DNA from: a virus
Length of the DNA stretch: 42,406 nucleotides
Virus record (IMG/VR): IMGVR_UViG_3300030329_001685
Coordinates: 1-42,406 of that record
Strand: one strand, 5' to 3'
Made by a program: the position numbers and the translations under genes. Below are positions 1 through 42,406 of the stretch, piece after piece (position 1 is the stretch's first letter; every line of letters starts with the position of its first letter). The notes under the pieces were generated by a model. That model saw only the letters and a list, made by a program, of their open reading frames with translations. It searched no databases and was not told the DNA's origin.

Positions 1-59
1 TTAGCGCCTGCGATGTTGTCTTCAATGCGAAGCAACTCTTCAGGCGATTTCGGGTCCAT
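1..59 (-). CDS. Duplicate 5' end of the helicase-loader gene (partial)
   Basis: The ATG at 59-57 and the following 19 codons are the same as the start of the DnaC-like loader at 41746-42366. The gene runs off the left edge of the window and continues at the right end once the repeat is collapsed. It overlaps the 3' end of the O-like replication gene (stop at 40) by 20 bases. The ribosome site GGAGGAG lies almost against the ATG, so the spacing is tighter than usual. Confidence 0.85.
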   Translation of the reverse strand, partial: MDPKSPEELLRIEDNIAGA

Positions 60-98
60 CTCCTCCGACTTCGGGGTAGTCCCCCCTTGATTCGCTGC
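1..98. repeat. Terminal direct repeat, left copy
   Basis: These 98 bases recur exactly at 42308-42405. The final base of the window (42406, a) differs from base 99 (t). The repeat lies inside the helicase-loader and replication-protein coding region rather than in an intergenic end. It is therefore better explained as the overlap of a circular or circularly permuted assembly than as a physical short terminal repeat, though the latter is not excluded. Confidence 0.95.
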
Positions 99-756
99 TC
101 TCTTGAGCAGACTTCCGCTTTCCTGCATTCTTACCTCCATTGGGCTCGAACAATCCTTGGTAGTTGTTTGCGACGCTGTTCTCCACCGCCGCCTTGAACC
201 GGTCCACCGGCATTCCCTCGACCTTCTTCAGGAAGGTGCGAGCGCCAACCTCTGAGTACCCTGAAGCGGGGAGCCCTTGTCTGTGCTTAACCCACAGAGC
301 AAGCGCCTCCTTCCGCACTGGGTCTTCAAGTAGGTGGGGAAATTCCTTCTTCGTCACCTCTACAAGGGTTCGCACCTTGCTAGGGACATTAGTAGGCTTA
401 GACACTTGGGCCTTCTGCCGGTGTCTCTTCTGTCTCGCAGCACCCTGCGCTCGCTTCTTAGCGGGCGAGCCGTTGTGCCGCTCAAAGTTAGGGAAGTGAA
501 TCCCGTCGTCGTCGAAGTATAGCCACCCATGCTTAGACATAGCCTCTGCGAAGCCTTTCACGCCGAGGTAACGGTCCACCCAAGAGGAGTTAACTCCCCT
601 TGCGCTGCCGTCATCGGTGTGTTGGTCGGCCCAACTCCACAGGGAGTGGAGCAGGCCGACCACTTCGTACTCGCTAAGGTCTAGGATGGAGGCGACTCCG
701 ATCACAGAGGGGTCACTCGTAAGGTTGACCCTCATCTTGATCCAGTCGCCAGCCAT
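40..756 (-). CDS. Phage O/DnaD-like replication initiation protein
   Basis: This 238-aa protein starts MAGDWIKMRVNLTSDPSVIG and contains LHSLWSWADQHTDDG and a GWLYFDDDGIHFPNFERHNG block near residues 75-95. That layout is typical of a phage replication-organiser family with an N-terminal winged helix. A Lys/Arg-rich linker near residues 98-120 leads to a second helical part around 120-205. By analogy with lambda O it would bind the phage origin and recruit the helicase loader. The next gene downstream on the circular map is a DnaC-like loader, overlapping by 20 bp, which supports the role. The family call is from pattern memory and the origin site was not identified. Confidence 0.75.
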   Translation of the reverse strand: MAGDWIKMRVNLTSDPSVIGVASILDLSEYEVVGLLHSLWSWADQHTDDGSARGVNSSWVDRYLGVKGFAEAMSKHGWLYFDDDGIHFPNFERHNGSPAKKRAQGAARQKRHRQKAQVSKPTNVPSKVRTLVEVTKKEFPHLLEDPVRKEALALWVKHRQGLPASGYSEVGARTFLKKVEGMPVDRFKAAVENSVANNYQGLFEPNGGKNAGKRKSAQESSESRGDYPEVGGDGPEIA

Positions 757-758
757 GA

Positions 759-1013
759 CTACTCCTCGGCCTCACACTTGGGCGGAACCCCGCGAAGGTC
801 CTGAGCGGTCTCCTGAACGACACGACGCTTGCCTCCGAGGTCGAAGACCTTCACGGTCTCAACCTGCAGGGGCACATTCTCCATGCAGTACAAGATCATG
901 TCTGCAAGGATGTCCTGCATGTTGCAGTCGAACTGCTTGCAGTATTCACGAATCTGGCGATGCTGCTCGTGAGTGACACGAGCGGCTACAGTGCTGTATC
1001 CACGCTTAACCAT
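759..1013 (-). CDS. Small hypothetical protein, possible ribbon-helix-helix
   Basis: This 84-aa protein has the segment STVAARVTHEQHRQIREYCK followed by a helical stretch with MQDILADMILYCMEN. A short strand followed by two helices is the layout of small ribbon-helix-helix DNA-binding proteins, but the match is weak. It is translationally coupled: its ATG overlaps the stop of the upstream gene, and its stop lies two bases before the start of the O-like gene. It sits between the recombination and replication-initiation genes. It is one of two candidates for a regulator that could bind the palindromes described elsewhere in this annotation. Confidence 0.6.
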   Translation of the reverse strand: MVKRGYSTVAARVTHEQHRQIREYCKQFDCNMQDILADMILYCMENVPLQVETVKVFDLGGKRRVVQETAQDLRGVPPKCEAEE

Positions 1014-1194
1014 TGTTGTTGTCCTCTTCAGTCTTGAAGAACTTGGTGTTGATTTCCTTTAGGCAAATCTTGCACAGGTAGTGCAGGTACTTGCCACCTC
1101 GGGTGTGGAATTCCTCCATCATCTGGTAGAGGCCTTCGTGTTCCCAATAGCGCTCGTCACACAACGAGCACCTTTCGTAGTGCAAGTCGTCCAT
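1006..1194 (-). CDS. Small zinc-finger-like protein
   Basis: This 62-aa protein contains CSLC near residue 9 and CKIC near residue 41, separated by an aromatic and acidic stretch. The two CxxC knuckles suggest a single zinc site. No enzymatic motif is visible. The start overlaps the recT stop (TGATG) and the stop overlaps the next ATG. The C-terminal codons (EDNNNG) carry the ribosome site of the following gene, the same device seen at 4276-4283. It may be a DNA or protein adaptor of the recombination operon; the function is not known. Confidence 0.65.
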   Translation of the reverse strand: MDDLHYERCSLCDERYWEHEGLYQMMEEFHTRGGKYLHYLCKICLKEINTKFFKTEEDNNNG

Positions 1195-2006
1195 CAGTCG
1201 AACAACGCGCCGTCCTCTTCCTCGTCAAAGGTGAGGCCATCAAACGCAGTCGTCTCGATCTCAGGGACCGGCACCTCTTCAGCCACAGGCTGTACGACCT
1301 CGGCTTTCTTGGCCTTCTTGGCCTTCTTCTTGGGCTTCTCCTCTACGGGAGCAGCCTCCTCTTCCACTTCAGGCACGGGGATCTCTACCCCGCCGCGCGT
1401 CTTGACCTTAGCCATGTCGAGCTTGGGGGGCTCCACAGGCGCGGTCTCGGCATTGCGAGGCGTGCGGTAGTCCTGCGCCTCTTCTGCCAACACAAGGCCC
1501 TGCAGGGCGTCAGGGAAGGAGTCACGAAGCGCGAAGCCCCGTGCCCTCATCTGCAGCATCCGGTTCGGGTACTGCTTCCACGGGCCTCCCTTGCCCCACA
1601 GGCCAGCGGTCTTGGCGTCCGCTACGCTGAAGGTGCTGATGATGGGCGTCTCAACGCCCGCTCTCTTGACGAAGCAGTAGGCAACGCGGTCGTCACCTTC
1701 GTGCTCGATCTTCTCTTGGAAGTCCTCGACAAGCCCGGTGCCCATCGCCAAGGCAAGGGCTGCATCACCGTAGATCGACGGCTTCCCGTTGATGACGGCG
1801 ATGTTCTGCAGGGATTGCATCGGGGACATCCCGATCTCCATACCCATCTGAAGGGCGATGAAGCACTGCTCGGGACGGTCAAGCCCCTTGGGTGCAAGGC
1901 CAGCCCGGATGACGGCACCCGCAAAGCGGATCATGCCGTCCATGCTGTCGAACTGAACTCCCTTGGAACCCACGGGGACATGAACAAGTTGGTTGTTATC
2001 GGTCAT
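1194..2006 (-). CDS. recT: RecT-family single-strand annealing protein
   Basis: This 270-aa protein has the classic RecT block between residues 45 and 90: ALQMGMEIGMSPMQSLQNI followed by NGKPSIYGDAALAL. A GPWKQYPNRMLQMRARGFAL segment follows near 140-160. The N-terminal two thirds form the annealing domain. The C-terminal 80 residues are acidic with a KPKKKAKKAKKAE lysine patch, a probable flexible tail. RecT-type proteins coat and anneal single-stranded DNA. The RecB/Cas4-like nuclease immediately upstream would supply 3' single-stranded ends, making a two-component recombination module. A good site, AGGAGG, precedes the ATG at 2006. Confidence 0.9.
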   Translation of the reverse strand: MTDNNQLVHVPVGSKGVQFDSMDGMIRFAGAVIRAGLAPKGLDRPEQCFIALQMGMEIGMSPMQSLQNIAVINGKPSIYGDAALALAMGTGLVEDFQEKIEHEGDDRVAYCFVKRAGVETPIISTFSVADAKTAGLWGKGGPWKQYPNRMLQMRARGFALRDSFPDALQGLVLAEEAQDYRTPRNAETAPVEPPKLDMAKVKTRGGVEIPVPEVEEEAAPVEEKPKKKAKKAKKAEVVQPVAEEVPVPEIETTAFDGLTFDEEEDGALFD

Positions 2007-2017
2007 GGTTGTGCCTC

Positions 2018-2821
2018 CTAAGCACTCTCAAACTGTTTCTGGCGACGCTTACCCCAACGGCAAACATCAAAGAACTCGCAGAACTTCTCACTGCACTTCC
2101 AGTGGTTCGGCTCTGCGGGCATATAGGCACCGCTCTGAATGATCTGAGCGGCCCTCTCGATGCGGCCTAGGGTCGCATCATGGTCACGCTGCGGCGGTGA
2201 TGTTACCGTCACACGCTTTGGCGTCTTCGTCTTGACCAAGACATCTAGGGCAAGCTCTTGAGGTCGCTCGCCGTGTGCGTCTTGTATCACGCTGTAGAAC
2301 TGCAGTCCAATGTCGTCTTGCGCATCGGTTGCTTTTGGTGTCTTGCCTCTCGTCTTGAGGTCACGGATCGTGTTGTCCTCCTCAATGACATCAGCGTATC
2401 CAACTAGAGTTAGAGGGAATCCTTCTACCTCTAGCTCTAATCTTCTCTCTACTTCTCTAGGAGATATAAGAGGAGCAAGGTCATCGTGGTGAAGTTGGGC
2501 AAGCTGGATCACTTGGTCCTTAGACCTGTCGTGTACCCCGAACTTGTCCTCCTTCTCTTCCTTAGTAAGCTCGATGTCCTCGGTGTCCCAGATAAGCTCA
2601 AAGCTATCTGCGGCGTAGTCGGCAATCGCTTCGTCAGGAAGCAATACGCCTTCCTCCAGCTTGCTTGTCAGATCGTTTTCGGCGCTCTTGTGGGTAGCGA
2701 TGCCGATGGCAGCCGCCGTCCCATACCAAGTACGCTCACCCTCAATGTACTTGCGTCGGAATGCTTCGCCGCATAGCTGCAGCAGTCGGATCTTACTCGG
2801 GCTGATCGTCGAAACATCCAT
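2018..2821 (-). CDS. PD-(D/E)XK nuclease, RecB/Cas4-like, probable Fe-S cluster
   Basis: This 267-aa protein matches the RecB/Cas4 exonuclease layout. It has His44 in GIATHKSAEN, Asp144 in VGYADVI, Asp154-x-Lys156 in IRDLKT, and Gln174/Tyr176 in LQFYS, in the order of the nuclease motifs. Cys17 near the N-terminus plus Cys243, Cys248 and Cys254 at the C-terminus form the split four-cysteine set that holds a 4Fe-4S cluster in Cas4 and AddB proteins. It probably resects DNA ends for the RecT annealing protein encoded just downstream. It overlaps the end of the upstream gene by 29 bases. No cas1 or cas2 genes or arrays are nearby, so a CRISPR role is not suggested. Confidence 0.85.
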   Translation of the reverse strand: MDVSTISPSKIRLLQLCGEAFRRKYIEGERTWYGTAAAIGIATHKSAENDLTSKLEEGVLLPDEAIADYAADSFELIWDTEDIELTKEEKEDKFGVHDRSKDQVIQLAQLHHDDLAPLISPREVERRLELEVEGFPLTLVGYADVIEEDNTIRDLKTRGKTPKATDAQDDIGLQFYSVIQDAHGERPQELALDVLVKTKTPKRVTVTSPPQRDHDATLGRIERAAQIIQSGAYMPAEPNHWKCSEKFCEFFDVCRWGKRRQKQFESA

Positions 2822-3167
2822 CGCCTATTTCCTCCAGCTTCTTCATGTGGCGCTTCTTGATGGTCTCTTCTACCTTCTGAAGCCTGCGGCGAGCACCACG
2901 AGGGAGGGCGGCAACATCAGCTAGCACATCAGCCGTGCCACGGAACAGGGCAGCCATTGTCCCGGCAAAGACCATCATGCCGAAGCCGGTGTCGAAGGTG
3001 CCCTGCTCTCCGTCAGAGACGAAGTGCTCCTCGTCTGGCTTGCGACTGAAGTATTCGCTGAGAACACCACCAGCCTTCTTCATGTCTTCAGCGTGCGTCA
3101 CTGACGCAAGCTCGACGATGCGCGTAACGATGTGATCGCGCATCTTGTCTTCATCATTCTCGTTCAT
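2793..3167 (-). CDS. Hypothetical protein upstream of the recombination nuclease
   Basis: The start at 3167 is chosen because GGAGGT sits seven bases upstream; a longer open frame continues upstream but runs antisense through rusA and has no ribosome site. The 124-aa product starts MNENDEDKMRDHIVTRIVEL. It has a central hydrophobic stretch (GFGMMVFAGTMAALFRGTAD, about residues 64-83) and a basic region (RGARRRLQKVEETIKKRHMKK) near the end. The hydrophobic stretch could be a buried helix or a weak membrane segment. It is the first gene of the leftward recombination operon. I do not recognise the family. Confidence 0.7.
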   Translation of the reverse strand: MNENDEDKMRDHIVTRIVELASVTHAEDMKKAGGVLSEYFSRKPDEEHFVSDGEQGTFDTGFGMMVFAGTMAALFRGTADVLADVAALPRGARRRLQKVEETIKKRHMKKLEEIGDGCFDDQPE

Positions 3168-3240
3168 AAGTACCTCCATTCGAGATGGTAACGATTGCGG
3201 CGTGATTTTTATAGCCGCTAAATGTAGTGTGCTTGTCACG
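3168..3240. promoter_or_regulatory. Divergent control region between rusA and the recombination operon
   Basis: This 73-base gap separates the leftward gene starting at 3167 from rightward rusA starting at 3241. It contains the palindrome-like element gtaacgattgcggcgtgat at 3188-3206 and an AT-rich patch (tgatttttatag). A weak rightward promoter could be TTGCGG (3195-3200), 17 bases, CTAAAT (3218-3223), which would overlap the palindrome. The overlap fits an operator, but this is inference. Confidence 0.4.
3188..3206. repeat. 19-bp palindrome family, copy A
   Basis: gtaacgattgcggcgtgat fits RTMACG-N7-CGTKAY. It lies 21 bases upstream of the leftward start at 3167 and 35 bases upstream of rusA. 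Other family members are at 9158, 9408, 11539, 12548, 13171 and 13403. Confidence 0.55.
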
Positions 3241-3750
3241 ATGAAAGCACTACTGGATGTGTTTGTCGAAGGGCTACCCAAGGGGCAACCTCGACCGAGA
3301 GCCCGCCGCGCCGGGAAGCATATCGTGATGTATGATCCCGGCACGGCAGACGATTGGACCAGCGCTATAAGAGCTGCGATTACTGACGCCGTTGATCTCG
3401 AAGAGCGATGGTCTGTACCCATGCTCTTGCTCAAAGGCGCTAAACCTCCGCTGTCTGTCACCATGCACTTCGTCTTTCCGCGCCCTAAGTCGCACTTAGG
3501 TACAGGAAGGAACTCTGGCGTGGTGAAAGCCTCAGCGCCGGTCATACACACGGGCAAGCCTGACATAGACAATGCAGTCAAACTCGTGCTAGATGCATTG
3601 GGAACTCCTAAGAATCCCCTGCTATACGCGGACGATTCGTGCGTTGTAAGCATCGTGGCCTCCAAGCGTTGGGCTAAACAGGACGAGCCCTCGGGGCTGC
3701 ATCTCCTCATAACAGAGTCGGGGGATCAGGCCGTGGTGGAGACAACCTGA
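3241..3750 (+). CDS. rusA: RusA-family Holliday junction resolvase
   Basis: This 169-aa protein starts MKALLDVFVEGLPKGQPRPR, with the N-terminal strand and basic loop usual in RusA. The metal-binding signature is PDIDNAVKLVLDAL, with Asp108, Asp110 and Asp118, followed by the Asp131-Asp132 pair in LYADDS. RusA proteins are dimeric endonucleases that cut Holliday junctions and branched phage DNA before packaging. The ATG at 3241 gives the usual family length, but its ribosome site is poor. It is the only rightward gene within the leftward arm and so needs its own promoter in the gap upstream. Confidence 0.88.
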   Translation: MKALLDVFVEGLPKGQPRPRARRAGKHIVMYDPGTADDWTSAIRAAITDAVDLEERWSVPMLLLKGAKPPLSVTMHFVFPRPKSHLGTGRNSGVVKASAPVIHTGKPDIDNAVKLVLDALGTPKNPLLYADDSCVVSIVASKRWAKQDEPSGLHLLITESGDQAVVETT

Positions 3751-3824
3751 CCCCCCTAGGAGGTACAACACCGCGCCAAGGCGCAGACCCATAGCCTACA
3801 CGCTGCCGCTCTACAATCCTATCA

Positions 3825-4283
3825 TCATTCCTCTGACTCCCCGGTTCCTCCGCACTTCATGCAGGTAACGGGCAGTGGGTTCTCGGGCGTGTCTAGGTCG
3901 CTAGTCATCCCATGCCCCGAGCATTCTTCGCATGGGGGCACGCGCTTTGGCAGCACCCCATGATCTTCTAGCTCTTGCATGCGGCTGTTCATCCTAGAAG
4001 CCAGTTGGCTCAAGCGAATCATAAGCCAACTGCCCGAGGTTATCTCCGTGCCCTCGATCATGGCGTCAAGCGCAGCAAAGCCTCGATCCCTAAACTCCTC
4101 GTAGTCAGCGCGCATCGTCTTCAGGATGTGCTGGACTTCCTTCTGGTTTACTTGCAGGCGACTAGCGTTCGAGGCTATGAGCTTGATTGTTTGCTCTACA
4201 TTGTTGTACTCGCCTGTTCCCTTGCCGCTAAGGGGCATGCCTACTTCATCTAGGTAGTTGGGGTCGTTGCTGTTATCAACCAT
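3825..4283 (-). CDS. Hypothetical protein with C-terminal DnaJ-type zinc knuckles
   Basis: The 152-aa form starts at 4283, preceded by AAGGAGGACAAC, rather than further upstream. The middle (residues about 30-110) is helical and probably coiled coil. The C-terminus has CEECSGHGM and CMKCGGTGE, two CxxCxGxG-type units like those of the DnaJ zinc domain, which would bind one zinc ion. The start overlaps the end of the upstream gene by eight bases, showing translational coupling. I do not recognise the full-length family. A protein- or nucleic-acid-binding adaptor is plausible. Confidence 0.7.
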   Translation of the reverse strand: MVDNSNDPNYLDEVGMPLSGKGTGEYNNVEQTIKLIASNASRLQVNQKEVQHILKTMRADYEEFRDRGFAALDAMIEGTEITSGSWLMIRLSQLASRMNSRMQELEDHGVLPKRVPPCEECSGHGMTSDLDTPENPLPVTCMKCGGTGESEE

Positions 4284-4794
4284 TGTTGTCCTCCTTCCAC
4301 GCTTGGTTGGCCTGCCAGAAATCCCAGTACGGGTTAGGGAATGTGTCGGGCATGTCGTGAATGGGGTCATGGCCTTTCATCCCAAAGGGAATGATCTTAT
4401 ATGGCGACTCCTCAATCTCTTCCCAAGCATACGCCTTCACCCACGGCTGGTCGTCTAAATACGCGCTTAGGTCTTGGTAGTTGAGCCTTGCGGCGACCTC
4501 TTTGAGAGACAACTCAACCTCCTCCTTGCCTTCCCAGATTGCTGGGCTTTTGTCTGCTAAGAACTCGTGCCAAACCAAGGGGTCTGCGCATCTAATGTCG
4601 ATGCCAAGCGGGTGTAGTCCGAAGCCGACATACACCTTCTCGTGCGTATCTACATACATGCGTTGCTGGAAAATACTCCGTGGCATCGGGTGATCGGCAA
4701 GGACATCTCCACCGAAGTTTCTCCACCAAGCAAGCGCTTCCCACGCGGTTCCATCGCTGGGGTATTTAGGTCGTTCGGGTCTGTTTGTCTTCAC
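4276..4794 (-). CDS. Hypothetical protein, tryptophan- and proline-rich
   Basis: This 172-aa protein is soluble and acidic, with many aromatic residues (WEALAWWRNFGGD near 18-30; NPYWDFWQANQAWKEDNNG at the end). There is no signal peptide, membrane segment or recognisable catalytic motif. It is coupled to both neighbours: its start touches the stop of the upstream gene, and its last codons (KEDNNG) provide the ribosome site for the gene starting at 4283. It is likely an accessory early protein; the function is unknown. Confidence 0.65.
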   Translation of the reverse strand: MKTNRPERPKYPSDGTAWEALAWWRNFGGDVLADHPMPRSIFQQRMYVDTHEKVYVGFGLHPLGIDIRCADPLVWHEFLADKSPAIWEGKEEVELSLKEVAARLNYQDLSAYLDDQPWVKAYAWEEIEESPYKIIPFGMKGHDPIHDMPDTFPNPYWDFWQANQAWKEDNNG

Positions 4795-5348
4795 TACTCA
4801 TCCTCCGGGTTGCTGGTGTCCATTCCGTTAGCTTCGTTGTGTGCATCAACACCGAAGCCCATGCCGTGCATCATTGACTCACCATCGTCGTCGTCTTCGA
4901 TCTTCTCTTCAGGCATAAGCCAGACAGAGACATACATGTACCCATAGCTACCGTTAGGCGTAGCCACGAGGTACCACGGATACGACGGGTCGTACCCTAT
5001 TAGCTCATCTGCGCTGATCTCGATCTTGTCGTAGCTGTCGCCACTAGGTGCGCGCTCCTGTAGCTCCCTAGCTAGCGCAGGCAAGATCACCTCGTCGATG
5101 CAATCAGCGAACACCGTCGTCTGATCGTGCTCCTCTGTGTCGGGTAGCTCCTTGCCCTTCCAGTCAACGAATTGTTGGCGATCAGGTAGGAACTCAAGCG
5201 CCTCGCCATCCCCGAACTTAGCTTCGGGGTAGCACTTGCTTGGCATATAGATAGCCCTCGCACTCCATGCCATGCGCATACCTGCAGGGGCAGGGGTGCA
5301 AGACCAGTACAGGCGAATAGGCTGGGGGTTAGTGTGGCTAGTTGTCAT
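4794..5348 (-). CDS. Hypothetical acidic early protein
   Basis: The 184-aa form starts at the ATG ending at 5348, preceded by AAAGGAGAACAACG; an upstream in-frame ATG at 5408 would overlap the previous gene by 71 bases and lacks a site. The C-terminal third is very acidic (EEKIEDDDDGESMMHGMGFG). An internal block, YDPSYPWYLVATPNGSYGYM (about 128-147), looks like a beta-rich core. No known domain is recognised. It overlaps the 3' end of the upstream ribbon-helix-helix-like gene by 11 bases. Confidence 0.65.
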   Translation of the reverse strand: MTTSHTNPQPIRLYWSCTPAPAGMRMAWSARAIYMPSKCYPEAKFGDGEALEFLPDRQQFVDWKGKELPDTEEHDQTTVFADCIDEVILPALARELQERAPSGDSYDKIEISADELIGYDPSYPWYLVATPNGSYGYMYVSVWLMPEEKIEDDDDGESMMHGMGFGVDAHNEANGMDTSNPEDE

Positions 5349-5571
5349 CGTTGTTCTCCTTTGTGGTTGCGATGCGTACCTGTGTGTGTACCTCAAGCGT
5401 ACCCTCACGAATGATGTGCAAAGTACACAGCCTTGTGAGGTCAGCTATAGAAAGGCCAGCCGCCTTGGCTGCAGCCTTGATCTCGTTTCGCTCCTTGCGT
5501 GACACCCTGCATGCAGCGTGGTAGCTGCGAGGCTGGTAGTCATCCGTTGAAAGCACTGTTCTTCTGGGCAT
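5338..5571 (-). CDS. Small ribbon-helix-helix-like DNA-binding protein
   Basis: This 77-aa protein has YHAACRVSRKERNEIKAAAK followed by AAGLSIADLTRLCTLHIIRE. A strand, then a charged helix, then GLSIADLTR leading into a second helix, is the pattern of plasmid MobC and CopG-type ribbon-helix-helix proteins. Such proteins bind short inverted repeats as dimers and often repress their own operon. It lies directly downstream of ardC and is coupled to the next gene. It is a candidate reader of the 19-bp palindromes in this genome. This is inferred from motif shape only. Confidence 0.6.
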   Translation of the reverse strand: MPRRTVLSTDDYQPRSYHAACRVSRKERNEIKAAAKAAGLSIADLTRLCTLHIIREGTLEVHTQVRIATTKENNDDN

Positions 5572-5580
5572 CTGTACCTC

Positions 5581-6477
5581 CTAGTACTGGATGTTGAGGA
5601 TGTGATCGGCTGCCTTCTGTCCTGCTTGCGCAGCTTGGGCAACCAGCTTCTTGTCGTCCTTGAGACGCTTCAGCCAGTTACCGATGTAAGCGGCTGAGTT
5701 GTCTATGGTGTTGTGCTCGATGCCAGCATGGGCGCAGAGGAATGCAGCACCCATCTCGGCAATAAGCTCTTCCTTGCTGTACTGGTGTGAGCCGAAGGCA
5801 TCGAAGTCGGTGATGCCTTTCCTCTTCAGCCTCTTCTCATGGCCTGTCGAATGGACAAGCTCATGGAATAGCGTGGAGTAGAACTCCTCGCTCACATCGA
5901 AGGCGTCATGCTTCGGCACTTGGATGTGATCGTGCTGCGGTGAGTAGCACGCCCGGTCGCCTCCATCGCTACGCTTAGGAGGGTTGGGGTAGCCATCGAC
6001 AATAGCTTCCGCTGTCTCGATGGGGTCGTGTGCCTCAACCTCAGTCATGTCGGGCAGGGCAAACTCTTCCCCCTCTTGCGGGTCAGCTTGCTCACTGTTG
6101 AACACGGTGAAGTATCGAGCCAGCCAGATGGGGTCCACCTGCCCTGTCTTGGGGTTGGGCTTAGCATTCTTAGGCTCATGCTTACCCCAGTACACGATCT
6201 GCGTACCCTTCTCTCCCTTGCGTACTTGACCACCTCGCTCGGTGATCTGCTTGTATGTGCCCCACCAAGGGGACTCATACCCGTCGTGCTCCTCAGTGGG
6301 CCACGACTGGATAGCCAAGAGCATCTGGTTCATCCCTCTGTAGGGGCGACCAGTGCTCAGGCTCATGTGGAATCCTTCATCTGCCCACGGCTTGCGCCAC
6401 GGGACCACCCCCTCTTCGAGGGCAGTGATGATGCGATCAGTGATGTGCTGGTAGATGTCGAACTTGGGCTTTGCCAT
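5581..6477 (-). CDS. ardC: ArdC-like antirestriction protein with zincin domain
   Basis: This 298-aa protein starts MAKPKFDIYQHITDRIITAL and continues with VPWRKPW and GRPYRGMN, the N-terminal single-strand-binding domain of ArdC. The C-terminal metallopeptidase domain has HELVHSTGH at residues 205-213 (His205, Glu206, His209) and a later glutamate (Glu241 in KEELIAEMGAAFL) as probable third zinc ligand. ArdC proteins protect incoming plasmid or phage DNA from restriction. The length is about that of plasmid ArdC, so the gene appears intact. A strong GGAGGTACAACC site precedes the ATG. Its position early in the leftward arm fits expression soon after entry. Confidence 0.88.
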   Translation of the reverse strand: MAKPKFDIYQHITDRIITALEEGVVPWRKPWADEGFHMSLSTGRPYRGMNQMLLAIQSWPTEEHDGYESPWWGTYKQITERGGQVRKGEKGTQIVYWGKHEPKNAKPNPKTGQVDPIWLARYFTVFNSEQADPQEGEEFALPDMTEVEAHDPIETAEAIVDGYPNPPKRSDGGDRACYSPQHDHIQVPKHDAFDVSEEFYSTLFHELVHSTGHEKRLKRKGITDFDAFGSHQYSKEELIAEMGAAFLCAHAGIEHNTIDNSAAYIGNWLKRLKDDKKLVAQAAQAGQKAADHILNIQY

Positions 6478-6495
6478 AGGTTGTACCTCCGTTGG

Positions 6496-6828
6496 CTAAA
6501 GGGTGTCGTTGTCTTTGTGGTCTAGGTAGTTCTCCCGCTCAGCGATCTCCTCATCGGAGGGGAGTATGGATGCGATACGGTCGGGCGTCAGCTTCAGGTC
6601 ATAGTGACCGTCTTCAGCTACGATGTAGTGATTGCCTACTGGTACCGAGTGGTACTGTGAGGCAGTCACCTTGTAGAGCGAAAGCTGTGTCTCGCACAGA
6701 TCTTCCATCGCTCGCTGCGTAAAGCCGATCAACTCCTGCATGTTGCTGAAGTCGAGGATCAGTCTTACGCATCGGTCTTCTGTCTTGGGTAGGTGGGGAT
6801 ACACTGGCTTGTGGCTACCTGCTGTCAT
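6496..6828 (-). CDS. Hypothetical early protein
   Basis: This 110-aa soluble protein has a central mixed segment (CVRLILDFSNMQELIGFTQR, about 20-39) and a charged C-terminus (EEIAERENYLDHKDNDTL). No cysteine pairs, membrane segment or catalytic motif is seen. It is the gene immediately upstream of ardC on the same strand and may be co-expressed with it. Its ATG overlaps the stop of a 25-aa open frame. The function is unknown. Confidence 0.6.
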   Translation of the reverse strand: MTAGSHKPVYPHLPKTEDRCVRLILDFSNMQELIGFTQRAMEDLCETQLSLYKVTASQYHSVPVGNHYIVAEDGHYDLKLTPDRIASILPSDEEIAERENYLDHKDNDTL

Positions 6829-6902
6829 TTCTTATCCTTGGGCTTGGGCTTGGGGAAGGTCAGGTACTTCATGAAGTTCCAAGGGAGCGGCTTCTTGCTC
6901 AT
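6825..6902 (-). CDS. 25-aa coupled mini-protein, proline/lysine tail
   Basis: A short frame of 25 codons starts at the ATG ending at 6902 and stops at 6825. It is overlapped by ATGA at both ends: its start overlaps the stop of the upstream gene and its stop overlaps the ATG of the next. A ribosome site, GAGGAGC, lies in the end of the upstream gene. The product starts MSKKPLPWNFMKYL and ends in a repeated KPKPK tail. It fills the only gap in an otherwise continuous chain, which argues that it is translated. No function can be assigned. Confidence 0.55.
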   Translation of the reverse strand: MSKKPLPWNFMKYLTFPKPKPKDKK

Positions 6903-7090
6903 GCTTGCTCCTCATCTTCGTTCAGGGACTCATTGATCTGGCGAAGGCCCTTGGCGTAACCAAAGAGGCGCTCCCAATGCATCCTGTATGCGTCATTGCC
7001 GCTAGATTCCTGACCAAGCAGAGACACCGCTTGCATTAGCTCGATTAGCGCAGCGTCAAGATGCTTCTTAGCCTCATCAACCTTGCTCAT
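6899..7090 (-). CDS. Small helical hypothetical protein
   Basis: The 63-aa form starts at 7090 (MSKVDEAKKHLDAAL), with GGAGGCGTAGC upstream; a longer frame from 7174 would overlap the upstream gene extensively. The protein is almost entirely helical by composition and ends ESLNEDEEQA. Those last codons carry the ribosome site and ATGA overlap for the next mini-gene. It resembles the other small genes of this cluster in size and coupling. The family is not recognised. Confidence 0.6.
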   Translation of the reverse strand: MSKVDEAKKHLDAALIELMQAVSLLGQESSGNDAYRMHWERLFGYAKGLRQINESLNEDEEQA

Positions 7091-7091
7091 G

Positions 7092-8069
7092 CTACGCCTC
7101 CGGTGCGTCAGAGTTGAATGACTCAGTGCGATCTCGGTTGCATCGCTCAGCTTCATTTCGCCATGCCCGAGCAATGTTCAGGGCGTCCGCCCCGGAGTTG
7201 CCGTGGTACAGGCCAGACAACAGGCCCAGCAGGTCCGTTGCCGCCACGGCGACACGCCTAAGCGCTGACCTTTCGTCGGCTTCGGTCATCGGTGCGCCTG
7301 CGGCGGGTCGATTCCTGCGGACATCGAGCATCCACGCTTGCATTCTTTCGGCATCGTGGATCGGGGGAACAGTGGCCTCACCATTAGGAGCTAAGCCCAT
7401 CCATCCGGTCAGCGCAGAGTGCAACTCCTCGAAGTAGGCACGCCTGCGAGTGAGGATGGCTTGGATCTGACGCTCATCGCCAGTTGCCTTGACTGACATC
7501 GGCGTGCCGTCGTCAACGGTATGCCCATCCTTCAGGTTCATCGCTCGCACAATAGATTGCACTGCTTCCCTGAAATCGTTGCCGTCACTGCAATCTCCAC
7601 CCCGTGCCACCTGCTTCAGCATGTTGTTGGCCTCGCTAAGATCGAAGTCGCTGTCTGCGTTCTCGATCATCTGCTGAACCCTGTCTTCGCTCACGATGTC
7701 GTTCTGGTAGATGTAGTCGCTGATCTTGTCATCCCAGTCGATCTCGCCCACATAATCTGAGATCCTGTCGCTCAGGTTCAGGTGATCGTCGAGGTCTACT
7801 GAAGACAGGCAGTTGGTGAACCACTCGTCGAAGTTCCCCTCGACCGCCTGTATTACATCATCCATGCAGGGATGTGTGTCGCTGTCTTGCTCGCTTAGCG
7901 CCACGGCTACTGCTTCATGCAGCTTGTCCTTGTCGATGCCTTGGTGCTTCTCCACCTCCGCTTTGACGGCTGAGGTGAAGGCTTCCTTGATGGTGGTGAT
8001 GATGGTGTCCAGTTGCATGGTGTTGTCCTTGGTTTGGGTGTTGGTGTTGGCGTTGTTGGTGTCGTTCAT
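7092..8069 (-). CDS. Large acidic hypothetical early protein
   Basis: This 325-aa protein is the largest unknown of the leftward arm. The N-terminus is Asn/Thr-rich (MNDTNNANTNTQTKDNTMQL), followed by a helical segment (20-60). A strongly acidic region (about 70-160) is full of Asp, including FDEWFTNCLSSVDLDDHLNL and SDYVGEIDWDDKISDYIYQN. The C-terminal part is more basic (VRRNRPAAGAP) and helical. There is no transmembrane segment or catalytic signature. The acidic, Asp-rich middle could mimic nucleic acid, as some anti-defence proteins do, but that is speculation. It is coupled to the upstream gene by ATGA. Confidence 0.65.
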   Translation of the reverse strand: MNDTNNANTNTQTKDNTMQLDTIITTIKEAFTSAVKAEVEKHQGIDKDKLHEAVAVALSEQDSDTHPCMDDVIQAVEGNFDEWFTNCLSSVDLDDHLNLSDRISDYVGEIDWDDKISDYIYQNDIVSEDRVQQMIENADSDFDLSEANNMLKQVARGGDCSDGNDFREAVQSIVRAMNLKDGHTVDDGTPMSVKATGDERQIQAILTRRRAYFEELHSALTGWMGLAPNGEATVPPIHDAERMQAWMLDVRRNRPAAGAPMTEADERSALRRVAVAATDLLGLLSGLYHGNSGADALNIARAWRNEAERCNRDRTESFNSDAPEA

Positions 8070-8317
8070 TCTGATCTCCAGTTGTCTGCGTCCCGGATAG
8101 CCCCTTCGGGGTCAGCCTGATACGCAGCGTTCTCGTTGAGCCAGTCGATCTCATGCTCACGCTCTTCATCTAGCACCTCCTTGATCTCGTCAAGCAGGTA
8201 CAGCCTGTTGGCAGTCAGGCCGCCGAAGTCTGCGAGGTCTTTCTTCAGGCGCTCGACTAGATCGTTGATGCTTTCACGCACCGCTTCCGTCAGGATCCGT
8301 TGTTTGTCTTCGCTCAT
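8066..8317 (-). CDS. Small charged helical hypothetical protein
   Basis: This 83-aa protein is highly charged and probably all helical (ESINDLVERLKKDLADFGG; YLLDEIKEVLDEEREHEIDW). The start is fixed by the 17-bp junction cassette with GGAGG, and the stop overlaps the next ATG by four bases. No known family is recognised. Confidence 0.6.
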   Translation of the reverse strand: MSEDKQRILTEAVRESINDLVERLKKDLADFGGLTANRLYLLDEIKEVLDEEREHEIDWLNENAAYQADPEGAIRDADNWRSE

Positions 8318-8607
8318 GCTTGCACCTCCTTGGGGGTGAATCCCCCGTCAATCTCCATCCAGCGAACCGCAGCCTTGAGAAAATCCAGGGCTCGCCGCTC
8401 ACCACACTTTGAATCTGTGGCAACAACCTTGTGGCCAACACACCATTTTCCCAGCCGCTTGCACTCGTCGCTAACGGGGTCATCGTCCGTCACGGGTCTG
8501 TCCGTCTTGGTGATGCCGTCGAAGTACCAACCCTCATCCCATCCGAGGCTCTCGGCTAGGTAAAGCGTGTCCTCTTCGCCCCAAACGCCATTCACTAGCT
8601 GCGTCAT
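8314..8607 (-). CDS. Hypothetical small early protein
   Basis: This 97-aa protein is rich in Trp, Asp and Glu, with VWGEEDTLYLAESLGWDEGW at residues 8-27 and three cysteines (DECKRLGKWCVGHK and SKCGERRA, about 48-70). The C-terminus, FTPKEVQA, is generated by the embedded ribosome site of the downstream gene. Both ends are coupled by ATGA. The function is unknown. Confidence 0.6.
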   Translation of the reverse strand: MTQLVNGVWGEEDTLYLAESLGWDEGWYFDGITKTDRPVTDDDPVSDECKRLGKWCVGHKVVATDSKCGERRALDFLKAAVRWMEIDGGFTPKEVQA

Positions 8608-8798
8608 GCTTGCACCTTCTCTAAGGTCACATCGTCCTCTAGCCCATCTATCGACTCGACGGGGTGAGGGCCGTCCACAAGGGAATCCGAGAGCCCCTCA
8701 CTTAGTTTCTCAAGGGCAGCCGCCTCGTCCTTGGCCTCGACCTCATAGGTGTAGGCCACCCATTCGGCCACAATGTGTGTGATCTTGTACTTGCTCAT
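8604..8798 (-). CDS. Small hypothetical protein, beta-then-helix
   Basis: The 64-aa form starts at 8798 (MSKYKITHIVAEWVAYTYEV), directly behind the GGAGGTGCAAGC cassette; an upstream in-frame ATG at 8831 lacks a site. Two short strands are followed by a charged helix (EAKDEAAALEKLSEGL) and an acidic tail. The pattern resembles the many small alpha/beta early phage proteins of unknown role. Both ends are coupled by ATGA overlaps. Confidence 0.6.
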   Translation of the reverse strand: MSKYKITHIVAEWVAYTYEVEAKDEAAALEKLSEGLSDSLVDGPHPVESIDGLEDDVTLEKVQA

Positions 8799-9103
8799 GC
8801 TTGCACCTCCTTGATGCTCTTGGGTTGCCATGCGATGTCTCGCTCGATGCCCAGCCCCCAGCCCACATCGACAGACTCAAGCTCACGCAGGGTGAAGTAC
8901 CCCCACTCACGCTCAAGCAGATCGACTAGGCCAAAGAACAGCCAGTCACCGTCGTCTTGCTGCTCGCCTTCAGCCACATACCAAGTACCTTGGCCCATAG
9001 GGTTGAAGAACTTGCAGACGACCTCCTTCTCGAAGAGGTCCACCCCTTCGGTAGCGCCTAGCTTGGGTAGCTTGCGCTCGATTTCTTTCGTGAGTAGCTT
9101 CAT
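8795..9103 (-). CDS. DUF2958-family protein
   Basis: This 102-aa protein starts MKLLTKEIERKLPKLGATEG. It contains KFFNPMGQGTWYVAEGE and DWLFFGLVDLLEREWGYFTL, then ESVDVGWGLGIERDI. This order is the hallmark of the DUF2958 family found on plasmids and phages, often near ArdC-like proteins. The length is about that of the family, so it looks intact. The biochemical role is not established. The presence of ardC in the same arm makes an anti-defence or DNA-entry role worth considering. The start and stop both sit in junction cassettes. Confidence 0.8.
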   Translation of the reverse strand: MKLLTKEIERKLPKLGATEGVDLFEKEVVCKFFNPMGQGTWYVAEGEQQDDGDWLFFGLVDLLEREWGYFTLRELESVDVGWGLGIERDIAWQPKSIKEVQA

Positions 9104-9327
9104 GCTTGCACCTCCTGCTTGCGAAGCAGGTGCCCCACCTCTTCCTTGCGGTGAGCCGTAACGATGGCACCGTTACTCGATGCCTCGCCCATCCACATAA
9201 AGCCACCGCGTCGGCTCAATGTGCGCCACACCTTGCCGATCTCACGAGTGGCATAGATGCAGAGTTGGTGATTGCGTCCGGCAGCACTGATGTCCTGCCA
9301 TACATAAGAAGATCTGTTGCGTTGCAT
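9100..9327 (-). CDS. Small basic hypothetical protein, first gene after a regulated leader
   Basis: This 75-aa protein is basic with a Gly/Trp-rich centre (RRGGFMWMGEASSNGAIVTA, about 39-58). It ends LLRKQEVQA, the cassette-encoded tail. It is the first gene after the 81-base purine-rich leader at 9328-9408 and has AGGAGGGACAAC before its ATG. A perfect GTAACG-N7-CGTTAC palindrome lies within its coding sequence (9158-9176), about 55 bases upstream of the DUF2958 start. The function is unknown. Confidence 0.6.
   Translation of the reverse strand: MQRNRSSYVWQDISAAGRNHQLCIYATREIGKVWRTLSRRGGFMWMGEASSNGAIVTAHRKEEVGHLLRKQEVQA
9158..9176. repeat. 19-bp palindrome family, copy B (intragenic)
   Basis: gtaacgatggcaccgttac is a perfect 6-bp inverted repeat with a 7-base spacer. 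It lies inside a small gene and 55 bases upstream of the DUF2958 start, where it could act as a secondary operator. Confidence 0.5.
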
Positions 9328-9426
9328 AGTGTTGTCCCTCCTAAAGGACAGGTAGGTAAGTAGGTATCTTCTCTTCTCTCTCTCTTCTCTTCTCTGGTAA
9401 CGGATGAGTCACGCTGATTGCGTCAT
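9328..9426 (-). promoter_or_regulatory. Leader with purine tract and palindrome copy C
   Basis: Read on the minus strand, this region contains the element at 9408-9426 (plus strand gtcacgctgattgcgtcat), then CCGTTACC, then a run of about 30 purines built from AGAGA/GAAGA units (9366-9395), then the ribosome site AGGAGGG. The same CCGTTACC plus AGAGAAGAGAAGAG arrangement occurs on the plus strand at 13414-13452. It is probably a transcription start region or 5' leader for the genes from 9327 leftward. Confidence 0.5.
9408..9426. repeat. 19-bp palindrome family, copy C
   Basis: gtcacgctgattgcgtcat fits the family with one deviation (CGTCAT). It overlaps the 3' end of the gene that stops at 9409 and lies 81 bases upstream of the start at 9327. 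Confidence 0.45.
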
Positions 9427-9654
9427 CCACCATCGCACCCATTCATTGTCGGCGTCTAATTCGCCGTCGTCGCAGCAGAGGCAGGCGTCATGCTCCCGCT
9501 CCCACACCTCGTCAAGGTGCAGGTCTCTGCGCCTCATCCACTCGTACACTTGCGCTGCAATGGGCACGAGGTAGAGGACTTCGGCTGCCCTCTGTCTGCG
9601 CTTCTTGTTGGCCTCCCGCTTGTTGCGGTGCCTGTGGATGCGTCGTCTACTCAT
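9409..9654 (-). CDS. Small arginine-rich hypothetical protein
   Basis: This 81-aa protein has a very basic N-terminus (MSRRRIHRHRNKREANKKRR), likely to bind nucleic acid. An amphipathic helix follows, then CLCC near residue 58 and an acidic, Trp-rich end. The CLCC pair plus upstream histidines might hold a metal. The stop codon lies inside palindrome copy C. The start overlaps the end of the upstream gene. The family is not recognised. Confidence 0.6.
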   Translation of the reverse strand: MSRRRIHRHRNKREANKKRRQRAAEVLYLVPIAAQVYEWMRRRDLHLDEVWEREHDACLCCDDGELDADNEWVRWWMTQSA

Positions 9655-9982
9655 AGCGAGGCCGCTCCTTCGGCCAAGGTTCAGCGGGGTGTGACTCGAT
9701 GCTTACACGGTATTCACCCACCCCATTGGTGTTCGTGTAGTGAGGGTTCGCATCGTTCTTGGCGTTACACCATGCGTTCCATCTAGCGCGCACGGTGTCT
9801 AGGTCCTCGGGTCCGCTCTCGTGCGTGTAGACCCCTTCATCGTGGTCACGCGCATCGCCAAACTTCTCCTCCCAACGCACAGGGATTGAGGCATGGGGTA
9901 CACCGTAGTCGTACCACCAGCCCCCCTCCTCGGCTCCGCCGTAGCCCTGATCCACCTTGTACACATTGAGGTACTTGCTCAT
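9647..9982 (-). CDS. Conserved-looking hypothetical phage protein
   Basis: This 111-aa protein starts MSKYLNVYKVDQGYGGAEEG and continues with GWWYDYGVP. It is rich in Tyr, Trp and Gly in the first third and ends with a beta-like GEYRVSIESHPAEPWP segment. I recall similar small proteins with a YGGxEEGGWWYD signature in other phages but know no assigned function. Its start lies in a junction cassette. Confidence 0.65.
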   Translation of the reverse strand: MSKYLNVYKVDQGYGGAEEGGWWYDYGVPHASIPVRWEEKFGDARDHDEGVYTHESGPEDLDTVRARWNAWCNAKNDANPHYTNTNGVGEYRVSIESHPAEPWPKERPRYE

Positions 9983-10236
9983 GCGCTCACCTCCTCGTCG
10001 GGGTGCATTGGCAGGGATGCCGTCGCGTGAATCTGCTTGTTGAGGTAGTCATCAGCCGCCGTTGTGTGCTTGAAGTCTACTGCGAGTTTGTAGCAGTCGT
10101 ACCCAAGGCGAGCGAACTGTGCATAAGACATCCAGCCCTGCTTCAGAGGCAGTTGCACGCAGATCTCCTGCGTCTCTTCGTCGTACCAGAAGGCGAGAAA
10201 CGCCGCGTTCTCAGGGAGAAGTTTCTCGCCACTCAT
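9979..10236 (-). CDS. Small hypothetical early protein
   Basis: This 85-aa soluble protein has LLPENAAFLAFWYDEETQEI (6-25), suggesting strand-turn-strand, then a helical segment (SYAQFARLGYDCYKLAVDF). It ends HPDEEVSA, the tail encoded by the junction cassette of the following gene. It is coupled by ATGA at both ends. No family is recognised. Confidence 0.6.
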   Translation of the reverse strand: MSGEKLLPENAAFLAFWYDEETQEICVQLPLKQGWMSYAQFARLGYDCYKLAVDFKHTTAADDYLNKQIHATASLPMHPDEEVSA

Positions 10237-10502
10237 GCGCTCACCTCCTCGCAGACAGCTACGCTCTTGAGGTCAGTCACAGGCACACGCTCAACATCAC
10301 CACGCACAGGGACATCCTCCGCAGGCATATCGGTATCGTGCCAGACCTCCGTGATGATGCCGACCAGCGTGGGCGTGGGCTCCTCAGCCTCCCAGTCGTC
10401 CGGCGTGCTAGTCACACGCATACGCACAGGGAAGGGGCTGGACCAGCGCCAGACATCGACGATCTCGTTCACGGTCAGGTCATAGGGGGTAAAGGTACTC
10501 AT
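10233..10502 (-). CDS. Small beta-rich hypothetical protein
   Basis: This 89-aa protein starts MSTFTPYDLTVNEIVDVWRW. It is mainly beta by composition (FPVRMRVTSTPDDW; LVGIITEVWHDTDMP) and acidic. It ends AVCEEVSA through the downstream junction cassette. There is no membrane segment. A strong site precedes the ATG (GAGGGCAACTAGAT). The function is unknown. Confidence 0.6.
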   Translation of the reverse strand: MSTFTPYDLTVNEIVDVWRWSSPFPVRMRVTSTPDDWEAEEPTPTLVGIITEVWHDTDMPAEDVPVRGDVERVPVTDLKSVAVCEEVSA

Positions 10503-10504
10503 AT

Positions 10505-10735
10505 CTAGTTGCCCTCCTTGGGCGGGGTCAGGTTGGGGTTGGTGTAGCCATGAAGAATCCCCATGGCTTGGCTAATGAGGTGCAGGGCGTACTCATCATT
10601 CTTGGTGATTGCGTCATCGAGAAGGCGCTCACGGGCCTCATTCAGCTTCTCGTACACGCGGGAGTTCTCGTCGTGCATCTCTTCGATGCGTGCTTGCAGG
10701 GTCTGAACCTTGCGGTAGTGCTCGCGGTAGTCCAT
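10505..10735 (-). CDS. Small coiled-coil protein
   Basis: This 76-aa protein consists largely of one coiled coil (residues about 1-45, VQTLQARIEEMHDENSRVYE) followed by a second helix (EYALHLISQAMGIL) and a short Pro-rich tail. Its ATG overlaps the stop of the 34-aa membrane protein upstream (TGATG). It might pair with that membrane protein, but this is inference from position. Confidence 0.6.
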   Translation of the reverse strand: MDYREHYRKVQTLQARIEEMHDENSRVYEKLNEARERLLDDAITKNDEYALHLISQAMGILHGYTNPNLTPPKEGN

Positions 10736-10839
10736 CAGTCATCCTCCCCGAAGATCTTGCACAGGATGTCACCCGCAAGGATGAGCCCCGTGAACACAGC
10801 GAGGATGAGCAGGAAGCCGCCGATGATGTGGGCAATCAC
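10735..10839 (-). CDS. 34-aa single-span membrane protein (GTG start)
   Basis: This short frame uses GTG at 10839-10837, overlapping the upstream stop as GTGA, with AAGGAGG five bases before it. The product has one hydrophobic segment (IIGGFLLILAVFTGLILAGD) followed by a short charged tail (CKIFGEDD), the shape of a small inner-membrane phage protein. The stop overlaps the next ATG as TGATG. Coupling at both ends and the strong site support its being real. Confidence 0.65.
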   Translation of the reverse strand: MIAHIIGGFLLILAVFTGLILAGDILCKIFGEDD

Positions 10840-11084
10840 ACGGTCCTCCTTGCGATCATGCGCAGCCTCTCGACTGCACGGGGTTCCCATCCAGCGACCA
10901 CGCCACGGTCCTCGGGCAACAACTCTCGCCTAGTCAGGCGATGGATGTCCCGAAGCGCAGCTTGGTACGCACGGATGGTGGGTTTCCAATGGGCGTAGTA
11001 GCAGTACAACAGCCCAGCACTCAGGCCAAGGCCCAGAGCAGCGAGGCAGGAGACTACGAACAGCGTGTGGTGTAGGTCGCTCAT
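10836..11084 (-). CDS. Small membrane-anchored hypothetical protein
   Basis: This 82-aa protein has an N-terminal membrane segment (LFVVSCLAALGLGLSAGLLY, about 8-27). A basic cytoplasmic tail of about 50 residues follows (RRELLPEDRG; RAVERLRMIARRTV). It is coupled to the genes on either side by overlaps of four and three bases. With the 34-aa membrane protein downstream it forms a small membrane pair early in the leftward arm. Early expression argues against a lysis role; superinfection exclusion is a possibility only. Confidence 0.6.
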   Translation of the reverse strand: MSDLHHTLFVVSCLAALGLGLSAGLLYCYYAHWKPTIRAYQAALRDIHRLTRRELLPEDRGVVAGWEPRAVERLRMIARRTV

Positions 11085-11488
11085 CGGGCCACCGCCTGCA
11101 CATCGAAGAGGTTGCCCTTCGGGAAGGTGCGCTTGAACGCATCAAGGATGCGACCCTTCAGCGAGCGCACGGGATACACCTTCGCGCCAGTCTCAAGCTC
11201 CTCCACCTCACGGGCGATGAAGTCCAGCGAGTCGGCGTGTGCCAGCCTGAAGGCGGACATCACGGTTCGGGCTGCGTCCCCACACAGGAACGCATCGCCG
11301 CTCTTCTCGGCATCCACAAGCGCTCTCACGAGACGCCTGTGCTTCTCACCCCCACGAGGGGCGTACTCACCGAAGGCACAGGCGAGGACGCCGCCAATAT
11401 CTCGGGCGTCATCCCTCGACAGGGTGCCCTGCCATCCATCGGGTCCGTAGGTGTGGTCTGAACGGTTCAACAGTTTGCTAGCACGCAT
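11081..11488 (-). CDS. Hypothetical protein, first gene after palindrome copy D
   Basis: This 135-aa soluble, slightly basic protein has an N-terminal part with YGPDGWQGTLSRDDARDIGG and a central helical part (HRRLVRALVDAEKSGDAFLC). It ends KGNLFDVQAVAR. The ribosome site TAGGAGGTATACCA precedes the ATG at 11488. It follows a 91-base control region, so it probably begins a transcription unit that continues through the small-gene cluster. The family is not recognised. Confidence 0.65.
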   Translation of the reverse strand: MRASKLLNRSDHTYGPDGWQGTLSRDDARDIGGVLACAFGEYAPRGGEKHRRLVRALVDAEKSGDAFLCGDAARTVMSAFRLAHADSLDFIAREVEELETGAKVYPVRSLKGRILDAFKRTFPKGNLFDVQAVAR

Positions 11489-11579
11489 TGGTATACCTCC
11501 TAGGTATGGGTTTGGCGTGACTCATGGGTAACTCAGCCATCACGCAGGGAGCGTGACGGTTTCAACTCAGGGGCGTGGG
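11489..11579 (-). promoter_or_regulatory. Intergenic control region with palindrome copy D
   Basis: This 91-base gap lies between leftward genes. It holds atcacgcagggagcgtgac at 11539-11557 (51 bases before the start at 11488) and additional half-sites (gcgtgac at 11515-11521). The inverted repeat could be an operator or an RNA hairpin. No clear promoter boxes were seen. Confidence 0.45.
11539..11557. repeat. 19-bp palindrome family, copy D
   Basis: atcacgcagggagcgtgac has TCACGC and GCGTGA arms. It is closely similar to copies E (12548) and F (13171). Confidence 0.6.
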
Positions 11580-11771
11580 CTAGGCCCTCGCCTGCGGGTA
11601 GCGCCAGATGATCCTGTCGGCAGGGAAGCTGAACGCGTAGTCGTCCCACTCATCTTGTAGCGCGTCAGAGGGCTGGCCTACCATCGTGAACACGGGAGTC
11701 CCGTCCTCGAAGTGCAGCGTGATCTTGCACTCGGGCGAGTCGTGGTACACCCATCCATTCAGGCGGTTCAC
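11580..11771 (-). CDS. Small hypothetical protein (GTG start)
   Basis: This 63-aa protein starts at GTG (11771-11769), with GGAGG six bases upstream and a GTGA overlap with the previous stop. The sequence is beta-rich (GWVYHDSPECKITLHFEDGT; GTPVFTMVGQ) and then acidic, ending RIIWRYPQARA. There are no membrane or metal motifs. It follows two Cys-rich mini-proteins in the same chain. Confidence 0.6.
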   Translation of the reverse strand: MNRLNGWVYHDSPECKITLHFEDGTPVFTMVGQPSDALQDEWDDYAFSFPADRIIWRYPQARA

Positions 11772-11890
11772 GCGTCACCTCCTTCGGCCTTCTGGAAGCA
11801 CGCAAGGCAGTTGCCGTCACCGTGGGCGTGCTCCTCCTCCGTTAGCTGGGCGTTACAGGTGTAGCAGGATGCTTCTGCGTATGTAGTCAT
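11768..11890 (-). CDS. 40-aa zinc-ribbon-like mini-protein
   Basis: This frame starts at the ATG ending at 11890, with GGAGGCTAG eight bases upstream, and stops at 11768. It contains CYTC and CLAC (residues 9-12 and 28-31), separated by a Glu/His-rich loop (LTEEEHAHGDGN). The two CxxC pairs could form one zinc ribbon. Its stop overlaps the next GTG start, so it belongs to the same translational chain. The role is unknown. Confidence 0.6.
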   Translation of the reverse strand: MTTYAEASCYTCNAQLTEEEHAHGDGNCLACFQKAEGGDA

Positions 11891-11894
11891 GGGT

Positions 11895-11978
11895 CTAGCC
11901 TCCTATGGGCAGGTAGCACTCGGGGCAGTCGATGGCGTGTGAGTCGTGCTCACAGTCGCAGGTGCAGGTCTCAGGCAT
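11895..11978 (-). CDS. 27-aa cysteine-rich mini-protein
   Basis: This very short frame starts at the ATG ending at 11978, with GGAGGCGC ten bases upstream. The start of the product, METCTCDCEHDSH in form with Pro at position 2, carries three cysteines, and CPEC follows near residue 18. Five cysteines and two histidines in 27 residues are enough for a metal site. The last codons (GGA GGC TAG) supply the ribosome site for the 40-aa gene downstream. It is probably expressed; the function is unknown. Confidence 0.5.
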   Translation of the reverse strand: MPETCTCDCEHDSHAIDCPECYLPIGG

Positions 11979-12022
11979 GGTTGATGCGCCTCCTAGCGCA
12001 TGGGGGTTGCTCCACTCCGCAT

Positions 12023-12145
12023 TTACACGGGCTTGTGACCGTCTGTACACGCGTACAGGCTGCGTTCGAGCCACGAGACAGGCACGGGCCTGCCTCGCAG
12101 GAAAGACTTGCTACGGGCGCGCAGAGGGCTCATGATGCACACCAT
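12023..12145 (-). CDS. Possible 40-aa basic mini-protein
   Basis: This open frame has GAGGTG a few bases before its ATG. It encodes an Arg-rich peptide (SPLRARSKSFLRGRPVPVSW). The codon pattern is not distinctive and the frame overlaps no other gene. A 6-bp inverted repeat (ctcatg/catgag, 12129-12148) covers its start. It may simply be an intergenic leader, so the call is tentative. Confidence 0.3.
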   Translation of the reverse strand: MVCIMSPLRARSKSFLRGRPVPVSWLERSLYACTDGHKPV

Positions 12146-12169
12146 GAGACACCTCTACGCGCGCGGGGC

Positions 12170-12523
12170 CTACTTGGACGCCTTGGCGGCGTCACGCAGC
12201 TTGCGAAGGCGAGTCACGAGCGCGGCGAGCGGCTTGCCCACGGGCACATCAAGCTCCCGGCGCTGGCACTCCTCGACCGCGCGAACCCACATGTTCGCGT
12301 TGGCGACGGTCACGGGCTTGCGCTTGCCGTCGTCGTCCACGATCTTGCCTGCGTGGCGGTCCAGCAGGCGCTTAGAGCCCCCGTTGTTGTGGATCCTGTC
12401 CCCCAGGCCTGTGCGGGAACCGTTCCGCTTGACGCACAGAGGCGCGAGGGTGTCGATGGCGTGGGCAAGCTCCTTGATGGCGGGCTTGGACGCCTTGGTG
12501 ATGTCGTAGCTGATGGTTTTCAT
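12170..12523 (-). CDS. Basic hypothetical protein, first gene of the leftward arm
   Basis: The 117-aa form starts at 12523 (MKTISYDITKASKPAIKELA), with GGAG seven bases upstream; a longer frame extends into the control region. The protein is basic, with a conserved-looking KRNGSRTGLGDRIHNNGGSK block (about 33-52) and a C-terminal helical part (AALVTRLRKLRDAAKASK). It is the first leftward gene after the divergent control region and so is probably an immediate-early DNA- or RNA-binding protein. No family is recognised. Confidence 0.6.
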   Translation of the reverse strand: MKTISYDITKASKPAIKELAHAIDTLAPLCVKRNGSRTGLGDRIHNNGGSKRLLDRHAGKIVDDDGKRKPVTVANANMWVRAVEECQRRELDVPVGKPLAALVTRLRKLRDAAKASK

Positions 12524-12706
12524 GTGTAACTCCTGTACACGCAATGGGTCACGCACGGGGCGTGACGGGAACGAGCAGCGCCACACGACGCCGCTTCATC
12601 CCAACCAACGCGCGGCGGCGCGCAGCACGCGCACCCCGAGCGCGCGCGCATACCCCCATAGTGTCCAACATTCACCCGAGAGAACTCTACATATAAGCAA
12701 CTTCCT
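12524..12706. promoter_or_regulatory. Divergent control region between the two arms
   Basis: This 183-base gap separates the leftward start at 12523 from the rightward terS start at 12707. It contains palindrome copy E, a GC-rich run of CpG and GCGCGC steps (about 12609-12650), and an AT-rich end. A rightward promoter candidate is TTCACC (12671-12676), 15 bases, TATAAG (12692-12697). That would put the start of transcription nearly at the terS ATG. It is the only place where the arms diverge, so both sets of promoters are expected here. Confidence 0.5.
12548..12566. repeat. 19-bp palindrome family, copy E (perfect)
   Basis: gtcacgcacggggcgtgac is a perfect 7-bp inverted repeat (GTCACGC/GCGTGAC) with a 5-base centre. 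It lies 25 bases upstream of the first leftward gene. Confidence 0.65.
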
Positions 12707-13174
12707 ATGACTAAGCAATATAACACCCTAGACCGCAGACTTCCCGACGATCTGATCGAGCGTGACTGGCCCGAGACGCTGACACCGTTACAGGTGCAGT
12801 TCTTAAATGCGTTTGCCGTGGGGGGCTCAGTGGCCCGTGCCTGCCGATATGTGGGTATGGCCCGTGCTAACCCCTACCGATGGCTTGAGAGCAGCGAGGT
12901 CTTCGCGGAGCAGTTCGCTGTGGCGAAGGAGTACGGCGTACAGCGGCTTGAAGACTGGGCCTTGAGTCGGGCTATGGACGCGGATAACCCCTCTGACAGG
13001 CTGACTGAGTTCCTCCTGAAGGCTGCTAGACCCGAGGTGTATAGAGATCGGGTGGATCACCACCTACATGGGAAGGTTGAGCACCGGAAACGGGTGATTC
13101 TGGAGGGTCTTGAGGAGGCTGAGGTGGTTGAGCCCCTGATGCTGGAGTCCCCTAAACCGGAGGAAGAAGAGTAA
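12707..13174 (+). CDS. terS: Terminase small subunit (probable)
   Basis: This 155-aa protein has a helix-turn-helix-like N-terminal part (LTPLQVQFLNAFAVGGSVAR, then ACRYVGMARANPYRWLESS, about 25-63). A helical middle ends FLLKAARPEVYRDR, a segment common in small terminase proteins of the HTH-oligomer type. The C-terminus is acidic (PKPEEEE). It would recognise the packaging site and regulate the large terminase encoded at 14831. It opens the rightward arm. There is no ribosome site before the ATG, and a TATAAG box lies ten bases upstream, so the mRNA may be nearly leaderless. Confidence 0.75.
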   Translation: MTKQYNTLDRRLPDDLIERDWPETLTPLQVQFLNAFAVGGSVARACRYVGMARANPYRWLESSEVFAEQFAVAKEYGVQRLEDWALSRAMDADNPSDRLTEFLLKAARPEVYRDRVDHHLHGKVEHRKRVILEGLEEAEVVEPLMLESPKPEEEE

Positions 13175-13189
13175 CGCAGTGAGCGTGAC
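13171..13189. repeat. 19-bp palindrome family, copy F
   Basis: gtaacgcagtgagcgtgac overlaps the terS stop codon and the GTG start of the next gene. It differs from copy D at three positions. Confidence 0.5.
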
Positions 13190-13406
13190 ACCTAGTGGAG
13201 AGTTTGGGTACTGGATTAACTACTACCCGATGCCGGACGGGGTTCAGTTGGCTCATTTCATCCCGTATGACGAGTGGCACCCTGTAGAGCCGGGGCTGTG
13301 CGAGTGTGGATGTGAGATCAAAAAGTGCGATGGCGGCTTCTATATGCTGCATAAGAGGGACATTCGGTACCTGCAGGTGCCTGACTACCTACCAGAAGAA
13401 GTGTAA
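13179..13406 (+). CDS. Small hypothetical protein with cysteine cluster (GTG start)
   Basis: This 75-aa protein starts at GTG, four bases after the terS stop. It has an aromatic N-terminal half (GEFGYWINYYPMPDG) and LCECGCEIKKC at about residues 40-50, a compact four-cysteine cluster that may bind zinc. No ribosome site is obvious, so it may depend on re-initiation after terS. Its stop lies inside palindrome copy G. The function is unknown. Confidence 0.6.
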   Translation: MSVTPSGEFGYWINYYPMPDGVQLAHFIPYDEWHPVEPGLCECGCEIKKCDGGFYMLHKRDIRYLQVPDYLPEEV

Positions 13407-13421
13407 CGCTGTTGCCGTTAC
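13403..13421. repeat. 19-bp palindrome family, copy G
   Basis: gtaacgctgttgccgttac is a perfect GTAACG/CGTTAC inverted repeat with a 7-base spacer. It overlaps a stop codon (13404-13406) and precedes the purine-rich leader. Confidence 0.6.
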
Positions 13422-13619
13422 CGGAGAGTGACCAGAGAAGAGAAGAGAAGAGTAGTAGTTTTAGGGGGCTTGGGTCGGTAGCCTTGGGCCAGACGCACTG
13501 ATGTGTGAGAAGAAGCCTCCGGGAGGCAAGTCGTGCGTCGAGGGTGTGGATCCAGACTTGCCTCCCACTTTTAGGTGACGGTATTGTCGTGACGGGCCGA
13601 TTGTGTTATCAAGCAAGCG
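13407..13619 (+). promoter_or_regulatory. Leader of the virion gene block
   Basis: This 213-base gap starts with CCGTTACC (part of copy G), then a purine tract of AGAGA/GAAGA units (13433-13452), then ttttaggggg. It ends with a stable 11-bp inverted repeat, gggaggcaagt (13521-13531) with acttgcctccc (13556-13566), followed by acttttagg. The first part mirrors the leader at 9328-9426. The inverted repeat may be an attenuator or a structured 5' RNA. Confidence 0.5.
13501..13578 (+). CDS. Possible 25-aa leader peptide
   Basis: An ATG at 13501 opens a 25-codon frame (starting MCEKKPPGGKSC) that spans both arms of the inverted repeat at 13521-13566. There is no convincing ribosome site. If translated, a ribosome on it would disrupt the hairpin, as in attenuation, but the evidence is weak. 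Confidence 0.2.
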   Translation: MCEKKPPGGKSCVEGVDPDLPPTFR

Positions 13620-14222
13620 ATGGCGAACTTCATTTTCAACGAGGCAAAGAAGCTGATTATGAACCGCGCCGCTGGAACGACTGCGCGCGCTCCGTATATC
13701 GAGCTTGAAACCAACTCTGCGGGGCAAGCTGCGAACACGACGGCGGATGCGCTCAGAGTGCTTCTGGTGACGGTGCAGTTGACCGAAGCTACACACGGCG
13801 ACGCCGGAGACATGGACGCTCTGGAGGCCATCAGTGGCTACGCAGAGCTTTCTGGCAGCCTCTCTAACTACACGACTGGTGGTGGCGCTTCGAGCGGAGG
13901 CACCAGTACTGTCGGCAGGATGAACAACGCGGTCTGGAAATCTTCCACGACGACGGGCGCATCGGGCTTTTCGTACCTTGAGGCCGACGACATCGCGTGG
14001 GGAGCGATTGCCGCTAGCACAACCGAAGACATCAAGGGTGCAGTGCTGTGGTACGCAGATGGAAACCTGACTGGCGCTACAGCGAACACCGATATCCCCA
14101 TTGCCTACTTCGACTGGCCGGTTGGCAAGCCAGACGGCAGCAACCTAACCATGCAATGGGGAACGGTTACCGGCGCTGCAACCTCTTCCGGTAAAGGTGT
14201 CGTGCTGAAGCTCGACGGATGA
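13620..14222 (+). CDS. Predicted virion-associated protein
   Basis: This 200-aa protein is rich in Gly, Ser, Thr and Ala, with a low-complexity loop (NYTTGGGASSGGTSTVGRMN, about 83-102). A second half resembles beta-structured phage structural proteins: KGAVLWYADGNLTGATANTD followed by IPIAYFDWPVGKPDGSNLTM and WGTV. I recall this 'VLWYAD...PIAYFDW' pattern in putative decoration or minor tail proteins. It stands directly before the large terminase block together with a second protein of similar style. The exact position in the virion is unknown. Confidence 0.65.
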   Translation: MANFIFNEAKKLIMNRAAGTTARAPYIELETNSAGQAANTTADALRVLLVTVQLTEATHGDAGDMDALEAISGYAELSGSLSNYTTGGGASSGGTSTVGRMNNAVWKSSTTTGASGFSYLEADDIAWGAIAASTTEDIKGAVLWYADGNLTGATANTDIPIAYFDWPVGKPDGSNLTMQWGTVTGAATSSGKGVVLKLDG

Positions 14223-14834
14223 ATGACCATTACCAACAGACGGGCGCGGGTAAGGCCCTGCGGCATCAAACTCACGGCGGTCTCGCCGGTTGGCATGGCG
14301 GGGGTACCGTCAATGACGCTTACATCCCCGGACCCCTTGATCGTAAAATCCGCTCCGCCAGAGTCGATGGTGCTTGTGACCGCACCGGGGCCAGTAGCTA
14401 CGCAGCTTTCCATTGGAACAGCGGGACTTCCGGGGTCCAACATGGGATTTAAAGCTGTTGGTCGGGCCTACGAAGGGCAGAACATTACGACGCTAGCGCG
14501 CGTGATGCTCCCCACTGGCGGACAGTTGACTCAGGGGCTTGTCACGGGAGACGGCGGTGGGAGCAACATTAAGCTCAATGTGTACAACATCAGCGAAACA
14601 GAAGCGCAAGTGGGTTCTGAGGCGAGCTTGACTTGTAGCGCCGTGGTGTACGACACGCTCCAACTGGATAGCGGTTGGACGGTGGACGATGTGGGGTACA
14701 ACTTTAAGCACACATACAGCGGGTCGTCGCTCGACAAGTCTGGCGCAAAGATCCGGCTGGAGTACTACATCCCCACTGACGAGGGCGTGCTGTATGTCGT
14801 ATCAGAAGTAAACCTAGACCGGGCCTTTAAGTGA
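14223..14834 (+). CDS. Predicted virion-associated protein, second of a pair
   Basis: The frame of 203 codons begins directly after the previous stop (TGAATG). The C-terminal 130 residues, from MGFKAVGRAYEGQNI, look like a folded beta-rich domain (SNIKLNVYNISETEAQVGSE; AKIRLEYYIPTDEGVLYVVS). The first 73 residues are Pro/Ser/Val-rich and less convincing. An internal ATG at 14442 behind ccggggtcc could be a second or the true start. The stop overlaps the start of terL by four bases. It is likely a structural protein. Confidence 0.6.
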   Translation: MTITNRRARVRPCGIKLTAVSPVGMAGVPSMTLTSPDPLIVKSAPPESMVLVTAPGPVATQLSIGTAGLPGSNMGFKAVGRAYEGQNITTLARVMLPTGGQLTQGLVTGDGGGSNIKLNVYNISETEAQVGSEASLTCSAVVYDTLQLDSGWTVDDVGYNFKHTYSGSSLDKSGAKIRLEYYIPTDEGVLYVVSEVNLDRAFK

Positions 14835-16204
14835 TTAAGCCGCAACCGGTCACACACGAATACCGCCCGCGTGGTGCAGCGTCAGCGCTGTTCACTACGA
14901 AAGAACCGGAGGTCTTGCTGGAAGGGCCTGCTGGAACGGGGAAAACGCGGGCGGCTTTAGAGTATGTGAACTACCTCTGCGAGGAGCATGCAGGCATTCG
15001 TGTGCTGCTCTTCCGCAAGACACGGACCTCTATGAGCGAGTCCGTGCTAGTCACATGGGAGGAGAAGGTTCTCTGGGACGGGCATCCTGCGCGTACCGGC
15101 GAAGCTCAACGCAACACGCGACAACACTACAAGTATCCCAACGGCAGTCATGTCGTCATTGGCGGTATGGACAACTCCGACCGGATCATGTCCACCGAGT
15201 ACGACATTGCCGTGTGTTTTGAGGCTACTGAAGTGAGCCTTGAAGACTGGGAGAAAGTACTCAGTCGTCTAAGGAACAATGTCCTCCCTTGGCAGCAGGC
15301 AATCGCCGACTGCAACCCTTCGTCGCAATATCACTGGTTAAACCAGAGGGCAAACCAAGGGCTGATGTGCCGACTCCTCTCCCGGCATGTGGACAATCCC
15401 TCCTTGACGGCTGAGTACCTTGCTAACCTTGAGCGCCTGACCGGCGCGCGGTACGAGAGGCTGTTTAAGGGCCGCTGGGTTAGTGAGGAAGGTCTTGTGT
15501 ACGACGACTGGGATCCCGCGATTCACCTCATGAAGGAAGAGGACCTTCCTGCAGAGATGAAGTGGCACTTTGGAAGCATCGACTGGGGCTACCGCGCACC
15601 CGGCGTGTTCCAAATCTGGGGCGTAGATGGAGAGCAAAACCTCTACCGCCTTGGAGAGATCTACCGCACAGGACAGAAGTATGAGTGGTGGGCGGATCAA
15701 ATCGTGGATCTGCACCACGAGTACGATCTGGCAACAATCGTTTGCGATCCCGCTGAGCCACGCTCAATCGACATGCTTAACGACCGGCTTGGAGGCGAGC
15801 GCAATGGCGTAGAGCGCCTTGCAAGGAAAGCTGACAACGACATCATGGCCGGTTTGGACATGATGCGATGGGCGCTAAGACCGGGGGAGAACACGCCTCC
15901 GCGCATGCGCTTTGTAGAGAACTCCCTAATCGTGGGCCGGGACGAGGCGCTGGTAGAAAAGCACGCCCCCTGTTGCACAGAAGAAGAGTTCCCCGGCTTT
16001 GTCTGGATGAAGCAGGCAGACGGACAAGCCGTAAAAGAAAAGCCTGATCCGGGTTGCCCCGATCACGGCCTCGACGCTGCGCGCTACGCAGCGATGTTCG
16101 CGTGGAGAAAGGACCTCGCCTTTACAGAGCCAGAAGACCTTTACGAGGCTGGTTCCGCTGGCGATGTGCTTGACCATGAAGGAGTACTAATGGAGAGCTT
16201 CTGA
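14831..16204 (+). CDS. terL: Terminase large subunit
   Basis: This 457-aa packaging motor has ATPase motifs GPAGTGKT at 32-39 (Walker A) and IAVCFE ending at Glu131 (Walker B with catalytic Glu). The nuclease domain has Asp251 in SIDWGYRAPG, Asp306 in IVCDPAEP and Asp415 in DHGLDAARYA, the three-aspartate RNase H-like site. The length fits the family and no lesion is seen. It pumps DNA into the procapsid through the portal and cuts concatemers. It overlaps the gene before it and is followed by ATG at its stop. Confidence 0.95.
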   Translation: MIKPQPVTHEYRPRGAASALFTTKEPEVLLEGPAGTGKTRAALEYVNYLCEEHAGIRVLLFRKTRTSMSESVLVTWEEKVLWDGHPARTGEAQRNTRQHYKYPNGSHVVIGGMDNSDRIMSTEYDIAVCFEATEVSLEDWEKVLSRLRNNVLPWQQAIADCNPSSQYHWLNQRANQGLMCRLLSRHVDNPSLTAEYLANLERLTGARYERLFKGRWVSEEGLVYDDWDPAIHLMKEEDLPAEMKWHFGSIDWGYRAPGVFQIWGVDGEQNLYRLGEIYRTGQKYEWWADQIVDLHHEYDLATIVCDPAEPRSIDMLNDRLGGERNGVERLARKADNDIMAGLDMMRWALRPGENTPPRMRFVENSLIVGRDEALVEKHAPCCTEEEFPGFVWMKQADGQAVKEKPDPGCPDHGLDAARYAAMFAWRKDLAFTEPEDLYEAGSAGDVLDHEGVLMESF

Positions 16205-16314
16205 TGCCCGCCAAATCAAGATACAAGACAGGACCGAAAAAAGAGACCGCCGCCGAGTTTAAGAAGCGGATGGCAAAGAAGAAAAAGAAGAAAAAGAAGG
16301 GGAAGAAGAAATGA
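16204..16314 (+). CDS. 36-aa polylysine mini-protein
   Basis: This frame starts three bases after the last terL sense codon (TGATG) and ends in ATGA overlap with the next gene. About half of its 36 residues are lysine, including an unbroken run of eight. Coupling on both sides suggests it is translated. A DNA-condensing or capsid-lining role is conceivable for such a basic peptide made between terminase and portal, but this is inference. Confidence 0.6.
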   Translation: MPAKSRYKTGPKKETAAEFKKRMAKKKKKKKKGKKK

Positions 16315-16496
16315 CTCTGACAGACGCGCAACGCAAAGAGATCCAAGACCGACTTGGGCCTGCATATGATGCAGACAAGTACGCGATGCAGTGGGGCGGC
16401 TACGAGGAGGCTATCGCCTCAATGGGTGTGCTGCCTCCCGGCCAAAAGAAGGTCGCTAAAAAGAAGACCGCCAAGAAGAAGGCTAAGAAGAAGTAG
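16311..16496 (+). CDS. Small protein with lysine-rich C-terminal tail
   Basis: This 61-aa protein has a folded-looking first part (MTLTDAQRKEIQDRLGPAYD, then MQWGGYEEAIASMGVLPPGQ) and a basic AKKKTAKKKAKKK tail like histone H1-type tails. Similar small proteins precede portal genes in some short-tailed phages as far as I recall, without known function. It is coupled to the polylysine mini-gene and lies four bases before the portal ATG. Confidence 0.65.
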   Translation: MTLTDAQRKEIQDRLGPAYDADKYAMQWGGYEEAIASMGVLPPGQKKVAKKKTAKKKAKKK

Positions 16497-16500
16497 CTAA

Positions 16501-18357
16501 ATGCTCGGTGACAAGCCCAGAGAACTGTACGAAGAGATCAAGGCCGCAGAGCGGTTGCGGGAGAAGTACACCGCCTCTATGGCGGAGCAGATCGAGAAGT
16601 ACACCGGGCCTCACTACAAGGAGGGCGGGGCACACGCAGACTTTGCTGCGGAGAACCACTACTACGAGTTCATTTCGCTTGTGGTGCCCCGGCTTGTCTT
16701 TGACAACCCTCGCGTTCGCGTAGAAACGCGCCGACCCGGAACGCAAGGTGTAGTTGCGCAGGCAATGAAGCACGGTCTCAATCGCTGGATCAGAGACGCG
16801 CGCCTCAGAAAAACGCTTACGGATGTTGCGGTAGACATGTGCTTCAACTTCGGCGTCGCCATCGTCACCGAAGAGCAAAACAAGGGACTTCGCCCTAACG
16901 CTGACACGCAAACACCAGCTACGCCTATGTGGCCGGTTGTCACGCGCATTCCTCAGCACCGATTCTTCGTTGATCCGGTTGCTGAGTCATTGGAGACGGC
17001 AAGATTTGTTGGGCACAAATGGGTGCGCGACAAAGACGACCTTCTGCAAATGGCTAAGGACAAGAAGGACGAGGGCTGGAACGCAGACGCCATCGAGGGA
17101 ATGACCGTTACGACAGACAACCGAGAGCTTGGGCGCGATGACGAGGAGTTGCCCGACCGCCAAGAGGTTGTTTGCTATGAAGTCTATGTGCCTGAGATCG
17201 AGTTAGACGACAGCTTGGGCGACAAGCACGGGTTCCACGGGACAATCTTTACGATTGCGGTTGCCGTTGATGACGAAGACGAGAAGGCTGCGTTCATCCG
17301 CGATCCGCGCCCTTATTACGGGCCAAGATGGGGGCCATATGTGATGTTCGGTATCTATAAGGTGCCGAATCAGATCTACCCCCTGTCTCCCTTAGTGGCT
17401 ATCGAGGGGCAGGTTGAAGAACTAAACCGCCACGCAGAAGCAGCGGCTAACTCGGCAGAGATGTACAAGAAGCTGATCCTTGTTGACAACACAGACCCCA
17501 AGTTTGTGCAGCGGGTTAAGGACAGCCAAGACAACTATGTCATCCCGGTAAGCGGCCTAGAGAGACAGAGGGTTGTGCAGGCCGAGATTGGCGGCATGAC
17601 TCAGCAGCAGCTTAGCTACCTGCAGGTCGCGCGCGACCGGCTTGACCGCAACTCGGGGATCACGGACGCGCAGCGCGGCAACATTGAAGGGCGCGGGACC
17701 GCGACAGAGGTTACGGTTGCTGCTGAAGCGAGCACAATCCGCATGGCGTTTATGAAGCGAGAGTTTTCTGACGCTGTGCAGCACCTGCTGCAAACGGTTG
17801 CTTGGTTCTTGTACCACGATGACCGCGTAGTAATGCCTCTTGGGGCCGCAGCGGGCGAAGAGATGGGGATTGAAGAGCCTTGGCTTGTTGGGGGAGACCA
17901 CGACCCGGAAGGGAACTCCACCTTCGACGACCTAGAGCTAGAGATCGACACATACTCTATGGAGCGAACCACCGAAGGGACGCATCAGCGAAGGACGATG
18001 GAGATGTACAACCTCATCCTTCAGTCAGCGCCGATGATCCCGCAGATGCCGTATCTTAACTGGAAAGAGATCTATACACGGCTTGGAGATGCACTGAACC
18101 AGCCCGATCTTGCCGCTCTAGTTGATGTAGACATGGCGATGGCGATGATGCAGTTGCAGGGCGTAGAGCCTGATGCCACAAGACAAGGGCAGCCCAGATT
18201 CGGCAAAGATGTTGGAGAAGGGACCGCCGGTAAAGCGCGCCCAAAGATTACCGAGGCGGGCAAAGGCGGAATCACTGACCGCATTAACCCCAACGCGCTT
18301 GCAGGCATCGCGACGGGCACTGAGGCGCAACGACAGTTTCAAGGAGGACCGCAGTAA
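16501..18357 (+). CDS. Portal protein
   Basis: This 618-aa protein is of portal size for short-tailed phages. Its N-terminal region includes FAAENHYYEFISLVVPRLVF (about 50-69) and FDNPRVRVETRRPG. A central region has YGPRWGPYVMFGIYKVPNQI and SPLVAIEGQVEELNRHAEAA, and GTATEVTVAAEA follows near residue 400, as in portal stem and crown domains. The C-terminus is hydrophilic. It sits at the usual place between terminase and scaffold. The ring of twelve subunits is the DNA entry channel and tail attachment site. Confidence 0.9.
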   Translation: MLGDKPRELYEEIKAAERLREKYTASMAEQIEKYTGPHYKEGGAHADFAAENHYYEFISLVVPRLVFDNPRVRVETRRPGTQGVVAQAMKHGLNRWIRDARLRKTLTDVAVDMCFNFGVAIVTEEQNKGLRPNADTQTPATPMWPVVTRIPQHRFFVDPVAESLETARFVGHKWVRDKDDLLQMAKDKKDEGWNADAIEGMTVTTDNRELGRDDEELPDRQEVVCYEVYVPEIELDDSLGDKHGFHGTIFTIAVAVDDEDEKAAFIRDPRPYYGPRWGPYVMFGIYKVPNQIYPLSPLVAIEGQVEELNRHAEAAANSAEMYKKLILVDNTDPKFVQRVKDSQDNYVIPVSGLERQRVVQAEIGGMTQQQLSYLQVARDRLDRNSGITDAQRGNIEGRGTATEVTVAAEASTIRMAFMKREFSDAVQHLLQTVAWFLYHDDRVVMPLGAAAGEEMGIEEPWLVGGDHDPEGNSTFDDLELEIDTYSMERTTEGTHQRRTMEMYNLILQSAPMIPQMPYLNWKEIYTRLGDALNQPDLAALVDVDMAMAMMQLQGVEPDATRQGQPRFGKDVGEGTAGKARPKITEAGKGGITDRINPNALAGIATGTEAQRQFQGGPQ

Positions 18358-18650
18358 TGCCGGTATACACCTTTAAGACAGAGAGCGGGCAGACAAGGGA
18401 ACTCTTCTTCAACATGTCAGAGGCCCCCACGATTGGTTCAACCATCGAGTTTGGCGGGGTAGCACTCACAAGGCAGGTTGATCCGGTGCAGGTCGATTGT
18501 AGGCAAGAGGTGCGATTTACATCGCACGGGCTGCCGCGAAACCACCCGGACGCTCCGGCATGTAACGCGCAAGGCAAGCCCGTGTTTGCCTCCAAAAAGC
18601 AAGTAGACGAATTCGTCGCCAAACAAGATGGCGCATGGCTCTGGGACTGA
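18357..18650 (+). CDS. Small protein with FmdB-like N-terminus
   Basis: This 97-aa protein begins MPVYTFKTESGQTRELFFNM and continues SEAPTIGSTIEFGG. That resembles the MPxYxYxC...MSEAP start of FmdB-type zinc-ribbon proteins but without the usual CxxC. There are only two cysteines (DCRQEV and PACNAQ). It ends in a charged helix. It is coupled to the portal stop (ATGA region) and lies directly before the scaffold. It could be a head-completion or minor capsid accessory protein. Confidence 0.6.
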   Translation: MPVYTFKTESGQTRELFFNMSEAPTIGSTIEFGGVALTRQVDPVQVDCRQEVRFTSHGLPRNHPDAPACNAQGKPVFASKKQVDEFVAKQDGAWLWD

Positions 18651-18659
18651 GAGGAACCC

Positions 18660-19655
18660 ATGACTGAAGAAGAAAAAACCCTGCAAGAAGCCGTTGGCTC
18701 TGATGTTCCGTTTTCTAGCGCTAATCCCGCTGCGGAAGCTGAGTTTGACGAATATCTGATGTCTGTAGACTCCGACGAAGAAGAGGTCGGGGTTAGCTCA
18801 GATGAGCCTGTGGAAAGCCCGGTAGAGCCGGTAGCAAACGAAACGCCCGAGGCCGACACAGCCGAGGGAGACGAAACGGAGGAACCCGCTCCGGGTGAAG
18901 AAGCAGATGGCGACCTAGAGTCGGCGCTTGCAGCACTTCGACGGGACGGACTCCCGCAGTCAGTCATCGACAAGATGACAAACGAGGAAGTCATGGCACT
19001 CGGCGCAAAGCGCGCAAAAGTCCAAGGCGATACAGATAACGCGTACCGCGAGCTTCAAGAAATGAAGTCTGGCAAGGAGATGGCTCCCGAGAGCGGAGAG
19101 GATTCGACGGTTCAAGCAGAGCCTGCCGAACAACCCTCACCCGTTGACCTCAAAACAGCCATTGAACCCTTTGTCGATGTCTTCGGGGAAGACGCTGGCG
19201 AGTCGCTAGAGAAGGCGTTGCATGCAACCGTTCAACCTGTTCTTGCTCAGTTTAAGGCTCAACAAGACATGCTTGAAGGGATGCTGCTTCAGTCGTCTCG
19301 GCAGTCACTCTCGGAACAGTATCCGGGCATGGCTGATGACGAGGGATACGGGCGCGTAAGCGAGCGTATGCAAACCCTTGTCAAATCCGGGGAGTATCAC
19401 GACATCAACACTTTGATGGCTGATGCTGCCCGGTTGGAGTTCGCAGACGAGTCTGCGGCAATGAGCAATGAACTTAAATCGAAGCTGGCCCGCGACAAGG
19501 CAGGCGGCAAGATGATGCCCACCGGCAAGGCGGCGACGCCTGAAACCTCTATGGATGAAGATGAGCGCCAAGACGCGCTGCTTGACGCCTTGGAGAGTGG
19601 TATGGACATCAACGAAGCCAAGCGCCTGTACGGAACAGCACAACCCTCTCTTTAG
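18660..19655 (+). CDS. Scaffolding protein (probable)
   Basis: This 331-aa protein is very acidic in its first 80 residues (SDEEEVGVSSDEPVESPVEP; GDETEEPAPGEEADGDLE). It is then largely helical, with a Gln-rich middle (about 165-225). The C-terminal part includes a basic patch (KLARDKAGGKMM) that could bind the capsid protein. Size, composition and position directly before the major capsid gene match scaffolds of T7- and P22-like phages. No protease domain is seen. Confidence 0.82.
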   Translation: MTEEEKTLQEAVGSDVPFSSANPAAEAEFDEYLMSVDSDEEEVGVSSDEPVESPVEPVANETPEADTAEGDETEEPAPGEEADGDLESALAALRRDGLPQSVIDKMTNEEVMALGAKRAKVQGDTDNAYRELQEMKSGKEMAPESGEDSTVQAEPAEQPSPVDLKTAIEPFVDVFGEDAGESLEKALHATVQPVLAQFKAQQDMLEGMLLQSSRQSLSEQYPGMADDEGYGRVSERMQTLVKSGEYHDINTLMADAARLEFADESAAMSNELKSKLARDKAGGKMMPTGKAATPETSMDEDERQDALLDALESGMDINEAKRLYGTAQPSL

Positions 19656-19667
19656 GAGTAACTGAAA

Positions 19668-20918
19668 ATGGCTGGCGGCTCTGCACTCAGCACCTTCAAT
19701 GACTTCATGACGGCAACGGACTCTGCGATCCTTACGAGCGCAGACACCATCGTCAATGAAGCCGTAAGGCAAAACTATCTTCTCCGACGATTCCTCAAGG
19801 GTCGTGGTCCGCAGGAAATCCTGCAGGGTGGTAAAACCATCAAGGACCAGATCTTCTTCGAGGAAGACTCGACTTTCGAATACTACCAACCGAACGAGAC
19901 GTTCACTTGGTCAAACCCTCAAGTTCTCTCCGAGTGGGAGATCAACTGGAGGTTCTGCGTTGACCATATGAGTTGGACGGACCACGAGATCGAGCTTAAC
20001 GCGGGAGGCGGTCTTGGCCGCAACGCGCGTCACGCCGTCTACAAGCGTCTTCGTCGCGTAAAGGAAATGCGCCTGTGGACTTCGCTGCTTAACGGTATCG
20101 AAGATTCGCTCTTCGCGGTTCCCGACACATCGTTGATGGAACAAGAAACGGGCACGAAGCCGTACTCAATTCCTTGCTTTGTCAACGAGCGCCTTGACGG
20201 CAAGTTCGACGAATCTGATGGAACGACATGGACTACGGTTCAGAACATCAACTCTACGGACGCTGGCAAGACCAAGTGGAAGCCGCAAGTGACGCTGTAT
20301 GACACCAGCGCGCACACGGACACCACCACGGGTATCTTGGCTGCGTTCGACGACATGTACTTGTCGGTGAAGTTCTCTGCTCCGCCCACCCGGCAGGAGT
20401 ATTTCGAGAGCGACACCCTGTACAGGCAGTTCATCGCTTGCAGTAAGCTCGGCCTGACGACTTACACGCAGCTTATGCGAGCAGAGAACGACAGGCTTGT
20501 TACCCCCGGCATGCAGGACCCGGCTTACCTCAAGCCGACCTACGGTGGCATTGAGCTTGAGTATGTCTCCGCGCTTGATACCGCCGCTCTTTATGAGCAG
20601 CACACGGGCAACGCGCTGATGAAGGAAGCTGAGTCAGATGGCACCCCCGCTGGTCCTTATGCCGACGGTGGCGATGCTGGCGATGCGAAATTCCTTGGCC
20701 CGCGCTACTACTGGCTGAACGCCAACTACCTGAAGCCGGTGTTCCACAACAAGCGTTACATGCACCGTCACCCGGTGCTTACGCACCCCAACCAGCCGTT
20801 CACCCATGTGCAGCCGATTGACTGCTGGATGAACATGGTTTGTACCTCTCGTCACCGTCAGGGGATGGTCTCTCCGGGCGCAACCTATGCTGGCGCTGGA
20901 ACCGGCACCCTTACCTGA
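19668..20918 (+). CDS. Major capsid protein
   Basis: This 416-aa protein starts MAGGSALSTFNDFMTATDSA and contains a long N-terminal helix region, then EILQGGKTIKDQIFFEEDST and MSWTDHEIELNAGGGLGRNA. A later aromatic-rich part (FLGPRYYWLNANYLKPVFHN; HPVLTHPNQPFTHVQPIDCW) matches a capsid-protein family I recall in short-tailed phages. It probably has the HK97 fold. The position after the scaffold and a strong AGGAG site support high-level expression. It forms the icosahedral shell. Confidence 0.88.
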   Translation: MAGGSALSTFNDFMTATDSAILTSADTIVNEAVRQNYLLRRFLKGRGPQEILQGGKTIKDQIFFEEDSTFEYYQPNETFTWSNPQVLSEWEINWRFCVDHMSWTDHEIELNAGGGLGRNARHAVYKRLRRVKEMRLWTSLLNGIEDSLFAVPDTSLMEQETGTKPYSIPCFVNERLDGKFDESDGTTWTTVQNINSTDAGKTKWKPQVTLYDTSAHTDTTTGILAAFDDMYLSVKFSAPPTRQEYFESDTLYRQFIACSKLGLTTYTQLMRAENDRLVTPGMQDPAYLKPTYGGIELEYVSALDTAALYEQHTGNALMKEAESDGTPAGPYADGGDAGDAKFLGPRYYWLNANYLKPVFHNKRYMHRHPVLTHPNQPFTHVQPIDCWMNMVCTSRHRQGMVSPGATYAGAGTGTLT

Positions 20919-20941
20919 GCTAGCGCTCTAGGAGAAAAATT

Positions 20942-21742
20942 ATGCCTAGACAAGCATTCGCCGGGACTGTCCCCGGCACTCGCGGGCTTGCTAACGGACT
21001 TGTTCCGTCTACTGGCCCGACCCTGCGGAAAGCGTTTTCTGCGCCGGACCCCGACTTCTATGTGTTTGAGGACTTCCGCTACGGATTCTCGTTCCAAGAA
21101 ATCGCGGGTGCCTCGGGGCAAACGACCGATCCGATTAACGCGGCCCCGTGGCGCATGTTCTCAGTAGACGGTGGTGGCGATAACGCCCACACCTGCTTGC
21201 TGTTGGACAACCAAACGACGGCACAGCTTTATACGGCCACAAACGACGCCGACAACGACGAAAACGCGTTCCAATACGCGTATGAGCCGTTGACTGGCGA
21301 CGGGCGTTGGGCCGCTGAAGCTAAGCTGAAGGTGAACGACGCTGACACATGCGCACTGTTCTTTGGTTTCCACAACTACAAAGCTGCTGGAACTATTGCT
21401 CAGACCGCTGCGCTTGGTGGGGCCGTCTCTGGCTTCCATGTTGCTGACGGCGCGTCCTCGACTGCCATTGTTGCCGTAAGCGACAACGGCACCTCTACGA
21501 CGACATCGCTGGCTAGCACCACTGGCGGATCGCTGGCTGACGACACATTCGTCACGCTCTCGCTTTGGCACGACGGCGACGGAACCAAGTTCTATGTGAA
21601 TGGCGCTCTTGCTGCCACGCACACGGCTGGTCAGTCTACGCTGGGCGGTCTTTACGCGGCTCCGACCTTTTGCCTTGCCAACGCCTCGGCGGCGGCAAGC
21701 AACGCGACTGTTGAGCACATGGGCTTCTGGATCGAGGGCTAA
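20942..21742 (+). CDS. LamG-like capsid decoration or head-fibre protein
   Basis: This 266-aa protein has an N-terminal tail (about 1-40) followed by a jelly-roll-like domain: RWAAEAKLKVNDADTCALFF, GFHNYK, then DTFVTLSLWHDGDGTKFYVN and GALAATH. These are the usual strands of a concanavalin/LamG fold. The gene lies immediately after the major capsid gene, with a TAGGAG site, and before a strong terminator, so it may be made in amounts close to the capsid protein. A capsid surface protein that binds sugars or stabilises the shell is the best guess. Confidence 0.7.
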   Translation: MPRQAFAGTVPGTRGLANGLVPSTGPTLRKAFSAPDPDFYVFEDFRYGFSFQEIAGASGQTTDPINAAPWRMFSVDGGGDNAHTCLLLDNQTTAQLYTATNDADNDENAFQYAYEPLTGDGRWAAEAKLKVNDADTCALFFGFHNYKAAGTIAQTAALGGAVSGFHVADGASSTAIVAVSDNGTSTTTSLASTTGGSLADDTFVTLSLWHDGDGTKFYVNGALAATHTAGQSTLGGLYAAPTFCLANASAAASNATVEHMGFWIEG

Positions 21743-21758
21743 TCCCTACTAGCGCGTT

Positions 21759-21800
21759 CTGCCCCCTCGGCAAGTCCGGGGGGGCAGGGCCGCTATCTTT
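21759..21800 (+). terminator. Intrinsic terminator after the capsid genes
   Basis: ctgccccc (21759-21766) pairs with gggggcag (21780-21787), an 8-bp GC-rich stem, followed by ggccgctatctttt. It would reduce transcription from the abundant capsid genes into the tail genes. Confidence 0.75.
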
Positions 21801-21806
21801 TCAATC

Positions 21807-22763
21807 ATGGCACTCACCGGCACAAAATGTATTCAGCATGTCGAGCACACGCTTGGCGGCGAACTGTCTCCCGCAATCGACGGGCTAAGCCTTGTCAATG
21901 ACGCCGGTGAATTCTTTTCCTCTATACGCCCGTGGAAGTGGCTAGAGACGGCAGAGGCTAAGCTCGACTTGCGAGCAAAGATTACGATCACTGGAGCTAC
22001 AACTAGCTCTGGAGCGGGAACGACGCTTACAAAGAGCAACGCGTTCACCAACTACACCTTCTTAGAGGGTGACCAGATTGAGGTTACCAGCGGCACCAAT
22101 GTCACTGCAGGGTGGCACCGCGTTCAATCTAAGACAGATGCAAGCAACCTTGTGCTTGCAACCTCTCCCGGCGCAAGCGGAAGTGCCGTTGCCGCGACGC
22201 TGCATACAAGTGCGGTTGCGCTGCCTAGCGACTTCCGGGAGATGATCTCCATCAACACAACCTCGGGTCTACTCAAGGGCGTGCAGCTAACCGGCTTCCA
22301 AGACCTGCTGAATAAGCGGGCGTCGAACTTCGTGTCTACGGGGTTCCACTATGGAGCCATCGTTCAGCCGACTGATACCGATGTGGCCTACGACGGCGCT
22401 CCTGTTGCGCGGCTAGAGATCTGGCCCCAACCAGACGCAAACGAGACCGCATCGCTAACGCTCTTGTATCGCGCTGGGTGGAAGCGCCTTACTGAAGTTA
22501 AGGACTACCTTCGCTTGCCGGTTTACTGCGAGCCCTTGTTCCTTCAAGTGATTCGCGCGTTTGCGCGCGGGTACGAGGAAGAGGATGGTGGCTCTTTGTC
22601 TGCCCGCCTTGGCGAGGTGATGTCTGGCCCGTTGTTTGTAGCTGCGGTTGATCGAGACGCCTCTATTCAGCCTCACTACGGCCCGGTACACGGCGGAGCG
22701 GCAGAGATGGCCGACCACAGAAGTGCGTTCCGAAACTTCAACACGGTGACGGGTCCTAGCTAA
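21807..22763 (+). CDS. Head-to-tail adaptor (tail tube A-like) protein
   Basis: This 318-aa protein lies between the capsid block and the nozzle, the usual place of gp11-type adaptors. The N-terminus has an all-helical start (ALTGTKCIQHVEHTLGGELS, then FFSSIRPWKWLETAEAKLDL). A beta-rich insertion follows (about 55-135, with YTFLEGDQIEVTSGTNVTAG). LPSDFREMISI comes next, and the C-terminus is helical (LRLPVYCEPLFLQVIRAFAR). The helical ends would bind the portal. No ribosome site is seen before the ATG at 21807. Confidence 0.78.
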   Translation: MALTGTKCIQHVEHTLGGELSPAIDGLSLVNDAGEFFSSIRPWKWLETAEAKLDLRAKITITGATTSSGAGTTLTKSNAFTNYTFLEGDQIEVTSGTNVTAGWHRVQSKTDASNLVLATSPGASGSAVAATLHTSAVALPSDFREMISINTTSGLLKGVQLTGFQDLLNKRASNFVSTGFHYGAIVQPTDTDVAYDGAPVARLEIWPQPDANETASLTLLYRAGWKRLTEVKDYLRLPVYCEPLFLQVIRAFARGYEEEDGGSLSARLGEVMSGPLFVAAVDRDASIQPHYGPVHGGAAEMADHRSAFRNFNTVTGPS

Positions 22764-25700
22764 TGGAACAAGGCAGGTTCGAGCTAGTCTTCCCCTTCGG
22801 CGGGTTGAACGATAACGAGGCTTACTCAGACCAGCCCGAGGGCACCACCATAGAGGCCGTGAATGTCCGCCCGTTTGATCCCAAGACCGGCAGAAGGAGA
22901 GGGGCTCAAAGGGCGGGCACTGCAGAGTGGTCTACGCAGGCTGCTACAACATCCAAGATCCAAAGCATCTTGTCTGTACCGTTTTCTCAGGAGCGGATTA
23001 AGTACACGCTGCAGACAACCCCTACTGCAGAGTGGACAAAGGTTACGCCTGCAGAAGGAACGGCACATGCGATAACGACAGACAAGAACGGCTACTTGTA
23101 TGTGTACGAGGGCTCATCAACGCTGATGAAGTTCAACCCTGACGGCACATTGCTTACTACTCTGCCGCACCCTACGGCTGGCGCAGGCACCGTTGTGCGC
23201 ATTGCCGTGGATGAGTTCGGCAATGTTTATGCAGGGCTGAGGCGTCTGTCTACGGGGCTGGTGCAAAAGTGGACGCGGGAAGAGGACGACACATACAGGC
23301 TCAGTTGGTCTCTTGACACCGGGCGGCTGCGAGACATCGCAGTGCAAAACGACATTCTTTACTGCGCGATAGACTACGCCGACTACTTAACGCCCGGAGG
23401 GACCTCTAAGGTCGAAGCCTTTGGTGGACTTCTTAGCGGGGATACCCCCGCAATGATATGGGAGAAGTCGGTCCCGCATCCGTTGCATGCGATAGATGTG
23501 CGCAGTTCGGGCACACTGTACTTTGCGTCTCCCCCAAACCCAACCCGTGGGGAAGAGGCGGGGACCGGCGGCTTTGCCGAGAGCCTTGTTGACTGGAACC
23601 CTACAGACATCACCAACATAAATGGCCGACTGCATTACTGGCTTGACGCGGCTTACCTCGAAGAGCAGTCGATTGGTGTAAACCATGAGGAGAATTTGCC
23701 GCAAGACATCCCCTCAATCTTGACGCGGGCCGACTACTCGGCAATTACCCCCGGTACGGATGCGCTAAATGCAAGTGACACTACGGCGCGCAAAATGCTT
23801 TTGCCTAGCACATCCTATTACCGGTATGACAGCCCTACAAACGATGGGGCATCGACCACCGGCTCTGTCACGAGAACGGCTCCGGTATATCTAGCCCAGT
23901 CATATGGACAGCTTCCGTCGCTTGAGTTCGCTGCGGGGAACGCAGGAAACAACGCAAGCTGGGACGATTTGCGCACTGTTAGCCATCGAGCGCTTGTTAC
24001 TACATACAACAATAACAACGCATTCGGCGACACAAAGGCGTCAACATCGGGCGCATTGCCTGAAAACGGCGGGGCGCTTCCCGGCAAAGACGGGCAGGCA
24101 TACATCTTTGCTATTGTTGGGCAGCTAGACGACAGTCAGGGGGACAAGGCGGTTGTCTTTGTTGCTGAAGATGGGACAAGCGAAGACGGCACCAGAAACT
24201 TTGGTCTGCATATGACCGCAAATATGCTTCACGGGGGAATTGCCGCCGATCCTCGCACGGCGATAATTGAGCTAAATGACGCAACTTTCCACGAAGCGGG
24301 GGGCGGCACCGCTACATCAAACGAGAAGCCGGTAAACCTTAACAACTCTGACGGGCGGTTCATCGTCACGGTTGTCGTTCAGCCGGGAACAAAGAAGGGG
24401 GCAATCCGCGTTAACGGGCGCGCCTTCGCGTCATTTACAATAGGCAGTCACAAGCTCCAAGGCACTGCAACAGGCGGAGGGAGCGGCGATGCTGGCGGCA
24501 ACAGAGTGAATGCCGGACGCCTTGTTATTGGCGGTCCTACGCAAGGCCATCCGTATCAAACAGGCGACCGGCTAATGGATGACGATGGCTGGATGCAGGA
24601 AGCCCCTATTACAGCAGATGGTCACGACAACAACGGCGTTCCGTGGCTTATTGGGTCCCTACGATGGACAGAAGCCGACCATCCAAGTAACGATGACGCG
24701 GGGGGCTGGACAGCTAACACTAAGTATTCCGGGCTTAACGGCAAGATCTGCGAGGTGCTAACGGTTCTTGCAGACCACGACGGCAGTGGCGGCATAAACA
24801 ACAACACCGCAGCATTGGCCCCCCAAGATAACGCAGGCCACACATGCACATATAGCATAGATGGCGATGGCTACCTAAACACGCGCGGTAATAGCAATAC
24901 TGATGTGACTGCCGATGTAACCGAAGTTGAGCGCATCGAAGGGTATCTAGCACACAAATGGGGCGTTGCTGGAGACTTGCCGCAAACAGGAACTGATACC
25001 TCTGCTGGCCAAGGGCAAACTGGAACTGGAATGATCGAGCGGCATCCGTTTAGAGCAACGGCCCCTACTGGAGGAACCGGAACAAGCACAGGGTACGACG
25101 ACTCAGACTATACAAACGCGTTGCTTAGCAAGGCTGGCATTGTCGCAAAGGTCTCTCCTAGTGGAGATGGGGTTTGGGCCGCAACTGGAGGCGGCATGGG
25201 GTACGCCGTAAAGGCCGACGAAGATGGCAATGTATACACAGCCGGTCCAACTTCTGACGAGGGCGAGGTTGGGGAAGAGACCGTTCAGGCAAGGAAAATC
25301 ATAGACCAAGGGACGACCTTTTCTGCGGACCCCAGCGATGGCGCATGGACATATAACCGCTCTGCCGCTAGTGAAGAGTTTTCTGCGGAAGAAGCTGTGC
25401 GCTATCCGCGCATTGAAGTTGACTCGGACGGCAATCTGTATTTGCCGATGGCGAATGCGGCAACAACAAACCAAGTAAAGCGTCTTAGCGCAGAAGGTTC
25501 TGACGGTAGCGGGGTCGTTGACTGGGAGTACACGCTAAGCGACGAAGTCTCTGCTTTGGGAGTAGCCTTGCCTCCAACCTCGCCTACGGTTGCGGACGAA
25601 ACGATTACTGGCCCTGAGTTTGTGTATGTGGCAACGGACAACGGAAACGAGCTTGGAACGGCAACTCTGACGCTGCCACAAATCCACAAGCTGCGTCAGC

Positions 25701-27064
25701 TTCTTGCGGAAGAGAACCTTGCAGATGGAACATCGTCACGGGCTGTAAAGCTCATCGGGGTTTCAGGCGGCGACATCTCAGAGCTTGCTCCAGACGGGAA
25801 CACAAGCCTAGCCGTAGATGCCCTTGGGACGAACACTCCGTTTGTTACCGCTGTTTCGGCGTTTGGCAAGGGGTACTTTGTTGACGGCATTAACTACAAG
25901 AAGTACACGCCGCCAACGGTTGCCACTGGAACGGGGACTGTAGAGACATGGGTTGCTACCAAGGGCGAGATACCGCCGAGGGCTAAATTGGTGACCTTCT
26001 GGCGTGGGCGCATGGTTTTGGCGCGAGACCCGGAAGACCCCCAAGACTGGCACATGTCTGCCCTTGGCGACCCGGACAACTGGGACAAAGACCCCTCTGT
26101 CTACACGGCAACTATGGCGATCTCCGGCAACAACGCCCGGTGCGGTAAGGCCCCTGATATCGTCAACGCCATCATCCCGTACAGTGACGACCTGCTGCTG
26201 TTCGGCGGAGACAGTAACATCTACCGACTAACTGGCGACCCAATGGGCGGCGGTCAGATGGACACTGTTACCACCGCAACGGGGATTGCTTACGGTGAAG
26301 CGTGGTGTAAAGACCCAGAGGGGGTCGTTTACTTCTTTGGAAGCCGTGGCGGAGTGTACGCAATGACCCCCCAAGGAGAGGTTGTTAGCATTAGCTCCAG
26401 ATCTATCGAGCAAAGGCTCCAAGAGATAGACCTTCGCAACATACAGGTCAAGTTGGTCTGGAGCACACGAGAGCAGGGCTTATATGTGTACCAAGTCCCT
26501 GACCTCTTTTCGTCTTATACCGTTAGGACTTCTTGGTTCTGGGACAAGCGCAACAACGCGTGGTTTGAGGACGAAATCTCTTCAACGCTCGACCAAATTT
26601 CGGCGGCGGCTGAAGTCGATGGAGACCAATATGATGACCGCGTACTGCTTCTAGGCACGGAGCAGGGCAAATATATGTGGTATGACCCAAGCGCTGCAAG
26701 CGACTTTGACTCGTCTGGCGCTGGCGGGCGGATTTCTAGCAGCGTCGTGCTAGGCCCTGTAGCCCACGAAGAAGCGCTAGCTTCGTACCGATACGCCAAG
26801 ATTAAAGCTGAACTTGCTCGTGGACAGGCCGGTCTTGACTATTCCATCCGGGTAGGCGACCAAGCGGCTACCTATCGGGAGTCCGCAGAAGCCCCGCACG
26901 GATCAGGCCGCTTTAATGGCGGACCCAACAGCTATGCTCCGGGCACCTTTAAGGGAGCTTCTATGTGGGTTCGGCTAAGCAACTCGGCCATTGGAGAGCG
27001 CTGGGCTCTCGAAGCTCTGTCGTTGACAGCATACCCCGCAGGCAGGAAACTAATTCAGCCATGA
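22763..27064 (+). CDS. Tail nozzle protein with inserted LamG-type domain
   Basis: This 1433-aa protein starts FPFGGLNDNEAYSDQPEGTT and FDPKTGRRRGAQRAG, like nozzle or packaged-DNA-stabilising proteins of short-tailed phages. The C-terminal third (about 1060-1433) has FWRGRMVLARDPEDPQDWHM, YSDDLLLFGGDSNIYRL and VYFFGSRGGVYAMT, also typical. Propeller-like repeats (VDEFGNVYAG, ADEDGNVYTAG, VDSDGNLYLP) occur near 150, 810 and 890. Between about residues 287 and 770 lies an insertion from LHYWLDA to EGYLAHKWG (726-734), a concanavalin/LamG-type lectin domain. Most nozzles of this type that I know are much shorter. With no separate tail fibre gene seen, this insertion is a candidate receptor binder. 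Confidence 0.82.
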   Translation: MEQGRFELVFPFGGLNDNEAYSDQPEGTTIEAVNVRPFDPKTGRRRGAQRAGTAEWSTQAATTSKIQSILSVPFSQERIKYTLQTTPTAEWTKVTPAEGTAHAITTDKNGYLYVYEGSSTLMKFNPDGTLLTTLPHPTAGAGTVVRIAVDEFGNVYAGLRRLSTGLVQKWTREEDDTYRLSWSLDTGRLRDIAVQNDILYCAIDYADYLTPGGTSKVEAFGGLLSGDTPAMIWEKSVPHPLHAIDVRSSGTLYFASPPNPTRGEEAGTGGFAESLVDWNPTDITNINGRLHYWLDAAYLEEQSIGVNHEENLPQDIPSILTRADYSAITPGTDALNASDTTARKMLLPSTSYYRYDSPTNDGASTTGSVTRTAPVYLAQSYGQLPSLEFAAGNAGNNASWDDLRTVSHRALVTTYNNNNAFGDTKASTSGALPENGGALPGKDGQAYIFAIVGQLDDSQGDKAVVFVAEDGTSEDGTRNFGLHMTANMLHGGIAADPRTAIIELNDATFHEAGGGTATSNEKPVNLNNSDGRFIVTVVVQPGTKKGAIRVNGRAFASFTIGSHKLQGTATGGGSGDAGGNRVNAGRLVIGGPTQGHPYQTGDRLMDDDGWMQEAPITADGHDNNGVPWLIGSLRWTEADHPSNDDAGGWTANTKYSGLNGKICEVLTVLADHDGSGGINNNTAALAPQDNAGHTCTYSIDGDGYLNTRGNSNTDVTADVTEVERIEGYLAHKWGVAGDLPQTGTDTSAGQGQTGTGMIERHPFRATAPTGGTGTSTGYDDSDYTNALLSKAGIVAKVSPSGDGVWAATGGGMGYAVKADEDGNVYTAGPTSDEGEVGEETVQARKIIDQGTTFSADPSDGAWTYNRSAASEEFSAEEAVRYPRIEVDSDGNLYLPMANAATTNQVKRLSAEGSDGSGVVDWEYTLSDEVSALGVALPPTSPTVADETITGPEFVYVATDNGNELGTATLTLPQIHKLRQLLAEENLADGTSSRAVKLIGVSGGDISELAPDGNTSLAVDALGTNTPFVTAVSAFGKGYFVDGINYKKYTPPTVATGTGTVETWVATKGEIPPRAKLVTFWRGRMVLARDPEDPQDWHMSALGDPDNWDKDPSVYTATMAISGNNARCGKAPDIVNAIIPYSDDLLLFGGDSNIYRLTGDPMGGGQMDTVTTATGIAYGEAWCKDPEGVVYFFGSRGGVYAMTPQGEVVSISSRSIEQRLQEIDLRNIQVKLVWSTREQGLYVYQVPDLFSSYTVRTSWFWDKRNNAWFEDEISSTLDQISAAAEVDGDQYDDRVLLLGTEQGKYMWYDPSAASDFDSSGAGGRISSSVVLGPVAHEEALASYRYAKIKAELARGQAGLDYSIRVGDQAATYRESAEAPHGSGRFNGGPNSYAPGTFKGASMWVRLSNSAIGERWALEALSLTAYPAGRKLIQP

Positions 27065-27327
27065 GTACCAAGCGCAACCTTAGTTCAATCGGCCCCTTGG
27101 GGCGCAGGCCCTCACGATCTTTGCGCAATGATCCCGGCGCTGGTCGAGCAACCGCCGGTCTGGGGGCAACCGACATCGCCTTTGGGGATCAGTTCAATGT
27201 GGACAAAAACCAGCGCCTAACCATCAAGAAGGCGCGTCCAGTACAACATGCGACCTCGGAAACCGTAGAAGAGACGCTAAACTCACTTATCACCAACCTG
27301 CGCGAAAGCGGCATTCTGGAGAACTGA
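27061..27327 (+). CDS. Small basic tail- or ejection-associated protein
   Basis: The 88-aa form starts at 27061, with an ATGA overlap with the nozzle stop. The N-terminal half is basic and disordered (RNLSSIGPLGRRPSRSLRND). The C-terminal half has a strand then helix (TSETVEETLNSLITNLRESG). It lies between the nozzle and the ejection proteins, so a virion role is likely. No family is recognised. Confidence 0.6.
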   Translation: MSTKRNLSSIGPLGRRPSRSLRNDPGAGRATAGLGATDIAFGDQFNVDKNQRLTIKKARPVQHATSETVEETLNSLITNLRESGILEN

Positions 27328-27328
27328 C

Positions 27329-27853
27329 ATGAGTTTCTTAGGCGATCTACTTTTCGGCAGCCCCGGAACTGGGGGAGAACGAGCCAAAGAAGCTCAGACT
27401 CTTGCCCAGAAAGAGCGCGCATGGCTGATGAATCAGCTAGGGCGGCAGACAGGGCGCATCGACGATAGCACCCAGAAGCAGATGGCGTTTTCAATGGGCG
27501 GGCAGGGCGCAGCGGCTCATGCGGCCAGAGAGGCCCAGCGAAAGGCCCTAGAGAATGTCGCCAAATACTCGGGCAACCCGCTTGCGATGTCTTCAGCGCT
27601 CGCACAGTCGGGCACAAACCAACTGCTTGGGCAGATCTACCAGCAGGGGGCAGGCCAGCGCATCGGCATTCAAGGTCAAAGGCTAGGCATGCTTGCGCAG
27701 GCAGAGGGGCTTGCAGGTAGCGGTCGCCAAAATGTTCTTGGATCTGAGCTTGGCGTGCTAGAGTCGATTCAGGACGCGCAGCCGGGAATGTTTGGCTCAC
27801 TGCTTTCAGCCTACATGGGCATGAAGGGCATGCAAGGATTTGGGGAAGGCTGA
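27329..27853 (+). CDS. Internal virion (ejection) protein, small, gp14-like
   Basis: This 174-aa protein is rich in Ala, Gly and Gln, with helical amphipathic segments (KEAQTLAQKERAWLMNQLGR, AAAHAAREAQRKALENVAKY) and a Gly/Gln-rich second half (GTNQLLGQIYQQGAGQRIGI). The C-terminus is Met/Gly-rich (LLSAYMGMKGMQGFGEG). Size, composition and position as first of three genes before the giant protein match the smallest of the three ejection proteins of T7-like phages. It would be expelled to form the outer-membrane part of the DNA channel. Confidence 0.72.
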   Translation: MSFLGDLLFGSPGTGGERAKEAQTLAQKERAWLMNQLGRQTGRIDDSTQKQMAFSMGGQGAAAHAAREAQRKALENVAKYSGNPLAMSSALAQSGTNQLLGQIYQQGAGQRIGIQGQRLGMLAQAEGLAGSGRQNVLGSELGVLESIQDAQPGMFGSLLSAYMGMKGMQGFGEG

Positions 27854-29556
27854 TGCCGTTCATCGTCAGAACTAGAACGGGGATGGCCGCAGAGCAAATC
27901 GGCCAAGGGCTTCAGCAGGGCCTGCTTGCCTACATGCAGGGCGCGAAGATGGCGAATGACGCGAACCTGCAGCGTCAAAAACTTGAGCTTCAGCGTAATG
28001 CGGACGCAAGGGCAAAGGCTGCGAATATAAGGGCAGAAGCTGCGGAGGGAAGGGCAGTTGAGAAACACGAAGAGTGGAAAGGAGGTGCAAAAAATAGAGA
28101 GCTAGCCGAACAAGTGAAAACTGTGCAGGCAAAAGAATTTCTTTCGCCCGAGCAAACGAAGTTAAGAGAGCTAACTGCGGAGGTTAGGACTCAAGAAGGA
28201 ACAGAGTTTATGCATCCAGACGCCGTCGCGGCCCGCAAAGAACTGCCGGGGCTTAGGCTGGAGCTTACAAAGCTGGAGAAAGAGGCGAAGGATTATGCAA
28301 AAAAGACGAGGCCAACGCCTGAAGAAGTTAAAGAAGAAACGGAAAGAGGGGTAAGGATCGCGGAGTTGCGCGAGAGCATCCTTGCGCGAGAGGACACCGC
28401 CAAAACAGCCGCACAAAGACAAGCCGAGGCAGCGGAAGCACAGTGGCCGACCACACTAAACAGTACAGTTAGAAGCCTAGAGTCCCAGATCGGCCCATTG
28501 CCAAGTGCTACAAAAGATGCAATACTCTCGCGCCCTTATGCAGGTCCGGAGGGAGTAAAGTCACTTGAGTTTGAGTTAGGGGCCATCGCAAGCGAATGGG
28601 GGGGCGCTCGCCTTGACGCGATGCGGGCGGATGTAAAGGCATGGGGCGAAGATGAGCTTCTGTCTACGGTCGATGGCGTGGCAACGCAAGTGATTGCCAA
28701 GGTAAAGACTGGCGATCCAACATCCGTGCGGAGCGCTGAGTCCTCCTTGCGCTTACTAAAGCGAAATGCCGCAATAAAGAAGGAGGCCGAAGAGTGGAAA
28801 GCTAGCGACGAAGTTGTGAAAGAAGTGAACGAAAAGCTCGCTCCAAAGGGCTGGATGCCAGTAGATCGGAGCGACGCTGAAGCCCAAAAGCGCTGGGAGT
28901 ATAAGTGGAACGACCTCCAAGGTTTGCTTATGAGGCTGCCCGAGGTGCAGGCTGATGGAACAGTGTCGTATGACTACGACTACGGAGAGGTTCTTCGCTA
29001 CATGAAAGCGCTTCTTGCGCTAGACCCACAAGACCCTGCCACAAGGGTCATCCTTGAAGCCATTCCCGGGCCTCCGGGGTCTGGTCTGGAGGCAGGAGGC
29101 GTTGGGTTTGGGCTTAAAGACACCAGCGTCGTTGACCCGTCAACTGCCAGCGTAAGCTCCGCTGCGACGAAGGCGCTTGATGCTGAGTACATGTCGCTTG
29201 TTCGCTCGCTTGGGACCAGAGGGCAAAGCGGGTTCGATGTTTTAGAGGAACGCCTTGAGGCGCTAGATCGCGCCATAGAAAATATCGACTGGTTCAGTGA
29301 AGGCTCTGGGGCCGGTAGTCAGCGGTCAGTGCAAAACGAAGCTGAGTTTTACACAGAAATAGAGCGCTTAGCTGGACCCGACGCGGCTCAGTTGTTGCTA
29401 GACGACGCTGGAGCGTTTGACATACAGCGGCTTCACTATGTGTTAAGTGGTCGCTTAAGGAAGCAGCTTGAGGCCAACTTTAGGATCGTCGCACCCGGTC
29501 CGGGCTTAAGGCCGACGGGTTTCGGGGGCTACATAGCACCACAGACTTCATTATGA
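27853..29556 (+). CDS. Internal virion (ejection) protein, gp15-like
   Basis: This 567-aa, highly charged and mainly helical protein has a long coiled-coil region (about residues 30-200, rich in Lys, Glu and Ala). A globular part follows, with GWMPVDRSDAEAQKRWEYKW and MRLPEVQADGTVSYDYDYGE near 340-375. The last 100 residues are less charged (GSGLEAGGVGFGLKDTSVVD). It starts four bases before the stop of the gp14-like gene and overlaps the giant gene by four. The middle position in the ejection trio suggests a periplasmic channel component. Confidence 0.72.
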   Translation: MPFIVRTRTGMAAEQIGQGLQQGLLAYMQGAKMANDANLQRQKLELQRNADARAKAANIRAEAAEGRAVEKHEEWKGGAKNRELAEQVKTVQAKEFLSPEQTKLRELTAEVRTQEGTEFMHPDAVAARKELPGLRLELTKLEKEAKDYAKKTRPTPEEVKEETERGVRIAELRESILAREDTAKTAAQRQAEAAEAQWPTTLNSTVRSLESQIGPLPSATKDAILSRPYAGPEGVKSLEFELGAIASEWGGARLDAMRADVKAWGEDELLSTVDGVATQVIAKVKTGDPTSVRSAESSLRLLKRNAAIKKEAEEWKASDEVVKEVNEKLAPKGWMPVDRSDAEAQKRWEYKWNDLQGLLMRLPEVQADGTVSYDYDYGEVLRYMKALLALDPQDPATRVILEAIPGPPGSGLEAGGVGFGLKDTSVVDPSTASVSSAATKALDAEYMSLVRSLGTRGQSGFDVLEERLEALDRAIENIDWFSEGSGAGSQRSVQNEAEFYTEIERLAGPDAAQLLLDDAGAFDIQRLHYVLSGRLRKQLEANFRIVAPGPGLRPTGFGGYIAPQTSL

Positions 29557-32500
29557 GCTTCCAAGACCCGGCTTCAGAGCAGGTGCGCGCCTTATGGGCC
29601 AACGACCCGAATATGCAGCGGTTGTTAAAGAACAACTGGCTGCTGCGCTTCAGGCTAGAGCAGGGCTACTTTGACCCAAAAGACTACTCTGACCGAGATC
29701 TTGGCTTTGGCGCTCCAAGACACCCGCTAGCAGCAGAAACGCTGCTAGAAGGGATGGAGCGCAAGAACAAGTATGGCTTTTGGGCGCGCTTCAAAGATTT
29801 CATGCCGTTTGGTGCGAACATTGAAAGCGTAGAAGCGGACCGTGCGATTGATGCGCTGCGTGCTATGGATGAAGGGAGAGAAGTCTCTCAAGAAGATGCA
29901 GCTTTCGCGCACGACTGGATGAAGCGGCAGTGGCTCGGCAAAACATTTATGTCGGGTCTGGGCGAGACTTTGCGCTCGTCCCTCAAGATGGGCGCAGAGT
30001 TTGCGCTGCTTCGTGCGCCTAGCGCAAAACTGGCGAAAGGGACTAGGCCATTTAGCCTAGAGCGCCGCAAGGCGCTGGCGGGCAAAACAAGCCTAATCGG
30101 CCAGCTAATCCCTGACACAAGGGCGATTGGCGCAGCCAAGGTTGCAAACGGAGCAAAGCAGGGCGGTTTCTTTAAGGAGGTTATCGGCAAGGGCGCTGCG
30201 TTTAGTGCTATCCGAACGCTTGGGCAAAAAGGGGCCTCCTTCACTCCATATGGGGGGCCTACTCGCTTTGGAGACATTATCACTCGGGCCACGATGCCTG
30301 AGTGGACGATGACGCCAGACGACGCAGGCAACTTGCAAGCCATTCTTATGGATGGCTGGAAGCCTGAAACTGCAGGCATGTGGTACGACGCTTTTGTTCA
30401 GGTTGCTGCAGAAGACATGGGGGAGTTCTGGGGCTTCCGCTACGGCGACGACCTAGCTCGCATTGGCCGCAAGGTTGTTGAGACGCCCGCAAACTGGGCG
30501 TGGCTGCAGGCGGCTTATGGGCGCACTATTGGCAAGATTGCAGACCGTGTGCCTGAAGGCGTCAAGGCGTTCCCGGGCCGCGTTGCGGAGTCAGGGTTAG
30601 GGCGCGCCGCCAAAGAGATCAAAGCGGCTGGCGGCGTACAAAACTTGTTAACGGAAAACATTGAGGAGTATGTTGGGCACGGTATCTCGTGGGTTGGCCT
30701 TAACGGCAAGAATGTAATCGTTGACGGCGAAGAGGTCGAGTGGGAGGAGATTTTCCCCGGCATCGAAGAGAGTGCCATGATCCTTGCCAGCACCGGCATT
30801 ATGGCTGGTGTGCCTATGCTGCCGGGAGTTGCTCAGGCTGCGTTAACAACGGAAGGCAAGCCTGCAACGCTAGAAGAGGCGCGAGAGCTTATTGAAGGGT
30901 TGCGTGCGAAAGAACAGGCAAGGCTTGACGCAGATGTAGCGCGAGAGGAGGAGGCTGGCGGGCCGATTGAGCTTACGCAGGAAGAGGTTGAGGCCGCTTT
31001 TGACGGGTGGCGAGGGGAGACCGGCAAGGATATTGAGCGAGTAGACCGTGAAAGCATTGAAGACGAGGAGATGCTGTCGCTTATAGATTGGGCTGAAGAC
31101 AAAGGCATCACTGTTCTTACTGGCCGAGGAGACAAGTCTGTTGGCGGTGCATCGGTCAAGCAAGGCGTTGTCATGCTTAATGTCAACCGCTCGGCGGCGG
31201 CTTCGCGGTTCGACATGTACCACGAGTTGCTGCACGAATTCCGCCTGCGCCATCCGAAGGCCGCAAGGGAACTAGATGGACTGTTGGAGCGTATGGCCCC
31301 GGGCATGCGCAAAGAAGCTCTTGAGCGCTACAACGAAAGGCGCGTGCAAGCTGGCATTGAGCCGCTTGAGGTTGACTTACGCAAAAAGGAATCTTACGAC
31401 GAGGCCACTGCTAACCGTGCAGGCGAAGAAGGCGGACTAATACACCTTGCCGCTGGCGACGGTCGCGCGGCGCAGTTGATGGACGACATCGTGACGAACC
31501 GCCGGTTCGTTGCGACCGCGTTGTTTGATTGGGTGGGCACAAAGATTAACGCGCTAGCGGGCACCAACTTCAGCACATCTCAGCAACGAAGGCTTAGAAA
31601 GTTAGCTGGGGTTCTCGGCGCTTACGCAGAGTCAAAGGGCATTAACACTGCGCTAGTAGAGCAGGTGCAGGCCGAGTTGGAGACAGAAGCGGGCGCGGGC
31701 TCTGTTGAGGCCGCAATGGCCTTTAACGAGCTAATCAACATTATGTCGGGTTCGCCCGCCGTTGATCCGGGCATGCCCGTTGCCACGGAACCCGAGGCCC
31801 CTGAAGCCCCTGAAGCCCCAGAAGCTCCAGAAGCCGCACAACCTGAAGCGGCCCCAGCCACGGCTGCTGAGGCGGCACCGACTGCAGCGGCAGCGATACC
31901 TGCAGAAGATCAAGCGGACGCGGACGAACACCGCGAAAAGCTGCGCGGGCAACTAGAAAACCGCACGACTGTCGAGTCGAAGCTAGAGTTCCTGCGCGGG
32001 AAGAGCTACAAGCTGGATTACAAGAACGCGGTTCGTGACGAGCTTATTGCGGAGTTGCTGGAGCAGCAAGAGGCTGAGACTGAAGAGGTTGTTGAAGAAG
32101 AGAAGAGAACAGAAGAGAAGAAGACAAAACCTGCGGACCCCAAAAAGGTCGCCGACTGGAAGGCCAAGCTAGAAAAGCAGCTTGAAGGCAAGACAGACGC
32201 AGAGAAAATCGCGGCGCTCCAAGAGCCCGATTACAGGGCCAACTTCAAGATTGAGGCGCGAGACCAGTTACTTAAAGAGTTAGGGGTTGATCCCGCTGCT
32301 GAGCCCGCTGCTGAGCCCGCGACAGAGCAAGCCGAGGCAAAGCCCAAAGAACAGGCAAGCGCCAAAGACGCTCTTACAAGGCGAGGCACCAAAGACCTTA
32401 CAGACGAACAGACGGCTGCTGTGTCGGCCCTTGAGAAAGCTGAGAGGAAGCGCGCCAAAGCTGCTCAGTCGCTGGAAAACAAACGCGCGTATGGTCAACA

Positions 32501-35500
32501 AAAAAGCATTGAAGAAGCAGAAGCGGAGTTGGCAGAGGCCGACGCCGAGCTAGATGCTGCCGAGGCTAAGGCTCAAGAACTTGTAGAGGGCGTTACTGCA
32601 CAGCGCCCTGACCCCGTAGAGCGCGAACAAGCTGTACGGGGCAAGGCGGGCAAGACAACCTTCGACACGCCTGAAAGGGCAGAAGCGGCTGTCGAACGGG
32701 CAACAGCGCAACGCAAAGACGCACAAGACGAGTTGGATGAACTTGACGCAATTCTTCGAGGCCAAGATGTAGAGCGGCGCAACTTAGACAGAGAAATTCA
32801 GGCGTTGCCTCCCGGTGCAGAAAGGGACGAGAAGGCGCTTCAACTGAGCGAGCTAACAGACGAGATTGGCAAGAACCAAGCCGAGGCTAAGAAGCTAGAA
32901 GGCAAGATCGCCCGGGCAGGCAGGCGCGCAGGAAGGGCTGCTGAACAAGCTGCGACTTTTAGAGAGGGTGAGCAGGACTTTCCCATATACCGCAGCCCTA
33001 AGACTGGCAAAGAAACCAAGACCGCCGTCAAGTACGGCGACCTAGAGGGCATACGCCGCGAGGCAGAAGTTAAGCAGGCAGAAGCCCAGCGCGCGTTAGA
33101 AGAGCTAGACGCGGGGAAGTCGCCGCAAGAAGAGGCGATTACAAGGGATATTGCCCGCGCCGCCGATAAAAGCAGGAAGCTCAGCGAAGAGATTAAGGCG
33201 GAAACGGACCCCGAAGCGAAGGAGAAACTACAGGCTAAGAAGCGCGGGATAGTAGAAGAACAGGCGCAACGCACGGCTGCACGAAAGCGGCTAAAGAAAG
33301 CCAAGGACCGCCCCAAGCGCCTTACAGAAGAGCGCAAGAAAGCAAAGCGCGACGCTGGCGCAGCCGCAAAAACCATCGAGGTCACAACTGGCCTGCTAGA
33401 AGAGTTCGCCGAAGAAGCGAGCACGGCAGGCGTTGGCGCTGTCGCGTTAAACGAACGGCAGCGTGTACGCCATGCGTACTTTAAGCGTATCCAGAAAGCC
33501 TACAAGCGCCTGTTCAAGTTCATCAAGCACCAGCGAAAGAACCTGCGGGGAGATGTCCAGCGGCTTACAGAAGAACTTAACGGGCGAGAGGCGCAGCCTT
33601 TTGTGCGCGTGTACTTCAAGGAGACAGGTAGCCAGTCACAGATTGGCGTCATTGAAGAGCTAGAAGCGTCAAAGAGTATTATGCAGCGCGCTCTAGAGCG
33701 GGCAGGCTTAATTGACGAACCCACAGAGGATGTAGTCTTAAGCAGGCAAGACGGCACATTTGCTGTATATCCCGCAGAGGCTATAGACCGCATTGAAACT
33801 ACGGGAGAAAAGCGTGATGCCGCACCCGGCCTTCGCAAGCGGCTAGCCAACGCCAAGACAGACAAGAAGCGAATAGAGCTTGAACGCGAGGTTGAGCTTA
33901 AAGAGTTGGAGCTTGAAGCCGCAGAGGCTCGCCTAGATGCGCACGCAAGCAACCCCTCTGGCTTGCTAGTGCTTGAAGACATTAACACTCACCAAGACCT
34001 GCGCGATTACATCAAGAACAACAGGCAGGGCAAGGACAAGCGTTGGCTTGGACACGAGAACGGCACGAGGCTTAGCTGGCCTTTCTTCCTTGTACACAGC
34101 ATGCGAATGAGCCCGCAAGAGCGAGCGAAGACATATAACTGGCTGCGCAATGCTGCGACGACCAAGTGGGGCGAGCGCATGGTTGACCTGCAAGAGTTTG
34201 CAGACGCCCTTGAAGAGGTCGCAGAAAGGGAGGGCTACAACCCGGCGAAAGGAACGCCCACAAAGAAGAACAAAAATCACGGGCTATTGCCTGACCTTGA
34301 GCTTGAAGGGGAGCAAAGGGGCAAGAGTGAGTCGCAGGTTATTGACGAGACTAGCCAGATGGTTATGTCTAAGCGGGCCAATGACTTCCATGAAGGCAGT
34401 GCTGGGCAGCAAAATACCGCTCTTCGCAACAGGCAGTTGCGCGACCGCACAAACAAAGCGCTCAAGCTGGGCAAAGAAGCGACGGATGCGTTTGAGGCTT
34501 CATCCGACAGCGCTTCCGTAGACGCCTTGACACACGCCTACGCGTTCATTGACGCGTTAACTTCGGACAATGGGATCGGTCAACGGCAAGACCTGCTGGA
34601 CGAGCTACAGGCTGAACGCCAACGAATTGCGGAGGTTGTTCAAGCATCCTACGACCTTAGCGACGCGGAGATCGTGGATCAGGACAGGGAGGCTCCTAGT
34701 GTGGAGTTCCACGGCGATTTGACGGACATCGAGGATCAAGCCGCCGGGAGAGGGACGCAACTGTCTGTGCCGATCAGCGAGTTCGATCCTATCACTGACG
34801 CTACCGCTAGCGGCGGCTCGTACAGCCTAAGCATCGCCAATGACGCAGTGCCGCAGTCTGTCGAGGTTTCTTTCCGCCCAGAGGGTCTTAAGCGTGGCGT
34901 TCCCAAGATGCGCGTAGTGTCTAGGGATTCAGGCACGAAGCGACCCGCCGTTGCTTACTCTGCGCAGGGAGCCCAAGCGATTGCAGATGGCGTCACGGCC
35001 CTTGTGCGCAACTTTGCCGACAACCTCCTTGAGGAAGGCGACAAGCAGGGGGGGCTAGACATCACGGTTGCAGCCCCGTCGCATGTTGAACTACTAGACG
35101 GCAACAACAAGACAAGCGGCATCGCTGATGGTGCAGCCACGCTAACGCAGTTGAAGTCTCTGGAGAAGTTGCTTCGCGCGTACCCCGGCGTGGTGGAAGT
35201 AACCCATCGTGAGAGCGTTTCTTCGGACGCGCTGGTTGACGGCTACCGCAAGACCGGCAAGGTGCCCACCCCAAAGAACAGCGAGATACGCGTGCGCTTG
35301 TTCTCCGATGTACAGCAGATGCGCAAGACCTTGGGCAACGAAGAGTTCAACAAGGTTGAGCGGCGCAGGGAGGCTGCCAACAGGCTGCACAACATGGCGG
35401 TCAGGTTGTCTGTGCCCGCATGGCACGGCGGGCACGCGAACATCGACCGCTTTAGCACGGACAAGATTGGTACTGGCGAGGGCGCTCAAGTATACGGCTG

Positions 35501-38500
35501 GGGCTTGTACTTCGCGGCCAAGAGAAAGGTGGCAGAGTGGTACAGGGATAAATTAGCTAAAAGTAAACAACCGACTAGCGCCGACCTCGGCGCAATTCTT
35601 ATAGACGGCGTTTCGTATAGTGACATATTTAATGAAGTTGTTGTGGGACCGGCGTACGGGCACGCTCCTGACCCAACAATTGCAGTGCCGACAGATATTA
35701 CTGAGGATGTGATTATGCAGTCAGCGCAAACGCCTCTCTATCGTTCCGAAGATGGCGATGGCGCTCAGGTAATAGAGACGGGAGCATTCAACTTAGCCTT
35801 AGATGCCGTAGGGATGTCCGTAAACAGAGCGCAAGCGGAAGAAAATGTGAGCAACAAAATATGGAGCAAAATTGGGAAGCCCCACGGTGGGCGCAGCAGA
35901 CGATCTGCGATAGCACTGCAGAAAGAGGCTATGGAGTGGCTTGCAAGAATGGAACACCCCACTGTCTGGTCCAGCGCGAGCCTCTACGCCGTCGAGCTAC
36001 TGCCCGAAGAGGAAGACTACCTGCTGTGGGACAAGCCTCTGAGTGAGCAGAGCGAGAAGGTGCAAGCGGCGATGCGCGCGATAACTACCTCTAAAGAGTA
36101 TATTGCGCGCTGGCAAGCCGATTGGGAAACGGACCTTCTCAACCCTGCATGGCGTAGGGACAACTCGTACTTTCCTGATCTTGTTAAGTTGAACGAGGAT
36201 GCTGGTTATCCTGACGGCGGGTATTCTGGGCCAGAGATTGCCGATGAGATGATTGCACAAGAAGCCGTAGACGCGTATGAAGCTAGAAAGAAAGCAATCA
36301 TGCAAGAGGTTATCGACGGCAAGCACCCCGAGTTTGTTAATGGTTGGGCAGACGGCCTTTTGCAGGAGAACCAAACGGGTAGTCAGTTTTACAAGGATGC
36401 AGTACGCACATTCCGCAGCCCAAAAGCCGCTTCGCTTGCCCTCCTAGAAGCAGGCGTCCGAGGCAACAAATACCTCGACGGCCAATCCCGCCGCAAAGGC
36501 GAAGGCAACTACAACTATGTCATCTTTGATGATGCCGATATCGTCGGCGGGACAGAGGCAGATGTCTCCGCTGGCTTGCCGGTCTCTGGTCAGGAGATGC
36601 GCCTGTCTGTCCCGATCCACGACGACACGGCAATGGATCCCACAGAAGACTTTGACCAGCGCACAACGCCCGAGACGGGGCTTAGAGCGTGGTGGCGCAC
36701 TTACAGAACAAACAAACAGCAAGCGCGTCGTCGTCGCAGGCACGCGTTTGTAGACGACTTGGACGGGGCAGTGGACTTCCAAGGCATGGTCACTGCCGAC
36801 GAGCGTGGCGAACTTACCGAGGCCGGTGACTTCATCTCGCAGTGGCGCAGGTATCGCGCAAGGGCAGAAGACCGCATCGGCGACATAACCCGCCGCCATG
36901 TCTGGCCCATTATGGCTGCGGTAGCCAATGCGGGGATGACGATGGACGAGTTTGACGACTTCTTGCGGGCGAGGCATCAGCCAGAACGGAACGCAAGCAA
37001 CGAGCGCCGTGACCCCGAGGGCTATGCCAAGCTCATGGAGGGCAACCCAGAAACCAGCACAGCTAACGCTAGGCGCGAGCTTGCCACAATTACAAGAGGC
37101 AGGCGGGGCCAGTTAAACCGCATCGGTCGAATGTACGACCGAATGATGCGCGAGGTGCTGGATACCCGCTTGGAGGCGGGACTGATTGACCAAAAGGTTT
37201 ACGACAGAATTGTCAACGCCTACAAGCACTATACCCCGCTGAGAAAAGCTGAGTTGCTTGACACATGGGGGGAGAGCCGCGACCTCAACATGAAGGGTGA
37301 CGAGCTTATCGCTTCTCGCGGCTCTGCGACCAAGGCGGGAGATCAGTTTGCCATGAGCCTGCTCGGCATGGAGCGAATGGTTATTCGTGTCGAGAAGAAC
37401 GCCGTTGGGACTAAGCTGGTCCAGTTCGCCAAAGACAACCCGTGGATCAAGATCTTTGACAAGCGCGTCGTTCCTGCAAGAACCCTTGTATACGATGTAG
37501 AGAACGGCACTGACCGGCAAGAGTATTCCGTTCCGGACCCCATGCAGCGGGACGAGCAGGGCAAGTTAGTCTCAAGGGCGCTTACTCTGTTTGAAGACGG
37601 CAAGAAGGTCCATTACTACATACGCCCTGAGTTCGAGGGGCTTATAAAGTCCGTGCAGGCCGAGCACAACTTCACAAATGGTGACATTGTTGAGAAGACG
37701 GCTTGGGCAGCTAGGATGATGTCGCAAGCCCACACAAGGATGAACCCCGAGTTCGTGCTGCGCAACATGACGAGGGACATCCTTACAGCCTCTTACATGA
37801 TCGGCAACGAACAGGGCCTTGGCATGCTTGCGCAGACGATGAACCCCGTGAACTACACAAGGGCATTGTCCGCTATCGCCAAGCTCGCACGATCAAGGCG
37901 CTTTGAGGCTACAGTTGACGGCGAGGTCCAGTGGACTGCTGAAAACAAGTACGACGAGTACGCTGAAGAGTACATGCGCGAAGGAGGCTTCATTAGCTTC
38001 GGCAACCTTCGAGAGTTCATCCGCGTGTCCAAGGACTTGCAGCGGCTAGAGCGCACAGCCAACGGCCAGATGACCCTCGGCGACTTGGCGAGCGTGCTTG
38101 GCGCGCATGTTGGCGCGCTTAACGATATAGTCGAGAACGGCTCCCGGTTTGCGTTCTATGTAGCCCTGCGCGACCAAGGCACGGCAGCGGGAGAAGCGGC
38201 CTTGCAAGCCAAGGAAATTACGGTCAACTTTGAGAAGCGCGGCACCTATTCGCGTGCAATGAACTCTAACTGGCTGTTTAGCGCAGCGGGTATCTTAGGC
38301 ATCGACCGCGTGTTTGCGGGCTTCCGCAGAAACATCCCCGGAGCAATCAGCCTTTTAGGCTCTACCGCCGTAGCGGGATGGCTGCTTGACTTTGCAAACG
38401 AGGCGATTGGAGGAGAAGACGAGACGGGGCGCTTGCTTATTGACAAGGTTAGCGACCAAGAGAAAGAGAGTAACATGGTCTTCCTGCTGGGTGGCCTAGA

Positions 38501-39410
38501 TGAGAATGGGGAGCCCGCACGCATAACAATCCCAAGCCCGTGGGTGATTCGCTGGTTCGGCAACCTGGGGCAACGGACGCGCGCATGGCAAAACGGTCGC
38601 ATGAGCGGGGACGCTTGGACAGCCGGTGCTTTAACTGGCGCGTTGAAAGAGGTTAACCCGTTTGGCAGCAGCGGATACCCGTGGTACGCCGATCCGTTCG
38701 TGCAGATCGGTGCAAACGAGAACTTCTTTGGCGCGCCCATTGCACGCAAAAACCCCTTTGACATGAAGCCCATGCCAAGGTCGCAGGAGTACTACGACAG
38801 CGTTAACCCGACGATACAGAGGATGACGGATACCCTGTACGAGTGGGCTAAAGACGACATGGACAAGGGCGACAAGGACGCTCTGCCTAGGGGGCTGTAC
38901 GGGTATATGGACATAAACCCGGAGCATGTAGAGCACCTGCTGGAGTCGTTCTCTGGGGGGGCGGGGAAGTTCTTTGTGCGCACTTTTGACACCGCAAACA
39001 AGCTGGCCCTCAACAAGGAAGTCGAGGTCTCTGGCGTGCCTTTCGTCCGCTCTTTCTACAAGAAGGGCTTCTACAAGGGCCGGGACAAGCAGCTTGTATA
39101 CAACATTAGGGGAGAGGCAGAACGCGCGTACCTATCTATGCGAAATGGCGCGCGCCCTATGGCCGACCAAGAACTTGTTGGCGCAGGCTGGCCGTATCAC
39201 GCCTACAAGGGCGCGCAGGACCTGACAAAAAGGTTGTCTAAAATCAACGAGGCGCGCAAGGCGGCGACAAGCGACGCCGAGCGCAAAGAGTACGACATCA
39301 TGGAGCGCAACATTATGCTGCCGTACCTAGAGTATTACTTCAAAACCCTACGCCCGCTTCTGAAGGAGCGGGGTTACGCACTACCCGAAGAGGTAAAGCA
39401 AGATGACTGA
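29553..39410 (+). CDS. Giant internal virion polyvalent protein with zincin and ART-like domains
   Basis: This 3285-aa protein is about 23% of the genome. A hydrophobic stretch lies near 407-431. A zincin site is seen at 557-561 (His557-Glu-Leu-Leu-His561), with Glu617 in YDEATANRAGE as possible third ligand. An Ala/Pro/Glu tract follows near 748-790, then two related 45-residue repeats (793-836, 866-911) and a Lys/Glu coiled-coil region to about 1480. The ADP-ribosyltransferase-like polyvalent domain runs from about 1955 (AWHGGHANIDRF; GTGEGAQVYGWGLYFAAKRK) to about 2335 (YLDGQSRRKGEGNYNYVIFD). LSVP motifs sit at about 1737, 1952 and 2351. The C-terminal 900 residues resemble large polyvalent-associated domains (TRMNPEFVLRNMTRD near 2730). 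It would be ejected with the DNA, and its enzymes could act on host proteins. No lysozyme motif was recognised. Confidence 0.85.
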   Translation: MSFQDPASEQVRALWANDPNMQRLLKNNWLLRFRLEQGYFDPKDYSDRDLGFGAPRHPLAAETLLEGMERKNKYGFWARFKDFMPFGANIESVEADRAIDALRAMDEGREVSQEDAAFAHDWMKRQWLGKTFMSGLGETLRSSLKMGAEFALLRAPSAKLAKGTRPFSLERRKALAGKTSLIGQLIPDTRAIGAAKVANGAKQGGFFKEVIGKGAAFSAIRTLGQKGASFTPYGGPTRFGDIITRATMPEWTMTPDDAGNLQAILMDGWKPETAGMWYDAFVQVAAEDMGEFWGFRYGDDLARIGRKVVETPANWAWLQAAYGRTIGKIADRVPEGVKAFPGRVAESGLGRAAKEIKAAGGVQNLLTENIEEYVGHGISWVGLNGKNVIVDGEEVEWEEIFPGIEESAMILASTGIMAGVPMLPGVAQAALTTEGKPATLEEARELIEGLRAKEQARLDADVAREEEAGGPIELTQEEVEAAFDGWRGETGKDIERVDRESIEDEEMLSLIDWAEDKGITVLTGRGDKSVGGASVKQGVVMLNVNRSAAASRFDMYHELLHEFRLRHPKAARELDGLLERMAPGMRKEALERYNERRVQAGIEPLEVDLRKKESYDEATANRAGEEGGLIHLAAGDGRAAQLMDDIVTNRRFVATALFDWVGTKINALAGTNFSTSQQRRLRKLAGVLGAYAESKGINTALVEQVQAELETEAGAGSVEAAMAFNELINIMSGSPAVDPGMPVATEPEAPEAPEAPEAPEAAQPEAAPATAAEAAPTAAAAIPAEDQADADEHREKLRGQLENRTTVESKLEFLRGKSYKLDYKNAVRDELIAELLEQQEAETEEVVEEEKRTEEKKTKPADPKKVADWKAKLEKQLEGKTDAEKIAALQEPDYRANFKIEARDQLLKELGVDPAAEPAAEPATEQAEAKPKEQASAKDALTRRGTKDLTDEQTAAVSALEKAERKRAKAAQSLENKRAYGQQKSIEEAEAELAEADAELDAAEAKAQELVEGVTAQRPDPVEREQAVRGKAGKTTFDTPERAEAAVERATAQRKDAQDELDELDAILRGQDVERRNLDREIQALPPGAERDEKALQLSELTDEIGKNQAEAKKLEGKIARAGRRAGRAAEQAATFREGEQDFPIYRSPKTGKETKTAVKYGDLEGIRREAEVKQAEAQRALEELDAGKSPQEEAITRDIARAADKSRKLSEEIKAETDPEAKEKLQAKKRGIVEEQAQRTAARKRLKKAKDRPKRLTEERKKAKRDAGAAAKTIEVTTGLLEEFAEEASTAGVGAVALNERQRVRHAYFKRIQKAYKRLFKFIKHQRKNLRGDVQRLTEELNGREAQPFVRVYFKETGSQSQIGVIEELEASKSIMQRALERAGLIDEPTEDVVLSRQDGTFAVYPAEAIDRIETTGEKRDAAPGLRKRLANAKTDKKRIELEREVELKELELEAAEARLDAHASNPSGLLVLEDINTHQDLRDYIKNNRQGKDKRWLGHENGTRLSWPFFLVHSMRMSPQERAKTYNWLRNAATTKWGERMVDLQEFADALEEVAEREGYNPAKGTPTKKNKNHGLLPDLELEGEQRGKSESQVIDETSQMVMSKRANDFHEGSAGQQNTALRNRQLRDRTNKALKLGKEATDAFEASSDSASVDALTHAYAFIDALTSDNGIGQRQDLLDELQAERQRIAEVVQASYDLSDAEIVDQDREAPSVEFHGDLTDIEDQAAGRGTQLSVPISEFDPITDATASGGSYSLSIANDAVPQSVEVSFRPEGLKRGVPKMRVVSRDSGTKRPAVAYSAQGAQAIADGVTALVRNFADNLLEEGDKQGGLDITVAAPSHVELLDGNNKTSGIADGAATLTQLKSLEKLLRAYPGVVEVTHRESVSSDALVDGYRKTGKVPTPKNSEIRVRLFSDVQQMRKTLGNEEFNKVERRREAANRLHNMAVRLSVPAWHGGHANIDRFSTDKIGTGEGAQVYGWGLYFAAKRKVAEWYRDKLAKSKQPTSADLGAILIDGVSYSDIFNEVVVGPAYGHAPDPTIAVPTDITEDVIMQSAQTPLYRSEDGDGAQVIETGAFNLALDAVGMSVNRAQAEENVSNKIWSKIGKPHGGRSRRSAIALQKEAMEWLARMEHPTVWSSASLYAVELLPEEEDYLLWDKPLSEQSEKVQAAMRAITTSKEYIARWQADWETDLLNPAWRRDNSYFPDLVKLNEDAGYPDGGYSGPEIADEMIAQEAVDAYEARKKAIMQEVIDGKHPEFVNGWADGLLQENQTGSQFYKDAVRTFRSPKAASLALLEAGVRGNKYLDGQSRRKGEGNYNYVIFDDADIVGGTEADVSAGLPVSGQEMRLSVPIHDDTAMDPTEDFDQRTTPETGLRAWWRTYRTNKQQARRRRRHAFVDDLDGAVDFQGMVTADERGELTEAGDFISQWRRYRARAEDRIGDITRRHVWPIMAAVANAGMTMDEFDDFLRARHQPERNASNERRDPEGYAKLMEGNPETSTANARRELATITRGRRGQLNRIGRMYDRMMREVLDTRLEAGLIDQKVYDRIVNAYKHYTPLRKAELLDTWGESRDLNMKGDELIASRGSATKAGDQFAMSLLGMERMVIRVEKNAVGTKLVQFAKDNPWIKIFDKRVVPARTLVYDVENGTDRQEYSVPDPMQRDEQGKLVSRALTLFEDGKKVHYYIRPEFEGLIKSVQAEHNFTNGDIVEKTAWAARMMSQAHTRMNPEFVLRNMTRDILTASYMIGNEQGLGMLAQTMNPVNYTRALSAIAKLARSRRFEATVDGEVQWTAENKYDEYAEEYMREGGFISFGNLREFIRVSKDLQRLERTANGQMTLGDLASVLGAHVGALNDIVENGSRFAFYVALRDQGTAAGEAALQAKEITVNFEKRGTYSRAMNSNWLFSAAGILGIDRVFAGFRRNIPGAISLLGSTAVAGWLLDFANEAIGGEDETGRLLIDKVSDQEKESNMVFLLGGLDENGEPARITIPSPWVIRWFGNLGQRTRAWQNGRMSGDAWTAGALTGALKEVNPFGSSGYPWYADPFVQIGANENFFGAPIARKNPFDMKPMPRSQEYYDSVNPTIQRMTDTLYEWAKDDMDKGDKDALPRGLYGYMDINPEHVEHLLESFSGGAGKFFVRTFDTANKLALNKEVEVSGVPFVRSFYKKGFYKGRDKQLVYNIRGEAERAYLSMRNGARPMADQELVGAGWPYHAYKGAQDLTKRLSKINEARKAATSDAERKEYDIMERNIMLPYLEYYFKTLRPLLKERGYALPEEVKQDD

Positions 39411-39624
39411 GAAACCGACATTCGCAACCGGCTCCCTGCTCAATAGCTCCGAGGGCCTTTCCACTACCGGCCTCATGGGCCTTGTCTCAACCGTAATGAT
39501 GGGCGACGACAGCGACCAAGTAAAGATGGCCGCAATCATCGCGCTTGCCATCGCTGTTGGCGCTTACGGCATCAGCCGTGGCATGAGCAAGAAGGGGTCT
39601 ACCGATGCACCTGATACAAAATAA
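39403..39624 (+). CDS. Small single-span membrane protein (holin candidate)
   Basis: This 73-aa protein has a polar Ser/Thr-rich N-terminus (ATGSLLNSSEGLSTTGLMGL), one clear hydrophobic segment (MAAIIALAIAVGAYGISRGM, about 42-61) and a charged tail. It overlaps the giant gene by eight bases. The position after the last virion gene and the size fit a holin or holin-like protein, but small membrane proteins are hard to tell apart. Confidence 0.6.
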   Translation: MTEKPTFATGSLLNSSEGLSTTGLMGLVSTVMMGDDSDQVKMAAIIALAIAVGAYGISRGMSKKGSTDAPDTK

Positions 39625-39949
39625 ACTGGCCGTTCTGGCCGTCGCCGTCGTTGCGTTGTACTGCTTGTCTACAAGCTGCGCAGTGACGGACGCCGTGCTG
39701 GACTACCCTATGAGCTTCTTTGATGAAGAAACTGGAGAGACTACCGAGGTTCCTTTGGGGGATGTCATTGCTGACAACGCTGACGGCGTTGGTGGCGTGG
39801 TTTCCGATGTACTTGGTGGTGTCAACCCTCTCCTTGCTGCTGTTGGTGGCGGTGCTGCTGCTGCCCTTTTGGGGGGCGCACGGCGGAAGAAGAAGGCGCA
39901 GCTAGTACAGGCTGAAGCTCCTGCGGAGGAGCCCGAGGTCAAGGGGTGA
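39605..39949 (+). CDS. Exported membrane protein, possible lipoprotein
   Basis: This 114-aa protein starts with a signal-like segment (LAVLAVAVVALYCLSTSC, about 8-25), with a cysteine that could be lipidated, though the lipobox is imperfect. A second hydrophobic Gly/Ala-rich segment (LLAAVGGGAAAALLGGARRK, about 75-94) is followed by basic residues. It overlaps the previous gene by 20 bases. Together with the following lipoprotein genes it may form a lysis or envelope group; a spanin role is possible but unproven. Confidence 0.6.
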   Translation: MHLIQNKLAVLAVAVVALYCLSTSCAVTDAVLDYPMSFFDEETGETTEVPLGDVIADNADGVGGVVSDVLGGVNPLLAAVGGGAAAALLGGARRKKKAQLVQAEAPAEEPEVKG

Positions 39950-40365
39950 GGACGCTCGCTCTTTTGGCGTTCACGCTGGGGGGCTGTGCTTCGATGCATG
40001 GCCCCCTAGATGTGATTACGCCCGACGAGCTTACCATTGGGAGGGGAGACGGCACTCACTACGGTAAGGTCTCAACACATTCACCCGATTGGGGCTACGA
40101 AGGTGAGTCAGAGACTACCTACGCTGCGCTCACTTGGGACATCCCGTCTTTTCAAGACGAAAGCCTAACGACAGAAGAGCGGCGAGCCATTCGGGACTTC
40201 TATGCTCAAGTCGATGCTGCGCCAAAGGAAGAAGAGGACGGCATGTTCAAGCTGGCCGATGGGGCCAAGGCACCCCCTTCTTGGCTGCCTTTTGCCTTGG
40301 CTGGCATTGGACTAGCCATTGTCTTAGGCTTTGCTCTCCGCTCTAGGAGACAAGACCAATGGTAA
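39946..40365 (+). CDS. Lipoprotein with C-terminal membrane span (GTG start)
   Basis: This 139-aa protein starts at GTG and overlaps the previous stop. A short signal ends in LGGC (Cys14), a good lipobox. A polar middle (GTHYGKVSTHSPDWGYEGES) precedes a C-terminal membrane segment (WLPFALAGIGLAIVLGFALR, about 113-132) and a basic end. A lipoprotein anchor at one end and a span at the other could bridge the outer and inner membranes, as unimolecular spanins do. The size and order of elements fit such a unimolecular spanin, but sequence identity is not recognised. Confidence 0.6.
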   Translation: MRTLALLAFTLGGCASMHGPLDVITPDELTIGRGDGTHYGKVSTHSPDWGYEGESETTYAALTWDIPSFQDESLTTEERRAIRDFYAQVDAAPKEEEDGMFKLADGAKAPPSWLPFALAGIGLAIVLGFALRSRRQDQW

Positions 40366-40484
40366 GGCTCTTACTACTACTTACACTTACATCATGCGTA
40401 AGCTACCCCGAGATGGGTCAATGCCTATCGTCAAGCGGATCTTGCGTGCTCTGCGAGGAGGCCCAATGTCTGCCCAAGAACTAG
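40359..40484 (+). CDS. 41-aa cysteine-rich lipoprotein
   Basis: This short frame starts at the ATG at 40359, behind TAGGAGA, overlapping the end of the previous gene and the start of the next. The product begins MVRLLLLLTLTSCVSY, a minimal signal with a perfect LTSC lipobox (Cys13). The mature 29-residue peptide has five cysteines in all (CVSYPEMGQC..., then CVLCEEAQC). Small phage lipoproteins embedded beside membrane genes are often outer-membrane spanins, though those are usually Pro-rich. It might also exclude superinfecting phage. Confidence 0.65.
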   Translation: MVRLLLLLTLTSCVSYPEMGQCLSSSGSCVLCEEAQCLPKN

Positions 40485-40813
40485 AAGAGAAGAGTCGCGT
40501 CATAGATACAAAGAGCGCCGTGCTCCTAGAGGAGGTGGCTGCTCGCAAAGCCTTGGCCGAGATCAAGGCCAGCAAAACGGCAAGCGAGTTGGCGGCTGAG
40601 AAGCTGCCTGTTTGGTGCGTAGCGGCTGTGACCACGATGGTGGTCCTGTTCCTATTTGCGTGTTTGTATATCCCCGCTGAAAATGTCAGCGTGCTAGCGG
40701 GCTTAGTAACTCTCGTCGTGACTAGCTTTACCGGGATTCTCAGGTCGATCACTGACGGCACTGGGCAAGAGCGCAAACAAAACGGCAACGGCAAGCAGCC
40801 GAAGGCTGAGTGA
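40466..40813 (+). CDS. Two-span membrane protein (holin candidate)
   Basis: The 115-aa form starts at 40466 (MSAQELEEKSRVIDTKSAVL), behind GAGGAGG five bases upstream; the frame is open further 5' but overlaps the lipoprotein genes. A charged helical N-terminus is followed by two membrane segments (VWCVAAVTTMVVLFLFACLY and VLAGLVTLVVTSFTGIL), then a hydrophilic Lys/Gln/Asn-rich tail. Two spans with both ends inside fit a class II holin. It overlaps the 41-aa lipoprotein by 19 bases. Confidence 0.65.
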   Translation: MSAQELEEKSRVIDTKSAVLLEEVAARKALAEIKASKTASELAAEKLPVWCVAAVTTMVVLFLFACLYIPAENVSVLAGLVTLVVTSFTGILRSITDGTGQERKQNGNGKQPKAE

Positions 40814-41178
40814 TGGCGAAGAAGAAGGCTAAAGTGCCCTACAGATACGCCTCATGCCGTGTGGACCGCATCGTGGACGGCGACACCTGTGACCTCTGGA
40901 TCAACCTAGGCTTCAGCACCTTCGTTAAGAAGCGCATCAGGATGTACGGCATCAACACTCCCGAGAGCCGCACGAGGGATCTTGAGGAGAAAAAGCTGGG
41001 GCTGGCTGCTAAGGAACGGCTCAAGGAGCTACTAGCAGACGGCAAGTGTGACCTCGACAGCCATGAGCTAGGCAAGTACGGGCGCGTCCTTGGAACTCTT
41101 CATGTCGGCTCGACCAATGTGAACAAAGAGATGCTCAAGACCGAGGGCACCACCGAATACTTCGGGGGCAAGCGTTAG
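40813..41178 (+). CDS. Staphylococcal-nuclease-like (thermonuclease) protein
   Basis: This 121-aa protein has VDGDTCDLWI (Asp22, Asp24), RMYGINTPES (Arg43 and Glu51) and KYGRVLGTLHV (Arg91). The eight-residue spacing of Arg43 and Glu51 equals that of the catalytic Arg35 and Glu43 in the staphylococcal enzyme, and Arg91 matches Arg87. Asn48 stands where that enzyme has the calcium ligand Asp40. The family cuts DNA or RNA. There is no signal peptide, so it acts inside the cell. ATG at 40813 overlaps the previous stop. It is short but covers the barrel core. Confidence 0.85.
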   Translation: MAKKKAKVPYRYASCRVDRIVDGDTCDLWINLGFSTFVKKRIRMYGINTPESRTRDLEEKKLGLAAKERLKELLADGKCDLDSHELGKYGRVLGTLHVGSTNVNKEMLKTEGTTEYFGGKR

Positions 41179-41448
41179 ATGGCTAAGAAGGCGCGCAAGA
41201 GAAACTACCGGCGTGAGTACGACCAGTACCACAAGAAGAAGACGCAAAAGAAGCGGCGCGCTACACGGAACAAGGCCCGAAGAAAGGCCACGCGCGAAGG
41301 TCGGGTCAAGAAAGGCGACGGCAAAGAGGTTCACCACACAAAGAGAAGCCTTCGTGGTCGTACAAGAGTGGTCTCCCGACGAGCCAACCGCAAAGCTGGC
41401 TCGCCGGGAAGACGCAAGAAGACTGCTAGACGAAGTAGATCTCGCTGA
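41179..41448 (+). CDS. Very basic HNH-like protein, possibly degenerate
   Basis: This 89-aa protein is about 45% Lys plus Arg. NYRREYDQYHKKKTQKKRRA and GDGKEVHHTKRSLRGRTRVV resemble small phage HNH-like proteins with a V(D/H)H motif and a following loop, but the second half (RRKKTARRSRSR) lacks a clear HNH C-terminal His/Asn. It may bind nucleic acid without cutting. It lies directly after the nuclease gene (TAGATG). Its 3' end overlaps the convergent gene by 23 bases. Confidence 0.65.
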   Translation: MAKKARKRNYRREYDQYHKKKTQKKRRATRNKARRKATREGRVKKGDGKEVHHTKRSLRGRTRVVSRRANRKAGSPGRRKKTARRSRSR

Positions 41449-41749
41449 CCCACACCGCCACGGGCGCTCCGTGTCGAGTCACTGATGTGCCTCGCACGAA
41501 CTTGCCCGACGACTTGCACCAGCCTTTCTTGGCTGCAGCCGTTAGCACAGGGCCGAGGGCGCGTGGCTCCCTTGGTTTGGGCAAGCCTTCTCGCCACACA
41601 TCCTCAGAGGTAAATGCCCTCTGCCTTTCGCAGATCTTCTTAATGCAAGCCAAGGCATCCTCGACCCATTCAGGGTCTGCGTTTACCTCAGCGCGCTTCA
41701 TACCTTCGTCGCGGGCTTCCTTGGCCCCCTCGAAGTCAAACTCGCTCAT
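41426..41749 (-). CDS. Conserved small phage protein, winged-helix-like
   Basis: The 107-aa form starts at 41749 (MSEFDFEGAKEARDEGMKRA), with ATGA overlap with the loader stop. The C-terminal half, RQRAFTSEDVWREGLPKPRE followed by PRALGPVLTAAAKKGW and a beta hairpin ending PVAVWVSEIYFV, is a pattern I recall in many phages next to replication genes. It looks like a winged helix. It is the last gene of the leftward arm on the circular map. Confidence 0.72.
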   Translation of the reverse strand: MSEFDFEGAKEARDEGMKRAEVNADPEWVEDALACIKKICERQRAFTSEDVWREGLPKPREPRALGPVLTAAAKKGWCKSSGKFVRGTSVTRHGAPVAVWVSEIYFV

Positions 41750-42366
41750 CGGTAGCTCCCCCAATCCTCGCCACCGCAGAGGATGACAAGCCCGGTCTCG
41801 CTAATGCGACTCCAGACAGAGGGTCCGACGAACTTCTGCATAGCCTCGGGCATCAGGTTGCTGATGAGGATGGTCCTCGACATGTCCTGATACCGCTCGT
41901 CAAAGATGCGGATGAACTGAGACAACTCCCAGTCCGTACCCGCAACCTCTTGGATCTCGTCGAGGACGAGCAGGCCAGACTTGCGCGCTTCCCGTAAGGG
42001 GGAAACCTTGCGCCCGTCATCGCCAATAGGTGCGCCACTCCACGAATCCTTCTCCTGCTGGAGTAGACCCGCAAGGGTGCTGTAGCGCCCGTACACACCC
42101 TGCAAGTTCACCGCTAGCTCTGCAGCTAGCTGCGTCTTGCCGGTGCCACGAGGGCCAATCAAGATCACGCACGAGCCCGCCTCAGCGAGCCTAGCGTGCG
42201 CCTTCTCAACCTTCTCATGATCGGGCCACATGAGCTTCGGCCAGTCTGCCGCGCCCTTGTAGCGCCTTTCAAGCAGGCTCATATGCCGACGCGGGAAGCC
42301 GTACCTTTTAGCGCCTGCGATGTTGTCTTCAATGCGAAGCAACTCTTCAGGCGATTTCGGGTCCAT
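41746..42366 (-). CDS. DnaC-like helicase loader ATPase
   Basis: This 206-aa AAA+ protein has Walker A GPRGTGKT at 71-78 and Walker B LLVLDE ending at Glu137. RTILISNLMPEAM follows as a sensor-like segment and WSRISETG as an arginine-containing motif. The N-terminal 60 residues could bind the helicase. It is slightly shorter than bacterial DnaC, as is usual for phage loaders. The upstream partner gene at 40-756 encodes an O/DnaD-like initiator, with 20-base overlap across the circular junction. It would load the host DnaB helicase at the phage origin. Confidence 0.85.
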   Translation of the reverse strand: MDPKSPEELLRIEDNIAGAKRYGFPRRHMSLLERRYKGAADWPKLMWPDHEKVEKAHARLAEAGSCVILIGPRGTGKTQLAAELAVNLQGVYGRYSTLAGLLQQEKDSWSGAPIGDDGRKVSPLREARKSGLLVLDEIQEVAGTDWELSQFIRIFDERYQDMSRTILISNLMPEAMQKFVGPSVWSRISETGLVILCGGEDWGSYR

Positions 42367-42405
42367 CTCCTCCGACTTCGGGGTAGTCCCCCCTTGATTC
42401 GCTGC
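42308..42405. repeat. Terminal direct repeat, right copy
   Basis: This copy is identical to bases 1-98. It is followed by one base (a) that does not match base 99 (t). Removing one copy gives a circular unit of about 42,307 bases in which the loader and O-like genes are both intact and overlapping. Confidence 0.95.
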
Positions 42406-42406
42406 A

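Follow-up and report, generated by a model that had tools for sequence, protein, structure and literature searches.

The stretch of DNA analyzed here (the window) is a single IMG/VR virus record of 42,406 bp. It carries genes for a replication initiator and a DnaC-like helicase loader, which share a strand but are located at the two extremes of the record and would be neighbors only if these ends join, as we infer they do. In addition, it contains a family of 19-bp palindromes, two of which belong to larger composite elements (Table 1). An earlier note had listed seven such sites of the form RTMACG-N7-CGTKAY, and all seven were recovered at their positions: six match the pattern exactly (3188, 9158, 11539, 12548, 13171, and 13403), and the one at 9408 deviates by a single mismatch (CGTCAT).

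Table 1. Palindromic sites, composite modules, and replication genes of the window
Feature	Position	Strand	Remarks
Replication initiator gene (238 aa), proposed reader	40..756	-	phrog_2509 (E 3e-49), phrog_9474
Palindrome GTAACGATTGCGGCGTGAT	3188..3206	.	Between divergent genes 2793-3167 (-) and 3241-3750 (+, RusA-like)
Palindrome GTAACGATGGCACCGTTAC	9158..9176	.	Within ORF 9100-9327 (-); ~190 bp beyond module 2 tract
Origin-like module 2, complete	9426..9367	-	Palindrome 9426-9408 (one mismatch), 5-bp spacer
Module 2, third half-site CGTTAC	9402-9397	-	Followed by C
Module 2, purine tract	9395-9367	-	
Palindrome ATCACGCAGGGAGCGTGAC	11539..11557	-	~50 bp before gene 11081-11488 (-); conserved in L005
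Palindrome GTCACGCACGGGGCGTGAC	12548..12566	.	Divergent gap before terS; ~25 bp before gene 12170-12523 (-); conserved in L005
Decayed site, 2 mismatches	12773..12791	.	Within terS
Palindrome GTAACGCAGTGAGCGTGAC	13171..13189	.	Over terS stop codon and start of ORF 13179-13406
Origin-like module 1, complete	13403..13452	+	Palindrome 13403-13421, 5-bp spacer, AGTGAC 13427-13432, C, tract
Module 1, purine tract AGAGAAGAGAAGAGAAGAG	13434-13452	+	
One-mismatch site GTGACGGTATTGTCGTGAC	13575..13593	.	27 bp before gene 13620-14222
DnaC-like helicase loader	41746..42366	-	phrog_50 (E 2e-25)

A motif scan of the whole window placed all exact sites below 13.5 kb, in keeping with their claimed restriction to the early and divergent region. 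Two further sites with one mismatch are present at 2183 and 13575, and from 13.6 kb to the end of the window the scan returned just five two-mismatch sites, so that the proposed scarcity in the virion genes held as well. While 300 dinucleotide shuffles of the window, the kind of comparison that had been proposed, produced 0.02 exact sites on average and never more than 1, the actual sequence contains six. The reversed pattern yielded no site in the window, nor did identical arms separated by 0 to 6 or 8 to 20 bp, i.e., only the 7-bp spacer occurs. The sites are spread over 10 kb without clustering. Their placement in control gaps was correct for 3188, 11539, and 12548, whereas the site at 9158 lies in an ORF and those at 13171 and 13403 each extend over the stop codon of an ORF upstream, which makes them gene-edge rather than promoter-gap sites. 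The arms are of exactly two types, CGTGAC and CGTTAC. Since some arms are fully complementary, e.g., GTCACGC/GCGTGAC at 12548, the elements might be read as RNA hairpins (terminators or leaders) with a purine-rich leader. However, an A-type arm faces a C-type arm in two of the six window sites and in 4 of 14 sites of relatives, and such pairing breaks the stem; moreover, the two composite modules described below lie on opposite strands, and the element occurs in any codon phase within initiator genes. We therefore regard hairpins as the least probable of the explanations considered.

Five relatives of the window phage (L005 to L009) were found via TerL, with 73 to 88% identity; their contigs are fragments without the initiator gene. 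The conservation that the earlier note had asked for was present: these contigs carry 14 exact sites (5, 4, 1, 2, and 2 in L005 to L009, respectively) against shuffle means of ≤0.02, located around terS and the next small ORF. Specifically, at four orthologous sites of the window and L005, the arms are identical at 48 of 48 positions, the spacers at 21 of 28, and neighboring noncoding DNA at 252 of 343, an excess of arm identity that was significant in comparison with both the spacers (Fisher p 0.0005) and the neighboring DNA (2e-6). Judged from these sequences, the palindromes are a real family of DNA sites of the protein-binding type, and the conservation of arms combined with spacer drift is the pattern of a dyad-binding protein. 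The less regular sites have counterparts, too: the decayed site at 12773, whose left arm has been lost from the window, is intact in L005 (position 1860), the site at 13171 is conserved in L005 and has one mismatch in L008, and the site at 13575 corresponds to a one-mismatch site in L005 (position 2671). The sites at 12548, 12773, 13171, and 13403 adjoin or overlap terS, and L005, L006, L008, and L009 also have sites in this area, as might be expected if they marked a packaging start or were recognized by terminase. Against this speak the remaining window sites, which lie 1 to 9 kb from terS, and the occurrence of the composite within initiator genes of other phages; a role in packaging is accordingly very improbable.

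The earlier note had correctly recognized the sites but overlooked the decisive feature, a purine tract beside those at 13403 and 9408. In both modules a third half-site follows the palindrome at a constant distance of 5 bp and precedes CAGAGAAGAGAAGAG, with C and AGAGAAGAGAAGAG after the half-site in each case. The purine tract, 19 to 29 nt long across the two modules, adjoins the third half-site in both, with a GC content of 0.43 to 0.49 versus about 0.57 in the surroundings. The modules lie on opposite strands, facing outwards from each other, and the cumulative GC skew has its minimum at about 10 kb, between them; as gene direction changes close by, this minimum is weak evidence for an origin. 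The tract is absent at five sites (3188, 9158, 11539, 12548, and 13171), of which the one at 11539 has AGTTAC as its third half-site at the canonical distance of 5 bp; its L005 counterpart likewise has a third half-site at 5 bp. Paired C-runs after the tract were considered as an additional constant part and rejected, as they occurred in only 12 of 77 cases, versus none in the control stretch.

Module 1 is present in L005 to L009, where the tract separates the small ORF downstream of terS from the gene that follows; the stretch 13433-13452 is identical to L005 at all 20 positions. Twenty-six columns, including CxAGAGAAGAGAAGAG, are invariant among these five relatives and both window copies, and in L006 to L008 the position of the third half-site is occupied by the right arm of the palindrome itself. 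The stretch matching module 2 falls outside the relatives' contigs, and this module is known from the window alone. In four more distant TerL relatives with an initiator homologue the tract is present with other half-sites; in L271 and L272 a tract is present close to the end of the contig, and no initiator was seen. Neither exact sites nor the tract were detected in the TerL relatives L010 to L013, which are uninformative on the pairing of element and initiator because no initiator was seen in them either. When the early and virion regions were compared with named phages by BLAST, no match was obtained. With TerS as bait one locus was obtained and with RecT two, whereas an ArdC-like gene returned 65 loci, which contained a single stray exact site.

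Viral contigs were then scanned for CGTKAC-N0-3-AGAGAAGAGAAGAG and for GCGSACCAGAGAAGAGAAGAG, with GCGSAC replacing CGTKAC, and 160 loci among the matches listed from both scans were read. In 155 of these 160, palindrome and tract lie within an ORF homologous to the window initiator, which makes the original proposal of what is mainly a transcription regulon probably wrong. The five exceptions comprise two loci cut by the contig end (L295 and L334), one in which the initiator frame stops just before the element (L107), and two with no recognized initiator (L089 and L135). The tract starts in all three codon phases (45/25/5 in the 75 loci tested among the matches listed), encoding peptides such as TREEKRREE, PEKRREE, or QRREEK; it is therefore the DNA that is conserved, not the peptide. 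Among the matches listed, a 19-bp site with up to two mismatches precedes the third half-site by 5 bp in 49 of 80 loci and by 6 bp in 6 of 80. For the first 80 element loci among those matches, 125 of 127 exact sites lie no more than 280 bp from the tract; elsewhere, two were found in 720 kb, compared with three for a control pattern, i.e., the chance level.

These loci also bear on the possibility that the sites form a regulon read by another phage protein, either a ribbon-helix-helix (RHH)-like one or an unseen repressor, and unrelated to replication. Dyad sites in control gaps would suit such a regulon, and one of the two RHH-like proteins put forward as readers (5338-5571) indeed matches a NikA-like RHH model. 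However, no homologue of this protein or of the second candidate (759-1013) was found in the element-bearing loci searched, and site plus tract occur in the initiator genes of very different phages, rendering this explanation improbable.

As a guard against circularity, a second sample of 80 loci was picked by the initiator alone, 78 of which were long enough for analysis. The purine tract was found in the expected stretch in 70 of the 78 genes, 66 of these 70 having an N7 inverted repeat with at most one arm mismatch. In a further 6 of 78 the tract lies further downstream in the same gene, after an HNH-like insertion, and L474 has a variant tract, AGAGAAAGAGAAAGAG; the tract or its variant is thus present in 77 of 78 genes, with L451 as the sole one lacking both. 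Homologues of the initiator were identified in Rac (ydaU), epsilon15, SPN1S, TL-2011b, CP2, and phiPSA1, whose initiator genes contain the element as such or in a related form, the element itself being located in the initiator gene in Rac ydaU, CP2, SPN1S, epsilon15, and CBW1004C-Prop1. The genes of epsilon15 and SPN1S show the same geometry with other arms (GTCCGC-N7-GCGGAC, AAAAA, GCGGACCAGAGAAGAG), and those of Rac and TL-2011b combine GTAACG arms with CAGAGGAAGAGGAAG. A search of the open-access literature gave no match for the tract or its peptide, and none joining DnaT, iteron, and DnaC-like; an earlier description elsewhere is possible, e.g., in Weigel and Seitz 2006.

The window is an exception to this arrangement. 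The linker DNA of its own initiator gene contains neither a palindrome nor a tract, and two complete copies of the element are located elsewhere. Its initiator matches the O-like phrog_678 weakly. In the structural model the N-terminal domain is confident (pLDDT block means of >90 for residues 11 to 90), and its best, weak fold matches are winged-helix entries, including the initiator 4pt7 and DnaD N-terminal domains. With Z values of about 4 to 5, these matches are under the level that shows kinship and too weak for a family name; a Foldseek search with the model gave no match at E 0.001, and a sequence search of solved structures with the initiator profile gave nothing significant. Mapping of the half-site class (CGTTAC, CGTGAC, or GCGGAC) on the N-terminal domain tree required 11 changes, against a shuffled mean of 54.6, and none of 200 shuffles was as low. 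Likewise, nearest-neighbor initiators among the matches listed agree in half-site class in 122 of 131 cases, with 38% expected. This agreement is partly joint inheritance, because element and domain share one gene. The window provides a cleaner case of pairing, since its sites stand far from the initiator gene: among the matches listed, its 15 nearest initiators all have CGTGAC or CGTTAC, the two arm types of the window, whereas GCGGAC occurs in 58 of the 131.

Taken together, the sites and the composite element, its nearly constant location within homologous initiator genes, its occurrence in three reading frames, and the conservation in relatives suggest that the palindromes are iterons of the phage's initiator and that the modules represent one or two relocated origins outside the initiator gene; we assign this reading a probability of roughly 0.8. 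Each 19-bp site would be bound by a dimer of the initiator, and a complete origin module would consist of a palindrome, a third half-site at a distance of 5 bp, and a 19- to 29-nt tract. By analogy with ori-lambda, the initiator assembled on its sites would melt the adjoining tract, and the DnaC-like loader and then the replicative helicase would be brought in. The activity of the modules as origins, and the firing of both, are likewise predicted. On this account, the module resides in the initiator gene in nearly all relatives of the initiator, and the window lineage would carry it in one or two different locations and have additional initiator sites at the edges of genes.

Origin function alone leaves the five tract-less sites unexplained; they may serve as additional iterons, as operators, or for titration. 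The scattering is peculiar to the window lineage and calls for an explanation, given that in phages with embedded origins the off-origin exact sites are at chance level. The reading of the palindromes as iterons could be extended to a dual use, in which the initiator binds all sites and those at gene edges act as operators or titrate the initiator and limit firing; in the operator form, the initiator level would also switch early and late transcription. Three sites, 3188, 11539, and 12548, lie about 20 to 50 bp before gene starts, and at 11539, 12548, and 13171 the arms are kept in L005 while the spacers drift. On the other hand, the sites at 9158 and 13171 are located within or at the ends of coding sequence, and plain iterons require no gene start nearby. 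We consider dual use a tentative proposal, somewhat more likely to be wrong than right. A bolder scenario, which we put forward as speculation and think rather unlikely, is that an origin normally embedded in the initiator gene was separated from it in this lineage and copied to give two modules facing outwards, with extra initiator sites scattered over gene edges, such that one protein times replication and the switch from early to late transcription.

The signature of inverted repeat, 5 bp, half-site, and CAGAGAAGAGAAGAG marks a probable origin in very many phages and prophages and pairs each probable origin with its initiator. In most of these phages, the DNA signal is confounded with the coding of a peptide linker. 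The group of the window phage offers a natural control indicating that the DNA matters, as here the element is conserved even though it lies past the end of an ORF. The window phage may also serve as a test case for how gene-embedded origins move and multiply.

Among known systems, ori-lambda provides the closest parallel, comprising an array of 19-bp inverted repeats for O and an easily melted A+T-rich tract, with the origin in the middle of the initiator gene (PMC5043065, PMC7466680). The usual form of the initiator family described here shares the array of 19-bp inverted repeats, the adjacent tract, and the mid-gene location of the putative origin, and a helicase loader gene lies beside the initiator gene (in the window only if the record ends join). 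In contrast to lambda, this family has another half-site and a purine GA-repeat tract that is not A+T-rich; the window initiator resembles the O-like profile weakly, and in the window the module is found outside the initiator gene, twice. While an origin of the lambda type embedded in an initiator gene is known, what appears new from the sequence are origin-like modules outside that gene and in two copies. The Rac prophage of E. coli, which has an active origin, oriJ (PMC3945230), encodes a homologue of the window initiator in ydaU (ydaU-ydaV), which holds GTAACGCTGCCAGCGTTAC and CGTTACCAGAGGAAGAGGAAG; here, unlike in the window, the module lies within ydaU, and oriJ might correspond to it. 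The usual embedded layout further resembles, by description, that of a Bartonella run-off-replication phage, in which palindromes in an O-like gene preceding a helicase gene were read as a lambda-like origin (PMC3610622). Finally, G38P of SPP1 has one origin in its own gene and also binds a second one (PMC5499656), a precedent by layout for one initiator with two origins. The window has two modules that are complete by sequence and may act in this way, with the difference that neither copy lies within the initiator gene.

An additional exact palindrome is found 253 to 279 bp before the purine tract in ten of the embedded-origin loci, i.e., viral contigs carrying the element within a gene homologous to the window initiator (L090, L092, L094 to L096, L101, L119, L142, L144, and L161). 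The DNA under this extra palindrome appears to code for the N-terminal domain of the initiator (DGNAxxVT), and the window initiator protein has DGSARGVN at the corresponding place. In 12 of 77 loci (L094, L099, L121, L123, and others), the approximately 90 bp that follow the tract hold paired C runs, each of at least four C; a control stretch has none.

In six initiator homologues (L408, L418 to L420, L422, and L431), an apparent HNH-like insertion separates the N-terminal domain from the purine tract, which is located 672 to 704 bp into the gene. Among the 78 initiator genes, only that of L451 is devoid of the purine tract, its linker DNA featuring CCGAACCGATC-type repeats instead. The table includes two further contigs in which the element apparently does not lie within an intact initiator reading frame.

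Positions of the features described in the window and in the collected loci
Feature	Record	Position	Strand
Initiator gene	window	40-756	-
DnaC-like loader gene	window	41746-42366	-
ArdC-like anti-restriction protein (ArdcN and MPTase-PolyVal domains)	window	5581-6477	
3285-aa protein, LPD38 polyvalent-protein domain close to the C terminus	window	29553-39410	
Element outside intact initiator frame (apparent)	L107	~1751	
Element outside intact initiator frame (apparent)	L135	~3308	
Initiator gene with repeats in place of tract	L451	8261	

The genes for the initiator and the DnaC-like loader are located on the same strand at opposite ends of the window record, an arrangement that would fit a complete, circularly permuted genome opened at a point between these two genes. 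The genome contigs that carry TerL relatives (L281 to L286; 41 to 47%) belong mostly to Planctomycetota, which hints at this phylum as the host group of the window phage.
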